From Uranotaenia lowii (Eukaryota; Arthropoda; Insecta; Diptera; Culicidae): a stretch of 64,000 nucleotides of DNA. Positions 1-64,000 of the stretch are shown here, piece by piece. The position numbers and the translations under genes were made by a program. How positions within the stretch are numbered: position 1 is the stretch's first letter; each line of letters opens with the position of its first letter. Below the pieces are notes generated by a model. It was not told the origin of the DNA. It searched no databases and was given only the letters and a program-made list of their open reading frames with translations. The DNA is taken from the NCBI RefSeq assembly GCF_029784155.1, contig NC_073692.1:241137756-241201755 (forward strand). Reading direction: 5' to 3'.

Positions 1-60
1 GGGGGCAAAGAAAGGTTGTTTCGGATATCAGCCTTTTTTCGTTTTGAAAATGCGGTCCTC

Positions 61-262
61 CTAATTGATCTGCTTGTACATTTCGGGTCGAAAGGCAATA
101 GCGTTGTGGCCATGTGACGCCGGATTTGAACCGTCTGCTTTTCCGACTAGGACCGCAGCAGTTTCTGGAGGCATGTAGCCTCGGTCCAGGCAACCGTTGT
201 AGGCGAATCCCTCGTCGTCTTCGGTGACGCAACAGCTCCGGAACAGATACCGAAAGTCGTCC
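61..262 (-). CDS. Possible terminal exon of an unrecognised host gene (partial)
   Basis: Read on the minus strand, an acceptor-like TTAATTTAG is followed by one carried base and 66 open codons, ending in TAG at 61-63. The peptide begins DDFRYLFRSCCVTEDDEGF, includes NGCLDRGYMPP, and ends FRPEMYKQIN. Its GC content and balanced amino-acid use differ from the AT-rich surroundings, which is the main argument that it codes. It has three cysteines and no transmembrane stretch. I do not recognise the family. A second minus frame is also open through this interval to the window edge, so the frame is not certain. No AATAAA is visible between the stop and base 1. The upstream exon would lie at higher coordinates and I could not place it. 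Confidence 0.4.
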
Positions 263-1924
263 CTAAATTAACGATTATTGAAGGCTTACTGTTTGACAGT
301 CCTCCAAATTTATTGAGTTCCCATGTCTTATCCGAAAAAATCCATCGGTCGCGAAACGGGATACGACCAGCTCATCCGAACAATTCTGAGGGGAATTACA
401 CCTAAAACAAATACACTGGCTGTTAGAAGCTCGGTCCTGCACGAAGTCAGAGAGATTTACATACCGATAGAATGAGCCTTTAACTGATGTCTGGCGATTT
501 CAGCTGTTCGTTGCGGTTAATTTTTTAACGCTGTGACTTAAAAAATGATTTCTTCCAAAGCAGGAATACGCTGGATAAAAACAAACCGTTTCAAATCCGT
601 TTCGCTGGATAAAAACAAACGAAAATAAACATTCTAGAAGTACCATGGTGATGAAAATATAAATACCATCATGAAACAGCTACCTTGATGAAAACTTAGA
701 TTTGCTTCTTAGTGATTCTAGTGTACTCTTGTGGCGACATTGCCTAGCTTCGGAACAGCTTTGCGAAAAACGAAAACCGAGTGTCCCGTCTGTTTGTCTG
801 TGCTAATATCATGACCATATAAGCATATTTTTAATTTTAACAACAAACAGCTAAGATATTTAGAATGGTCCACGTTTCCCCATGGCCCCGTTACCTCATC
901 TACTTGTTTCGAATGTATGTGCAAATTACGGAAAATGTAAGGCATATATGATTTTTTCTCCATCAGAATAAATAAAACATAAAAATCGCAAGCATTGGGC
1001 TAACATCTAAAATTTCAAGCGAAATATAATGATTTTTTTGTAGTTACACAAAACGTTCAAAAATTCTTCAATCAACGATTATACACGTTACTGCAATAAA
1101 TTTCTTAAATCCTTCAATTACAATGGAAAAAGAATTCCGTCCACTATATCGAAACTAAACTGAAAAATTCTACCCCAGTTTAAGGTTTTGGAATGAATTT
1201 ACAGTTCAGAAGAATGGATGTGTATGAAGACATAAATGTTTTTTTTTTATTATAAACGATTAATCTGAATCATTATTCAGAATCTTGTATAAACCCTAAT
1301 CCGCTGGAAGTTTGCGGGCTTGTAACTTTCTTAGGGTGCATCCAAATAATACGGTATGAAATTTCCTTTCTGATTAATATAAATTTATTGTAAAAATCAT
1401 GCGTAAATATACTCAAAAATCTAGTGTAAAGTTAAATTTTACTGCTAGAAAATCTGAAAAATTGCTAATTGTCAAAAAATTCCTTTGAAAATTTGTCAAA
1501 AATTTTGAGTTTCGTATTTTGAAAATCTAAAGATGCGAAATTGTGCTAAATTACGTCAACTTTTCAATCCTCTTTTCAAAATTTATCTGCTAGGGCTTAT
1601 ACAATTTTGACAATTCAGTGATTGAAAAGTACGGGTTTTACACACGTTTTTTGTGGTTATAATCTTACAATATTTCAAAAAATATCTACTTATGAGCAAT
1701 GTATAGCTTCTAACTTCAGCTTTCCTGGACACTAAGACACTAAATATTAAAAATTTCATTAATCACAAGGGAACAACTTTTTCGGCAGTTTTTCTGATCC
1801 GTTTGTGAGATTTTGTCAATCTTTTCTTGTTTTGCTAACATGGCCTCAGGAAGATTTTTTTGTTTCGATTAAAGTCGTTTTAACATCTTTATGTCATTCG
1901 CGACTTTTATCAACGATGCAGTTG
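263..1924. other. AT-rich non-coding stretch, no gene seen
   Basis: I see no convincing reading frame, TIR pair or tandem repeat here. The bases up to about 500 are less AT-rich and could be intron or 3' sequence of the gene at the left edge. A short minus-strand frame between about 300 and 420 is cysteine-containing but cannot be joined to the left-edge exon by an intron of believable size. Confidence 0.4.
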
Positions 1925-1934
1925 GCGGACAGTC

Positions 1935-2045
1935 ATAGAAAAACTTTTACGGTACAACTGTGATCGATATTTACTCTTGGGCTGGAACTCAAGGACATCG
2001 GCTCGGGAAGCAACTGACTTGCCAACAGAGCTATATCACAGTTCT
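1935..2045 (-). mobile_element. tRNA-derived SINE head (copy 1)
   Basis: On the minus strand a pol III A-box-like TAGCTCTGTTGGC (2021-2033) is followed about 30 bases later by a B-box-like GAGTTCCAGCC (near 1980-1990). TGTGAT and ATCACA at the two ends can pair like an acceptor stem, but about eleven extra bases separate the T-arm from the 3' acceptor strand, so it is not a normal tRNA. A second copy on the plus strand near 45215 shares the same layout and the block AAGAGTAAAYATCGATCACA. Two copies make a SINE family the best explanation. The 3' limit is not defined. Confidence 0.6.
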
Positions 2046-2605
2046 ATTATTGTGAAAAAATTGTCTATTGATTAAAAACTAATGAACTGCCACACCCAAA
2101 TGAAAATCGAAAACAGATATTAAATCTATTTTTTATAATATGCAAGTTTTTAATTTTGAAATTTCACAATTTATGGAAAATTAAATGTGTCTTTTGAACG
2201 ACTCATACCTTTGTTGAGAATGTTTTTGAGTTTTTGATAGGTATTTAAAATTCTATGAAGAAAACTAATTGCATATTATGATTCAAAGAGCCAAATTAGT
2301 CAATATCAACAGTGGGAATGCGATACCCACCTATGTTTCAAAAAGTAATGTTTTCAGTGTTAATAGAAATGTTTATTTAGTAGATCAGATCGAAAATAAA
2401 CAGATTTAATCAAATTTTCCAAGGCTAGAGAATCGATTTTAAGAAATTGGAAGTTTGAGTTCAAAAGATTGATCTTGCGCAAAAATCGAACCAAGATAGA
2501 CGAATCCTATTATCTACAAACAGGCGCTTAAACCAAGGCAATTTTGACTGAATGAAATGGTAAATGGAATGACAAAACAAAAATGTTTAGTTTTTTTTAT
2601 TTTTA

Positions 2606-3575
2606 AAGCTTAGTTCTTTTAGAAATGGGACACTTTCATTTGCTAATAGCTCGTTAACTAGTTATTGGATATTAAAAATTTTGACAGCATTTTGTTGCCT
2701 GTAAAAAGTACTATTCGACCTATTTTTTTCAAAATTTAAAATTTACGCGTTTTTGAGATATGTACGATGTAAGAGAAAAAGAAAAAAATAATTTTGCACA
2801 GTTTCCTTTAAAGTTCGTCATTATCAAATTGATAGCTGACAAAACCGTTGATTATTCAAAGAATTACTGAGTTTTTGTGGTGGATAAGTATGCAAACACT
2901 GTCAATAATGTCCACAAAGTTCAAATCAAGCATTGTAGTGAAGAAAATGATCGGCAACAACGGTTAAGGATCATCAGGGAAGTCAAGTCTCATACCAGCA
3001 TTTTTAATTTTCAATAAACGAAAAACTAAGGGTAGACCGCTGAAATATCCAAAACAATTTTCTCCGATAAGCTGAAAGTGTTGCCTAGTGATGACTCATA
3101 GAAATCCAACCTCAAACAACCATTTTTTGATAGTTCCAAAGCTCTTAAGCTGTAAAACCGGTACCGAAAAAAAAACGTTCAAAAATGTGGTCAAAAATAA
3201 TCAAATTTGTTCATTTCGAAACAACTGTATCCACTTAAATGCTTCCAGTTTCCAGTTTCCAGAGAAGTATTGGACCAAAAATTATCAGAAATTGAAGAAG
3301 GAGGGTGAAGCCACCTAAAATATAGATTTTACGAAGTATAAGTTGGAGAAACTGATCAATACCATGACTGAAAAAAGTGTGCGCCGGCCAATGGGAGATA
3401 CCAAGAATAAAGTAGAAATTTCTTTAACAAAAAACGGTAAATATTTTTTTTCAAATTTTTTCATGAAATATCATAACATTACCTTCATTTTCTTCATAGA
3501 AAGTATTTGGTTCAAAAGAATGGTTTTTGAGATACAGGCATTCGTAACTGTCCCATTTCTAAAAGAACTAAGCTT
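2606..3575 (+). mobile_element. Tc1/mariner-type element, decayed
   Basis: Inverted termini of 27 identical bases begin AAGCTTAGTTCTTTTAG at both ends, and each end is flanked by TA (2604-2605 and 3576-3577), the duplication made by Tc1/mariner elements. At 970 bp it is shorter than an intact ~1.3-kb member, so it is internally deleted. It holds the 3' part of a broken transposase gene on the plus strand. Confidence 0.8.
3200..3570 (+). pseudogene. Tc1/mariner transposase C-terminal relic
   Basis: The plus strand encodes FPEKYWTKNYQKLKKEGEAT, then a stop, then NIDFTKYKLEKLINTMTEK and VRRPMGDTKNKV in the same reading direction. The EKYW...LKK block followed by a T-K-V-R-x-x-M-G-x-x-x-K-V block is how the C-terminal end of mariner-like transposases usually reads, with the last catalytic acidic residue just before KYW. 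At least one in-frame stop interrupts it and the upstream catalytic domain (about 2800-3100) is degraded. It lies inside the TIR element at 2606-3575, which confirms its origin. It cannot make an active enzyme. Confidence 0.65.
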
Positions 3576-3592
3576 TATATAAAATTTGAAAA

Positions 3593-4270
3593 TGGGCTTG
3601 ATAATATTACCTACAAACTTTTTACTGGTTTCCTCATGCTACACAAACACTGTTAGTGTAAAAATATCATTCGAACAATCACTCAATTTTTTTAAATAAA
3701 TGTTTTTATAATTCAGATAGGTATCTGGGGTAAAATGCAAATCAAAGAAACACCTTGTAAATCTTGTTTCCATTTGCTGGAATATGAATGATTTGCTTCA
3801 CGCGTTTGTAAACATTGAAATTTCATTCATCCAGTCATTCATTTTCATGATTTCGGCTTGTAGAATTTATCGTAGTATTACTTAACCCCTTAATGTATAC
3901 AGCATCTTTATTTTTAGAAAAAAATGTGAAAATTAGTTTTTACATATCAAAAAATTACTGCAATTGGTGTTTTCATGCGTAATGGTCTTTAATGCATCGC
4001 AAATATATTAAAAACTATAAATGTTCATACGTGTTCATAAGATTTTTCATTAAAAACAAAGTTTGTTGCAAGCTACCCCATTTTCTAAGGAGGGTGAAAA
4101 TCGCATGTTTTTAGAAATTAAAAATAACTAAAGAAACCAATAATTTTTCTAACTACGCCAATTTGATATCCCATCATCCTTTAAACTTTAAGGGGTAGGA
4201 TATACTGTGATCATAAGTTTTTTAGAAGCCATTGAAGTTGAAAATCGTTGCATGTTGCCCCAGATGACGG
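3593..4270 (+). repeat. MITE fragment, TACCGTCAA family
   Basis: The segment matches 7865-8580 closely in order and content, including the CTACAAACTT block, the ACACTGTTAGTGTA block and the right end GTTGCATGTTGCCCCAGATG. The left inverted terminus is missing, so this is a 5'-truncated copy. Other copies are at 7613-8582, 13205-13647, 25618-27959 (split) and 53870-54275. Confidence 0.6.
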
Positions 4271-4282
4271 AATTTAGAAATT

Positions 4283-4995
4283 TCAAGGAGAAGTGATCTT
4301 TTCCTTAAGGAGACTTGATCCTTAATTCAGAGTGCCTAGACCATAGGCAAGAATTTAGCAAAATCCAAAGATAAAAGGTCCATTGATTATTTTTTGCCAT
4401 ATTATTTCTCATTTCACAGTTTGTAGGTATCAGACAAAGAGAATTCTAAAAGTTTGTCTCCTATAATAGAGACATTGCATACTTAAAGGCGCAATTTTCT
4501 ATAATATTTTGAGTCCATTTTAACAGATAATTACTGGATAATCATTAGTTGTTGGACAAATATTAGTAATTTCGTTATAACCAATGATCACGGTCAATTC
4601 AGAAGAAAAATATAACTTTTTAGACTCTAGGGATCAATTCAACCCATAACATACATTTTGGAAAACTTTTTCTTCGAAAAATTGAGAATTTACTATTCCA
4701 TTTAAAATATCGCATTATGAAGTTCATATTAGACTCTAACGATTTACTTATTAGAACAAATATTTTTAATGTTGTTGTTTCATGTGGGATTCAATTTAAA
4801 ATGATATTAAAAGATCTTCAAATCATATTTTGTCTAATTTCTCAAACATAGTTCAATAACTCAAAAAAATGTTTTTAAATATTGTTAAGATAGCAGCATA
4901 ACATTGTTGTTTGTTCTATTTGGCACATTTTTCTATTTGCTATTTGTAAGAGATATCTCAAAGCAAAGGAATCAAGTATCCTCATTCTCCCCTAC
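4283..4995 (+). repeat. Repeat of the ATACTTGATCC family (copy A)
   Basis: Sequence from AAGGAGACTTGATCCTTAATTCAG (quoted in part) to AAGTATCCTCATTCTCCCC parallels 11107-11871 along its whole length. It lacks the outer left terminus seen in copy B (10910-11871). No coding capacity is visible. The right end carries the family's inverted terminus. Confidence 0.55.
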
Positions 4996-6051
4996 TCTTT
5001 GAAAATGATCTTGGTGAAACATGACGAAATCGGCTTTCAAGGATGTGTCGCATCAAACAACTGTCATCCGCATTCGTACATATTGAAACGAGTGCTTCCT
5101 CGGCAGATAAAACAACTTTACGAAATTTGCATCCAGAACTAACTTCCTGCTGCACAGGAAGGAAGTTACCTACCAAATAGTGGCTAAGGAAAAAAAGAAG
5201 ACTCATATGATCCGATTTGGGGATAAGCCTTTTCGTTTTTCACTTTCTCTGTTTGAGGAAAAAAACTTGCCCGGTAGAGTTTTCCAAACCACAGTTCCTT
5301 TAACGTTATGCACTTAGATGGATCGTTGGTTACTCGAAATTTTCCTCGGGGATTGCGTTATGATGAATTGAATGATAAGATGATGTGAGTGCTTCGGATG
5401 AATGCGGAAAGGCGATTATCTTCGGGTGTTGTTGTGTGTGTTTGACTAGGCAGATTCGAAAGATATGTATGTATGTAGATGCAAATATATGAATGTTTGT
5501 AGATGCATTTTGATTCGGTGTGTCGAACACATTTTCCTCCCAGCAGCACCGACATCAAACTCCAGGCAGAGCATTAGCAGCCGCATATTGCAGGCCTCAA
5601 TAGAGATGTGACTTTTCAGATATGCAAATGCATTATGGCCGCACATGAAACATGAACGATTGTGTGGTGCAATTTCGCCATCCGGTGCATAGGTTTTGGG
5701 GGCCTTGGGTGTGTCTATTGGATTACTTTTGATGCGTTTATCATGTTTACGCCTCGCATCAAATGTTTATCAACTGGGAGAGTTTAAGGAACATTATGTT
5801 CCTTATGTATTTATTTTTTTTCGCCGAGGGTTTGGATTTCTTTTGAAAATAGTTTGAAGTGCAAAAATAACTAAATCCAGATTTCCTATTATTTTATTTA
5901 TACATAGATTTCTGGTTTAAAACTTCGGCTGTAAGATTTCAGATCGAATCTTTTAATTCATTATTAGAACTTAGATATAAGCTATTGATTTGAAACTAAT
6001 TGAATAAGTAGTCTTTTCATTATTTTCAATGAAATTTCAGGTAAATTAATT
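4996..6051. other. Unique-looking DNA, no gene called
   Basis: This stretch has a higher GC content than its surroundings and matches no other part of the window. Several short minus-strand frames overlap between 5330 and 5650, but none has a credible start, splice context or protein-like composition. It is probably host intronic or intergenic sequence. Confidence 0.35.
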
Positions 6052-6097
6052 AAAAATATCTGTTCTACAACCAAGAAGTTGTAGAACAGATATTTTT
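6052..6097. repeat. Perfect 20-bp hairpin with 6-base loop
   Basis: AAAAATATCTGTTCTACAAC (6052-6071) pairs without mismatch to 6078-6097 across the loop CAAGAA. The loop is short for a miRNA precursor and no terminator context is known in this setting. It may be the remnant of a foldback event. Confidence 0.85.
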
Positions 6098-6460
6098 TAT
6101 TTCATCTGAGTTTTAAACAGGGGAACGGGAACCACCCGGGAAACAAATAAGAGCATTGATATGCTTTGTGAACCACGTTGATGTTCTTTAGGCGTTAAAT
6201 TAACTAACAAAATATCAAACCTTAAGTATATTGCTGGTTATTCGGTTGTAGTCCGAAATATCAGTTACTGACGAAATACATTCGGAATTGCCATTGATAG
6301 CTTTCGATCGCTTTTGCGATATGTAACATTTATTCGAGCGTTTTCCAGATGAACATTAAAAAAATCAAAGTTGTAATTTTTAAAAAACTTCGTGAAATTA
6401 AAAACTATTTTAAATGATTGACTTATAAAGGTATTAGGGTGGCGTTTTGCTATACGAGGG

Positions 6461-7039
6461 TAGACTGAGTGGATTTGGCGTCATTTTTTAATTTCTCAAA
6501 CGCTGGGGTCTAAAAAGCTTATAGGGCAGAAAAGTTATTAGCTGTTTAGCAGGGGTACGCGTTTTGGAATTGATAAACTATAAATTCAATTGACACCACT
6601 GCTGGGTGCCTAGCGAGGTATTGCATGACTACTTTCCATGCAATGCTTTGCGAGGCACAAGCGGTGATGTCTATTGAATTTATTGTTTATCAATCCAAAA
6701 GAAATACCCTTGTTAAACAACTAAAAACTTGTTTGCCTAATAAGCTACTAAGTTAATGTATTCGACAAAGTTGTTCAGCGGAAAAAATCCTTAAAATAAT
6801 TTATAAATTGGCACAAAAACCATAAACAGGCTCGGTTCAACAGAGGGCACAACAATGATGTTGATTCTTCAATAACAAATATTCAATTTTTCCATACCAA
6901 CCTTAAAGTTCAAATTTACTCATGTAAACTTTACTTAAAAATTCTGCAAAAAATCATGGATGAGTTTTGGACCAAAACGAAGCTTTTTAGATCCAAGAGT
7001 TTAAGAAATTCAAAAATGACCCCTAATCGACTAAGTCTA
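6461..7039. mobile_element. Foldback/MITE element, ~580 bp
   Basis: The left arm, starting TAGACTGAGT and continuing through TCTAAAAAGCTT (about 6461-6522), is the imperfect reverse complement of 6978-7039. Inner sequences also fold back: AATTGATAAACTATAAATTC near 6576 against its inverse near 6680, and a GCCTAGCGAGG...GCGAGGC block. No reading frame is present. Target duplication is not clear. Confidence 0.6.
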
Positions 7040-7612
7040 ATATGGGGGTTACTCAATGGTTAATTTTTTGCTCCCTAAATTGGTTCAAAAATTACACTAA
7101 CAAGCTAACCAAATTCAACTTCAATTCCACAACCGTGAGGCGACCATCAAAAGCTTTGTAGTTAAGAGTTAGTTTTAGTTTATGAAATTTCAATTAAAAA
7201 ACTATCAGCCATGTAAAAATAGTATTTTTTTTATCATAGTTAAGGTTTCAAGAGTAAATCGATTTTCTAGAAGTATGTACGCAGTTTTTGGGGGCAAGAC
7301 TTTAAAAGCTAATTCAAACTTATTTGGCGACAATGAATCCAAATAAGGAATAAGATTTTTTCTAACAGCTTCTAATTTCGAAATCGTTTGAAGTAAACAA
7401 GAGAAAAAAATATTTTCGTCAACAAGAACAAAATGTCTTTATTAATTTTACACCAATATTAAATTATTCCATTTAAAAAAAATACATTAGTTAAACCGAT
7501 CTACGGTCTTCAACAAAGTTGTTAGATAAATTCAAATTTTGGAATCAAAAGCTGAATAATGTCATCGAGTGATGCTAAAAACCACTTTGCATGTTTATGT
7601 CGAATTTTCAGT
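7040..7612. other. AT-rich stretch, nothing recognised
   Basis: No gene, TIR pair or tandem repeat is evident between the foldback element and the MITE that starts at 7613. Confidence 0.4.
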
Positions 7613-8582
7613 TACCGTCAAACGGGGCAACATGCAAAAGCAGGGTTAGATGCAATATTTGTATACCACAACACTCATTCAATTTTTATTTCAATATACT
7701 GTAGTAAAGTTTTCATTGAATGATAACAAATTGATTATGACATAGTTTTCAACATCGTGAAAGAGTTTTTTAAAGTTTTTGATTCTCATAAAAAAAAATA
7801 AAAATTCGAGCAATAGATGTACAAATTTTTACATTTTTCGATGCCGTAAAAAACTTTACCTCGTATGACGGATTGGCTTAATGATATCGCCTACAAACTT
7901 TATATTGCTTTCATCATCCAACACCAACACTGTTTGTGTATAAATATTTTTCGGACAATAGCCAAATTTTTTTAAATAAATATTTTTACAATTCAGTTAG
8001 CTGACTGGGGCAAAATGCAACAAAATGCAAATCAGCACAAAATCTCACAAATCGCGTTTCCATGTGCCGGGATATGATTGTATTGCATTATGCGTTTGTT
8101 TATATTAAAATTTCATCCATCCTAAGATTTATTTACATGATTTGAGCTAATATAATATTTTGTAGTATTTTTTATCCCTAAATGTATGCAGCAGATTAAC
8201 ACTTTTTTCTTAAAAACATTTTTAACAGAAAAAATGTGATTTTGAAATTGGAAAAAAATCAAAAATTACTGCAATTGGTGCTTTATGCGTTATGACATCA
8301 CAAATGTATCAAAAACTTTAAATTTTCAAACGTTTTCATTTAATTTTTCATTAATTACAGAGTTTGTTGCAACTTACCCCTTTTTCTTAGTAGGGTGAAA
8401 ATCACATGTTTTTGTAAATTTAAAAATAACTGGTAAAACCAATAATTTTTCTGACTACGTCAGTTTGGTGTTCCACCAACCTTAAAACTTTTGATGGACA
8501 AGAGGTATGATTATCTGTAAGCATTAAGATTTTAGAAGTCATTGAAGTTGAAAAGTGTTGCATGTTGCCCCAGTTGACGGTA
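7613..8582 (+). mobile_element. MITE, TACCGTCAA family, complete copy
   Basis: The left end TACCGTCAAACGGGGCAAC and the right end, inverse TACCGTCAACTGGGGCAAC, are near-perfect inverted termini. The copy is 970 bp and has no coding frame. An independent member at 25618-27959 has 951 bp once a later insertion is removed, which supports these boundaries. The terminal TA may be the duplicated target, as in Tc1/mariner-derived MITEs. Confidence 0.75.
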
Positions 8583-8738
8583 GCTCTTTTTTGACATTTT
8601 TAGTCTCTTGGTTGTTTTTTGTTTTTGATTTATTTCCTTTTCAAGTACTTTATGCAATTGTATGATTTCTTTTATTTTTGTTATATTTTATTATCATTCA
8701 AAAACGTGAAATCCTGGAATCCCGAAAAAAAACTAGAT

Positions 8739-8763
8739 TATCCCTGGAATTCCCGAAGCCATA
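8739..8763 (+). repeat. 25-bp direct repeat flanking an insertion, left copy
   Basis: The 25 bases here, starting TATCCCTGGAATTCCCG, recur identically at 10391-10415. They bracket the insert 8764-10390. Confidence 0.9.
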
Positions 8764-10390
8764 TGCTTATGCTTATGCTTATGCTTGCTTATGCTTATGA
8801 TACTAACACAGCCAGATCTTGTCAGCATCCCGGTGAGTAGCAAAAGTACATTTACTACTCATTTTGACACGGCCGGGCCCACTGTGCAGTATTGGACGCA
8901 GAGACAACTGGAACACAGGGGAGGAAGAAACGTGGACAACAGTACCATACGTTTCCTTGTTAAAAAATATGATATTCATTCGTTGGGAGCATAGACGCTA
9001 AGATATTTCTACGCTCCTTGATGTTCGACCGTGCGAATCTTCCTTCTATGGATGGAAATGAGGCTTTTCTACATAGAAATCCAGAATTCATCAATACAAT
9101 AATTCAGGAAAAATATCCTTCAAAATTAAACACTGTTAGATTTTTGGATTCTTTGTAACATCATTTCGGGTCATCGACCATGGTTAATGGTTATAGCGCC
9201 ATTACTCGCTCTTGAAAAGATTTGAAAGAGCAAAGAAATGATTAATATAGCACTGAAATCTTTATGATTTTTTGTCATTTCTAAAAGACTTCAGTGCCGA
9301 AAAAATAATAAATTAGTATTCATTTGATATCTCACATTAGTCATTAGGGACATTAAACGATTATTAACCGATAACATTTATTCATTGCATACTAAAACAA
9401 CGTAACTTAATAAAAAATAGAAATTTATAGAACAATTTAGATTACAAGGGTGTATCATCCAAATCGAATAACATATAATTCAGGATAACGGGTAAAATCC
9501 TGACCCTGCTAACTTAGCACCCTTTTTATGTGATGAGAAGGTCATCAAAGAAAAATAAAAGAATAATACAAATAATAAAAATTAAAAATAAAATTAAAAA
9601 AAAGGAACGGGCTCACCAATTTAAACGCGGCACGAGTAACTCAGACTCCATAGTCCGGAGATAGACTGCATGCTTTTTTGTTGCGCATGATTTTATTACC
9701 AATCACAGCAATCGGGTTTTTGGTGGTATGGGCCTCCCCACACGTGCGGGCAAAAGTAAAAGTGAAATAAACCATATTATCCAATTCGGCTCTTTTTGTT
9801 AAATTCAATATTAATTTCCACTTAATTGATTTCTAAGCTTCGGATAAGTTTAAAATACAAGCAGACACCACTTCAGAGAAATTTCACTTTTAAATATTTC
9901 TGACTTAGATTTCCGTGCCGCAATTTGTCAACACGCTTTTCGGGTGGCTACTTTCGATATCATCCTCTGAGCAGCACTGGGGCCATACTTTGGTAGGAAT
10001 AACTTTACTTAACACATCGTTTTCTTAATGATTTTCAACATAAAGGAACCGAAATGTCACTTGAAATTTTCCAAAAACGTGTTGAACACTTTTTTATTTC
10101 AACAAAAGAAAGTTAACTCCAGAACCATTCATTTTCATGAATAAAAACCAGCAAGATTGGAAAAAATCCGAATCGGGGGGTAAACCCTCTGATAGCTATT
10201 TTGCTCACTTTTCACATCATTCAAACACCACCGACTTCAAAATGAAATGAATCACTATAATACACAACGATATATGAACAGTACATTAAATATACACGAA
10301 AATTATTAAATTAATATTACAATTATTGTACAGGAATTGCGGAGCTCCGAAAGAACGTGTTGCACGTTCAACCGACGCCTACTCGTCCTC
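8764..10390 (-). mobile_element. Insertion with (GCTTAT)n end, probably a non-LTR 3' fragment or non-autonomous retroelement
   Basis: The insert sits between perfect 25-bp direct repeats. Its plus-strand left edge is a GCTTAT/GCTTGCTTAT run (8764-8800), which on the minus strand would be a simple-repeat 3' tail, as some insect non-LTR clades have. Next to the tail the sequence is GC-richer (8850-8950), like a 3' UTR. I found no reverse transcriptase frame, so it is either 5'-deleted or non-autonomous. Orientation is inferred from the tail only. Confidence 0.55.
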
Positions 10391-10415
10391 TATCCCTGGA
10401 ATTCCCGAAGCCATA
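10391..10415 (+). repeat. 25-bp direct repeat flanking an insertion, right copy
   Basis: Identical to 8739-8763. It is read as the target-site duplication of the insert between them. Confidence 0.9.
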
Positions 10416-10909
10416 AATGATAAATTACTGAAAATTTACACCATCTTAATCGGAAAAAAAGGATCAGATTGAGCAAGGCAAATGATAGTTCTTTCTTAAT
10501 AAATGGCTTAGACCTAAACACTAAACCTAAAAACTTCTATATATTGAATTTTATATAAAATGGTTTTTCGTTCGGAGACATATTGAAAAACTTAACAATC
10601 TGTAGAACCAAACAATTCCAATTAAGAAACGCTACGAAAAGAATCTGAATGTTAAATTTTGCAACACTAATCATTTAGAACTTCCATTTCGCAAACGGTT
10701 GACAGTAGCAAAATCATCGGCAAAGAAATAAAAGATTTTGAAACAAAAGAATAATTATATGAAAATTTCCGATATTTGATGAATAACCTGAAGTCTAGCT
10801 AACCAACTTCTATTAACAGTAAAAAATCTAAGTTTTTTTTTGTCTTGAATTTTTCATAGCTTCTTGATTTTTTGTTACATTTAAAAAGTTGGAAATGTTT
10901 TGCAAAAGG
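10416..10909. other. AT-rich stretch, nothing recognised
   Basis: No gene or repeat boundary could be supported here. Confidence 0.4.
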
Positions 10910-11871
10910 AGAGAGTGGGGATACTTGATCCCCTTTTCTTATTTTCACCATATCTTTTTGGAAAAATTTAGCAACTCGCACTCTTTTACATTTTCTGACA
11001 GTGTGTAACTTCAAGTTTCTATGCTCCAAAAATTAGAACGATACTTGAACCCGTTGATGAACTAGAAGCATTTTCGTGGGAGTTAAAAAATTGCGATATT
11101 TTTGAAGTTAGGGGAGACTTGATCCTCTTTTGAAGGAGACTTGATTCTTTATTCAGGAAGCCCTAATCCTTGGAAAGAAATCAAACAGAACCTCAAGATA
11201 GGATGTCAATTGACTCTTTTGGTCATGTTTGTTCTCATTTCACAGTTTATACCTAACTGATAGATGAAGAAAATTCTATAACATTGTCTCAACGCTGACG
11301 GTATTGCATACTTAAAGGCGCTATTTTCTATAACTATGAGAAAATTAATTATATTAGCCCTTTTCTTCAGACAATTGTTGGATAAATATTAGTTATTGGA
11401 TAAATATAATTAATTTCGAAATCAGCAATGATCACGATCCATTCAAGAGAAGAATATACCGTTTTTAACTCTAGGGATCAATTGTACCCATAAAGAACAT
11501 TTTAGAAAACTTTTTCTGAAAAAGTTGAGAGTTTTCCATTGCTTTGAAAATATGGCATTATGAATTTCATTTTACGCACAAACGATTGATATATTGGAAC
11601 AAATATATTGGTTATAATTTTTCCATGTAAGGAACATTTTAAAGTGATGAAAAAAGATCTTCAAGTCACATTTCGTGAAATTTTTCAAACAAAGTTCGAT
11701 AACTCAAACAATTATTTTGTTTAAATTTTTTGAGCTTTAGTGCTTTTAGCATAGTTGTTTTGCTCCATTTGGCACATTTTTCTAGAACATTTGATCTTTG
11801 TAGGACAGTTTCGAGATATAGCTAAGGAATCAAGTATCCCCAGGGATCAAGTATCCTTACTCTTCCCTACT
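10910..11871. mobile_element. MITE, ATACTTGATCC family (copy B, both ends present)
   Basis: The left end GAGTGGGGATACTTGATCCC is matched in inverse by the right end near 11843-11871 (GGGATCAAGTATCCTTACTC). The element is about 960 bp and has no coding frame. It is the most complete of four family members in the window (4283, 10910, 12364, 28446). Confidence 0.7.
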
Positions 11872-12363
11872 TATAGCATAAAAAATAAAAAATAAACCAT
11901 ATACGTAGATGAGGTTTCGTATGCAGTAGAGTGTTTATTTTCATTTTTTTCCGGGATCCCGAGAATTCCCGGGAAAAGGATCGTCAAATTTCCCGATTCC
12001 TGGAAACGCAAAAATTGTCGGGAAATGCACACTCTAATGATATGGTGAACAATGTCGATTCCGCTTGGACGAAACAACTGCATTTTATCAGTTTTACAAA
12101 AAAATAGATATTTATGCAACAAGTTGAAAAAAGTGGATTGTTTCAGCACGAATCCAATAATAACGTCCAGTGCTCAAAAAAATCCAACCGTTGTAATAAG
12201 TTGCATACAAGTTTTCAACCTGAAGAAACAAATAATAGTTTTACACTTTCAAATCAAAACACTTTTTCGAAAAATTGAAAATAACTTCTTTTTGACATGT
12301 TTTTTTTCGGTAGGAAAAACAAACATTTTAGTGCGAAACTGCAGGACAAACTATTTTAACTGT

Positions 12364-12610
12364 AGGGGAGAATGAGGATACCTGATACCTGGGATGCTTG
12401 ATTCCTTCGCTATATCTAGAAACTGGAATGTTTTACAAAGATCAAATGTTCTAGAATAAAATTACTAAAAAGGACAAAACCACAATGCTGTTATCTCATA
12501 AAAAATTCAAAAATTTTATTGAACTTTATTTGAAAAACATTAAACAAAATGTGACTTGAAGATTCCCACATGAAAAAAAAAATTATATCAAAATTTTATT
12601 ATTATAAGGC
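12364..12610 (-). repeat. Fragment of ATACTTGATCC family (copy C)
   Basis: It starts GGGGAGAATGAGGATACCTG. The following 200 bases, including AATGTGACTTGAAGATTC, run as the inverse of the right part of copy B, ending without the second terminus. Confidence 0.5.
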
Positions 12611-13204
12611 TATGATCATTTAGTATCCGGGCACATCTGAAAACATAATAAGCCTAATAATAGAATTTTTTAAAAAGAAAAACATAGTTTCTACCTTTTG
12701 TCCTTTCTAGGACCCAGTATTTCAATTGACGGTTACAAAATATTCAGAGCTTGAAATTTCGATATTGATTCGATATTTCTTCAAATTTAAAATATTACAG
12801 CAGAACTTTTCAATCAAACCTTCAATTGAAAATGATAAAGGAACGTTAATTTCGACGATTAATTAACAACAATTATTTTAGTTTCGATGAACAATTTCAA
12901 AACATGATATTCTTCCCTGGTCTGAAATTTATTTTTGAATTCGGATTTAGTTTCTTTTTAAATCTAGGTTAAAATTGATGAATTCTTATGTTCGAAGCTT
13001 TAAACTCTGGTTAATTCCAAATTTTAAATAGCATTCGTTTTTTTTTGTTTTCTGAAATATTGATATTAGATTTGTAAGCTTAATTTCTTAGTATTTATTT
13101 TTATGCAAATGTCTAGCTCAAAATAAGGTACATAATTTCAAATAATTTATTAATGATTTGCGGAAAGAACAATGATTCAAAACGTTGAAAATCTTTATTG
13201 GCAC
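12611..13204. other. AT-rich stretch, nothing recognised
   Basis: No coding frame, TIR pair or tandem repeat is visible. Confidence 0.4.
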
Positions 13205-13647
13205 GTGCCCTATTGTCCGAAAAATATTTATACACCAACAGTGTGGGTAGAGGATAAAAAAACCAAAATAAAGTTAGAAAGTTATTTGAAAAACAAAAGA
13301 TAAATGTTAAAACTTGTTCATCTTTTTCTCGATTCCTTAAATTTTCTATGAGGATTAAAACTTAAAAAAAAATGCGAGAAACTATGTCATCATCATTTTG
13401 CAATCATTAACCCTTCGTTTCATAAAGTAACAAATTTGTTACAAATAATGTATGGAAAAAGTGAAAAATCGTATTTTATTTTAATTTTTTTTCTTGATGT
13501 ACTCATCATTTCCAACTGTAAAAAATGATTTTTAAGGAAAATCAAGGAAATCAAGGGTTAAATTGAGTTATCATTACATTATTTTTTAAATAAAAATTGA
13601 ATAATTGTGTGGTATACAAATGTTGCATGATGTTTCGTTTGACGGTA
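13205..13647 (-). repeat. MITE fragment, TACCGTCAA family, inverted
   Basis: Blocks such as ACACCAACAGTGTGGGTAG and the end GTTTCGTTTGACGGTA match the family in reverse orientation. The opposite terminus is absent. Confidence 0.55.
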
Positions 13648-15693
13648 ACGTATCGAGAAGGTACAGTTCGGGTCATATAGACCCTAACCGCATATGAGAA
13701 CAACTAACATGCGTTTTAAATATCCTAACGACTTTTCGAAACACTATTATGTGTAGTGACCTTACTTGGTTGAATAATTCTACTGAATCAAAGTAATCGA
13801 AAGATTCCCTATAATTCAACCACGCACGGTATAAGAAAAGTTCAGGTACCGGTATTTCGATAGCAACTTACCATCTTCTTCAGTAAATTCTTCGGTCGAA
13901 AACGCTTTTCGAAACAGTTTTCGAAAGTTTAATACAGTAGATTTATATATGTTTTTATCAAATAACTTGCTGTTTACCTTTTTTATATATAAAATATTCG
14001 TTTATAATTTCTTATTTATTAAAAAAAAAAAGAAATTAAACATATTGCGTCAAAAAACAACGCTTTTGGATTCAAGTATTCGATTGATATCTAGCTGTTC
14101 CGGTCCATTTTGGCGATAGTCAAATAAATGTTAGCAGCAGTGAGACAACTTGTTCCGAAGAAAAACACCAAATCTAAAACACGTGTCCGGAATCCAAACA
14201 CGAAAGACTGGATCAGTTTTTTTTTCCTCTTTGAAAAGGACTCCAAAGAAAACAAAAGAAACTTGGTCGATGCCGAATCTACTCCAAACATACATAAGTG
14301 GAGTAGGGCGATGTCTTCTCAAAGTGGCCAGCAATGGTTTCGTTTCGTTTCCTCTAGCCTAAAAATTGTCTAGCAGATGTTTGTAGAGGATTTTGATTCC
14401 AGGCTTTTGTTCGAGTTTGATTTTTCCGATTCTATCTACTAGGCGCTAGAAGAAAAAAGTGTTACGACAAAAAATACTACGGAGGATGTGGGAAATACGT
14501 TGGCAGCTTGTTTTTATAGTTGATTAGACTTTCATCGACTTTTTATTCATAAACTTTTAATGAAATTTTATCGTTTGAAGGATCCCAAAAACACTACAGG
14601 ATTTTCCGAGAACTTTGAATAAATTAAGCAATAGGTGCGGGATTGTGCTAAACGTCCTCGGAATCTTCAGGAGGTCGTCACGAGTGTTATCGGCAAAAGT
14701 TGAGTTGTTAAGTGGTTGTTTCGCCGTGTTGATGTGGTCGTTTCGCTTTCCCTGATCCGGAACTTGCGCTAGCCCGAGGCAAGGAAGAGACCCACACTTT
14801 CGATATAAAAGAAAAGTTTCATGCCTATAAAAATTCCATCAATGATTATGCTTCGAACGCGCCAAGCTAATGGATCGAAATAAATCATGAAAATTGAGCC
14901 CGACTAGGCACAAAACGACTGACTAGACGAGGGAAATTTATTTCCGGAAAATAGAGAATAAAACCCAACAGCAACAGCAAGTCCTCGCAAAGGCTGGCCA
15001 GGGCTGGAACAAGTTGTTGTACCTACTTTTACGAGAATGGATTTTCTTTTCTGCTGTTCGATCACATTATTTCGAAGTGAGTGTTTTTGACTACCTTATG
15101 AAACTCGCCCGGGCTAAAGTGTGGAGTTTTTATGTTTTCTGCTGGCGATAAGTGGGGGGTTTGGGGGGTGACCAGTGTACCCTGAGAATCCGGAGGAATG
15201 AAGCTTCGAAATTTGATGTATAGGTTGCGATTTACTCCAGCACTGTAGCTGGTATGGTGGATGAAGCTGATGTTTATCCTCAATTAAAGTCCATAAAATA
15301 GACATCAAAGATGGGCGGAAAATGATGCAGGTCTATGGCAACAGAATGTTTATTGGCGTCGTAAAGAATTCAATTTGTGAAGAAGAAGCATTTCGTCTAT
15401 ATTTCTGAAAATTGTTGCACGTTGGCTGTTATCGATTAATTTATGCAGTGGAAAGCGATCAACGTTTGAGAAAACCGGAATTTGGCAATCAGTTCAAATT
15501 TATTGTAGGGAATTATTTTAAAATTCAATTAATAAAAGACACAAATACAATAAATGATTAGAATCGTAATAAATTATTTCAATAATTTCAGTAAAATAAA
15601 TTGAACTGATATGAGCACATCGGTAGAATTCACATTTTTCAAATGACGTTTAGTAAAGAGAGAAATTTCTTGAATATAAGACAAAATAAATAT
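13648..15693. other. Non-repeat DNA, no gene called
   Basis: The interval 14640-15320 is the least AT-rich part and looks like host sequence, but its short frames overlap on both strands and none is convincing. Around 14100-14370 several overlapping frames arise from lysine-rich A-tracts and look fortuitous. Confidence 0.35.
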
Positions 15694-15706
15694 ATCCATA
15701 ATTGTT
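15694..15706 (+). repeat. 13-bp target-site duplication, left copy
   Basis: ATCCATAATTGTT here is repeated at 21184-21196, on either side of the I-type element. It lies directly against the element's poly(A) tail, which reads as T on the plus strand. Confidence 0.9.
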
Positions 15707-15955
15707 TTTTTTTTTTCCTTTATTAGCTAAAAATACAATATATAGGCTCATTGGTATTTACCATTACGAAGCCGGGAGTCTGAGTTACTATTTACATATA
15801 AAAGGTTAAATGCTATTCGAATAAAATGTTGAGTTTTTCATAATATTTCAATAAGTTATCCGTATATCCGACTTGATAGGATAAATAAAACAGCGGCGGG
15901 TTTCCCTCCATCGTCTCGGTTTCAGATCATCTCGTTTCAGGAAAATCGTTTGATG

Positions 15956-18900
15956 CTACAACTGTAATTTAGTTGCAATGATGAATCTGTTAATAGCTGT
16001 CATCGTTGTAATATCCTGGTTGGCGATGATATCGCGAAGAGGGACGTCACTCGGTTTTCCAAATCTCCCAAGTTCTGCTAATAATTCTTGACGGTGTGTA
16101 CTAAAACGTTCGCAATTCCAAATAAGGTGATCGATTTCTCCGTAATCTTCGCCACACTCGCATAGGTTAGAAGTGATAAGTTGGATTCTGAACAGATGTG
16201 CATTCTGAGTAATATGATTCGATATAATGCGCGACATATTTTTGATGAATAATCGTTCTACGTTAAATTTTGCGAACCAAGGAGCTTTACTGACAGCAGG
16301 CAAGATACTATAACAATATCTACCAAGATTACTACTGTTCCATATTGACTGCCACGAATCAACCAACCGATTTCTCAACATAGGATAAAAGTCTCGAATT
16401 TCTTGTTCCCGATGATAAACCTCTCCATTCAAAGCACCATTCTTAGCTAGGGTGTCAGCCATCTCATTACCAAAAACTCCGTAATGAGAGGGAACCCATA
16501 AGAACGAAATGGAGTAATCTAAATTGTTCAAATTAGCAATTACATCCCTGGTTTTCAAAACCATCTGTCCAGTTTTACCAGAAATCTTGAGTTTCTTCAA
16601 TGCTTCTAAAGCACTAGCCGAATCTGAGCAAATGAGATAAGAGTCAACAGGAAGACTACTGATATATACACATGTGTAATATATTGCCATAAGTTCCGCA
16701 ACAAAAATAGAACATGGAGATTTGAGAGAAAAACTAGCTTCATGATCAACATTAAAAACCCCAAATCCTACACAATCCTGATAGGCTGAGCCATCCGTGA
16801 AAAAAACTTTTCGTGTTGGATATATTGATATTTTTTCCAAGCATAAATTCCGTAAAAATATTATATCAGAGGGAGTGGGAAGATTCAAGTTTTGATGAAT
16901 GAGGGATAGATCAATTGATGAATTTAAATTCAATACTAGAGTATTTGATTCATAATAATGTGAAAGATTTGAATACGAGGAATTGATTGTTAAACAATCT
17001 CTATAGGAGGTCAACAATTTACATTCCGGATTACATTCAAATAGTGTATCTAAGCGATCCATTAATAATGAATTAGTTATGTGACCATTTATCAGAAACC
17101 TACAGTTCAATTCATTAAATCGAAGCTGCAGTGGAGGAACTCCAGCAAGAACTTCAACTGCTAATGTATGAGTTGATGTCATTAATCCCAAGCAAATGCG
17201 TAAGCATCGAAATTGAATACGTTGCAACTTAATAATGTGACATTTTGCTGCTGATTCAAATAAAAAACAACCATACTCCATGACCGACAAAATTGTTGTT
17301 TTGTATAATTTAATCATATCGGTTGGATGCGCTCCCCACCAAGTACTAGATATTGTTCTCAAAAAGTTTATCCTTCTTTGACATTTTCTTACAAGATATC
17401 GAATATGACATCCCCAAGTGCATTTTGGGTCATAAAAAACTCCTAGATATTTGAAACCATCCGCCTTTATTATTTCAGATCCATATAAATTAAGTTTTAT
17501 TTGAGATGGATTGTGTTTACGAGAGAAGACAACTAATTCAGTTTTAGTTACTGATAGTTCTAAACCAATTTCTGTAGCCCAAGAAACTAGATTATCTAAA
17601 GATAGTTGTAAATCAGATTGGACTTTTTTCGATACTTTACCCGAGGACCAAATACATGCATCGTCAGCATATTGGACCAATGAACAGTTGCTTGTTAAAC
17701 ATGAATCTATGTTTGATACATATAAATTATAGAAAAGGGGACTGAGGGATGAACCTTGAGTGAGACCGATCATGCTGTGTCTAACTATTTTAACTTCATG
17801 ATTCTGAGAAAAATGTAAAATTTTCAACGATAACAAATTTGAGAGAAAACTTAGCATTGTTTTTGGAACCCCAAGACACGATAATTTTTCACAGAGAATA
17901 TCAATCCGAACTGTATCATATGCACCTTTTACGTCGAGAAATACAGCAACCAATTCTTCGTGTCGAGTGAAAGCAATTTGTATGTCAGAAGCAAGTAATG
18001 CTTGACAGTCTCGTGTGCTCCGATTCTGTCGGAATCCGTATTGAGAAGGTGAAAGAATTTTATATTTCTCAGCCCAGCAATCTAAACGAAAATGAATCAT
18101 TTTTTCAAAGGTTTTCCGGAGGCATGGCAATAAACCAATTGGTCTATAAGAGTCTGGTTTGGATGAATTTTTTCCAGGCTTTAAAATGGGTACTATTTTG
18201 ACAAATCGCCAGTCATCGGGAATAGAATTATTTTTGAACATCCAATTTAAAGAAACAATGAGTAGTTGCTTAGCGTTTGTCGGAAGATTTTTGATTAGTG
18301 AAAATTTAATACCGTCTATTCCTGGAGCTGTATTATTGCAATCTGATAAAGCCATTTCCATTTCATTTAAAGTGAAATCATTTTCAAGATATTCGAATGT
18401 TGTTGAGGAATGTTCAAATGTTGGTATATTTGGGGGTACAAAAGGTGGACAAATAATGTTCGAAAAATCTTCTAACCAGTCTGCATTATACTGTTGTTCA
18501 TTATTTATACTTGGTTCAAAATTTCGAAGACGACGGGCTGTATTCCATAGAACTGACATAGCTGTTTCTCTATTCAATGATTCAACAAATTTTTTCCAAT
18601 ATTCCCTTTTTTTAGTTTTAAAGATTCTTCTACTCATCGCTTCTAATCGTTTATAATTCAGATAGTCGTTTATACTACCGGAAGACCTAAAGAGCTTAAA
18701 AGCTTCTGACCGCTGGGAGACAATTTTATTACAATCACTATCCCACCAAATATTCGGAGGTTTACGTCTAGTTTGATTCTCACAGAATGGTTTCGTTTGA
18801 GCTTGATGTGCTGCAACCAAAATCAACTTTGATAGATAACCATAAATATTGGAGGCAAGGAGCCCCTCTGTATTATCTACTGCATCTGAAATAATAGAAT

Positions 18901-19639
18901 TATATTTGTTCCAATCAATGTTTTTGCAAATGTCCATGGGAATCAAAAAAGAACTGTTTGCTCTTTCTACAAATTTAATGACAATAGGTAGATGGTCGCT
19001 ACCAGCTGGATCAGATAAAACTGACCATGAAAAATTAAAAGCAATTGATGATGAACATAGGGAAAGATCAACACGACTGCATCTGGAGGGGGGTGAAGCT
19101 ACACGTGTAATTTCTCCCGTGTTAAGAATGGTTAATCTGAATTCATCTAAAATATCGTATATTATTCTTGCTCGAGCATCATCGTCAGGCTCACCCCAAG
19201 CACAACCATGGGCATTGAAATCACCAAGTAAAAGATATGGGCTTGGAATACTGTTTAACAGGGTTTGAAAAAAATGGACTGAAATATTACAGGATGGAGG
19301 GATGTATAAGGAAACAATCGATAGTTTTTCATTATCTAACTGAACGGAACAAGCCACAGCTTCAATAGGATGGATATCAGGTAAATTTATTCTATGGAAC
19401 GAGTAGTTATTTTTAATAGCTAATAATACACCTCCAGCTCTGGTTAATCTATTACTGCATATAACATTAAAAGACGGAATATTTAAAGTGAGGTCATCTG
19501 TTAGGAATGTTTCTGAAAGAGCAATGCAATCCGCGGAAGTCTGATTAATAAAAAATCTAAGGTTTGATTGCTTTTGAAGAATACTTCTGCAGTTCCATTG
19601 TAGGAACGAAATTTTTTTTAATTGATTTGATCTAGCCAT
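15956..19639 (-). CDS. ORF2: endonuclease, reverse transcriptase, RNase H polyprotein
   Basis: This frame of about 1227 residues supplies the enzymes for target-primed reverse transcription. Near the N-terminus the APE-type endonuclease shows FLQWNCRS, SETFL, LLLGDFNAHGCAWG (about 137-150) and GSDHLPIV (about 213-220). The reverse transcriptase runs from about 440 to 720, with SYRPIGLLPCL, the aspartate in FLDVKGAYD, GLTQGSSLSP and the catalytic YADD near 657-660. RNase H follows with FFTDGSAY near 946, an ELMA glutamate, CSDSASAL and WVPSHYGVFGNEMAD. A C-terminal CxCx...HxxxxC cluster (CECGEDYGEIDHLIWNC) is usual for the I group. The frame is open further upstream only from a TTG, so I chose the ATG at 19639. 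That ATG overlaps the ORF1 stop as ATGGCTAG, which suggests termination-coupled reinitiation. No inactivating lesion is seen. Confidence 0.93.
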   Translation of the reverse strand: MARSNQLKKISFLQWNCRSILQKQSNLRFFINQTSADCIALSETFLTDDLTLNIPSFNVICSNRLTRAGGVLLAIKNNYSFHRINLPDIHPIEAVACSVQLDNEKLSIVSLYIPPSCNISVHFFQTLLNSIPSPYLLLGDFNAHGCAWGEPDDDARARIIYDILDEFRLTILNTGEITRVASPPSRCSRVDLSLCSSSIAFNFSWSVLSDPAGSDHLPIVIKFVERANSSFLIPMDICKNIDWNKYNSIISDAVDNTEGLLASNIYGYLSKLILVAAHQAQTKPFCENQTRRKPPNIWWDSDCNKIVSQRSEAFKLFRSSGSINDYLNYKRLEAMSRRIFKTKKREYWKKFVESLNRETAMSVLWNTARRLRNFEPSINNEQQYNADWLEDFSNIICPPFVPPNIPTFEHSSTTFEYLENDFTLNEMEMALSDCNNTAPGIDGIKFSLIKNLPTNAKQLLIVSLNWMFKNNSIPDDWRFVKIVPILKPGKNSSKPDSYRPIGLLPCLRKTFEKMIHFRLDCWAEKYKILSPSQYGFRQNRSTRDCQALLASDIQIAFTRHEELVAVFLDVKGAYDTVRIDILCEKLSCLGVPKTMLSFLSNLLSLKILHFSQNHEVKIVRHSMIGLTQGSSLSPLFYNLYVSNIDSCLTSNCSLVQYADDACIWSSGKVSKKVQSDLQLSLDNLVSWATEIGLELSVTKTELVVFSRKHNPSQIKLNLYGSEIIKADGFKYLGVFYDPKCTWGCHIRYLVRKCQRRINFLRTISSTWWGAHPTDMIKLYKTTILSVMEYGCFLFESAAKCHIIKLQRIQFRCLRICLGLMTSTHTLAVEVLAGVPPLQLRFNELNCRFLINGHITNSLLMDRLDTLFECNPECKLLTSYRDCLTINSSYSNLSHYYESNTLVLNLNSSIDLSLIHQNLNLPTPSDIIFLRNLCLEKISIYPTRKVFFTDGSAYQDCVGFGVFNVDHEASFSLKSPCSIFVAELMAIYYTCVYISSLPVDSYLICSDSASALEALKKLKISGKTGQMVLKTRDVIANLNNLDYSISFLWVPSHYGVFGNEMADTLAKNGALNGEVYHREQEIRDFYPMLRNRLVDSWQSIWNSSNLGRYCYSILPAVSKAPWFAKFNVERLFIKNMSRIISNHITQNAHLFRIQLITSNLCECGEDYGEIDHLIWNCERFSTHRQELLAELGRFGKPSDVPLRDIIANQDITTMTAINRFIIATKLQL

Positions 19640-20957
19640 CGATATTAACAAACATTCCAATGGGTGGCCAGTAAGAGATGATCTTCTTAACTATTATTTT
19701 CAAAATGGGTGTCAGGTTAAGTAAAAATTCTTTCCAAAAATTATCCAAATTCAAAAAATTTGAAAGTAATTCTATTATTTGTGTGAGTGAAAACTTTTGT
19801 GAATGCTCCTCGGATTTTTTTTCTTTAGCTTTTTCTGGAATTAACGGAGGGAATTCAGTATCATTCAATGGGAAACCTGGTGGATTGATTACAGCATTGT
19901 TTCTTGGAATAGGTTTCGGATTTTCAACTGGTTTTGTCTTCTTCTGGTGGTTTGAAGGGTGAGATCTTTTTCGTCTTGGAGGCTCATAAGAGCAGTGAGC
20001 TATCTCACTATCTTCTTCTGAAAGATCTTCCAATGAACTAAACGCATTACTGTCAGCAAAACTCTCTAATCCAACAGATTGAACAATCTCGGCGTATGAA
20101 AGCTTTGAATTTTGATGTAGTCTAGCTTTAGCAACTTTGACTCTCTGCTTGTAGCTCGGGCAATCTTTTTTGGACTCATGAGTTCCTTTGCAATGCAAAC
20201 ACAAATTCTCAACAATCTGACACTCGCTCTCATCATGTAAATTCCCACATTTCCCACATCGTGGTTTGTTAGCACATAACTTCTCTGTGTGACCAAATCT
20301 TTTGCATTTGATGCATAACATAACTTTCGGGGTGTACAAACTTACCGGAATGAGAACCCCGTCAATTTCTAGATTACTAGGGAGTATAGTACCTGCGAAA
20401 GTAACTCTTATCGCATGGGACGATGGAACAAAGCTTTTGACTCCATCTTTGATTTGCGCTTCTAATAGTTGGTTGCATTCTAGAACTGGAACACTAGCAA
20501 CACGTGGATCCTTAAATCTTCCCCGACCCCTCTCCATAATATCTTTTAGAGCAAGTTCATCTTGGTTAATCACGCAATTTATTTCCACTTTAAGGCTAGG
20601 GATGTAAACTCTATATAGATCAGACAATTTTTTATTGGACACCACGTTGTTGGCATCTGCTCGTCTGGCAAACACCATGCGAACCTTACCATAAGACACT
20701 TTCTTAATTTCTTTAATGGATGAAAACAAACTGTACACTTCAGCTGAGATTAATAGGACATTGATAGGTTTTGTAGGATGTTTCTGACGGACAAATACTT
20801 CAAATGGACCTGTTACAGATTCTGGGTATTGTCGAGAACGATCTTCGATTGGAAGAGACATGACTTTCAAAGATGGAAGTGAAGATTGAGATGGACTATC
20901 AATTTGGATATCTGTATCTTGAGAGGCAACAGTATCCTCACGGACCTGTTCCTCCAT
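19632..20957 (-). CDS. ORF1: gag-like nucleic-acid-binding protein with three CCHC knuckles
   Basis: The 441-residue product begins with ATG at 20957 (MEEQVRED). A mid-region resembling an RRM-like fold of non-LTR ORF1 proteins (PINVLLISAEVYSLFSS, KVRMVFARRADA) precedes three consecutive knuckles: CIKCKRFGHTEKLC, CGKCGNLHDESEC and CLHCKGTHESKKDC, at about residues 217-266. A serine/acidic linker and a basic stretch (RRKRSHPSNHQKKTK) follow. In I-type elements this protein coats the element RNA and chaperones nucleic acids in the RNP. It shares eight bases with ORF2 in a different frame. The reading frame has no stop or visible shift. The RRM assignment is inference; the knuckles are seen directly. 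Confidence 0.9.
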   Translation of the reverse strand: MEEQVREDTVASQDTDIQIDSPSQSSLPSLKVMSLPIEDRSRQYPESVTGPFEVFVRQKHPTKPINVLLISAEVYSLFSSIKEIKKVSYGKVRMVFARRADANNVVSNKKLSDLYRVYIPSLKVEINCVINQDELALKDIMERGRGRFKDPRVASVPVLECNQLLEAQIKDGVKSFVPSSHAIRVTFAGTILPSNLEIDGVLIPVSLYTPKVMLCIKCKRFGHTEKLCANKPRCGKCGNLHDESECQIVENLCLHCKGTHESKKDCPSYKQRVKVAKARLHQNSKLSYAEIVQSVGLESFADSNAFSSLEDLSEEDSEIAHCSYEPPRRKRSHPSNHQKKTKPVENPKPIPRNNAVINPPGFPLNDTEFPPLIPEKAKEKKSEEHSQKFSLTQIIELLSNFLNLDNFWKEFLLNLTPILKIIVKKIISYWPPIGMFVNIDG

Positions 20958-21150
20958 GCTTTGGCCTTAAGGGCCAAGCCCTCTGGTTCGCACTTATTGA
21001 AACTCAAATCTATTTATTTTTATTTGGGATACTTCTTGAAAATCGAATCGAATACTTAGCTTGATTGAATGCGGGAACAAACAATAGGGGCACAATCTGT
21101 TAAACTTATCACCACACAACTACCACACGAGGCGCTCGATGAGAAAAAAA

Positions 21151-21185
21151 CGACCGTTACCCACGAGTGATGCGAAACGAATGAT
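21151..21185 (-). promoter_or_regulatory. Internal pol II promoter of the I-type element: Inr and DPE
   Basis: On the minus strand the junction reads TCATTC, an exact match to the arthropod initiator TCA(G/T)T(C/T), with the A at 21182 as +1. At +28 to +32 (21155-21151) lies GGTCG, which fits the DPE consensus RGWYV at its required distance. A TATA-less Inr/DPE pair at the very 5' end lets full-length copies carry their own promoter, as known for Drosophila I and jockey elements. The initial T comes from the flanking target. Confidence 0.7.
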
Positions 21186-21196
21186 CCATAATTGTT
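21184..21196 (+). repeat. 13-bp target-site duplication, right copy
   Basis: Identical to 15694-15706. Confidence 0.9.
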
Positions 21197-21481
21197 ACAT
21201 CCCACTAAATTCCAAACAAATAATGTTATTTTTAGGCAATTTTTTTAAAATTTTCATATTGTTTCTTTTTTCAAACTTGAATATTTCAAATAACACATTT
21301 TGTTTGATTTTGTCAAGTGACAAATAATATGTGCAAATTTTAAACATAATTTCGACTTGAATTTTGACTCATAATTTTCGTTTGATTTAAGCTCACAATT
21401 AAAGCGGTCAAAGATTCCCTTAAAAAATAAAAAAAAATCTGAAAATCAAGAAAATCGATTAAACACTTTCAAAACGTCGAG

Positions 21482-23800
21482 AACTAGGGTAACGGACTTA
21501 TTTTGGACCGGGTACATATTTTGGACCACCTTTTAGCTTTTTGCCAATATTTCTCTCATAAATCATGTTATTCATAAAAATTTTGAACAAATATAGTTAA
21601 AGCTACTTCTTATGATTCTAATCACATCTAAAATTTCATTTAAATAAGCTGTTAACGGAGAGAAAATTGAAAATTAAGTTTTGATTTTTCACAGTCGGAC
21701 CGAATCAGGGCCATTTCAGGAGGACGTGCCATTATTGGAGCCAACTTTCAAGAGGTTTGCTGCATACCTGTGATGAATTTTACAAATACAAACATGTTCA
21801 CAGCTATGATAAAACACGTGAAAACTATTTTGCAAGCTCGAAAAAGCAAAATAACTGGTTTTAATAGTAATTTGACCCATGTCGAAAATAGGTCCTACTT
21901 TATTCCTTAGGTACTTATTTTGGACCACTCACCATAACCTGGGCATTTAACTTGATGTTAAATGTTCATGAACGTAATAAGACGTTGTACGACGATATGA
22001 AAGAATTATGTGTAGGAAATAAGGTTAGGCGTATGATAGCGACAGAAAGTAAGCGTTTTCGTCTATACATCTTCTATTAACAGTTCAATATTTGAAGAGT
22101 AATTTGAATCCTTTATACCCATAACGGGTAACATTTAGATACACTTATGTGGGAGTAAACATTCCTGTTTACTCAAATGTTTGGTAAACCGCATGAGCGT
22201 GTAAGGAAAGAAATTCATTCTGTTAAGCAATTTTGCAAGTGAAAGTTGTGTTTTGTTTATTTGTGAAATTTATAGTAGTGCAAGTTTTCCAAAGTGATTG
22301 GAGTCACTACATTATGCACACTATTTCAATCACTCATTATGAATAAAATTTGAAATGTAAGCATGATTTTATTCAATCAGCTCCAATCAGCACCAAACTC
22401 GCCATTAGACGAGGTTCACTTTAATCGGCACAAAACCAAGTCAATCATAGTTTTAACTTACTTTTAGTGCACTATGCTTCGAATCACGTGAATCTAACAA
22501 TCTATAGCAATGGCAACTGTTTGATAAGCAGTTGGGAAAAGCTACAGCTTAAAAAAGCCCCAAATCATGAAAACTTGCACTTGCACCAATTTTTTATTAA
22601 GTCATTGTTTTTTATGCTTCATAAAAATTGTTGAAAGTTTGGTCTAAAAGTTTCAACCACTTAGGATTGCCAGCAAAATGAGTGCATTCAGGAATGATTT
22701 TCGAGGAAAAAAACTTGGGTAGGTAGAATAAACGAAAAATAAAACTCGTCTAAAGGAGGGGTTTGGAAAAAAACGACAACAATTCGGCAAATATGCAACG
22801 AGTTTAATTTTTGTAAAATTGAAATATCTCAGTGAATATTAGAATAATTTTATCAAATTACATATCCAATTATAGCTATATATTTCAAAACTAGGGAAAA
22901 GGTGGTTGGAATGTGCAATTTTAAGAAGCGATAAAGTACTAAAAATCTAGTTTTTTGGGCCCCTGTAGTTATGCAATTAAAAAAAACTGTTGGAATTTTT
23001 CCAACGATAAATTTTATTCTAGAACAAAGTAAGTATCAACTTAAAACTGAATTTTTGTGAAAAAAAAAATCTGGCTTTTAGATGGCTAAGAAGATAGCAT
23101 AAATCTCGCACATTTTTATCTTTTTGAATCTATCTACAGAACTGAAGCCAAACCAAATCCACTAAGGTTTTGATAGTCAAAATGCATCAATTGATGTCGC
23201 GAAGTTCATGATGTCAGACTTTCTCAACTTATCATTGGGTCGCCCGAAGGAGATCTGCGTTCTGAAAATTGAGCCTAAAGATAAGCCAACTGACCAGTAT
23301 TGAACACTGCAGAACAAATTTCGTCAAGATTTCAGTGTGCTGTCAGAATTTTCATAACATTTAGTGTGTTCTATATAACAGGAATTTTACTGTTTTCATT
23401 CTTATCGAACAAACAAAACTTGACTTGTCGATAACAATAAGAAAAGACAAAATTATTTGAATAATTCGCATAATTGCGCATCAATCGCTGTCGAAATATA
23501 GCAAAATTTAGAAGAAAAAAACTTATTAAGTTTAAGGGTGGTCCAAAATAGGTCCAAAGGGTGGTCCAAAATAGAAACCTGGTGGTCCAAAATACTGACC
23601 ACAGTAATGATTGAAGAAACGTGTTTTTAGGCTTAAATCTTGTTACATTGCAACAAACGACGATGTGTTTCGATAGAAAAAGCCTTGATCTTCGTTATGA
23701 ACGGATAAAGCAGCCGAAAATTGTAACATATGCTTATTTATTCCAGAAAATTTCATAGCCACTTTCCAAAGCGGTCCAAAATAGGTCCGTTACCCTAGTT
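21482..23800. mobile_element. 2.3-kb TIR element with TATTTTGGACC motifs
   Basis: The ends AACTAGGGTAACGGACTTAT (left) and inverse AACTAGGGTAACGGACCTAT (right, to 23800) match apart from one base and continue into TTTTGGACC. The motif GGTCCAAAATA or its inverse recurs at least three times near each end (21509-21530, 21905, 23535-23600), the subterminal pattern of a transposase-binding region. No transposase-like frame is present, so it is non-autonomous. Superfamily is not determined and no unambiguous target duplication is visible. Confidence 0.75.
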
Positions 23801-23814
23801 AGTAGGACTAGAAT

Positions 23815-24700
23815 ACCGTAAACCGCGGTTATTTTGATCAGCGTAGTCTTATTTTTGTGAAATTATATCAAATGTACTCTTTTTTTGTTAAAAGACAATT
23901 GATCAGAAAAACCAACGTAAATATTCCTTCCTTTTTATAAAGTTGTTTCACATCTTATGCAAAAACTAGGAAAGGAATAGACACAGCTCATAACAAATTA
24001 CTTTAACATTTTGTTTTAATGAACATGCAGTCGTTATAAACAGTGAGCGCGATAAGCGCCTTTGAGTATGCAAACAGTAATCAATATGCACATAATATAG
24101 GTATAGTACAAGAATATTTTAAAAGAAAATTTAGAGCTCCGGTTATTCGAGCAATCATTTTTATTCAAAATCCATGTAAACGTGTTTTATCATTGCGATA
24201 TATTCTTTAGCCAAAACATTTACGTCTGTTGCAAGTTTAAAGTCTAAATTGCCAGAAACTTCGATTAAATAGATAAATAAAATCCATGTAAGAACCGAGC
24301 TATGCACCTGGATGATATGCAATACCAGAGCAAAAGGGTTTTATCAATGTATTTCGTCATTTAACCGAGGTGGTCTCTTCCCCGACTACCTCGGGTAAGC
24401 TGTACATTCTATTGCATACCATCCGGGCGCAAAGCTCGATAATATATGGATCTTGTGTCAACCTGATGGCAAGGATAACGAGGTAGCTCAGAAAATTAGT
24501 GCTCGGATAAGCAGGGTTCTACTGTTCAACGTTTGTCTTTACTTTTTGGTTAAATGATCTCAATGTACTCTTTTGATGTTGCGGAATATGGTAACCCTAC
24601 ATTAGTGGCTATAACTAAATGTTTGTTACAAACCAGATTTCATGTCTCGGGGTAACTTTGATCATTATGGTTTTTACGTATCTCAACATCTTAAAATTAT
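23815..24700. other. Probable MITE-derived DNA with a ~135-bp hairpin
   Basis: At 24299-24437 the sequence GCTATGCACCTGGATGATAT pairs imperfectly with the inverse of GGTATGCAAT...CATCCGGGCGC, forming a foldback of about 135 bp. Flanking motifs TACCGTAAACCGCGG (23815) and CTCGGGGTAACTTTGATC (about 24647) resemble MITE termini, but I could not pair them into one element. Confidence 0.35.
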
Positions 24701-25617
24701 TGTTTTGATGCCAATTAGCACAGAAGGCTTAAAATATCAAGTCTAGAAATTTTTTGTTTTGACTTATTTGAATTTTTCAACGTTTTGTTTAAAAAACAAA
24801 TAGGTATACTCAAAAGATGGACGTTGTTGCTGCATACATTTAGGACCGAAAATTATAAACATTTCTCATTTTTTGGCCTCAAAAACAAATGAATATTTTC
24901 ATGCAATTCTCTATGTCCTCCCTCTGTTTTATTCAAACTCAACCAATTGATAGAGTTTTTAGCCATTTGTTCTTATACAGACTTACTCATAGAAAATGTG
25001 TGTTTTTTTTAAATATCCAAATATTATCATTTAATGACCATAAAAATAAACCATATGCTTTTAAATGCTATCATTTTATCAGGAGAGGTGTTTTGTGAGT
25101 CTATGCAAAAAAAAACAGACATTTTTAAACTTTAACACTACATTATAAGTAATAAATAAATAGAAATTTTTTTTCAGATATTTTTACTTTAGACTTAGTT
25201 AATGATGATTATCAAAAAAAATTTCATGTTGATTAAATTAACCTCGGTTTTCGGTACCTTTAAACGGTTTTTTACGTTTGAAAGCTTCGGGCAAATTTTC
25301 GTCACAGAATCTGTGTCACAGAGCACAGAATTTTGAAAATAATAGGTAACAGATTTTAAAGACTTTTTCAATTTCGTACGTATTTTCAAAACTAGAATTT
25401 TCAACATCAATATAGATTATGGATTTATAGCATTGAATTGGAAAAAAATATAAGATTGGTAATGTTCATTGGTTTATGTTCAAGTGAAATATAAAAAAGA
25501 TAATATCAGAGTTTTTAGGTAAAATCACAGAAAGTCGAATTTTGTTTCGCTAAGATACAGAATCTTTTTATAATGTCTTTTTGTGATAAAATTTGGATTT
25601 GTTACAAAAAAAAAGAT
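24701..25617. other. AT-rich stretch, nothing recognised
   Basis: The short frames here are rich in F, I, K and N and lack any motif. Confidence 0.4.
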
Positions 25618-25969
25618 TACCGTCAAGCAAAACTTTTCAACTTCAATGGCTTCTAAAAACTTAATGTCCACAGATAATCATTTCGATTGTATGTCAAAAG
25701 TTTTAAGGTTGATGGGATATCGAATTGACGTAGTCAGAAAAAATATTTGTCTCACCAGTTGTTTTGAAATTTTCAAAAACATGCCATTTTCACCTTAGTA
25801 ATAAAAGGGGGTAAGGGCAACAAACGTAGTTTTTATCGCGAAAATGAATGTAAACGAATGAAAATCTATAGTGTTTGGTATATTTATGATGTCATAACGC
25901 ATACAGCACGAATTTCAGTAATTTTTGGTTTTGTTCTAATTGAATTTTGCATTTTTTTTCTGTTTAACA

Positions 25970-27352
25970 TAGGGTTGCCATCCGTCCCGCAAAAGCGGGA
26001 CATGTCCCGCTTTTTTAGAAAATGTCCCGCCGTCCCGCTTTTTTCTCAAAATGCCCCGCTTTTTTCTGAGAAAACTTATGTAGTAGACTCAACCCTCTCT
26101 GATTCTACCACTTCAAAATAGTTGATCCGTGCTTGATGAAAACCCCTTCTTTTAAAATCTCTCCTCGATAATTTTGAACTCCTGTAATTTTTTTATAATC
26201 TTCTTTTATCTATTTATGATTTTGAGAACTAGAAATGTTCTTACTTAAAGAAGATGACATTCACCGATAAGTCTGTAAAAATTAAATAGGTTACACTTTT
26301 ATGAAGTTTTACTGACTTACACTGAAAAAACCTTTTTAGCCTCAATTCAAATTTATTGGTTCAACACAGATAATCATTCAAATATGATGATCTTTTGTTT
26401 TTTTTTTTCAAATTAGCAGTATTTTTCAAAGTTTATATAAGACTAGATAACTCGGTTAGTTTTTAGCATTTAAGGTTGCCAGAATATTTACCAGGCATAT
26501 CCGGACCGGGCGAAACCCGGAAATTTTACCTTAAACCTGCCAAAATCTGGGCATCTGATTTCAAAATTTTCAACGCAAAATTCTGGCGATATTCGGATAA
26601 ATTTGATCAAAACCACGGAATTATTCAAATAAAAATCGAAAAAAAATCATTTAAAAATATATGTATTTTTACATCAAAACACATCAGCAGATTTTTAATA
26701 GAATTTTAGGCAATTCATAATTATTTGCTTAAAACAAAGAGGTTTTTGGACGCAAAATTTAAAGGATATATAATAACACAATTTAAGTTTTTTTTGCTCA
26801 GTTTTGGAAATAAAGCTAATAAATCTGTACAAAATCCAGGCTTTTTTCTACCAAATCCAGGCAACCGAACCGCACCGAACTTTTTCTAAATTTTGTGTCA
26901 AATATCCGGGCAAGTCATGGAAAAACTGGGCAAACTGGCAAGCTTTTCATAGCATCACTATAACAATTTGGTTCAGTTAAGCGTTCTTTGAGAACGTTTT
27001 AGCGATGTTAATATTTTTCGATCGAAGAAAATATTCTAAAATTTGCTTCCAAAGAATAATGGCTTCAGATGATTCTCCGGAATCCTAGCGGATTCCCTTT
27101 AATGTAAAGCTTAAAAAATTTTCAAATTTCGGAATTAATAGAACCACTACCGAAAGATAAAAAAACTATTTTCAATCAAACAATGAATGAATGGACGAAT
27201 TAAATTAAGTAAAAAAATACGGCTGTATAAAGGAATGGTCGAAAAAAATAAGGTTTTTAAGAGTTTCCAAAATGTCCCGCTTTTTTCTGCGATGTCCCGC
27301 TTTTTTTTTCGTGAAATGTCCCGCTTTTTTCTAAAAGTATCTGGTAAGCCTA
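25970..27352. mobile_element. Non-autonomous hAT-type element with 8-bp target duplication
   Basis: GTTTAACA occurs immediately before (25962-25969) and after (27353-27360). Termini are TAGGGTTGCCATCC and, inverted, TAGGCTTACCAGATAC. TGTCCCGCTTTTTT is repeated several times just inside both ends. The 8-bp duplication and these ends fit the hAT superfamily. No transposase frame is present. It carries a further insertion at about 26471-26943. Confidence 0.8.
26471..26943. mobile_element. Small TIR element nested in the hAT-type element
   Basis: The left end AAGGTTGCCAGAATATTTAC and the right end near 26920-26943 (inverse GCTTGCCAGTTTGCCCAG) form imperfect inverted termini, with CATATCCGG and its inverse just inside. 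It is about 470 bp and non-coding. The target duplication is not clear. Confidence 0.5.
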
Positions 27353-27959
27353 GTTTAACATGATTTTCTAAAGACAAAGCAAAAGGATGCTGCATACATT
27401 TAGGGGTAAAAATACTACAAAGAAATCTACTAGCTGAAATAATGAAAATTAGTGTTCGTATGGATGAAATTTTGAAATTTATAAACGCGTGATGCAAGAT
27501 AATCATATTTCAGCATATGGAAATGAGATTCAAAAGGTGAATTTTTGATTTGCATTTTGATGCATTTTAGCCCAGACTGGAAACTGAATTTTAAAAATAT
27601 TAATTAATAAAAAAAACGGCGATTGTCCGAGAAAAATATTTTTACACCAACAGTGTTGGTATACGATAATAGAAGCAATATAAAGTTTTTAGGATATACT
27701 GGATAAAGTTTTTGACGGCATAGGAAAATGTAAAAATATGTACATCAATAGATTAGGCAATAGCTCTATTTTTTAAATTTTCTATGAGAATTAAAAATTT
27801 AAAAACCTTTCACACGATGTGAGAAACTATGTCATGATCATTTTGTTATCATTAAATGATAACTTCATTACATTATATTAAATTAAAAATTTAATAAGTA
27901 GCGTGGTATTAAAATGTTACATCTAGCCCTGCTGTTGCATGATGCCCCGTTTAACAGTA

Positions 27960-28445
27960 TTTTTTTTCTAGTTCCTATATCAAAACCTTAAAACTGATTA
28001 GGAACGCAACGCAGCTGTTAATTTAGAAAAAAGACTATAAGCTTATTTGGAAAACCTAGAAATCGTGTTTGTTTTTTTTTGTATTAAAAATTTCATAAAA
28101 AATTTCCATTACTATTAAATGTATGCAGCATCATTATGAATTTTCAAATAAAAGCCTTGGTGGCTTAAAATCATTTTTTTTTTTAAACTTCCAGGTTTTA
28201 CGAAAAAGGACCTTCTTCGAAAAAAAAAATAATAAAGTGATCAAGGCTACCCCAATTTACAGTTATTCAAAAAACGACATTTTGGGACCGTGAGTTAAAA
28301 TAAAATGTTTTAAAATTTATCAAAACTCAATCCAAACCACATGCCAATCTTTAGATTGATTTGAAGGCATTATAAACTTAATTTTTGGCTCAGGTCAAAT
28401 TGAAAATAATTATTAAACATCGAACTAATTTAATAAACATTGAAA
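27960..28445. other. AT-rich stretch, nothing recognised
   Basis: No gene or repeat boundary is supported. Confidence 0.4.
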
Positions 28446-29030
28446 TTAATTGGACAATTATTTGAACTTTGTTCCAAAAATTTATCAAAATGTGACTTAA
28501 AGATCTTTTTTCTTCAGTTTCAAATGTTTCTCATAAAAAAATACAATATGAATATTTATTCCAATAAGTAGTATAATGTGAAATAACAATATCATATTTA
28601 TATTTACTATATTTATCTTCTGAATGGATTCTCATCATTGCTTAGTGAAGAATTACGAATATTTATAGAATAACTAATTTTTATTAAATAATTTTCTGAT
28701 AAAAAGAGCCCAAAAAAGTGCTTTTATATAAAAATTAGAAAATTGCGCCTTAAAGTATGCAGTTACTATAAAGTAGTAGTCAAGCTTTTGAAATTCTTTT
28801 TATCTGACACTTTTAAACTGTCAAATGAGAACTTATACGTCCAAAAATATTCAATGGACCTTTATCTTTTAGATTGTGTTTGATTTTTGCCTCGGCTCAG
28901 GGCATCCTGAACAAAGGATAAAGTCTCCTTTAATAAAGTATCATGTCTCAATATCACCATTTTTTTCGTCACACGAAAATGCTTCTAGCTCATCTACGAG
29001 TTTATGTTTTTCTCTAAATTATGAAGCATA

Positions 29031-29714
29031 CTCGCTAATTTTGAAATACTCAGAGCCCGACTCCATTTTACTCAGACATCGCCTTTTCTATGGCGCAGCC
29101 GTCGCTTGATCTAAAACGACTCAGTTTTCCCGAGTAACGGCTACTCAGACGACATGAAAATTGGCACTCAGCGAATTCGAGTGCTTGTAGGCGACAACTG
29201 AGTAAAGTTGGATCAGTTTGTGCGAGGCAGTCGACTTTGTTTGTTTTCGACAACAAAGAATTGGGAAATTTTTATGGTAAATGAACATTTTTAACGTTAA
29301 TCTCATAGTACTAACATGATTTTGATTATTTTACAGGGAATTGCGATAATTTCTTAACGAATCCGAGGTGCATCAAACATCCGTCGGGGGGAAAATGAAA
29401 TGGATTAACAAAACGGATTTTTTTTTTCGAATAAAGATTTTTCACATTAAATATTTTGACTTGTTTTCCATTGCATCAACAAATCCACCATTCTTTCCAA
29501 CAATTGTACAGAGTTTTACCTTTCCAGTATAAAAAATCCGGTCAAAAACCGTTCCGAAATCGTTCACGCATTCTGAGTAACCCTGACTCAGAAGTCGCGA
29601 AAAGGGCAGTTAGTCAGTTCTGAGTAAAGGCCGTTTAGTCAGAACTGAGTAAGTGCGGTTTTGGCGACAACTGAGTAACCGTCACTCTGAACTGAGTAGC
29701 TGAAAGTTAGCGAG
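29031..29714 (+). mobile_element. TA-flanked MITE with CTGAGTAA subterminal repeats
   Basis: The termini CTCGCTAATTTT and, inverted, CTCGCTAACTTT are flanked by TA at 29029-29030 and 29715-29716. Comparison with copy B shows the empty site precisely, which confirms the ends. ACTCAG/CTGAGT motifs recur many times within 150 bases of each end. The middle contains an intron-like segment. Confidence 0.8.
29277..29336 (+). other. Apparent 60-bp intron inside the MITE
   Basis: The donor ATG|GTAAAT, a perfect TACTAAC branch-point motif at 29309-29315 (22 bases before the acceptor), and TTTTACAG|G at 29336 together give a complete, typically sized dipteran intron. The flanking exon sequence is not clearly coding. 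An AATAAA follows at about 29431, so a spliced, polyadenylated transcript is conceivable. Confidence 0.5.
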
Positions 29715-29829
29715 TATAAATTTGAAATTACACGCTGTCAGAAAATGCAAAAGACGGCGAATTGCTGGATTTTTCCAAAAAGATAGATCGAAAATACGAA
29801 AACGGGATTAAGTATCCTCATACTCCCCT

Positions 29830-32131
29830 AATTAGTGGAAATGCAATAATGTTTGAACCAAAAGTTGCAAAAATATAAATTTATATCAGATACATAAATA
29901 TTCAGCTTGACAGAAGTTTGTTCAATTCTCACTTTTGTCATCTAAGTCGTTTTTTGTAATGTCTATTATCTTGTCAATCGTGTCATTTTGTCATTTTGAA
30001 ACATTCCACATTAAAAAAAAATAAGATTAATTTTAAATTTTTGTAACTTCATCAGTTTTGTTATGTTATCTAATTTAAAACTTTATGTATTTTTGTTATT
30101 TTGCGGTTTTGCGTTTTTGCATTTGTGTGTATTCTTTTTTTAGCTATTTAAGAAAGGATCGACAGGTTCTCAAAATAACAAGTTTTTAATGCTTAATGCG
30201 TTTTTTATTAATTTATTATTTATGTGAAGTTTTTTTTTGACCACACATGTGGAAAATAATTGAAACATCAATTTGTGATACTTCAAAATCAATAAAACAT
30301 TCTGTTTGAACGCATTCGAAAAACAAATCAATCACAGAAAGATGATTTCGGCCAAAGATTTTATTTCGAATAGCACCAGATCTCGACTTTTTATGCATTT
30401 TTAAGTAAGTTAGCATCAAAATTATATTTTCATAGTAAATTTATAGGGCGATAAAACGAAACTTTGAGTGCTTTGAAGACTCGTTAATCAAGTCCTGTTC
30501 GGGCAGACCATTTCGGATGGTAAAAATAAGATCTTTCTTGTCTATACTAGTGAAACCTCTGAAAATAACCTTACACTTTTTGGCTCCCTAGTTCTTTATA
30601 CACTAATCTACCTAAACTATAACAAAATGGCAACACTTTATAATGAAATATAGCAAAAGTTGAAGGAGTTTTGAAGAATAAACTGAAATAAATACTTGAA
30701 TTCAATGTGACCAACATGCAAGAGATTGATCAAGTCCCTTTGAACTGAAATTTAGCACAGGCCTGTGTTTGGGCCAACCAACAAAAATGTCACAAAAATT
30801 TCGGTTTTACCGTGTTCCTCTTCGGAAACAAAGGTGATAAACAGCTATTTGCTGACAATGATCAGCTCGTGTAAACCAGGATAACTGAACGAAATTTGCT
30901 CGAGTCAGCTATAACTTCAAACATCCTCTTGAAATCGATTCTCCCAAGAGCTCCGCGCAAAAAAAGAAAAAAAATCGCTAACTGCCGCGCTCAGAAAGAT
31001 GAAAGCGATTGTGTAAGAAAGAAGTGAAAGGCTTCGACGATTTTCCCATCCACAGCAAAAATGAGCTGGAAAACGAACCCGGAAAATGCCGTAAATATTT
31101 GCCTATCGATTTTTCTGTCTTCAGCTTTATTTTACGCCAATTCCGTAAACCTCCCGCAGCCTTTTCAAGCCTCCGAATTTTTGCTTCGAGCAAGGTTAAA
31201 AAAGGATCACACCAAGCCTACATACACACACAACCACGCGTGTACACACACACATACACACAATCTCATAGGTAAGCAACGTGGGTATCACACTTTGCCT
31301 TCCAGGTGATTTTCTGGTTTTGGGAGGCTGCACATCGAGGGCGTTTTTGTGTGGGCGGGTGTGTTCTTGTGTGTAAGTGTGACACATTCAAAAGAGCATA
31401 AAGAACACTAAAGGTGAATTTATCTTCCTGGAAGTAGAGTTCTTAGCCATGGGTTTTCGTTGTCTCCGCATTTCCTTCAAGGGAATTTCCTTGCTACTGC
31501 TCGAGGCTGAGGAAAAATTCCTTTCAGATACCAGTGTCATAGACTCTAGCTTCTGACAACTTATTGGAATTCATTTTTTAACTTGCTCAGACAAAAGACG
31601 GTGGATCACAATTCCGTATCAAATTCAATGTAACCATGACCATGACCTTTGTTTTTTTCTCGAAGTGAAAAAAAGATTTATGACATGTGCTTCACAAAGA
31701 AATTCTTCATTTTTTCAAATAAATCCATAATTTCATGATAATTTCATACCTTTTGATCTCATGATCAATCTATAATCTATTAATTTGTATAGTCGAAACC
31801 TAGGCGCGGCAAATAGAAATTCTCTGCAGCATGTTATTACATTTCGACAAAAAACTGAGCAGTTAATGAAAAGAGAAGTAATCGTTTAAGATAAAATTCA
31901 TGCCAGAACCAAACAAAATCAATAAAACTATTGTTTTATGTAGGCATGCTCAGTTTGATGAAGTTTGCAAACCTGTTCAATGAAAAACTTTTTTAAAGAC
32001 TTACACAACGTTTTTATAACGATTATTTTCAAGAAACAAAATTTGCTACCTTCTTACTTGCACTGGTCGGTGATTGAATTAGACCAATTTGACATTTGAG
32101 CGTTTTTTTTAAATTATTTTCTTTTTTCCAG
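29830..32131. other. Mostly AT-rich DNA; possible host exon near 30960-31270
   Basis: A less AT-rich segment around 30960-31270 holds a (CA)n-type microsatellite (about 31225-31262) and ends in CTCATAG|GTAAGC, a good splice donor. It might be a 5' non-coding exon of a host gene. No start codon context or protein motif supports coding. The rest shows nothing. Confidence 0.25.
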
Positions 32132-32139
32132 CTTCAGGG
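32132..32139 (+). repeat. 8-bp target-site duplication CTTCAGGG, left copy
   Basis: Repeated at 39205-39212 at the far end of the hAT-type element. Confidence 0.85.
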
Positions 32140-33583
32140 CAGGGGTGTCAGGTGTCCTGATTTATCAGGATTTGTCCTGATTTTCGAGAAGCCGCACACA
32201 GGAGTATTTCACCCAAAAACCTGCCCAAAAGTCAAAATTTAAAAATGAACTATTTCTATGATTTTTATGTATATTTGCTTCTTGAATACATTTTACACCA
32301 TGCACCAGTCATTTTTTTTCAATATTAATATTTTTACCAGCAGTAGCGGCTGTCGGAACTTCAATATTTCTATTAACTGGAATTTTACAACAAACCGTAT
32401 AGCAATCGCGTCACAGTTCAACATGTGATTACTAGTTTTAGAAGTGACTTAACGACAAATTTTGAAAAGGAGAATTTAAATGAATGTTAGAATGTTATAT
32501 TTGAGGATCAGTGGTTGCAAAAAAGTAATTTGGGTACTGTATATGTAGCTTTCAAAAACTATGTATTTTGTTTGTAGTTTTCAAAGCTTGTTTTTGCAAA
32601 ATAAGTATTTTTGATTATGTTCACAGCAAGTCCCAGCAACAAATTTAACATCATGTAAAAATTTATAACTTCATGAACCATATACCGAAGAAAAAACTTC
32701 CGCATACTTCCGCACTCGAAATATATTTATTGTTTATTTTGAAAAATTGGTCTTCCTTTTCGTAAAATCCTATCAATGCGCCATGTTTATTTTAATCGGT
32801 TCCTCAAAATAAAAAATAGTTTTTCAAAATAACGTTAAAAATTGATTGTTTGTGCTTATTGCAAATAATTTATAAACTTAATTACTATACATTTTTATTG
32901 ATGTTAATCTCGTGAACATGTATAAAAGTCGCTGTGTTGTTTTTGAATTTTTGAAAGTTATACACTATTTTTTTTTTAAATGTTAACAAAGAGAACACTT
33001 GGATTTTAGTTATGGGTTGAACATCGAGAATTTTTTTCAAATTAATTTGAAAATTTTTGTTTGCAAAATGAACGTTCATTTTCAGAGCTCAGCTGTTTAG
33101 AATAATCGAGATCGCTCTATAGAAGCATATCTTATATTTTAGAGAAAAGGCTCATTGAAATTTCACGCGAAGAAAAACGCATAAAGCTCCATAAAATCGT
33201 GCCTATGGATGTTTTAGGCTATGCAGCACAAATGAGAATAGGGTAGCAGGATAAACGCATGCTTCAAGAAGAATCAAAAAAGTATCTAGACACCTGGCAA
33301 AGCGGCTGAATTACAGAATCTTTTTGAAGACCATTACATAGAAAAATTACAAAAATTTGTTAATGCAAACCTGAATAGAAATCAGTACAACTAAGTGGTG
33401 TGAAAACAAGGGGATTTTCATTAGAATAATTTTATGATATTTGTATTATTCAATCGGAAGATAGTATTTGTTTATTGTTTATTGTTTATTAGAGTAAAAT
33501 CAACGGATCATATGTAGATCCTAATGATAACTTAATAGTAATTACAATACAAGATAAAAATTAACATAAAAATTAACACAGGT

Positions 33584-36500
33584 TTATACAGTTCTTGAAA
33601 CAGTTAAAATTTTTCTCCGGAACACGTTCCTCGAAACATCGAAGTCGAAATGCTCAGAAAAGCGATTGAACGTTTTCAATATGCCGATAAATGCACTGTT
33701 CGCTCCATAGTTGTTGAGACGAATAGGAACATAGAGCTGCAAAAACTGGTTTCTCAATCCTCGGGGGCGCACGCTGAGAGGAATGGCCTCCAGCAAAACG
33801 GGACAGTCAACTCTGGACGTTAAGAGATCAGCAACAACTAGAGCGCGCGTAGCGTTTTTGCGGGCTTGAAGCGTATCTAGGTCTATAAGGCGGCAGCGAT
33901 TCTCATAGCTTGGTAAACGGAACGGGTCTTGCCCGTTCAGATGGCGTAGGGCATACCGCAAGAAGCGACGCTGGATAGCCTCGATTCGTTCAGTCCCATT
34001 CTGGTAGAAAGGGCACCAAACAGCTGAAGCATACTCGAGGATGGAGCGAACTATACAGCAGTAAAGAATTTTCAGGCAATACACGTCTTTGAAGTCTTTG
34101 GCCATGCGAAATAAGAATCCAAGGTTTCTGGATGCTTTGTCGACGATGTAGTTTGTGTGAGTCTTAAAGTCCAGGCGTTGATCGAGAATAACGCCCAGAT
34201 CGTTGATGTGGTCCACCCGAGAAATGATTCCGTCTCCGAGAACGTACTCCGCAATAAGAGGGTGTCGCTTACGTGAGAATGATACGACCGAGCATTTACT
34301 GCGATTCAGGGGCAGGCAATTCATGTCACACCACTGAGCAAACACATGGAACTGCTGCTGCAGGAAATTGGTGTCCTCTTGGCTGTTTATGGTGTGAAAG
34401 AGTTTCAGGTCGTCGGCATATGCAAGTTTTTTGCAGTCAAGGAGCGAGAGTACGTCATTGAAATATATCACGAAAATTAGTGGTCCTAAATGACTTCCTT
34501 GAGGCACACCGGAGCAGGCAAGAAAATAGTTTGAAAAAGAGTCACCAATACGAACGGATAACTTTCGACCTGTTAAGTAACTGTGGAACCAGTGCAGAAG
34601 GGATCCACATAAACCCAGACGTTCCAGCTTTGCGATAGCGATATCGTGGTTCACCTTGTCGAATGCAGCAGAAAGGTCAGTATATATGGCGTCAGTTTGA
34701 GTTTTCCTAGCAAAGCTGTCTTGCATAAAAGATGTGAAGGTGAGTAAGTTAGTAGTCGTGGATCGTTTAGGCATGAACCCGTGTTGATCATTGGAAAGTT
34801 GGTGCTTGAAGAACGAATTAATGGGATCCAAGATAACCAATTCAAACAATTTGGCTATCGCGCATAGAGCTGAAATTCCGCGGTAGTTGTTAACATCTCT
34901 CTTGTCACCCTTCTTGTGAACAGGAAACATGTAGGCTTCCTTCCACAGTGAGGGAAAGATTCCAACATCCAGCCATGATTGGAAAATAAGCCGAATAGGA
35001 AACAGCAAAAGTGGCATAAAACGCTTCAAAAAAGTAGCAGGTATACCATCCGGGCCTATAGATGAAGAGTTTTTCAGCTTAGCTGTCGCTTTCGATATGG
35101 ATGCATCGTCGATTATGATACCGTTAAACGAAGAACCTATAGGCAATATATTTCTCACAGCTCTAGCCAGTTGCTCAGGAGAAATGGATCCAGTTGTAAA
35201 AATGCTAGAGAACTTCTCGGCAAATAGATCACAAATTTCGGGATCAGAGTTCACTGTGTCGCTATTCAGGAACATGTGAGACGGAAGCCCTGATTCTCTT
35301 CGCTGATTTTTCACGTGCTTCCAAAAAGATTTCGGACTGCTTTTGAAATTCTGTTGTAACCGATTAATATAATTCTGGTAGCAACGCTTACTGGCTTTCT
35401 TATAAGCAGAATTCAATTTGCGATATATGTCCTTAGTGTAGAGGGACTTATGCTTGTTGTAGTTGCGTAGTGCGCGCTGCTTGGCCGTCTTAAGTCTCCG
35501 AAGACTTAAAGTAACCCAGGGGGTCCGTAGATTGGTAGCCGTGCTGCGTTTCGGCACATGACGATCGATGATATAATTCAGGATGTTCGCAAACGTCTCC
35601 GCAGCTGCATTGGGATTAGAGAAATCGAGCTCAGCCTCCCAATCCACGGATTGCAGGACGAGGGATATAGCTTCGAAGTCAACGTTCTTAAAATCGTGAT
35701 AGAAGGAAGCGATTTTCTCTTCTGAGCCGTGTATTTTAGTGATATCGAGTGAAATCACTAAGGCTGGATGATGCGGGACAGTTTTAACAAGAGGAGCAGG
35801 AGCAGATTCAATCGCCGGATTCTTGATCCCTTCGTTCACGAAGCAGAGATCAAGCATACGGCCGTTTTCGTTTTCAATTTTGTTGATCTGTCGAAGAGTC
35901 GCGGTACTCAAGGAGTCTAGGAAGATGTTGGAGGATGCCGAGAATAAAGAACGAGCAGGATCCGGAAATAAAAAGCCGCTTGGGGAGGAGCACCACTTCA
36001 AACCAGGTAGATTGAAGTCACCGATGATGAGTATGTCGTCTGCCGGAGAGCAAATCGAGCTTACTTTAGAGAGGCAGAGCGAAAAAGATTCAGCTAAAGC
36101 CAAGTCTCCAGAACGGTCAGGGGGCACGTACACTACGCACAAGTAGAGTTTCCGATCTCCGAAATCAATACGAATCCAAACAAGTTCTAAATTGTCCCAG
36201 GAATCGTCTTCAATCGGCTGAGCTGGAAACGTAGATTTTACGGCAAGTAACACTCCACCACCAGTAGACTTTTTGCTGTTACGAGGACTACGGTCGCAAC
36301 GGAACAATGCGTAATCTGGGCCGATAATCTGACTAGAGAGGGTCCGGTCGTTGAGCCAGGTTTCGGTGAAGGCAATGACGTCGTAGCAGGAACACGAAGT
36401 CGCCAACAAGTAGTCAATCAAACAACTATTAACACCACCGACGTTCTGGTAAAAAATGTTGAAGGGTTCGGGCGATTCCAACGTAGCGCGGGATCGATGA

Positions 36501-37009
36501 TCACTGGAAAGGTAAATTCCATCACGCGGGGAAAAACACTTAGTAATATCATACTTGCCAGAAAGCGTTGGCTGGAGAACCCCTTCGCCACAGACGAACT
36601 CAGGGCCGGGACGACTGATGACGCTGGCAGGAAACAGCGCGACTGAGTCGAAGGGCTCAGGGGTCTCCGTAATTCCTAGTTCGTTGCGTCCCGGTGCTGG
36701 GGGCCCGGAAGTAGTCGTATGATTAACAAGGTTCGGAAGATCTAGCGGGATGCATCTGTGGTGGAATGGAAACAGGATACGCGAATGGCAAGTTCTAGAC
36801 ATAAACTGGCACTTGCCTGTAAAAGAGGCCTGGAGAACCCCGTCACCTCCAACGAACTCAGGGCCAGGACGACTGATGACGCAGGCAGGAAACAGCGCGA
36901 CTGAGTCGAAGGGCTCCGGGGTCTCCAAAAGGCTCGAGTCGATGCGTCCTGGTGTTGAAACCCAAGTAGAGGCAGGTGAAGTAACGGGCGGGACATGTTG
37001 ATAGCGCAT
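33584..37009 (-). CDS. ORF2: endonuclease and reverse transcriptase
   Basis: About 1141 residues from the first in-frame ATG at 37009; the frame stays open back to a TTG at 37060. The first ~180 residues are two copies of a repeated module (PEPFDSVALFPA.VISRPGPEFV). The endonuclease follows with NIFYQNVGGVNS, FTETWL, GGGVLLAV and LIIGDFNLPGLKW; the usual SDH motif reads PHHPALVI. The reverse transcriptase shows NNYRGISAL, the aspartate in TDLSAAFDKVNHD, SGVPQGSHLGPL and the catalytic YADD near residue 864-867. The C-terminus has the LLYCCIVRSILEY...PF and QRRFLRY blocks usual in CR1 and jockey proteins. There is no RNase H. Initiation is unclear because a third upstream module carries an in-frame stop. 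Enzymatic motifs are otherwise intact. Confidence 0.88.
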   Translation of the reverse strand: MRYQHVPPVTSPASTWVSTPGRIDSSLLETPEPFDSVALFPACVISRPGPEFVGGDGVLQASFTGKCQFMSRTCHSRILFPFHHRCIPLDLPNLVNHTTTSGPPAPGRNELGITETPEPFDSVALFPASVISRPGPEFVCGEGVLQPTLSGKYDITKCFSPRDGIYLSSDHRSRATLESPEPFNIFYQNVGGVNSCLIDYLLATSCSCYDVIAFTETWLNDRTLSSQIIGPDYALFRCDRSPRNSKKSTGGGVLLAVKSTFPAQPIEDDSWDNLELVWIRIDFGDRKLYLCVVYVPPDRSGDLALAESFSLCLSKVSSICSPADDILIIGDFNLPGLKWCSSPSGFLFPDPARSLFSASSNIFLDSLSTATLRQINKIENENGRMLDLCFVNEGIKNPAIESAPAPLVKTVPHHPALVISLDITKIHGSEEKIASFYHDFKNVDFEAISLVLQSVDWEAELDFSNPNAAAETFANILNYIIDRHVPKRSTATNLRTPWVTLSLRRLKTAKQRALRNYNKHKSLYTKDIYRKLNSAYKKASKRCYQNYINRLQQNFKSSPKSFWKHVKNQRRESGLPSHMFLNSDTVNSDPEICDLFAEKFSSIFTTGSISPEQLARAVRNILPIGSSFNGIIIDDASISKATAKLKNSSSIGPDGIPATFLKRFMPLLLFPIRLIFQSWLDVGIFPSLWKEAYMFPVHKKGDKRDVNNYRGISALCAIAKLFELVILDPINSFFKHQLSNDQHGFMPKRSTTTNLLTFTSFMQDSFARKTQTDAIYTDLSAAFDKVNHDIAIAKLERLGLCGSLLHWFHSYLTGRKLSVRIGDSFSNYFLACSGVPQGSHLGPLIFVIYFNDVLSLLDCKKLAYADDLKLFHTINSQEDTNFLQQQFHVFAQWCDMNCLPLNRSKCSVVSFSRKRHPLIAEYVLGDGIISRVDHINDLGVILDQRLDFKTHTNYIVDKASRNLGFLFRMAKDFKDVYCLKILYCCIVRSILEYASAVWCPFYQNGTERIEAIQRRFLRYALRHLNGQDPFRLPSYENRCRLIDLDTLQARKNATRALVVADLLTSRVDCPVLLEAIPLSVRPRGLRNQFLQLYVPIRLNNYGANSAFIGILKTFNRFSEHFDFDVSRNVFRRKILTVSRTV

Positions 37010-37240
37010 GCAGGATCTGTGGCTAGGTGAAACTTCATCACACAAGGAAAAAGTTATCAAACGAGATGAATACTTGCCTGAAGATGCAGGCTGGAGAACC
37101 TCGTCGCCGCAGTCGAACTCAGGGCTGGGACGACTGATGACGCTGGCTGGAAGCTGCGCGACTTAGTCGAGGGGCTCAGAGGTCTCCCAAGTGCCTAGTT
37201 CGTTGCGTCCCAGTGTAGAAACCCAACAAGTAGTAGCTAG
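36571..37240 (-). repeat. Three tandem ~260-bp modules between ORF1 and ORF2
   Basis: Segments starting CTGGAGAACC at about 36571, 36831 and 37090 repeat at 260- and 259-bp spacing, each continuing through GGACGACTGATGACGC and a TCGAAGGGCTC-like block. The two nearest ORF2 are read in frame as protein repeats. The outermost carries TAA where the others have TCA. The start of the endonuclease (ESPEPFNIFYQN) resembles the module start, so the array probably grew by duplication of the ORF2 N-terminus. Confidence 0.8.
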
Positions 37241-37359
37241 TCCTTTCTGAACCGGTGAAGCTTCGCAATACTATCTTAAAAGAGCTGAGGTCTCATCGTC
37301 GTTATCAGCTGAAGTGGGAGCCACATGATTCCCATGATCCTCGAAGGCACTAGATGAGA

Positions 37360-38274
37360 CTACCTCAAGGAAACTGGTCCGATCGTGGGCGTAATTGGCA
37401 CTACATTCGGGGTAGTAGGTTCCCCAACCGACCGAATGCGTTGAACAGATGGTGCAGGAGTCAGAGGCCGTCGGCTGTAGTTTTTTGGCTGGTCCACAAA
37501 TTCACGAAAGAGTATTCCAGAAGGCCAGGTCATGGGACTCAAGGCGATATTTTTGTGCACTGGGTCCAGTCCGATTTTGAATGAAACATATCTCCTAGTG
37601 GAGCCGTCAACGCCTTTGGGAAGCAATCGTTTCACCTCTACCGGCATGGTTGAATACAGGCAGCGAGAAACTATGGTTTCAACGTCTGCGTTCGTGATCT
37701 GGGGCTGAAGACCAGCTAAATACAGCCAGAACTTGGGTGTAGGGGGTGGAAGTACGATAAACGGGACTGAAAGGTCACTAAGGTCAACGGAATTTGTACC
37801 AGTCATCGTTGAAGAAACCTGCGATATTCCATCATTCCCGCGACGACGCTTGAAGTTCGGTAACGGGAATGTTTGAGGAGTTCCATTCAATGGAGGAAAA
37901 GCGTACGAAGTTGTAGGTGCATTATGAGTCAGAGCCATATCGTCGACTTTTTTGGACAGTAAGTCAAGCTGGTGAGTAAGCTTTTCGAGGACATTACCAG
38001 GGTAGTCGCTTTTAGCAGTAGGATTACCATCCGTTAAACAGAGATCATCGATATAACGGCAAATGCTTCGCCCGTTGAGTTCCGTACGACAAGGAGTACA
38101 AATAAAAATCAGCTTACCCTGCGTAAACAGTTCCCTATTGAGACGGATATTGAATCCACAACACTGCTGACTAATGTGGAAAAAATTGCCACAAAAACCA
38201 CATCCGATCGGCTCTAGGTCGTTTATCACCAATTGGCACTCTCCACACTGCTTTTTCTCCTTTGTGTTGGCCAT
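37360..38274 (-). CDS. ORF1: PHD-like zinc-finger protein of the CR1-like element
   Basis: The 304-residue product starts with ATG at 38274 (MANTKEKKQCGEC); an upstream GTG would also be in frame but is less likely. Residues about 9-60 form a Cys/His array CGEC..CGFCGNFFH..CC..CTPC resembling the PHD fingers of CR1-clade ORF1 proteins. A coiled-coil-like segment (LEKLTHQLDLLSKKVDDM) follows near residue 115. The C-terminal half contains PKFWLYLAGLQPQITNADVE and an RYVSFKIGL stretch, reminiscent of an RRM-like domain. Such proteins are thought to bind element RNA. The last residues are VPITPTIGPVSLR. The frame is intact; the RRM-like call is inference. Confidence 0.8.
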   Translation of the reverse strand: MANTKEKKQCGECQLVINDLEPIGCGFCGNFFHISQQCCGFNIRLNRELFTQGKLIFICTPCRTELNGRSICRYIDDLCLTDGNPTAKSDYPGNVLEKLTHQLDLLSKKVDDMALTHNAPTTSYAFPPLNGTPQTFPLPNFKRRRGNDGISQVSSTMTGTNSVDLSDLSVPFIVLPPPTPKFWLYLAGLQPQITNADVETIVSRCLYSTMPVEVKRLLPKGVDGSTRRYVSFKIGLDPVHKNIALSPMTWPSGILFREFVDQPKNYSRRPLTPAPSVQRIRSVGEPTTPNVVPITPTIGPVSLR

Positions 38275-39204
38275 AACGTCGATACTAAGCAAATTCGAAC
38301 AAATTCCGAAAGTCTTCGCAAGCACGAAATTTTAACAGCAATAGACGATAACACAACTTCGCATTGAATAACCTGGTCGAATAACGTACCGCTTTCGTAC
38401 ACCGTGCGAAGCGAAACACAACAAAAACAAACCGAACAACACAACTTGTCGCGCGAACGAAAAATGTTCTGGTGATTTTCGTGTCGGAAAAACGTTTTCC
38501 GGAGGAAACTCCGCTTTCCACTTGTTTTCGAGTTAGTGATCTTCGGTGTAAACAGCACAAGGACGAACGAGGCACAGAATTTCGACGAAAAAACGGTCAA
38601 TAAAATTGAAGACGGTAAGTACACTTATCAGCGATGGCGCGCGGTTGTAACTGTAATTTTGAAGTATCAAGTGAATTCGATACTTATATCGACTTTTTTA
38701 TTAGTCTTTTTCCAAAATATTTAAACATATGACTGAGAATAAACATCAAAAAACACTTTTGGCCAACTTTTTGTTCTATATACTCCTTTGTGAGCCGTCC
38801 TGATTTTTCAAAATCGTTAGAATTGTCCTGATTTTTGAAAAAGGCTCTTAAAATGTTCTGATTTATCCTGATTTAAAAAAAAATATTTAAATTATAACTA
38901 AATTTATATAGTTAAATGATAAGAACATCAAAAAAACCTTTTATAAAAAAGTTAACAATTTTAACCGATGATGATCTTTGGTTCAAATGATAAATGGTGT
39001 TTTTCGATATCAACTGCAGGCCAGCCAAGGTTCTTCTCGCTTCAGTTGCATAACATGAGACGTCTTCAGCACCTGGATTTCGCCTTTAGTTATGCAATCA
39101 AAGCAGAGCTGCATGTTATTTTCGTCAATTAAGTAGGGTCCTGAAAAATCCTTATTTTTTCATCGCGGTGTCCTGATTTTAAACAAAACCACCTGGCACC
39201 TCTG

Positions 39205-39212
39205 CTTCAGGG
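39205..39212 (+). repeat. 8-bp target-site duplication CTTCAGGG, right copy
   Basis: Pairs with 32132-32139. Confidence 0.85.
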
Positions 39213-39229
39213 TCAAAAATAAGATGGTA

Positions 39230-39436
39230 ATGATTTTCCATAAAAGTTGGGTACAGGGTTCCAGGTGTTTTCGTCAAAAATCAGGACAATGCAAAGCAAT
39301 GAATCAGGAGTTTTCAGGGCCCCTCTTGATTCACGGAAATCACAAGCAGCTCTTCTTAGATTGCATAAATAAAAGCGAAATACAGGTGCTGCAAATGCCT
39401 TGGTTTATGCAATAGATTTAAGCAGTTTCTTGGTTG
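39230..39436. repeat. Fragment of a hAT-like repeat family
   Basis: The block CAGCTCTTCTTAGATTGC and its surroundings (about 39310-39420) recur at 47770-47850, and the inverse of related sequence is found at 39010-39150. It is a piece of the CCAGGTG/TCCTGATTTT family. No ends are definable. Confidence 0.5.
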
Positions 39437-39441
39437 GCCTG
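39437..39441 (+). repeat. 5-bp target-site duplication GCCTG, left copy
   Basis: Repeated at 44189-44193, directly outside the 3' LTR. Confidence 0.85.
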
Positions 39442-39695
39442 TGTGTGGCGGTATATTTCTACGACTTCAGTAATGTGTACATATCTTCAGCGATTACACT
39501 ATAATCCTACATCGACATCGATTATCCCCTCGTACATACGTCAACACACATCCTCTCGCCGTCCCCTTCTATCGCCCGCGTCGGAAACGACCTCTCGCTC
39601 GCTCGACAGGGCATAGGAACAGCTCCCGACGAACATCGGCATAAATGGCCAGGTAAGACCCTCCGCGCCCTCACTAGTCCAGACCGGACCGCACA
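39442..39695 (+). repeat. 5' LTR, 254 bp
   Basis: It starts TGTGTGGCGG and ends CCGCACA, and matches the 3' LTR base for base by eye. Near its end it contains CCAG|GTAAGA (39650-39658), a strong splice-donor match that would sit early in the transcript. Confidence 0.95.
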
Positions 39696-39697
39696 TT

Positions 39698-39712
39698 TGG
39701 CGATCCTGCTAG
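39698..39712 (+). promoter_or_regulatory. Primer-binding site candidate
   Basis: TGGCGATCCTGCTAG begins two bases after the 5' LTR. tRNA 3' ends (CCA) pair with TGG at such sites. The donor tRNA is not assigned; TGGCGA starts are seen for tRNA-Arg-type sites but this is inference. Confidence 0.6.
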
Positions 39713-40062
39713 TAATTATTAAAATCGATTTTTATAAAAAGTGGAGAACCTAGGAAATCTGAAAGTATTCGGATGCTGAAGCGCCATTTTGAATTAAAGA
39801 TGCGTTGTTGATAATTTTCCCGGAACGATCCCCCGGTGTGATGCATATTTTTTTTATGAGTGAACAAAATAAAAAAAAAAGGTCGACAAAACGAAAAGAA
39901 ACTGGTTAAAGGTAAGATAGGGTTAATACGGTAATATTGATGTCGAGAATTCTGATAGTTGAAATACCATAGTCAGTGGAAATAGTTGAAAAAATTCTGG
40001 TTGCGAGGCAATTTTAGTTTTTAACCGTAGAGCGCAGCGAATTGTGCAATATGTTGCGGTAC

Positions 40063-40648
40063 CTGACGCGATGAGGACTTCCGTCAGCGGAAATGACAAA
40101 AAAAGTTGAGTTGACGCGATGAGGACTTCCGTCAGCCGAAAGATATTAAAGCGTTTAGGCGAGATGAGGACTTCCGCCTGGTGAATCGTAGAACTTGAGA
40201 ATATCTGACGCGATGAGGACTTCCGTCAGTTCAAGTATGTTGAAGCGTTTTGGCGAGATGAGGACTTCCGCCTGTTTAGTTGAGAAACTTGATAATATCT
40301 GACGCGATGAGGACTTCCGTCAGTCGAAAGATGTTGAAGCGTTTAGGCGAGATGAGGACTTCCGCCTGGTTAGTTGAGAAACTTGGTAATCTCTTACGCG
40401 ATGAGGACTTCCGTCAGCCGAGAGATGTTGAAGCGTTTTGGCGAGATGAGGACTTCCGCCTGTTTAGTTGAGAAACTTGATAATAACTGGCGCGATGAGG
40501 ACTTCCGTCAGCCGAAGAATGATAAAGCGTTCAGGCGAGATGAGGACTTCCGCCTGATTGGACGAGAAACTTGAGAATATCTGACGAGATGAGAATTTCC
40601 GTCAGTTCAAAAATGTTGAAGCGCTTGGCGAGATGAGCTATTCCGCCT
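40063..40648 (+). repeat. 94-bp tandem array of alternating hairpins with near-invariant loops
   Basis: Type A hairpins begin at 40063, 40111, 40205, 40299, 40393, 40487 and 40581; type B at 40157, 40251, 40345, 40439, 40533 and 40626. From 40111 onward each type recurs at exactly 94 bp (93 for the last B). Type A has stem CTGACG/CGTCAG around the loop CGATGAGGACTTC; type B has AGGCG/CGCCT around AGATGAGGACTTC. Stem changes are often paired or wobble: TTGACG at 40111, CTGGCG at 40487, and CAGGCG/CGCCTG at 40532. Exceptions are a mismatch at 40393 and T for A at the outer pair of three B stems. Spacers carry AGTT-GAGA-AACT, a possible GNRA-loop hairpin. Degenerate units continue to about 40921. 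Confidence 0.9.
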
Positions 40649-40925
40649 GGTTATCGATTTTCGACTTGTTATGACACGGCGTGAACTTCCGCAAAACGGA
40701 GTTGAAGCTATTCGGCGTGTCGTGGACTTCCGCCTGACATGTTGAAAGCTCCCAAATGTCTGACGAGATACGAACTTTTTCGTCTGTGAAACAAAATGCT
40801 TATGTGGTCGGTTAAGTAGAAACTTTAAAAATAACTTGCAGAAAGAGTCAGCGTTTTTGTATTTTTCCGCATTATACATTAAGACTTGGAAAGTGCCTGA
40901 CACAAGCTGGACTTGCGTTAGCTGA
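40649..40925 (+). repeat. Degenerate continuation of the hairpin array
   Basis: Motifs GGCG...TGGACTTC...CGCC (about 40714-40734), GACGA...TCGTC (about 40762-40785) and CTGAC...GGACTTGC...GTTAG (40897-40921) keep pairing ends and part of the GGACTT loop core, but the 94-bp spacing is lost. Confidence 0.55.
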
Positions 40926-41888
40926 AGGGACTAAAACTGACCTGCAGTATGTGAATTTTCATCTAGAGACATGCCTATTGGAATAACTTCAGTAAGATCA
41001 GTTAAACGAACGTACATTAATGTATATGTATGTTGAAGAATGCCTACTAAGAAAGTTTCAATTTAGTTTGAGAAGATTTGATTCCCTGCTCCGCAGAAAC
41101 GAGTACGAATATGAAGTTCTAAGTTACTAAGTTATTGCTTGATTATATGGTGTGAGAAATATTTGAAAGCTAACGTTCAATAGGATTGCAAATTTGGTAT
41201 TATGTAGAACTCCGTTATAAATATTTAAAATATAGCACTCAATAAGTTTTCGAATAACTGCATAAGCAAAATATGAATTTTATCAAACGCTATTTAACAT
41301 TATCGCTTACTTGAGAATTATTTTAATGAGAAAATTACTGTCGTTTCTTACTCTAACTGCTTTGATATTTTTTGGAGCGAGCCTTAGAGTACTACGAACG
41401 ATTACTAAAAAAAATGGATCAGATTGCCTGATTAACAAATCTACTGCTTCCGGTTTAACTTGGTAACGAAAAAGAGCAATGACCAACTTCAGCTTATCAA
41501 AACGAATTCTAAAGTATAAACAAGACGTAACGCACAGTTATACTGGTTATACTGCTATGCTACTGATTTCAAATATTTACCGAAAAAGCCTAAATGAAAT
41601 TATATATCGTTTTACATTCACACGTTTCATCCAGATAAATGCTGACTAGTTTTTACGCGATTTGGTATGCGTTCTAGACAACTCCGGGCACGGTTAAATC
41701 TGTTAAAACCTCTGATATAATCCAGACTGCAATCTCTTAAATGTTTCAAACCAATTATACCACAATTAAAGCAGTGGTTGGAGCAGAAATCTAAAAAAAA
41801 TGAATCCGTATTAATAAGCAATTATAAGTTATTTTTGGGAATGGTATATTGTTAGGGATTAGTTAAATCGTCATCTGGTTGGTTTTGG
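40926..41888. other. LTR-element interior, AT-rich, no coding seen
   Basis: No gag-pol motif or repeat is recognisable in this part of the interior. Confidence 0.5.
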
Positions 41889-42398
41889 CTAGCTACGGTG
41901 CACAGCGGAAGATGTTGATTCGGACATCCAGCCGATGTGGTTAATCTGTGAAAAAGGAGTTGATTCGGTGCACAGATTGATTGAAAGCAGCAGAAACAGC
42001 TTTACGATTTTCTGGTTGATAATCCCTGCCAATTCTGCGACCTCCGACGACACATGTAGAATATTCTTTATCAGCCAGATACATGCGACGATGGACTGCA
42101 TCCTTTCAGCAACAACAGGCAATTGTCGCATAGTTCTCTTCGCCGTCGTAATTCACTAGCGTTAGGATTGTTTGCTTTTTCGGAATCACTTAGTAACTAG
42201 AATGGCATCCACCGGTGAGATAAGGTATATGGGTGGTCTCGCAGCTTGTCCCTCCTTGTTTGCTACAGGCTTTTGATGATAGCGTATTACAATTTTGAGC
42301 CGCAGATGAATACGCATAGTTTCGTAAAAACGCTGCTTCAGATTCTGATTCGAATTGCGGGTTGCAGTCAGCCGAAGCAGGATGTCTTCCGATGACAT
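41889..42398 (-). other. Possible captured coding sequence in the LTR element (uncertain)
   Basis: Two minus-strand frames lie in a less AT-rich block: 42398-42186 from an ATG (MSSEDILLRLTATRNSNQNL) and 42131-41889 (MRQLPVVAERMQSIVACIWL). They are separated by about 55 bases, which would suit a short intron, but I could not find a clean donor and acceptor joining them. The composition is more protein-like than elsewhere in the interior. Neither matches a family I know. This could equally be chance. Confidence 0.2.
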
Positions 42399-42628
42399 TC
42401 GTTGTTTATTTTTTTTTCTAATGACACTTCACACGCCACAAATTGTTTCACACTCTAACTTTTGGCTACCCCTTAAAGGCGTAAAATTGACCCGTTATTG
42501 AGAACCCCCATGATCTGTCAAATAACGGGTCATTATATCGGATCAATATTACCCCTTATTTTAAAAGGCTCGATTCCCTTCAAAAGGGGTAGTTTTAGAT
42601 GCGTTACATTAAAAGCGTTGAATTCGGC

Positions 42629-42770
42629 ATGATGAGAGATGTTGTGGTAAGCTGTAAAAATTTGAATTGGTTTCTTTTCGAATTCATATTCATTCATTTT
42701 ATTTCAGCAGCACAGCAAAGTTCCGGACGAGCCAGAACTTAACATGAGAACACGCACCGAGGCGATCTAA
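42629..42770 (+). CDS. Predicted spliced 26-codon reading frame in the TIR element
   Basis: ATG at 42629 opens six codons (MMRDVV) to a donor GTG|GTAAGC at 42647. After removal of 42647-42707 (61 bp, acceptor TTTATTTCAG) the frame continues QHSKVPDEPELNMRTRTEAI to TAA at 42768-42770. The splice is phase 0 and keeps the frame. A second intron, 42779-42836 (58 bp, AAG|GTAAGA to CTTTCAG|G), follows the stop. An AAATAAAA lies near 42965. The product is unknown; it may be a captured host fragment or a non-coding spliced leader. Confidence 0.35.
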
Positions 42771-42778
42771 AATTGAAG

Positions 42779-42836
42779 GTAAGATTGATGGTTAATGTTT
42801 TCTTTACTTAAAATCTAATCTTTTGCTTTCTTTCAG
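42779..42836 (+). other. Apparent 58-bp intron
   Basis: The donor AAG|GTAAGA, a CTAAT branch-like motif 20 bases from the end, a pyrimidine tract and TTTCAG|G make a complete small intron on the same strand as the 42647-42707 intron. Confidence 0.5.
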
Positions 42837-43217
42837 GATTCATCGTAAGATAATTATAATTTTCAAGCGGGGAAATCGAATATTCCATCAATCATCTATA
42901 ATATAAAAAAAGTTATTCAAATGAATCTAAATCTAAAAAAATGGCATCCGAATAAACAAAATGAAATAAAACATGTTGTTTTTATTTATTTTCCAGGAAA
43001 CACATTCTCTTTAAGCAGAACCTTTAATATCCACCATACGGAAGCTTTTGAAATAAGGGGTAGTTTTCATCCGCTGCGTTTGAAATAAGGGGTAAATTTC
43101 ATCCGGTGCAAGCGTTATCAAGCTGAGTACCCCTTAAAGGGTACAGCGGCTGTATCCTTTAAAAGGAGTTCTCCCAGTCTCATTGAATAACGGGTCAAAA
43201 GTATTCGTTAAGGGGTA

Positions 43218-43693
43218 CACAGCAAAAAAAAATGTAACGCTGGAAGATGTAATTTGTGGAGACGACGTAGTGTTAGGGCTTTTTGTTGTTATAATACATT
43301 TTAACGACGTACACGAATGCGAACATGTCGTGTAGTGTAATATCACAACCTTCTATGTGATATCGCATCAAGTAGTCAATGTTTTCCTCAATTGACGTTC
43401 AAATGTTATTCATTTCAAAAAGGAAGAAACGGATTACGGACCTCAGCTGTATTTGTTTGGCTTGTAAGTACAACTAAAATTTTATAAAAATGTAAGCAAA
43501 ACCATAGGTTCAAATATAATGTGATTATTTTTCATTTTTAGGCAGATTCGGAAGGTTGGCATTTGCGGGTCAAAAATAATTCTATAATTATCAAACAGCC
43601 GGGTACATCAAGAAAATGTAATATTAGGTACCATTTGCGACTCAAGTTATGTGCAGGTATTTGATGTAATATCACGACACTTTTTTTGCTGTG
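43218..43693. mobile_element. TA-flanked MITE inserted in the right TIR of the 42455-43707 element
   Basis: Termini CACAGCAAAAAAA are inverted at both ends and flanked by TA (43216-43217, 43694-43695). Removing the element and one TA restores the host TIR (GGGG-TA-GCCAAAAG against GGC-TA-CCCC), which confirms the boundaries. It is 476 bp and non-coding. Confidence 0.8.
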
Positions 43694-43919
43694 TAGCCAA
43701 AAGTTAGCGTGCACGAAAAACGGAAAATATTTAACCATATCAATCCTAATTTGTGTTAACCGGGCTGAATATGTGCGGTTACTAATTCAAGAGTAACATT
43801 TGAATAAGATATATACACATTTTGTATTTTAATAAAGAAAGTTATTTAAAAAAAAAGATTTGCAAACACGACGATCGCAGAGCAATTAGAGAAATAGATT
43901 TTCTCATTCGATTTTTTTT

Positions 43920-43934
43920 AGAGTAGAAGGGGGA
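43920..43934 (+). promoter_or_regulatory. Polypurine tract of the LTR element
   Basis: AGAGTAGAAGGGGGA directly precedes the 3' LTR. Such purine runs prime plus-strand DNA synthesis in LTR elements. Confidence 0.75.
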
Positions 43935-44188
43935 TGTGTGGCGGTATATTTCTACGACTTCAGTAATGTGTACATATCTTCAGCGATTACACTATAATCC
44001 TACATCGACATCGATTATCCCCTCGTACATACGTCAACACACATCCTCTCGCCGTCCCCTTCTATCGCCCGCGTCGGAAACGACCTCTCGCTCGCTCGAC
44101 AGGGCATAGGAACAGCTCCCGACGAACATCGGCATAAATGGCCAGGTAAGACCCTCCGCGCCCTCACTAGTCCAGACCGGACCGCACA
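43935..44188 (+). repeat. 3' LTR, 254 bp
   Basis: Same length and sequence as 39442-39695, followed by the duplicated target GCCTG (44189-44193). Confidence 0.95.
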
Positions 44189-45214
44189 GCCTGTAATTCG
44201 TATTGAAAAACACCATTTAGGGGAAAACTGTACAAGACGCACCAGCGCACAGTGGTAAAAAATGCGAAAAAACGTGATCGTTGCTTATAACTTTTTTAGT
44301 TCACATTTTAGCTTATTCGTGTGTTCGGAGAAGTTTGTCAGTAAATTCAGCTTTGTAATAAAAAACTTTTATTTTTCTGATTAATCCCCTTACAAGCGAG
44401 ATAAAATTTCTAACTTTTCTGTTATAGGTTTTAGCTCTTTGATGTCTTCGACAAACTTGTTTAAAATTGATTCTAAAATAATTATTCTCCGAGTTATAGC
44501 CTGATGCTAAAAATACAAAATTTGCGCTTCCAAACCTTTGGAAACACACATAGTAGAATGCGCTATAGTTTCATAGAAATCGTTGTTTTTAATACAAACA
44601 TGGAAAAGTAAAATTGATGTATCTCGCTCGGATACTAGTGGATACAGATGATTGTATCAGCATCTTGTAGGCGAAATCTTTGACTTCATTTTGCATCTAA
44701 AGCGAGCAGCCCGATGTTGCCCGGTGTTTGAAGAATAAGGCGTGAAGAAGCATTATTTTCGGAAATCTTTTTTTACATGTTCAACAAAGTGGTGTATTTG
44801 AATAAGACACACAACTTTGTGGAACATATTATTAAACTTAAAATTAACTGAAAAAAGTTATTATTTATTAACTGATTTTTAGAGATAAAGTTTCTTATCC
44901 AGCCGATAACTCGGAGAATAATTATTTTAGAATCTTGACATCTGAGACAGTTGTAGAAAATTTGATTTTAAACAAGTTTGTCGAAGATATCAAAGAGCAG
45001 GGCCGTAGGAAGAACTGGCTCATGGGGGGGGTTTTGATGACAAATTTTTCTCAATAACATTTTTGCTTAAACAATGCCTACACAAGTGAAAAATTGTATA
45101 TGTACTTAGTGCAAATTATTCAAATTAAAGTTATTTTGCATTAAAAGTTGTTTATTTTTGAAATTAAGTCCTAGGAGAAGCCAATTTTGTTCATGAAGCT
45201 TTCAGAAATATAGG

Positions 45215-45300
45215 TACTTGTGATATAGCTCAGTTGGTAAATCAGTTGCCTCCTGAGTTGATATCCGTGAGTTCGAGCCCAAGAGTAAACATCGATCACA
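45215..45300 (+). mobile_element. tRNA-derived SINE head (copy 2)
   Basis: A-box TAGCTCAGTTGG (45226-45237) and B-box GTTCGAGCCC (45271-45280) stand at tRNA spacing, with TGTGAT and ATCACA able to pair at the ends. The layout is that of the minus-strand copy at 1935-2045. A run of nine A at about 45358 might mark the tail. Confidence 0.6.
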
Positions 45301-46332
45301 GTTGTTCCAGATAGGTTTTTTAATACCTGGTGCGCCAACTACATCGAAAATCGAGACAAAAAAAAATGGATTTTGAACCTTCATTCAGTATTTTTTTTTT
45401 GTAAACTCACTTACTTTAGCAAGCTTCTGAACCATAAGCATAACCGTTTTAAGCATTGGATGAAAATGTATCAAATATTCAGAAATAAAAGTAAAAAAAT
45501 AAGATTTTCGGTTCAAATAAGGTTTTTTTACTACTCTTGTAAACTCGATTAAAATTTAAGACTAAGTTAGAACCTTTGATTTTGAAGAATCTGCAATATA
45601 TGTAAGTTTTGTAAATAAAATTTCCAGCTGAATTTTTACATAAGGATAAAAAACAAGTTCAAAAATTATCATTTAATATTTAATATTTCATAATTTCAAT
45701 CCCGTTATTAAAGTTTTCAAAATCAAAATCTAGATTTTTCAAAAAACAAATTCTTTGAAATGCATTCAGATCTTATTTTTTATATGTGATTTTCTCCAGG
45801 TTTGTGTTTCTAATCTAACTTTGATAAATTAAAAATTTTAATTTTGAATCAAGAATCAAAGTTATCAAACTCCAATCTCCTTCAATTTGAATCCCTGATG
45901 AAATTTTAACATCGATATTTTAATATTGATCATAAAACTTAAATTTGAGCTTAATCTGAATACAAACCTTGAATTTTAGTTCCAAGTCTGAATTCTGCAT
46001 TTTGAACCCAAATTCTAAGCCTGAATCTAAATTCCGGATAAGAAATCCAATGAATTTGAAAACAAAAAGCGAAATTTGTATCAGAACCCTTGACCAGAAA
46101 TCTTTTATTTGAATGTGAACTTATGGTTTTCAATATGATTTTTTTTCAATTATTTATTCGTAACTGAACCTGAAAAATTTTAATAAAATTGTGAATAACG
46201 AAATTTTTACATATTTTTAATTTCTGGACTCATGAATTGGACAACTCTGCACATAAATTGAGAATAAAAATTTCAGATCCAAATCTTAAAAGTGGTTTGA
46301 ATTTCAAATATTTTTTTCTCATATTCCGAAAT

Positions 46333-46390
46333 TCAACTGCTTATGTTGGGTTGAGTATCCGCAACACTTATGTTGGGTTGAGTATCCGGG
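46333..46390 (+). repeat. Short tandem duplication (TTATGTTGGGTTGAGTATCC)
   Basis: The 20-base block TTATGTTGGGTTGAGTATCC occurs twice about 29 bp apart within the hAT-type element. Confidence 0.8.
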
Positions 46391-47339
46391 CTTGCCAAAT
46401 CCAGGCAATTTTATCCTGATACCTTGCGAAATAAGGGTATATTGTTTTAAGTTTTTCTTAAAAACTCGTCCAATACACAGGGAAATTTCAGAATTATTCC
46501 TCTAAAATAAAGAAGAGAAACACACGGATTATGGGCGATGGAATCGAAAAGTTATTCTTTCTCTCCTTAAGAAAAACCCGTAAGATCTGTCAAAAGTTGG
46601 GTGAAATTTTAGCCGCATCCCACTTGCACTAATGCAAAACCATCACCCAAATTCGGCAGCGCTTCGATCGCCTATTGTTTTTAATTTTTTTGAAACACAT
46701 CAGGCGATTCAGAATCATTAGAAAAATCAATCTTCCAAAAAATCGTTTATGTTTTTTGATAAAATTTGATTAAAAAAATTATTTGGAGACAAGATACATG
46801 ATTCTAAGGACACAATTGAAATTTTCGTTTGATTTTGCAAATAGAGTGAGAAAATCTGCTTAAAATCCGTATAATCTGGTAAGCTTAGTCTAACTTTATT
46901 GGGATTCAATATTTGGGACACAATTACTTTCAACAAGTGAGAATTTTTTTGAAAAACTGTTGTAGAATTGTGGTCCTGGAATGAGATTTCGAGGTTTTGG
47001 AGTCAAGATTGTCAGACTATTGTCACTCTTGAATCATTTACGTGGTTCATCGAAATTTGATTAGAAAATTCAAATTTTATGTTTAGTACAACATTTCACT
47101 TGGCATCTTCGGACCTTCATGGGGGGGGTTTAACCCCCAAAACCCCCCCCCCCCCCGTTCCTACGGCCATGTCAAAGAGCTAAAACCTTTAACAGAGAAG
47201 TTAGAAGTTTTATCACAATTGTAGGGGGATTAATCAGAAAAATAAAAGTTTTTTATCATGAAGCTGATTTTACTGACAAACTTCTCCGAAGACACCAATA
47301 AACTAAAATGTGAACTAAAAAGTTATAAGCAGGGTTGGT

Positions 47340-48141
47340 CGGCTCTTCTCAAAAAACAAAGAGCCGGGAGCAACCAACACTGTTTTCAGTTCGGCTTCCG
47401 AGTGTAATCCTCTTTCGCTGATCGTGCTCCACTCGTTACCCGAGTTTACACGAGCTGTAAGTGACTCGGACGGCAAGTGTGAGAGCATTTGCATCCGAGT
47501 GGGAGAAAGAGAATTCTAAACAAAGAGCGCCCTGTGTTTCAGTCATACACCTCAGAGTAAAGAAGGAAAAAATTATTTAGACTCCCACCACACAACGTAG
47601 AAAAAATATAAACAATTTCTACTCCGCTACCATGCCTACTGCTGTTAGCAGTTTTGAATTTTTTTTTTTTGCAAAAGGTAGCGTTCGAAGAAGAGGTGAC
47701 AGGTGGTTTCATCAAAAAGGACATCGCGAAGAACAAAAACCAGGATTTTTCAGGACCCCAGTAGATTGGTGGAAATGAAATGCAGCTCTTCTTAGATTGC
47801 ATAAATTAAGGCGAAATAGCGGTGCAGTATACGCCTTCATTTATGCAGCAGAAGAGATATGGGAGCTTTGATTCGTAAAGTAGCATCTTTTCTCGTGAAC
47901 GTACCTAGAATAAACTGAGTTAGCTCTCGAATCTCCTCAGCACATTGCGCAACAGATTTTCCGGAGAAGGGAATTCTCTTCATCAGCGGATATGAATGCT
48001 CTCGCTCACTCTTATGTGTTGACAATCTCACTCCCAATTTCAGTGCGATTTATCTCTCCCCGCACCGATTGGGGGAGCAGACGAAAAAAATTGCACTCTC
48101 TTTCACTGGACAAGCCGATCTGAGGAGTTTTGCCACCCATG
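47340..48141. mobile_element. Non-autonomous hAT-type element, 8-bp target duplication GTTATAAG
   Basis: GTTATAAG occurs at 47332-47339 and 48142-48149. Termini are CAGGGTTGGTCGGC and, inverted, CATGGGTGGCAAAAC. The 802-bp element carries a fragment of the CCAGGTG family (about 47690-47850) that also occurs beside the LTR element. Confidence 0.75.
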
Positions 48142-49268
48142 GTTATAAGCAAGGATCACGATTTTTGCATTTTTGACCACTGTGCAGCGGGGTAAAATGG
48201 CCCATGTCATTTTTTCTCAAAAATGCACTAACCAATGGCTTCGAATGATGTTTTCCAACATTTTTATTGTAGCAAACAAGCTTTTTCATCATTAATTATA
48301 TGAAAAGTTCACAAAAACGACTTGAGTTCTTAGAAACAGAACGATTAATGGAATCAGCGTGAAACCTATTATTTTTCATGGTTAAGATTTAAGGTTTTAT
48401 GGTAAACTGACCAGGGTAATCTGATGAATCTACCGCTTATCGTTTTTCCACTCGCATGCACTTTCGGAAGACTATAAATATTTTGTTGTATTTTACTAAC
48501 TTCATACAAATTTTGACTAAAATCAATCATATCAAAATTGGGACGAATGCCCACAAGACCATGTGTTTTAGGCTCAAATTTTGAATGCTGTTAACTTTTG
48601 ATAAAACCCAAATATCGAAAAAAATGCCATTCTTTTTATTTGCTGACTCCAAAATTTCGATATCAATGCATGATTATATCAAATTTCTTCCTATTTCGAG
48701 TTAAAAAGGTGCGTCAATATTTGACTCAAAAAAATTATCTGCTGCCATGTTTGCCGCGATATCAGTTAAGGAATTGAATTTCGTTGCCTACCTGAAGGCG
48801 TTTTACCAAGAAGGCAATATAAAAGTGTATTTTAAAAAGCGAAATTTTCGATAAGTTTAGCATTAGTAAATGATTTTTTTGCCAAAGTATGTTAAGTTTA
48901 CAAAAATACGATGAACATGAAATTAAACACTTTATGTTTCAATCTTTACATTCCTTATAATCATTGATTTATTTCTTACCACTCTTACGGTGTGTAGTTT
49001 TGGCGTTCTACCCCGCGGTTTGTTTTCTGGATGTTAAAGTTTTTTTCAAAAATATGATCAAAATCGTGTTTTTATCATATTTTTTCTTTTTGATAATACG
49101 TAAATCTGATCCCTGAATCGTCGTAAACTTTAAATTTGGTGCTTAGATGATTGGTATTGCTGAAAATAACAATTATGCTTAACTGGTGCGTCTTGTATAG
49201 TTTTCCCCTAAATATCACCTGAACCGAAGATCATCATCTGTTAAATGGGTTCAACTATTTTATTACAG

Positions 49269-51100
49269 ACTAGCTGATCCCGTACGAACTTCGTTTCGCA
49301 TTTAACTTTAACACCGATGATTTTGTATTTGTTTGGTAATTGGTTCGAATTTCCACCAAACAATTGCTTAAAATGCTAAACAGAATTTGCACGCGACCTG
49401 TTTGCTTGTCTACCAAACGGAAATTTAAAATAAGAAATTGATTGACCGTCGAAAAGAACTCTCGTGTACGAATTTTTGTCTTTTTCGGATGCATCACAAC
49501 GAATTATGTCTAAAATATTAACGACCCCTTTTCTGTCGTCTGATTAGAAATTTTAATTCATAAATCAATTGTCCGTTTTCTGGATCATAATGCATAATAA
49601 AACAATTATTGCAAAAACATTAAACAGTAAATGTGGACGACCCCTTTTTCTGTCGTCTTATAGAAAGTTTGTTATCATGAATCGATTCCTCGTCCTGCAA
49701 AACTCTCGTCTTTAAATTTTTGCCTCGATATTGCAAAAAAAATCGAAAATATTATGACGAAGCCTTTTACTGATTCATTGTCAAAATTTGACACGTGAAA
49801 TCAAAAACATGTGCTGTAAAACTCCCATGTGCAAATTTCCATTATAATCCGATGTATAATCAAGACAATGGGGCTTATTCTGAAAGTCACGTGATGTGCA
49901 AAATTTCACATCGTTGTGCCGACTCCAGAAACCACTCTAGGCTAAAAGTTTCAGCTCAAATGTCCTGTGATCGATTTTTGGAGCACATTCATACTAACGT
50001 TTCTTCTCTGAAACATTTTCTGAAGTCAGGATAAAGAAGTGAAATTTTGTGAGTCACATCACTCGACTCGCAGAATAACCCCCAATATAGCCAAAACAGT
50101 GAAAAGATATTATGGATGATCATTTTTGCCGACCCCTGACTTGAGATTTGAAATCTGAAACAATTGCTCGTCTCTCTAAGCTTCTATGTGGAAATTTTCA
50201 TCTCTATCCAATGCATGATAACGTCAATATAGCAAAACATTGAACAGTTTATATGGACTCAATTATTCGTTCCTTGAAACTCCCACGTACCAAGTTTCCA
50301 TTTTAATCCAATGTATTTAAGCATTAATATCGCAAAAACAGTGTTAATATGGACGACCCCTTTGGTCGACCTCTGACCCTGAATTTGAAACCTAGAATCG
50401 ATTGATCGTCATCCACAAAATACTCTTATGCAAATTTTCATCAAAAACAAATCTAAAATAACGCCAATATCGCAAAAACATTGAACAGTTGATATGGCCA
50501 ACCCCTTTTGCCGACCCCTTCTACAAAATTTGATAACTGGAATCGATTGCCCATTCCTTAAAATCCTCGTCCGGAAATTTTCATCTCAATCCAATCTATA
50601 TTAACGGCAATATAATAAAAACATTTAAAAGTTGATATGGACGACCCCTTTGGCCGACCTCTGACCCTGAATTTAATACCTGGAATCGATTGCTCGTACC
50701 TCAAAATGCTCATGTGCAAATTTTCATATCAATCCAATGCAAAATAACGTCAATATGGTAAAAACACTCAACAATTCATATGGACGACCCCTTTTGCCGA
50801 CCCCTGACACAAAATTCAATACCTGGAATCAATTTCTCATCTCTCAAAACCCCCATGTGAAAATTTTTGTCACAATCCAACGAAAAATAACGTCAATATC
50901 GCGAAAACAATATTTGTCTTGTATGGACGACCCCCTTTAGAAAGGGTCATCTAAAAATCTGAAAACGTTTTTCATCATTCCTGGTTCTAATAAGTATCCA
51001 TGCCAAATTTCAGCTCTCTAGCTCTTAAGATGGATGAGCCTATAGAGGACAAACAAACAAACAAACAAACAAACCCACAGAAATTGCTTTTTATATATAG
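49269..51100 (+). mobile_element. Repeat-rich element, unit 1 of a head-to-tail pair
   Basis: The unit begins ACTAGCTGATCCCGTACGAA and ends with a run of ACAA repeats (about 51051-51075) followed by TTGCTTTTTATATATAG. Its body is a diverged array of ~143-bp repeats containing GGACGACCCCTTT, TCGATTG and GCAAATTTTCATC. No coding frame is credible. Superfamily unknown to me. Confidence 0.65.
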
Positions 51101-53324
51101 ACTAGCTGAACCCGTACGAACTTCGTTTCGCTTTAAATCATTGGTACGTCAAAATGAGTTTAGAAAATGAATTCGAAACATTCTTTCGACAATTTTGGGG
51201 AAAAAATTCAACAGTGTTTAAATTTGCTACTTTTACTATTACTTGAAATTCAAATTAAACGGTTGATTGGATTTTTATTAAAATTTATGTGAGAGTGTTT
51301 TCTTCTCGATCGGTTGCAAAATCTAGACATTATGGCAGAAACATGTACTATTTCTTTATGTGCACGACTCTTTAGCTCGACCTTCACACTTAAATTGGTA
51401 TCAATTAACTGCCTCCAATAAAATTATTGCACAAAACACTGAACTTTCAATGAAACCCTCTTTTTCTGTCCCATGGCCCGAAATTCGATAATTGAAACCA
51501 ACGTTACGTTCCTCAAAACTCCCTTGTGCCATTTTTCCTTTTCAAATTATGTGTAAAATAACGTCAGGAACTTGAAAACAGTGAACAGTGAATATAGACG
51601 CCATTTTCGCCGACCCTTGACACGGAACATGCTACCTGGAGTCAATTGCTCATAGTTTATAACCCTCATCTGAACATTTTCATCTCAATCCAATACATGA
51701 TCACGACAATATCGCGAAAACAGTGAGCAACTGACATGGACGGCCTTTTTTTTGACCACGATTCAAAACTTGACACCTGAAATTAATTATCTTTTCTGTT
51801 AAACTTCCATGTGTCAATTTTCATTACAATTCTATGCTCAATCAAGAGAATATCGTAAAAACAGTGAACAGATAATAACCCCTTTTGCCGACCCCTGAGT
51901 CAAGATTTGAAACCAGAAAGCAAAAGAGCGTCCCTTAAAACTCCTATGCGGAAATTTTTATCTCAATCCAATGTAGAATAACGTCAAAATCGCAAAAACA
52001 TTAATCAGTGAATATGGACGACCCCTTTGGCCGACCCCTGACCCTAAATTTGATAACTGTAATCGATTGTTCGTCCCTCAAAACACTCATGTGCTAATTT
52101 TCATCACAATACGAACTATAATAACGCCAATATCGCAAAAACATTCATCAGTGACCCTAAATTTAATAACTGTAATCGATTGTTCGTCTCTCAAAACACT
52201 CATGTGCAAATTTTCATCACAATCCGGTGTATAATAACGCCAATATCGCAAAAACATTAATCAGTGAATATTAATCAGTGAATATGATCAGTGAACTGAC
52301 CCTAAATTTGATAACTGTAATCGATTGTTCGTCTCTCAAAACACTCATGTGCAAACTTTCATCACAATCCAATGTAAAATAAAGCCAAAATCGCAAAAAC
52401 ATTAATCAGTTGATATGGACGACCCCTTTTTGCCGACCCCTGACCCTAAATTTGATAACTGTAATCGATTGCTCGTCTCTCAAAACACTCATGTGCAAAT
52501 TTTCATCACAATCCAATGTAGAATAACGTCAAAATCGCAAAAACATTAATCAGTGAATATGGACGACCCCTTTGGCCAACCTTTGACCCTAAATGTGATA
52601 ACTGTAAACGATTGTTCGTCTCTAAAAACACTTATGTGCAAATTTTCATCACAATCTGGTGTATAATAACGCCAATATCGCAAAAACATTAATCAGTGAA
52701 TATGGACGACCCCTTTGGCCGACCCCTGACCCTAAATTTGATAACTGTAGTCGATTTCTCGCCTCTCAAAACACTCATGTGCAAATTTTAATTACAATCC
52801 GGTGTACAATAACGCCAATATCGCAAAAACATTAATCAGTGAATATGGACGACCCCTTTGGCCGACCTCTGACCCTAAATTTGATAACTGTAATCGATTG
52901 TTCGTCTCTCAAAACACTCATGTGCAAATTTTCATCACAATCTGGTGTATAATAACGCCAATATCGCAAAAACATTCATCAGTTGATATGGACGACCCCT
53001 TTGGCCGACCCCTGACCCTAAATTTGATAAGTGCAATCGATTTCTCTTCTTTCAAAATACTCATGTGCAAATTTTCAACACGATCCGACAAAAAATAACG
53101 TCAATATCGCGAAAACCATATTTGTGTTGTATGGACGACCCCCTTCAGAAGGGGTCATCCAAAAATCTGAAAACATTTTTCATCCTTCCTGGACCTAATG
53201 AGTATCCATGCCAAATTGCAGACCTCTAGCTCTAAAGACGGCTGAGTCTATAGAGGACAAACAAACAAACAAACAAACAAACAAACAAACAAACATACAG
53301 ATAATTGCTTTTTATATATATAGA
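51101..53324 (+). mobile_element. Repeat-rich element, unit 2 of a head-to-tail pair
   Basis: It starts ACTAGCTGAACCCGTACGAA directly where unit 1 ends and closes with ACAA repeats (about 53262-53295) and TTGCTTTTTATATATATAG. The array is most regular at 52017-53000, where GGACGACCCCTTT recurs at 52561, 52705, 52848 and about 52991. The direct abutment shows one copy inserted at, or was duplicated from, the end of the other. Confidence 0.65.
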
Positions 53325-53334
53325 TGTATAGTAC

Positions 53335-53748
53335 CTACACAGAAAAAAAATCTGAATCCTTAACAACACTGAAATTGGAAATCTTTAATGTTACATGACA
53401 TAGAACGCGATTTGTTAATGTAAATTTACAGATTAAAACAAGATTGAAACCTTAACAGCACTGAATTCTAATGGCATAAATATTACTTGACACGGAACGC
53501 GATATTTGATGGAAATTTACATCACATATGATGTAAATAAAAAGAAGCATCACATATGATGGAATTTTCAGTGCGAATTGAATATTACACGTCTTTAATA
53601 TTTTACACGTCTTTCAAATTCCACACGCCTGCAGATGTTTACAGGCGTGTAATATTCAACTCGCACTGAAAACTCCGTCATATATGATGCTTCTTTTTAT
53701 TTACATCACATGTGATGTGATTTTACAGATTTTTTTCGTAGTGTGTAG
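53335..53748. mobile_element. Foldback MITE, ~414 bp
   Basis: Ends CTACACAGAAAAAAAATCTG and, inverted, CTACACACTACGAAAAAAAT frame a long palindrome: the block with ATCACATATGATG, AAATAAAAAGAAGCATC and TTTTCAGTGCGA on the left is repeated in inverse on the right. The centre is a GCCTGCAGATGTTTACAGGC hairpin. Confidence 0.75.
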
Positions 53749-53869
53749 TGTTTCTTCGTTTGAAATCATTTTCAAAATAATATCTACATTTTTTAAAACT
53801 GCTTAGTGAGTTTATTAGTCGATTTTTCTGTACAATCTCCAAAGTTCAGAAAAAATATTATTAAGTTAC

Positions 53870-54275
53870 TAGTCTGGGCTAAAATGCATCAAGATACTAA
53901 TCTTGTTTCTATACGCTGAAATATGATTGTTTTAAATCACGCGTTTGTTTATTAGAAAATTTCATCCATCCAAAAATAAATTTTTATGATTTCAGCCATG
54001 TAGATTGTTATTGGTATTTTGACCCCTAAACGATGCAGCACCCTTTTGCTTTAAAAAAAAACATTTTTGACCGAAAAAAATGTAAAATTTATCTCGAACA
54101 AAAGCAAAAATAGCTGCAATTGTTGCTTTATGCGTTATAACATTACAAATACATCAAAAACTAAACATTTTCAAACATTTCCATTTGAGTTTTCTTAAAA
54201 AACAAAATTTGTTGCAACTTACCCCTTTGTCTAAGTAGAATGAAAATAGCATGTTTTTGTAAATTTAAAAATTCC
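53870..54275 (+). repeat. MITE fragment, TACCGTCAA family
   Basis: GCTAAAATGCATCAAG through CTTACCCCTTTGTCTAAGTAG matches the interior of 7613-8582 in order. Both termini are missing. Confidence 0.5.
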
Positions 54276-55440
54276 CCATTTAAGTGTATGGCCAATGCAT
54301 ATTTATTTTATTTTATTGTTTTTTTTTTTCAATAACGTTCAACCAGATTTTCCTACATCCTAAATGTGTCTTTCAAATGAAATTCAGCCACAATCTATCA
54401 TTCCATTACAGAGATACTGTAATCTACAAAAATGACACAGAACGCAAAGGCAAATTGAAAGTTTTAAATGATACGGTTCTGAATCGAACGAACTCGAGAA
54501 ATCTGAAGTAAAAGAAAAGAAGCTTAAAAACTGCCATCGCTTGGCCAGAAACGAATCAAGACTTCGAGCAACAATTGAGTTCAAGTATTTTTAAGCAGGA
54601 AAAAAAACACGCACTAAAAAGTAAATTTACTGAACAAAAGTTGACTTTTATTTCAAGGACTGTAGTCCTAAATTTTTCCTCTCCTTTCTAGTTCAGTTTT
54701 TTTCTTTATCCCACCCTCCACTGTCTAGAAATATGTAATATGATGGAAAGAAAACCGTTTGGGGCAAGTTTTCCACTTTTCGTGTTCACATTGGTTTTGA
54801 AATTTTCCTTCTTTTCAAGAGTCTCTCGTTTTCCACTTTGGGAAAATCGTGGATCTTTTTCCGTGTTCGTCGTTTCCTTCTCAAGTTGGCGTGCGTTCGG
54901 GAAAAACTGTATTATCAAAAAATAAATTTCTAGAATTTTGACTTCCTTTCTTCTTTCCAACCAGAAAAAAACTGTCAATAGAGCAACAGTCAGAGTTGGG
55001 TAGGGATGGCTTTGAAGACAGTTGCGGCGCCGACAAAAGTATCATCGACTGAGGAAATTCAAACACGGAATGAGGTTGACATTGAGTCGGAAAAATTGAG
55101 CCATTTTCAATTGAAGTTTATTTGATGGAAGAAAGCAGGATTTGTTTTGCGTGAATCAATCGATTGTAAAATTTTTTTTTGATTCTAGTTGTTCAATAAT
55201 AAAAGTTTAACATTTTGAATAGATTTTTTTTTTTGCTGTAGATTATTGGTGGAGAATTTATAACAACTTCGTTAAAAATTCAAGAATCATTATTCTGTTT
55301 CAATTTGGAATTCATTTCTAATAGCGATAACCATGAAGTATGAAATGAAATGATTCATCCTGGTAAATATTAAGTCGAAAAAAATTGTTATTTGATGGAA
55401 ACTTATCACTGGATTGACAAAAAAACATTTTCCGCTTGTT
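54276..55440. other. Non-repeat DNA, no gene called
   Basis: The 54740-55070 part is less AT-rich and may be host sequence. Frames on the two strands overlap and none is persuasive. Confidence 0.35.
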
Positions 55441-55454
55441 AATTCTAGTCTATG

Positions 55455-55665
55455 ACGAACTCCAGGTTATGCCCAAGGATAAGAACCCTTCCAACACACC
55501 AAAACTTCGCCCTATCGAAAAACATTTTGCGATTATCAAGAAGACCCAAAATAATTGTTAGCAGCAAGAAGCAGTTCAAAGCAAACTGGCGTTCTGCGGC
55601 GGAGAAAGTGGATGCCAGGCGTCAAACGAAAGGCTCGTTAATTTGGACTGGGTAGACCGGAATCT
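55455..55665 (+). pseudogene. DD37E-type transposase C-terminal relic, plus strand
   Basis: One frame reads VMPKDKNPSNTPKLRPIEKH, with the last catalytic glutamate in PIEKH, then a stop after NNC. A second frame resumes with KQFKANWRSAAEKVD. The same blocks occur in the opposite-strand relic at 56612-57068, so the pairing is secure. A stop and a frameshift within 200 bp make it dead. Confidence 0.7.
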
Positions 55666-56518
55666 TAATTGAGTATTTTTTCGTCTTTTAAATATATTGA
55701 ACTTAAAAATATACTATGATTTTTTTTAATAAACAAATAATCGATTTACACGCAATTTAGTTTGACCTCTTTTTGATTCGTACACCCTCTAGTCTAAGCA
55801 ACTTAGAACATAGGAATGCTAAAATATTTATTCTGACCACCATTAGGACGATTGTTGCTTCCATCCTCAGGTTCATCTATCGAATTTTTGACAAAATGCA
55901 AAGCTAGGCAAAAAGAAGAGAAGGACATCTCGTGTCCAACGATTAGCAGTTTTTCATCGTTTGAATCTAACGATGGTCGTCGTCAGTCGGCTTGGACTGG
56001 ACTTGGTCTCGTTCGTCTTCTTCGGTATTACCGTTTCGAATAACGGAACACCCTCAAAGAACAATATTTGCAAACGAGGAACTTGCCCATCACTTGTTTC
56101 AAATTGGAGAAATCGGGCACCGGGCCATGCATACATACAGGAGGATGAAACTGCTGCCGTCTGATAGCTGCTTGCTCCTCGAGTTCATGTGAAAAAAACG
56201 ACGACACAGCCCTTGGGCCAGTACAGTAGCCGGCACCCGGAAGAGATGCTGAGGCCAAAGATCCAGAGAGCTTTAATTTCCTGTTTTTCCACTCCGATAC
56301 TTTCAGATCAGCAGAAAATAATTTGAATTCAAACACTGGCGCTAGTTTCTACTTGTATGAACAATTTTACTTAGGGCGATTTAATACCTCGTTTTTTTAT
56401 GGACAATTCTAACTACAATTCATATTTTCTCATAAGCCATTTCGAGATTAACTTTTCAAAGTTTTTTTTTCTCGTTTTGTCGAATAAAATTATGCAAGTT
56501 TTAAAGTCTAGATTTTAA

Positions 56519-57070
56519 AGGGTGATACGGTCAAAATTTGGTCAAGGGAAAACGTGTGTCAATCGGTGAAATCGTTAATTTAAAAAATCAAATTAAATTT
56601 ATTTTTCAAGTTTAATTAGTATAAAATTCAGGAAAAATATTCAATAAGGCTTCCGCTTTTTCAAATCCGAATTGCCGGGCCTTACGCTTAACCCCTGCCA
56701 TCTGATTTTGTACAGCCACCTTGCCCACCTTCTTCGCCGCAGAAAGCCAGTTTGCCTTGAACTGCTGCTCGTCCTTAGCAGTTTTTTTTTGTCTTCTTTA
56801 GGTTCCGCTTGACAATAACCCAGTATTTCTCAATTTGGCGGAGCTCTGCCGAGTTGGGAGGGTCCTTGTCCTTGGGAACCACCTGCACGTTGTTGGCGGC
56901 GTACCACTCCATGGCCTTTTTACCGTAATGGCAAGATGCCAAATCCGGCCAAAACAGTACGGAACAACCGTGTTTCTTCAGGAAAGGCAGCAGACGTTTA
57001 TTCAAACACTCTTTCACGTAAATTTCTTGGTTGACAGTCCCGGAAGCTATGAAAATGCTGCTTTTCAAGC
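56519..57070 (-). mobile_element. DD37E Tc1/mariner-type element, 5'-truncated
   Basis: The 3' terminus is present on the plus strand as AGGGTGATACGGTCAAAATT at 56519, a typical terminal inverted repeat of this group. The transposase 3' half follows on the minus strand, and the match stops near 57070 without a second terminus. Confidence 0.7.
56612..57068 (-). pseudogene. DD37E transposase, C-terminal half with frameshift
   Basis: The minus strand encodes VNQEIYVKECLNKRLLPFLK, then FWPDLASCHYGKKAMEWYAA with the second catalytic aspartate, then NSAELRQIEKYWVIVKRNLK with the third catalytic residue. Exactly 37 residues separate D and E, the signature of the mosquito ITmD37E group. A run of T near 56780-56788 shifts the frame; beyond it QFKANWLSAAKKVGKVAVQN continues to a stop at 56612. 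The first catalytic aspartate and the DNA-binding domain are missing, so it is inactive. Confidence 0.85.
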
Positions 57071-58327
57071 CACAGGTACAGATCTATGTGGTTTATATAT
57101 AGGTGGGGACAACCAAAAACTTTAGTAGGATTAGTTCGTTTTATCCATACAGTTGTTTATGAACGATTGTGACGTAACGCGACGCCACCACGGAATCAAG
57201 TATAAGGCGTCCAAATGTAGCCATAGAAACTTATTAGGAAGAATGTTTGGGACGCAACAGTTCCTATCGTGCTCTCAACATGTACGGTTCGTTTTGATCT
57301 CTCCGTGGTACCGTCGGTGGTTGTTGGTGCAAGTTTAGCTTGAGTCGTTTTGCAAGCAAAAATACAAAGTGTAGTGTTCAGTACGCATGAAAAGCCAATT
57401 TACAAAAGATTTAGGAATATATTGAGAATCAAGAAAAAGAGTCCGTGACAGGAATTAAATGGCGGTGTTTAAATCGATCGATGGATTGGAAAAGATACGT
57501 CAGTGAGTCCATTGCTAGTGCATAATGAGCTCAAAATTGGTTTCGGTTCGTTTCTGCTGGTGTGCGCGAATAGGTGGTTGAAGAAAATTTCGTGCGAATA
57601 GTGAATCCTATGAAATTATGGCGTTCAAAAATTAAAAAAACAGTGCTGTAATATTCGTTTTCGGCGAAGCATTATTACCATTAAGAAAATTGCACGAAAT
57701 ACGCATAACTTCAATAGCATGATGAGGGAAAAAGCGGGAGCGGGAGAGGAGACAAATTGAAATGGATCGAATTGTCATGGCTTGCTTAGTTCTATCCAAG
57801 TATAAGCAACACCACAGATAAGTGAATGTTTTCTATATTTTATTTCTATTAATTAAACAGTAAATAATTTGAATATTTATAATTAGTCATGATCGTGATA
57901 TATATTTTAAAATAATTTATTTAATTAAAAATATTTCTTCAATTAGATTTAGGTGTGTCATCTAACATGCTGGGCGAAGACGGGAACATAGCAAACGATG
58001 GTGAACTATCATTAATCAGAATGTCTCTCCTTATTTTCTCCCACTCTCATAATAAACTTTTGTTCCAGGGCCGGTTTGAGTCGGTAAGTAAAACAGGATA
58101 AAATGTGCTCTCTTTACGAATAAACGAACCGAAAGGACAATTCAGTAAAGTGTTGTTTCGAATCGGTCAATACCGAGATTCTTGTATAGTGTGTTAAGTT
58201 AAAAACTAATTTTTGTTGAGCATAATGCAAGCGTGGTGTATGAGGGCCTTAAGATTGTATGAGGGTGGTGGGAGTGAAAATAAAATAGTCCAGCTTTCAA
58301 TCAATGACAGTGAATGATAAAAAAGAG
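57071..58327. other. Possible host sequence, no gene called
   Basis: A TTTATATATAGG box near 57090-57102 could be a TATA element for plus-strand transcription, and the next 700 bases are less AT-rich. No start codon leads into a convincing frame. I treat this as undetermined. Confidence 0.2.
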
Positions 58328-58411
58328 GTACACCCAGGTTTTTTTTTACGCGGTATTTCGTCCCGCGTAAAAAAAAACCGCGTTAATTCGAAAATCCGCG
58401 TAAAAAAAACC

Positions 58412-59161
58412 GCGTTAATTCGAAAATCCGCGTAAAAAAAACCGCGTTAATTCGAAAATCCGCGTAAAAAAAACCTCGTTAATTCGAAAAACCGCGTAAA
58501 AAAAACTATTTTAATTAAAAATATTCGCGCGAAAAAGCACGTTACTTAAAAAACGCGTAAGAACCATGATTATTTGAAAATTTGCGTACAATGATAGTTT
58601 ATTTTTAAGATAAAAAACAAAATCAATTAGATTAATGGAATAGTAGAATATAGTGAGGCTTATTTGACAGTGTGGAATTCAGATCGTCTGATGTCTCATG
58701 TCTCAGGTCTCATGTCTTAGGTCACATATCCCAGGTCTCATGTCTCATGTCTCATGTCTCAGGTCTCAGGTCTCAGGTCTCAGGTCTCGTTAATTCGAAA
58801 ATCCGCGTAAAAAAAACCGCGTTAATTCGAAAATCCGCGTAAAAAAAACCTCGTTAATTCGAAAAACCGCGTAAAAAAAACTATTTTAATTAAAAATATT
58901 CGCGCGAAAAAGCACGTTACTTAAAAAACGCGTAAGAACCATGATTATTTGAAAATTTGCGTACAATGATAGTTTATTTTTAAGATAAAAAACAAAATCA
59001 ATTAGATTAATGGAATAGTAGAATATAGTGAGGCTTATTTGACAGTGTGGAATTCAGATCGTCTGATGTCTCATGTCTCAGGTCTCATGTCTTAGGTCAC
59101 ATATCCCAGGTCTCATGTCTCATGTCTCATGTCTCAGGTCTCAGGTCTCAGGTCTCAGGTC
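58412..59161 (+). repeat. 375-bp tandem duplication
   Basis: 58412-58786 recurs at 58787-59161, including the landmarks AGATCGTCTGATG (58681 and 59056) and CCTCGTTAATTCG. The copies look identical, so the event is recent. Each copy ends in a start of the 7-bp array. Confidence 0.88.
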
Positions 59162-60600
59162 TCATGTCTCATGTCTCAGGTCTCAGGTCTCAGGTCTCAT
59201 GTCTCATGTCTCAGGTCTCAAGTCTCATGTCTCATGTCTCATGTCTCAGGTCTCATGTCTCATGTCTCATGTCTCATGTCTCATGTCTCATGTCTCATGT
59301 CTCATGTCTCAGGTCTCAGGTCTCAGGTCTCAGGTCTCAGGTCTCATGTCTCAGGTCTCAGGTCTCAGGTCTCAGGTCTTATGTCTCATGTCTCAGGTCT
59401 CAGGTCTCAGGTCTCAAGTCTCATGTCTCATGTCTCAGGTCTCATGTCTCATGTCTCATGTCTCATGTCTCATGTCTCATGTCTCATGTCTCATGTCTCA
59501 TGTCTCTTATCTCAGGTCTCAGGTCACAGGTCTCATGTCTCAGGTCTCATATCTCAGGTCTCATGTTTCATGTCTCTGGTCTCATGTCTCATGTCTAATG
59601 TCTCAGGTCTCAGGTCTCAGGTCTCAGGTCTCATGTCTCATGTCTCAGGTCTCAAGTCTCATGTCTCATGTCTCATGTCTCAGGTCTCATGTCTCATGTC
59701 TCATGTCTCATGTCTCATGTCTCAGGTCTCAGGTCTCAGGTCTCAGGTCTCAGGTCTCAGGTCTCATGTCTCATGTCTCAGGTCTCAGGTCTTAGGTCTC
59801 ATGTCTCATGTCTCAGGTCTCATATCTCAGGTCTCATGTTTCATGTCTCTGGTCTCATGTCTCATGTCTAATGTCTCAGGTCTCAGGTCTCAGGTCTCAG
59901 GTCTCATGTCTCATGTCTCAGGTCTCAAGTCTCATGTCTCATGTCTCATGTCTCAGGTCTCATGTCTCATGTCTCATGTCTCATGTCTCAGGTCTCAGGT
60001 CTCAGGTCTCAGGTCTCAGGTCTCAGGTCTCATGTCTCATGTCTCAGGTCTCAGGTCTCAGGTCTCATGTCTCATGTCTCAGGTCTCAGGTCTCAGGTCT
60101 CAGGTCTCAAGTCTCATGTCTCATGTCTCATGTCTCAGGTCTCATGTCTCATGTCTCATGTCTCATGTCTCATGTCTCATGTCTCATGTCTCATGTCTCA
60201 TGTCTCAGGTCTCAGGTCTCAGGTCTCAGGTCTCATGTCTCATGTCTCAGGTCTCAGGTCTCAGGTCTCATGTCTCATGTCTCATGTCTCAGGTCTCAGG
60301 TCTCAGGTCTCAAGTCTCATGTCTCATGTCTCAGGTCTCATGTCTCAGGTCTCATGTCTCATGTCTCAGGTCTCATGTCTCATGTCTCATGTCTCATGTC
60401 TCTTATCTCAGGTCTCATGTCTCATGTCTCATGTCTCATGTCTCAGGTCTCATGTCTCATGTCACAGGTCTCATGTCTCAGGTCTCATATCTCAGGTCTC
60501 ATGTTTCATGTCTCTGGTCTCATGTCTCATGTCTCAGGTCTCAGATCTCAGGTCTCAGGTCTCAAGTCTCAGGTCTCAGGTCTCAGATATCATGTATCAC
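59066..60600 (+). repeat. 7-bp satellite array (TCTCATG / TCTCAGG)
   Basis: About 1.5 kb of 7-bp units occur in two main spellings that differ only at one base, T or G, with rare variants (TCTCAAG, CTTATG, CACAGG). Blocks of units recur in longer patterns (for example GTTTCATGTCTCTGGTCTC near 59563, 59838 and 60502), showing higher-order duplication. Because 7 is not a multiple of 3 and the unit creates no stop, all three plus frames stay open; the resulting SHVSCL/SQVSGL peptides are artefacts. Confidence 0.93.
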
Positions 60601-60811
60601 GTTCTTAGTCTCAGAGCTAAGATATTCCCAACTACAAAAAGATTCTAAGTGTTTTCCTTTGAAAAAGTCTTAGAATATTTTCTCTCAAAAACCGCGTTAA
60701 TTCGAAAATCCGCGTAAAAAAAAACCGCGTTAATTCGAAAATCCGCGTAAAAAAACGCCGCGTAAAAAAAACCGTGTAAAAAAAAACGCGTAAAAAAAAA
60801 CCTCAGTGTAC

Positions 60812-63800
60812 TGTATTTTACATCTCGCTTAGGTTACACACAGTGGGAGCGATTTCACGATGCGGCACATGTTCACCTGTTTGGAATGAACTTCACATAT
60901 ACATGAAGTTAATTCAAAATTGAGTATTGAATTCAAACTAACCAAGAATGTTTCAAAACATTCATTTTATCCTATATTTCAATTAATAATATGGTTACTG
61001 TTCAATCACCCCTGTCTTTGAATATTTAAGAAAATATCTATAAAATTTTGTGTTAAGAACCGCTGTCAGATGACAATGATCTCAATTCTGTTTCGTGAGG
61101 GCCAGTTTAAAAGCATACGGAACAAAGTTTAGATACACACATTTAAAGGTTGTAATCCAGAGAATAATAAATGAAAATACTTATCCTTATAAAAAATCAA
61201 CAAATTTTGAATAAAAAAAAACCTGATTTAGTTTTTCTAAGTTTAGTACAGAAAAATCAAGTCATCTTTTATATGTTTTAAATTATCTTGTGCAATTTTA
61301 TTTTTTCAAGCATACCGACATAAAACTGCAAACCAAAACATATTTATCTAATTCAATTCCAGCTCATGAACATTAATATTTTAGAAATTTACACCAAATC
61401 AATTATCCTTTTATTTTCAGCCAATCGTCTTCAGAATTAAAATTTTTCTTTTATTAATCATCTTTGCTTAAGTAGTTATTATTTACAACTTTTTTGGGAC
61501 TCTGACCTTTGACTTCGTCCGCTTCTATTTCAGTTTCATAATTTTAAGCTTCCTCAAGAAATAATTAAAACTGACTCTGATAAAATTGTAATATTCTTAA
61601 AGATAAATTGTTTTCAGTTTGAAATCGATACCGCAACGCAACAATATAATTTGATATTTTACGTATTGTTAAAACTACGTGATTAACGTAACTTTAATCG
61701 ATAGTTATCTTTTTAGTGTATATTATTGATGTTTTTTTTAATAATAATGTAATAAATTCCAGGAACACAGAGGAAAATAAATTTCGTTGACATGAACACG
61801 TTTTGTCTACAATCTGGTAATTAAAACATTATCTTTATGTCCTTCGTGTTGAATATTTAGATCGTAAATTATGGTATAAGTTAAAAGTTCGATCTTGATG
61901 TCAGATCCACTTGCAAAATAGAAGTTCCAGCTTTGCATCTTTTATGTACTGTAATCTCGATTAATAGCATAAGTTGAAAAAAAAATTATAATTTCATACC
62001 TTTTCTAGATCATCAAATTTCATTCAATTCTTTCTATCTTCTTTTTTTATGAGAATTTAACCCTCTTTAGCGAACTCAGGAATATACTTTTGGAAATAAT
62101 TTAAAATTATAGCTCAACAATATATTACAGCCTATTATAATACATCTTCAGCCAATTGTTGTCAATACTTTTCTTATAAAAATTTAATAAAAAAATATTT
62201 ATCGTTGTGTACATCCTTTGACATTATAATTATTCTTATTTTCAAAGTATCCCAAGGTTTAATCTTCAACGTTACACCAATCTATATTCTCTCATTAAAT
62301 GTTTTTTTATTCAACTATATTATATTAGATTATGTTATATTATATCATTTTTTCTATATATTTATTCTGGTATATTTTTATTCATCTATATTTTATTTAT
62401 TTATTTTTTTATTTATTAATTTTTTATTTTTATTCATTTATTTATTTTATTTTTTAATTAATTCATTTATTTTATAATTCACTTATCAAATTATTTATTT
62501 GCTTATTCATTTATTTTTTGTTATTTATTTATTTTTTATTTTTTTGTTTATCTAGTTATTTATTTATTTATGGAATGGTTTTCTGAGCGTTGGAGTTTAG
62601 GAAGGATCGGAATTCGATTAATTGAAATTTCAATTGATTCAGAGGTTAAACTCTCTCAGGTCCCGCGGAGCAGATGACAGTCCGGCAGCGCGTATGTGTG
62701 AATGGTGCTTGTGCAATGTGCATGGTGGCCTGCCAGCGCAAGATTCAAATATTAGTTCCAAATTATTTTCAATTTCATAATTTTATAGCTGAGGCTTGTA
62801 GGATACAAGCTCCAAAATGATAGTTCCGATAGAAAACGTTTCAAAGCTATGACGGTGCTCGATTTTTTTTTTCAATTCGAGCAGTTTAAATGAAATAAAA
62901 AAAAGAGATTGAAATAACCTCAAAAATATATATTGTGCACCAGGTGTCGATTGAGATTTAAAGAATTGTTTGTTATACTTGTCTCAAAATTGTTGATTTT
63001 AGCACTTGTACCTGTCAGATCTTGGGGGCCTAAATTGATAACATGACTACACATCATATTAAAAAAGCATTCTAACATGTTATTTTTCCAGAATCATATC
63101 CTCATTAGCGCTGTCTTTATGTTCTTACTTCGACTTTCGCTATATTTTCTTTTTTCCTCTTTTTATTTATTTATACCCTATAATTTTGAAGTTTTTTCAG
63201 GAATGTTTAGTCAAAATCATGTTCTATTTGATATGAGTTGCAGCTTATCCATGGGGCCGATACAAGGAGTCAAAAATATCGTAATCAATCAATTTTCAAA
63301 TATTTATGATCATAACGATAGTAATTTTTTAAACAGCTTTCTCATATGGAAGTGTTGTGTCCATTTTAGTCATGAGTTATAAAATATTCATTCCCGATAT
63401 TTTAAAAAAGCTGCTTATCAATAACGTTTTAGTTTTCAGAGAACATCACATGCCACTAAACTGAATTTAAAGTTTCAGCTGATCTGATACCTTCTACAGT
63501 AAACGCACTGAACTCTATTATACCTTTTTGTATTTTTTCGCACTTATATCACACTATAGTTTACATATAAAACAGCAACTTCCATAAATTATTGATAACA
63601 GTTTTTTTCTTAAACTGTTTAATATTAAAAAACGATTTTGTTAGTATTCTCAAACATTAAAAGAACTATTAGATATATCAAATCGCCATATAAAGACCCT
63701 GCATTTTGTACAATATTTACTAAATTATTCACCAATGCGCGTGGTTGACTATTTCTTGATCTTCAACCCCTCTTCAGTCTTCACAGTCTAGCATAAATTC

Positions 63801-64000
63801 AAGTGGGCCGAGTGAGGATTTAGAATTTCCGCAAAATATTTTGGTAATACATAATTACATTATCTTGCAGATTACCGGTCGACATCGCTGATAAATGTTA
63901 GAAACAATACTTTTTGTTTTATTTAATTTGATTTATAATCCTGTTTACTTCCAGCATCATGAAAGTCGCAATTCAAAATCGGTTCAATCATATTATGTTG
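60812..64000. other. AT-rich sequence, no gene; (ATTT)n low complexity at 62300-62575
   Basis: The stretch is very AT-rich and includes a long ATTTATTT-type low-complexity run. A small GC-richer patch at 62640-62740 has no frame. Phe/Ile/Leu-rich frames at 62205-62477 and 63077-63382 follow base composition and are not supported as genes. Confidence 0.45.

Follow-up and report, generated by a model that had tools for sequence, protein, structure and literature searches.

In a 64,000-nucleotide stretch of the Uranotaenia lowii genome, here called the window, a codeless LTR retrotransposon carries a row of hairpins with a nearly constant loop, and the same hairpin recurs in the same place in distantly related codeless elements of this mosquito. 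This common position suggests a shared tag for borrowing the machinery of another element. The loop is under strong sequence constraint, for which the evidence is much stronger than that for the stem, whose inner part is probably paired in RNA. We tentatively read the array as a multivalent cis-acting RNA signal that helper proteins would recognize in trans, with packaging as its most likely role, and we give this reading a chance a little short of even.

The window element and its hairpin array

The window element is a recent, non-autonomous LTR retrotransposon insertion without recognizable coding capacity (Table 1), as the earlier note had proposed. This assignment follows from the identical LTRs, the GCCTG duplication, the primer-binding site, the polypurine tract and the lack of a Pfam-matching open reading frame: ten of the 13 listed frames were scanned and none gave a family at the cut-off. 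The longest frame of the list (98 aa) runs on the strand opposite to the array. The primer-binding site is presumably of the tRNA-Arg type. The last exon base of the donor-like site in the 5' LTR would be 39652, 44 nt upstream of the LTR end. Tandem repeats between the LTRs are present both in this element and in its complete relatives. We rejected a reading of the array as protein-coding repeats, as the 94-bp and the 45/49-bp spacings change the frame and no long ORF is kept.

Table 1. Features of the LTR element and of its hairpin array, in window coordinates
Feature	Position	Strand	Basis or remark
LTR retrotransposon, complete	39442-44188 (4747 bp)	+	LTR pair, primer-binding site, polypurine tract, target-site duplication
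Target-site duplication GCCTG, left copy	39437-39441	.	
5' LTR, 254 bp, TGTGTG...GCACA	39442-39695	+	identical to 43935-44188
ATG GCC AG, then putative donor CAG|GTAAGA	39645-39653	+	sequence pattern
Primer-binding site TTTGGCGATCCTGC	39696-39709	+	directly 3' of left LTR
Hairpin A1, CTGACG-C-GATGAGGACTTC-CGTCAG (the type A sequence)	40063-40087	+	fold, covariance model
Hairpin A2, outer pair U.G	40111-40135	+	fold, covariance model
Hairpin B1, TAGGCG-A-GATGAGGACTTC-CGCCTG	40156-40180	+	fold, covariance model
Hairpin A3	40205-40229	+	fold, covariance model
Hairpin B2, second outer pair lost	40250-40274	+	fold, covariance model
Hairpin A4	40299-40323	+	fold, covariance model
Hairpin B3	40344-40368	+	fold, covariance model
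Hairpin A5, 5'-arm mismatch	40393-40417	+	fold, covariance model
Hairpin B4, second outer pair lost	40438-40462	+	fold, covariance model
Hairpin A6, pair 4 is G.U	40487-40511	+	fold, covariance model
Hairpin B5, longest stem	40532-40556	+	fold, covariance model
Hairpin A7, diverged loop	40581-40605	+	fold, covariance model
Hairpin B6, diverged loop, second outer pair lost	40625-40649	+	fold, covariance model
Decayed units	40712-40786	+	covariance model: 40712-40736, E 5.3; 40760-40786, E 0.22
Subterminal stretch, about 200 nt, polypurine tract at its end	43720-43934	+	aligns with the other eight complete elements
Polypurine tract AGAAGGGGGA	43925-43934	+	abuts 3' LTR
3' LTR, 254 bp	43935-44188	+	100% identity with 5' LTR
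Target-site duplication GCCTG, right copy	44189-44193	.	

RNAfold and a covariance model recognized 13 hairpins of 25 nt each at 40063-40649, in agreement with the at least 13 of the earlier note. Type A reads as hairpin A1 of Table 1 and type B as (T/C)(A/T)GGCG-A-GATGAGGACTTC-CGCCTG. The 94-bp period that had been claimed spans 40112-40653, and the irregularities described earlier, a mismatch in the unit at 40393 and a lost outer pair in three B units, were found again. Two alternating types had also been reported; strict alternation, with a spacing of 45/49, begins only at 40111, because the units at 40063 and 40111 are both of type A.

The covariance model was trained on the 13 window hairpins and run with search filters off. 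It recovered its training hairpins at E <= 4.6e-6 and the two decayed units of Table 1, and over the 64-kb window it found nothing outside the array; its only other window matches were antisense on five array hairpins (E 1.9-3.1). A diverged unit proposed at 40897-40921 was lost on this analysis, since it folds alone but was not recovered at E <= 10. The loop GATGAGGACTTC occurs exactly at 11 places (40070-40550) and once with two mismatches, at 40588. With up to two mismatches it has 14 matches in 64 kb against 4.25 +/- 2.0 expected, a count matched by none of 100 shuffles of the window.

In most units RNAfold gave an outer stem, one unpaired C or A, then a G-C and an A-U pair and the eight-base loop UGAGGACU; the unit at 40393 folds differently. 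A longer hairpin with a G4-C9 pair and an AGGA tetraloop was rejected, being about 1 kcal/mol worse and without covariation support. The whole array folds no better than its shuffles (z -1.07 on the plus and -0.61 on the minus strand). In a 1.6-kb leader fold the inner-pair probability exceeds 0.5 in only 7 of the 13 hairpins, the other six not being the dominant local fold.

Further features of the element and its surroundings were recorded. The segment 42466-43218 is bounded by the inverted repeats CTACCCCTTAAAGGCG.../...TTAAGGGGTAC, which are separated by about 750 bp and have 30-nt arms that are 73% complementary, and further copies of AATAACGGGT and AATAAGGGGTA lie inside it; the segment looks like a small nested terminal-inverted-repeat element. 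Just upstream of the polypurine tract, at 43831-43870, AATAAA is followed by an A-rich stretch, and intron-like GTAAG...AG pairs occur at about 42779-42836 and 43465-43541, as if a piece of a spliced, polyadenylated transcript were present, to judge by these patterns. Elsewhere in the window, two non-LTR retrotransposons with endonuclease-RT frames occupy the minus strand at 15956-20966, where the frame includes RNase H, and at 33584-38331; in both a second long frame without Pfam match adjoins. About 218 copies of the 7-mer GTCTCAT fill 59061-60585, near 32-bp CCGCGTAAAAAAAACCGCGTT-type repeats. Tandem 143-bp (and 113-bp) units at 50343-50909 and 52039-53116 bear no relation to the hairpin array.

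Recurrence across the genome and anatomy of the complete elements

Our search of the organism's own genome covered 1,077,602,043 bases in 2009 contigs. The 14-mer GATGAGGACTTCCG had 351 exact matches, 155 forward and 196 reverse, against 0 and 1 on the two strands for its reversed control, by which we reject both chance and a single-copy curiosity. Loci were drawn from 100 listed matches of the 351, which gave 24 sites after joining within 10 kb. Twenty of these were analysed, the remaining four holding one match apiece, and 19 of the 20 bear arrays or remnants with 2-17 loops, among the matches listed. Periods are about 39-43 bp in L104, L107, L109, L116 and L117, 83 bp in L111 and about 84-95 bp in L105, L110, L112 and others, and the spacers differ between loci. 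With L135 and L136, both picked by LTR similarity, there are 22 array loci in all, holding 248 hairpins with at most one loop mismatch, or 218 in 20 loci if these two are left out.

The earlier note had named presence in only one copy as a refutation of its reading. The LTR family is indeed a single copy: as BLAST query, the window LTR had 13 genome matches, its own two at 100% and the rest at 72-75%. The array, in contrast, is found in many other elements. Of the 22 array loci, 12 have a primer site no more than 600 nt upstream and in the same orientation, perfect or, in two of them, with one mismatch; no array among these 12 is antisense to it. The array begins about 0.3-0.6 kb past the site, and a locus has 11-17 hairpins, or 7 in one case. 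Of the 19 array loci found by motif only, nine have a primer site and six a complete LTR pair. In the other 10 of the 22 no such site is within reach, so that fragments or other places bear the array as well.

Several candidates were set aside or noted in passing. On viral contigs, 91 stretches carried the motif, the 80 listed having one match each; they were taken as chance, and none of the viral matches had hairpin arms. Other genome contigs yielded only two single bacterial motif matches. L119 is a lone motif in an open frame (KLADEDFRQM..., 4833-5565 in motif orientation) and was rejected as an array, being due to chance or coding. L114/L115 and L116/L117 are near-identical pairs, about 2 Mb and 0.8 Mb apart on C2, and represent segmental duplications or repeated assembly. 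At L103, a frame with KEFIGCLQYLAISSRSDI, presumably a copia-like RT/RNase H, occupies 3546-4356 (motif-oriented) just upstream of a decayed array that has no primer site within reach.

Nine complete codeless elements carry the array: the window element, six found via the motif and two via LTR similarity. Array-free relatives would mostly have been missed, because elements were found by motif or LTR similarity. The LTR pairs are 98.9-100% identical, with lengths of 452 (L104), 249 (L105), 282 (L108), 303 (L110), 284 (L112), 283 (L113), 282 (L135), about 283 (L136) and 254 bp (window). The elements are 3.8-5.6 kb long; all nine have the primer site and a polypurine tract, the tracts being similar, and the first hairpin loop follows, in sense, 294-572 nt past the 5' LTR. 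A clear 5-bp duplication flanks seven, that of L135 has one mismatch, and L112 has no clear one. A donor-like GGTAAG or GGTATG is found 44-56 nt from the LTR end in seven of the nine, the remaining two having no LTR donor under this pattern. Between elements, LTR identity over ungapped columns is 86% for window and L135, 95% for L112 and L136, and otherwise 45-76%.

In blastn comparisons of the window interior with the eight others, the array was the largest block in seven of eight (best eight alignments per pair); L135 aligns with the window interior over most of its length, and no minus-strand match was obtained. From the set of all alignments, we tallied matches outside 340-1130 of the internal region. 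All eight aligned over a stretch that begins 180-240 nt upstream of the 3' LTR and extends into it; L110, L112 and L136 also aligned over the first 70-100 nt past the LTR, and L113 over a single 76-nt piece. The possibility that the array is the sole common internal part was rejected on these alignments. The nine elements have the ends and the array in common, but not most of the 3-5 kb interior. Common parts that are mainly termini and array fit the expectation for cis-acting signals.

Constraint on the loop and pairing of the stem

The ten central window units contain no change at 130 loop and bulge positions, 6 changes at 120 arm positions, confined to the outer four positions of the 5' arm, and 30 at 220 spacer positions (Fisher p 5e-7 for loop against spacer, 0.016 for arms against spacer). 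The near-constant loop of the earlier note was borne out, as was its broader claim of an RNA element under constraint in the 5' leader: it is the loop above all that is constrained, the array is in sense, and it recurs in the 22 loci. A selection by stem alone (GRCG-N-12-CGYC) gave the same picture. It picked 168 hairpins from the 12 primer-site loci, in which 11 of 12 loop positions are 95-99% constant and position 5 varies (A 108, T 51, C 6, G 3). The loop consensus is GATGWGGACTTC, as RNA GAUGWGGACUUC. The consensus hairpin has an inner stem GRCG/CGYC, an unpaired base that is usually C or A, a G-C and an A-U pair and an exposed loop.

For the stem, nine distinct window hairpins were compared. 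Their covariation score was reached in 3 of 500 shuffles, the two pairs altered on both sides in 121 and the number of pair types in 344. Of 72 cells, 69 are paired on the plus strand and 64 on the minus strand, the difference being due to five G.U cells. Within one type, off-consensus stem cells are paired in four cases and broken in five, with no double change. For the A/B arm differences, full pairing would be kept by chance with a probability of 0.012-0.033 in the two B types that pair fully; the values for the TTGGCG type are 0.15-0.19 when it is derived from A and about 0.017 when it is derived from B. The 94-bp unit has no comparable stems besides the two hairpins, and the two 143-bp arrays, used as control, gave 0 and 1 comparable stems and no paired double change.

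Over all 248 hairpins of the 22 loci, 934 of 992 cells of the inner four pairs are paired (94%). Shuffled 3' arms gave 871.2 +/- 4.3 globally and 883.8 +/- 4.6 within loci, and 934 was reached in none of 2000 shuffles of each kind. Without pair 4, which separates A from B, 699 of 744 cells are paired against 683.6 +/- 2.0 (global) and 687.7 +/- 2.8 (within-locus), again reached in none of 2000 shuffles of either kind. Such arm shuffles overstate covariation, because decayed units are altered on both sides of the stem and because the A and B lineages are old and share ancestry. In a count of events, from which the duplicate loci L115 and L117 and six decayed hairpins were dropped, 892 cells comprised 825 reference cells, 31 single changes that kept and 30 that broke the pair, and six double changes, none of them unpaired. 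Counted as distinct events, 21 single changes kept and 29 broke the pair, and four were double, all paired. The covariation that the earlier note had claimed is only modestly supported: it strongly exceeds shuffles, in part through A/B ancestry and decayed units, but not in the tally of single events. G.U outnumbers A.C by 31 to 16 cells (p 0.04) and by 21 to 16 distinct events (p 0.51). With decayed units kept, the four 41-bp arrays have 12 kept and 8 broken single changes and 7 kept and 3 broken double changes; two decayed L116 units hold all three double-broken cells and one double-kept cell.

Among the 218 hairpins of 20 loci, 85 stems are GGCG/CGCC, 63 GACG/CGTC and 13 the mixed GGCG/CGTC; besides these main types and wobble forms, AGCG/CGCT, GGTG/CACC and AGTG/CACT occur once each. 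We rejected the two outer pairs, 1 and 2, as a conserved feature, as they are not kept across loci: 270 of 496 cells are paired, a value reached in 498 of 2000 global and in none of 2000 within-locus shuffles. Apart from the A/B split, the evidence for compensatory change is modest.

Proposed function and rival readings

A codeless element would need its RNA to be picked by proteins supplied from elsewhere. In our preferred reading, its transcript would present the hairpins as a series of identical sites for protein binding, and a protein supplied in trans would by avidity select array-bearing RNA. The likeliest such protein would be Gag, or some other protein that binds nucleic acids, from an autonomous LTR element with the same primer tRNA, and the helper would package and reverse-transcribe the codeless RNA. 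Because the array lies 3' of the LTR donor-like site in seven of the nine elements, unspliced genomic RNA alone would carry it. Retroviral packaging signals are likewise confined to unspliced genomic RNA and also consist of hairpins between primer site and coding region, past a donor-like site; they usually comprise a few different hairpins, in contrast to 11-17 copies of one here. Hairpins in sense behind the primer site, as such a signal would have them, were found in all 12 primer-site array loci. Being multivalent, in sense, near the primer site and past a donor-like site, the array has the position expected of a packaging signal. We also considered that the loop might kiss its own element and rejected this: the nine elements have no exact loop complement of at least 9 nt (8-nt complements occur in L110, L112 and L136), and this suggests a trans-acting partner, presumably a protein.

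Following the earlier note, a gag-pol-coding carrier of the hairpin was sought. No LTR-type coding carrier came to light among the loci searched: we found no autonomous LTR element with the hairpin, and no gag or LTR-type pol. Nine frames behind primer sites were scanned, of which seven had no Pfam family at the cut-off; the frame in L111 encodes an endonuclease-RT of the non-LTR type, the one in L121 a partial RT with DUF6451. The two ORFs behind the primer site of L116 (at 1098) had no Pfam family at the cut-off. Mag-lineage gypsy elements are a candidate kind of helper. In Culex quinquefasciatus, the Mag-lineage elements cqgypsy_24, _25 and _66 are coding and have 5' UTR tandem repeats, and cqgypsy_25 has a tRNA-Arg primer site, according to the part of Marsano et al. 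(PMC3286476) available to us. A stronger version, in which one hairpin is the passport of distantly related codeless elements and one helper reads GAUGWGGACUUC, is possible though somewhat doubtful. Since recombination can move arrays from one family to another, their shared presence counts for less when taken by itself. We rank a helper Gag first and a host export factor as the second RNA choice, with a DNA-level array as the main non-RNA rival.

An array that acts as DNA, whether as enhancer, insulator or chromatin-binding repeat, with the block CGNGATGWGGACTTCCG as a double-stranded protein site, appears unlikely to us. This block is a long ungapped conserved sequence containing ACTTCCG, which we take to be an ETS-like core, and the 3' arm is invariant in the ten central window units, as a DNA-level reading would have it. 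A double-stranded site, however, needs no matched arms, and the A and B arms change together (85 and 63 hairpins against 13), although this is due in part to the common descent of the two types. The double changes, paired in six cells and unpaired in none once decayed units are dropped, and the sense orientation of all 12 primer-site arrays also argue against it. The repeats of Drosophila gypsy (Su(Hw)) and ZAM act as DNA sites and are not known to form a hairpin that has paired arm changes. Like our array, they are located in the 5' UTR of an LTR element, where they are cited as regulatory or insulator repeats (in the available part of PMC3286476).

We regard it as quite unlikely that the array is an export or stability signal for unspliced RNA, similar to a constitutive transport element and read by a host protein. 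A codeless element cannot provide its own export factor, and seven of nine elements have an LTR donor-like site upstream of the array, to which the window element adds acceptor-like patterns at 42708, 42837 and 42997. Such splice-site matches are weak evidence, as the plus strand of the whole window has 17 donor matches of at least eight of nine positions, and the LTR donor pattern is missing from two of the nine complete elements.

The array could also be a mobile satellite-like repeat, functionless for the element, which spread by recombination or template switching and was homogenised, with palindrome correction during template switching imitating covariation; we hold both the repeat and this imitation to be decidedly unlikely. 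Unit periods vary widely, the window array has decayed at its 3' edge, and single stem changes, as events, are broken at least as often as kept, all of which a functionless repeat would explain; the repeats of codeless Culex elements, moreover, are not family-specific (PMC3286476, available part). What it would not explain is that loop and inner arms are constant among loci whose spacers, periods and LTRs have diverged, that the array keeps its sense orientation and a similar distance behind the primer site, and that nine insertions, recent because their LTR pairs are 98.9-100% identical, all carry it. C/D-box snoRNA-like units or self-cleaving ribozymes in the manner of plant retrozymes are highly improbable and were rejected, since the weak Rfam matches to archaeal C/D sRNAs, sR44 (17.2 bits, E 0.17) and sR60, score far under the gathering values of 45-50, no Rfam family reaches gathering in the 64 kb, and the units lack paired C/D boxes, the D-box-like CTGA being missing from B units and mutated in the A units at 40111 and 40393.

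Among known systems, LARD and TRIM elements resemble the elements described here in their size (here 3.8-5.6 kb), the lack of coding and the presence of cis signals only; to our knowledge, a shared hairpin array is not among their defining features. The A-repeat of Xist is a short tandem RNA repeat that forms a multivalent binding array. Motif, host and setting differ from those of the hairpin array, and we use it as an analogy only, together with the binding of ERV RNA by SPEN, which has been tied to the A-repeat (PMC7282817, available part).

The closest likeness is to the 38 codeless LTR families with tandem repeats of C. quinquefasciatus (cqUNK), and the window element is of the same kind as these, as far as the available part of their description goes (Marsano et al., PMC3286476). 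They share near-identical LTRs, a primer-binding site beside the 5' LTR, a polypurine tract, lack of coding and tandem repeats between the LTRs; the Culex families have no known master copy, and none came to light here among the loci examined. In Culex, the primer site is tRNA-Arg in 11 of 38 rows of Table 2 of that paper, periods include 93, 92, 46 and 49 bp, duplications are of 4-5 bp where given, and the repeats have no assigned role. No row combines the LTR length, element length and period of the window element. The cqUNK repeats are not family-specific, and here a constant-loop hairpin is common to many families at a similar place; the word hairpin has no occurrence in PMC3286476. Neither tRNA nor PBS occurs in the available part of PMC3118150. 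A full-text search of the accessible open-licence literature for GATGAGGACTTCC returned unrelated subjects only, and what was available there on insect LTR packaging signals, stem-loops, LARDs and tandem repeats contained no such hairpin. In the open-licence literature available to us, a hairpin common to several families thus appears to be undescribed, though it may have been reported before in other places.

The shared hairpin offers a concrete candidate for the signal by which helpers recognize codeless LTR retrotransposons. The motif can serve as bait for the helper protein, and loop plus primer site GCACATTTGGCGATCCTGC as a search key to catalogue the whole guild. If the passport reading is true, array copy number would tune the strength of mobilisation. 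Even if the signal acts in DNA or is one for host RNA, the array is an unusual repeat that is conserved across families rather than drifting.
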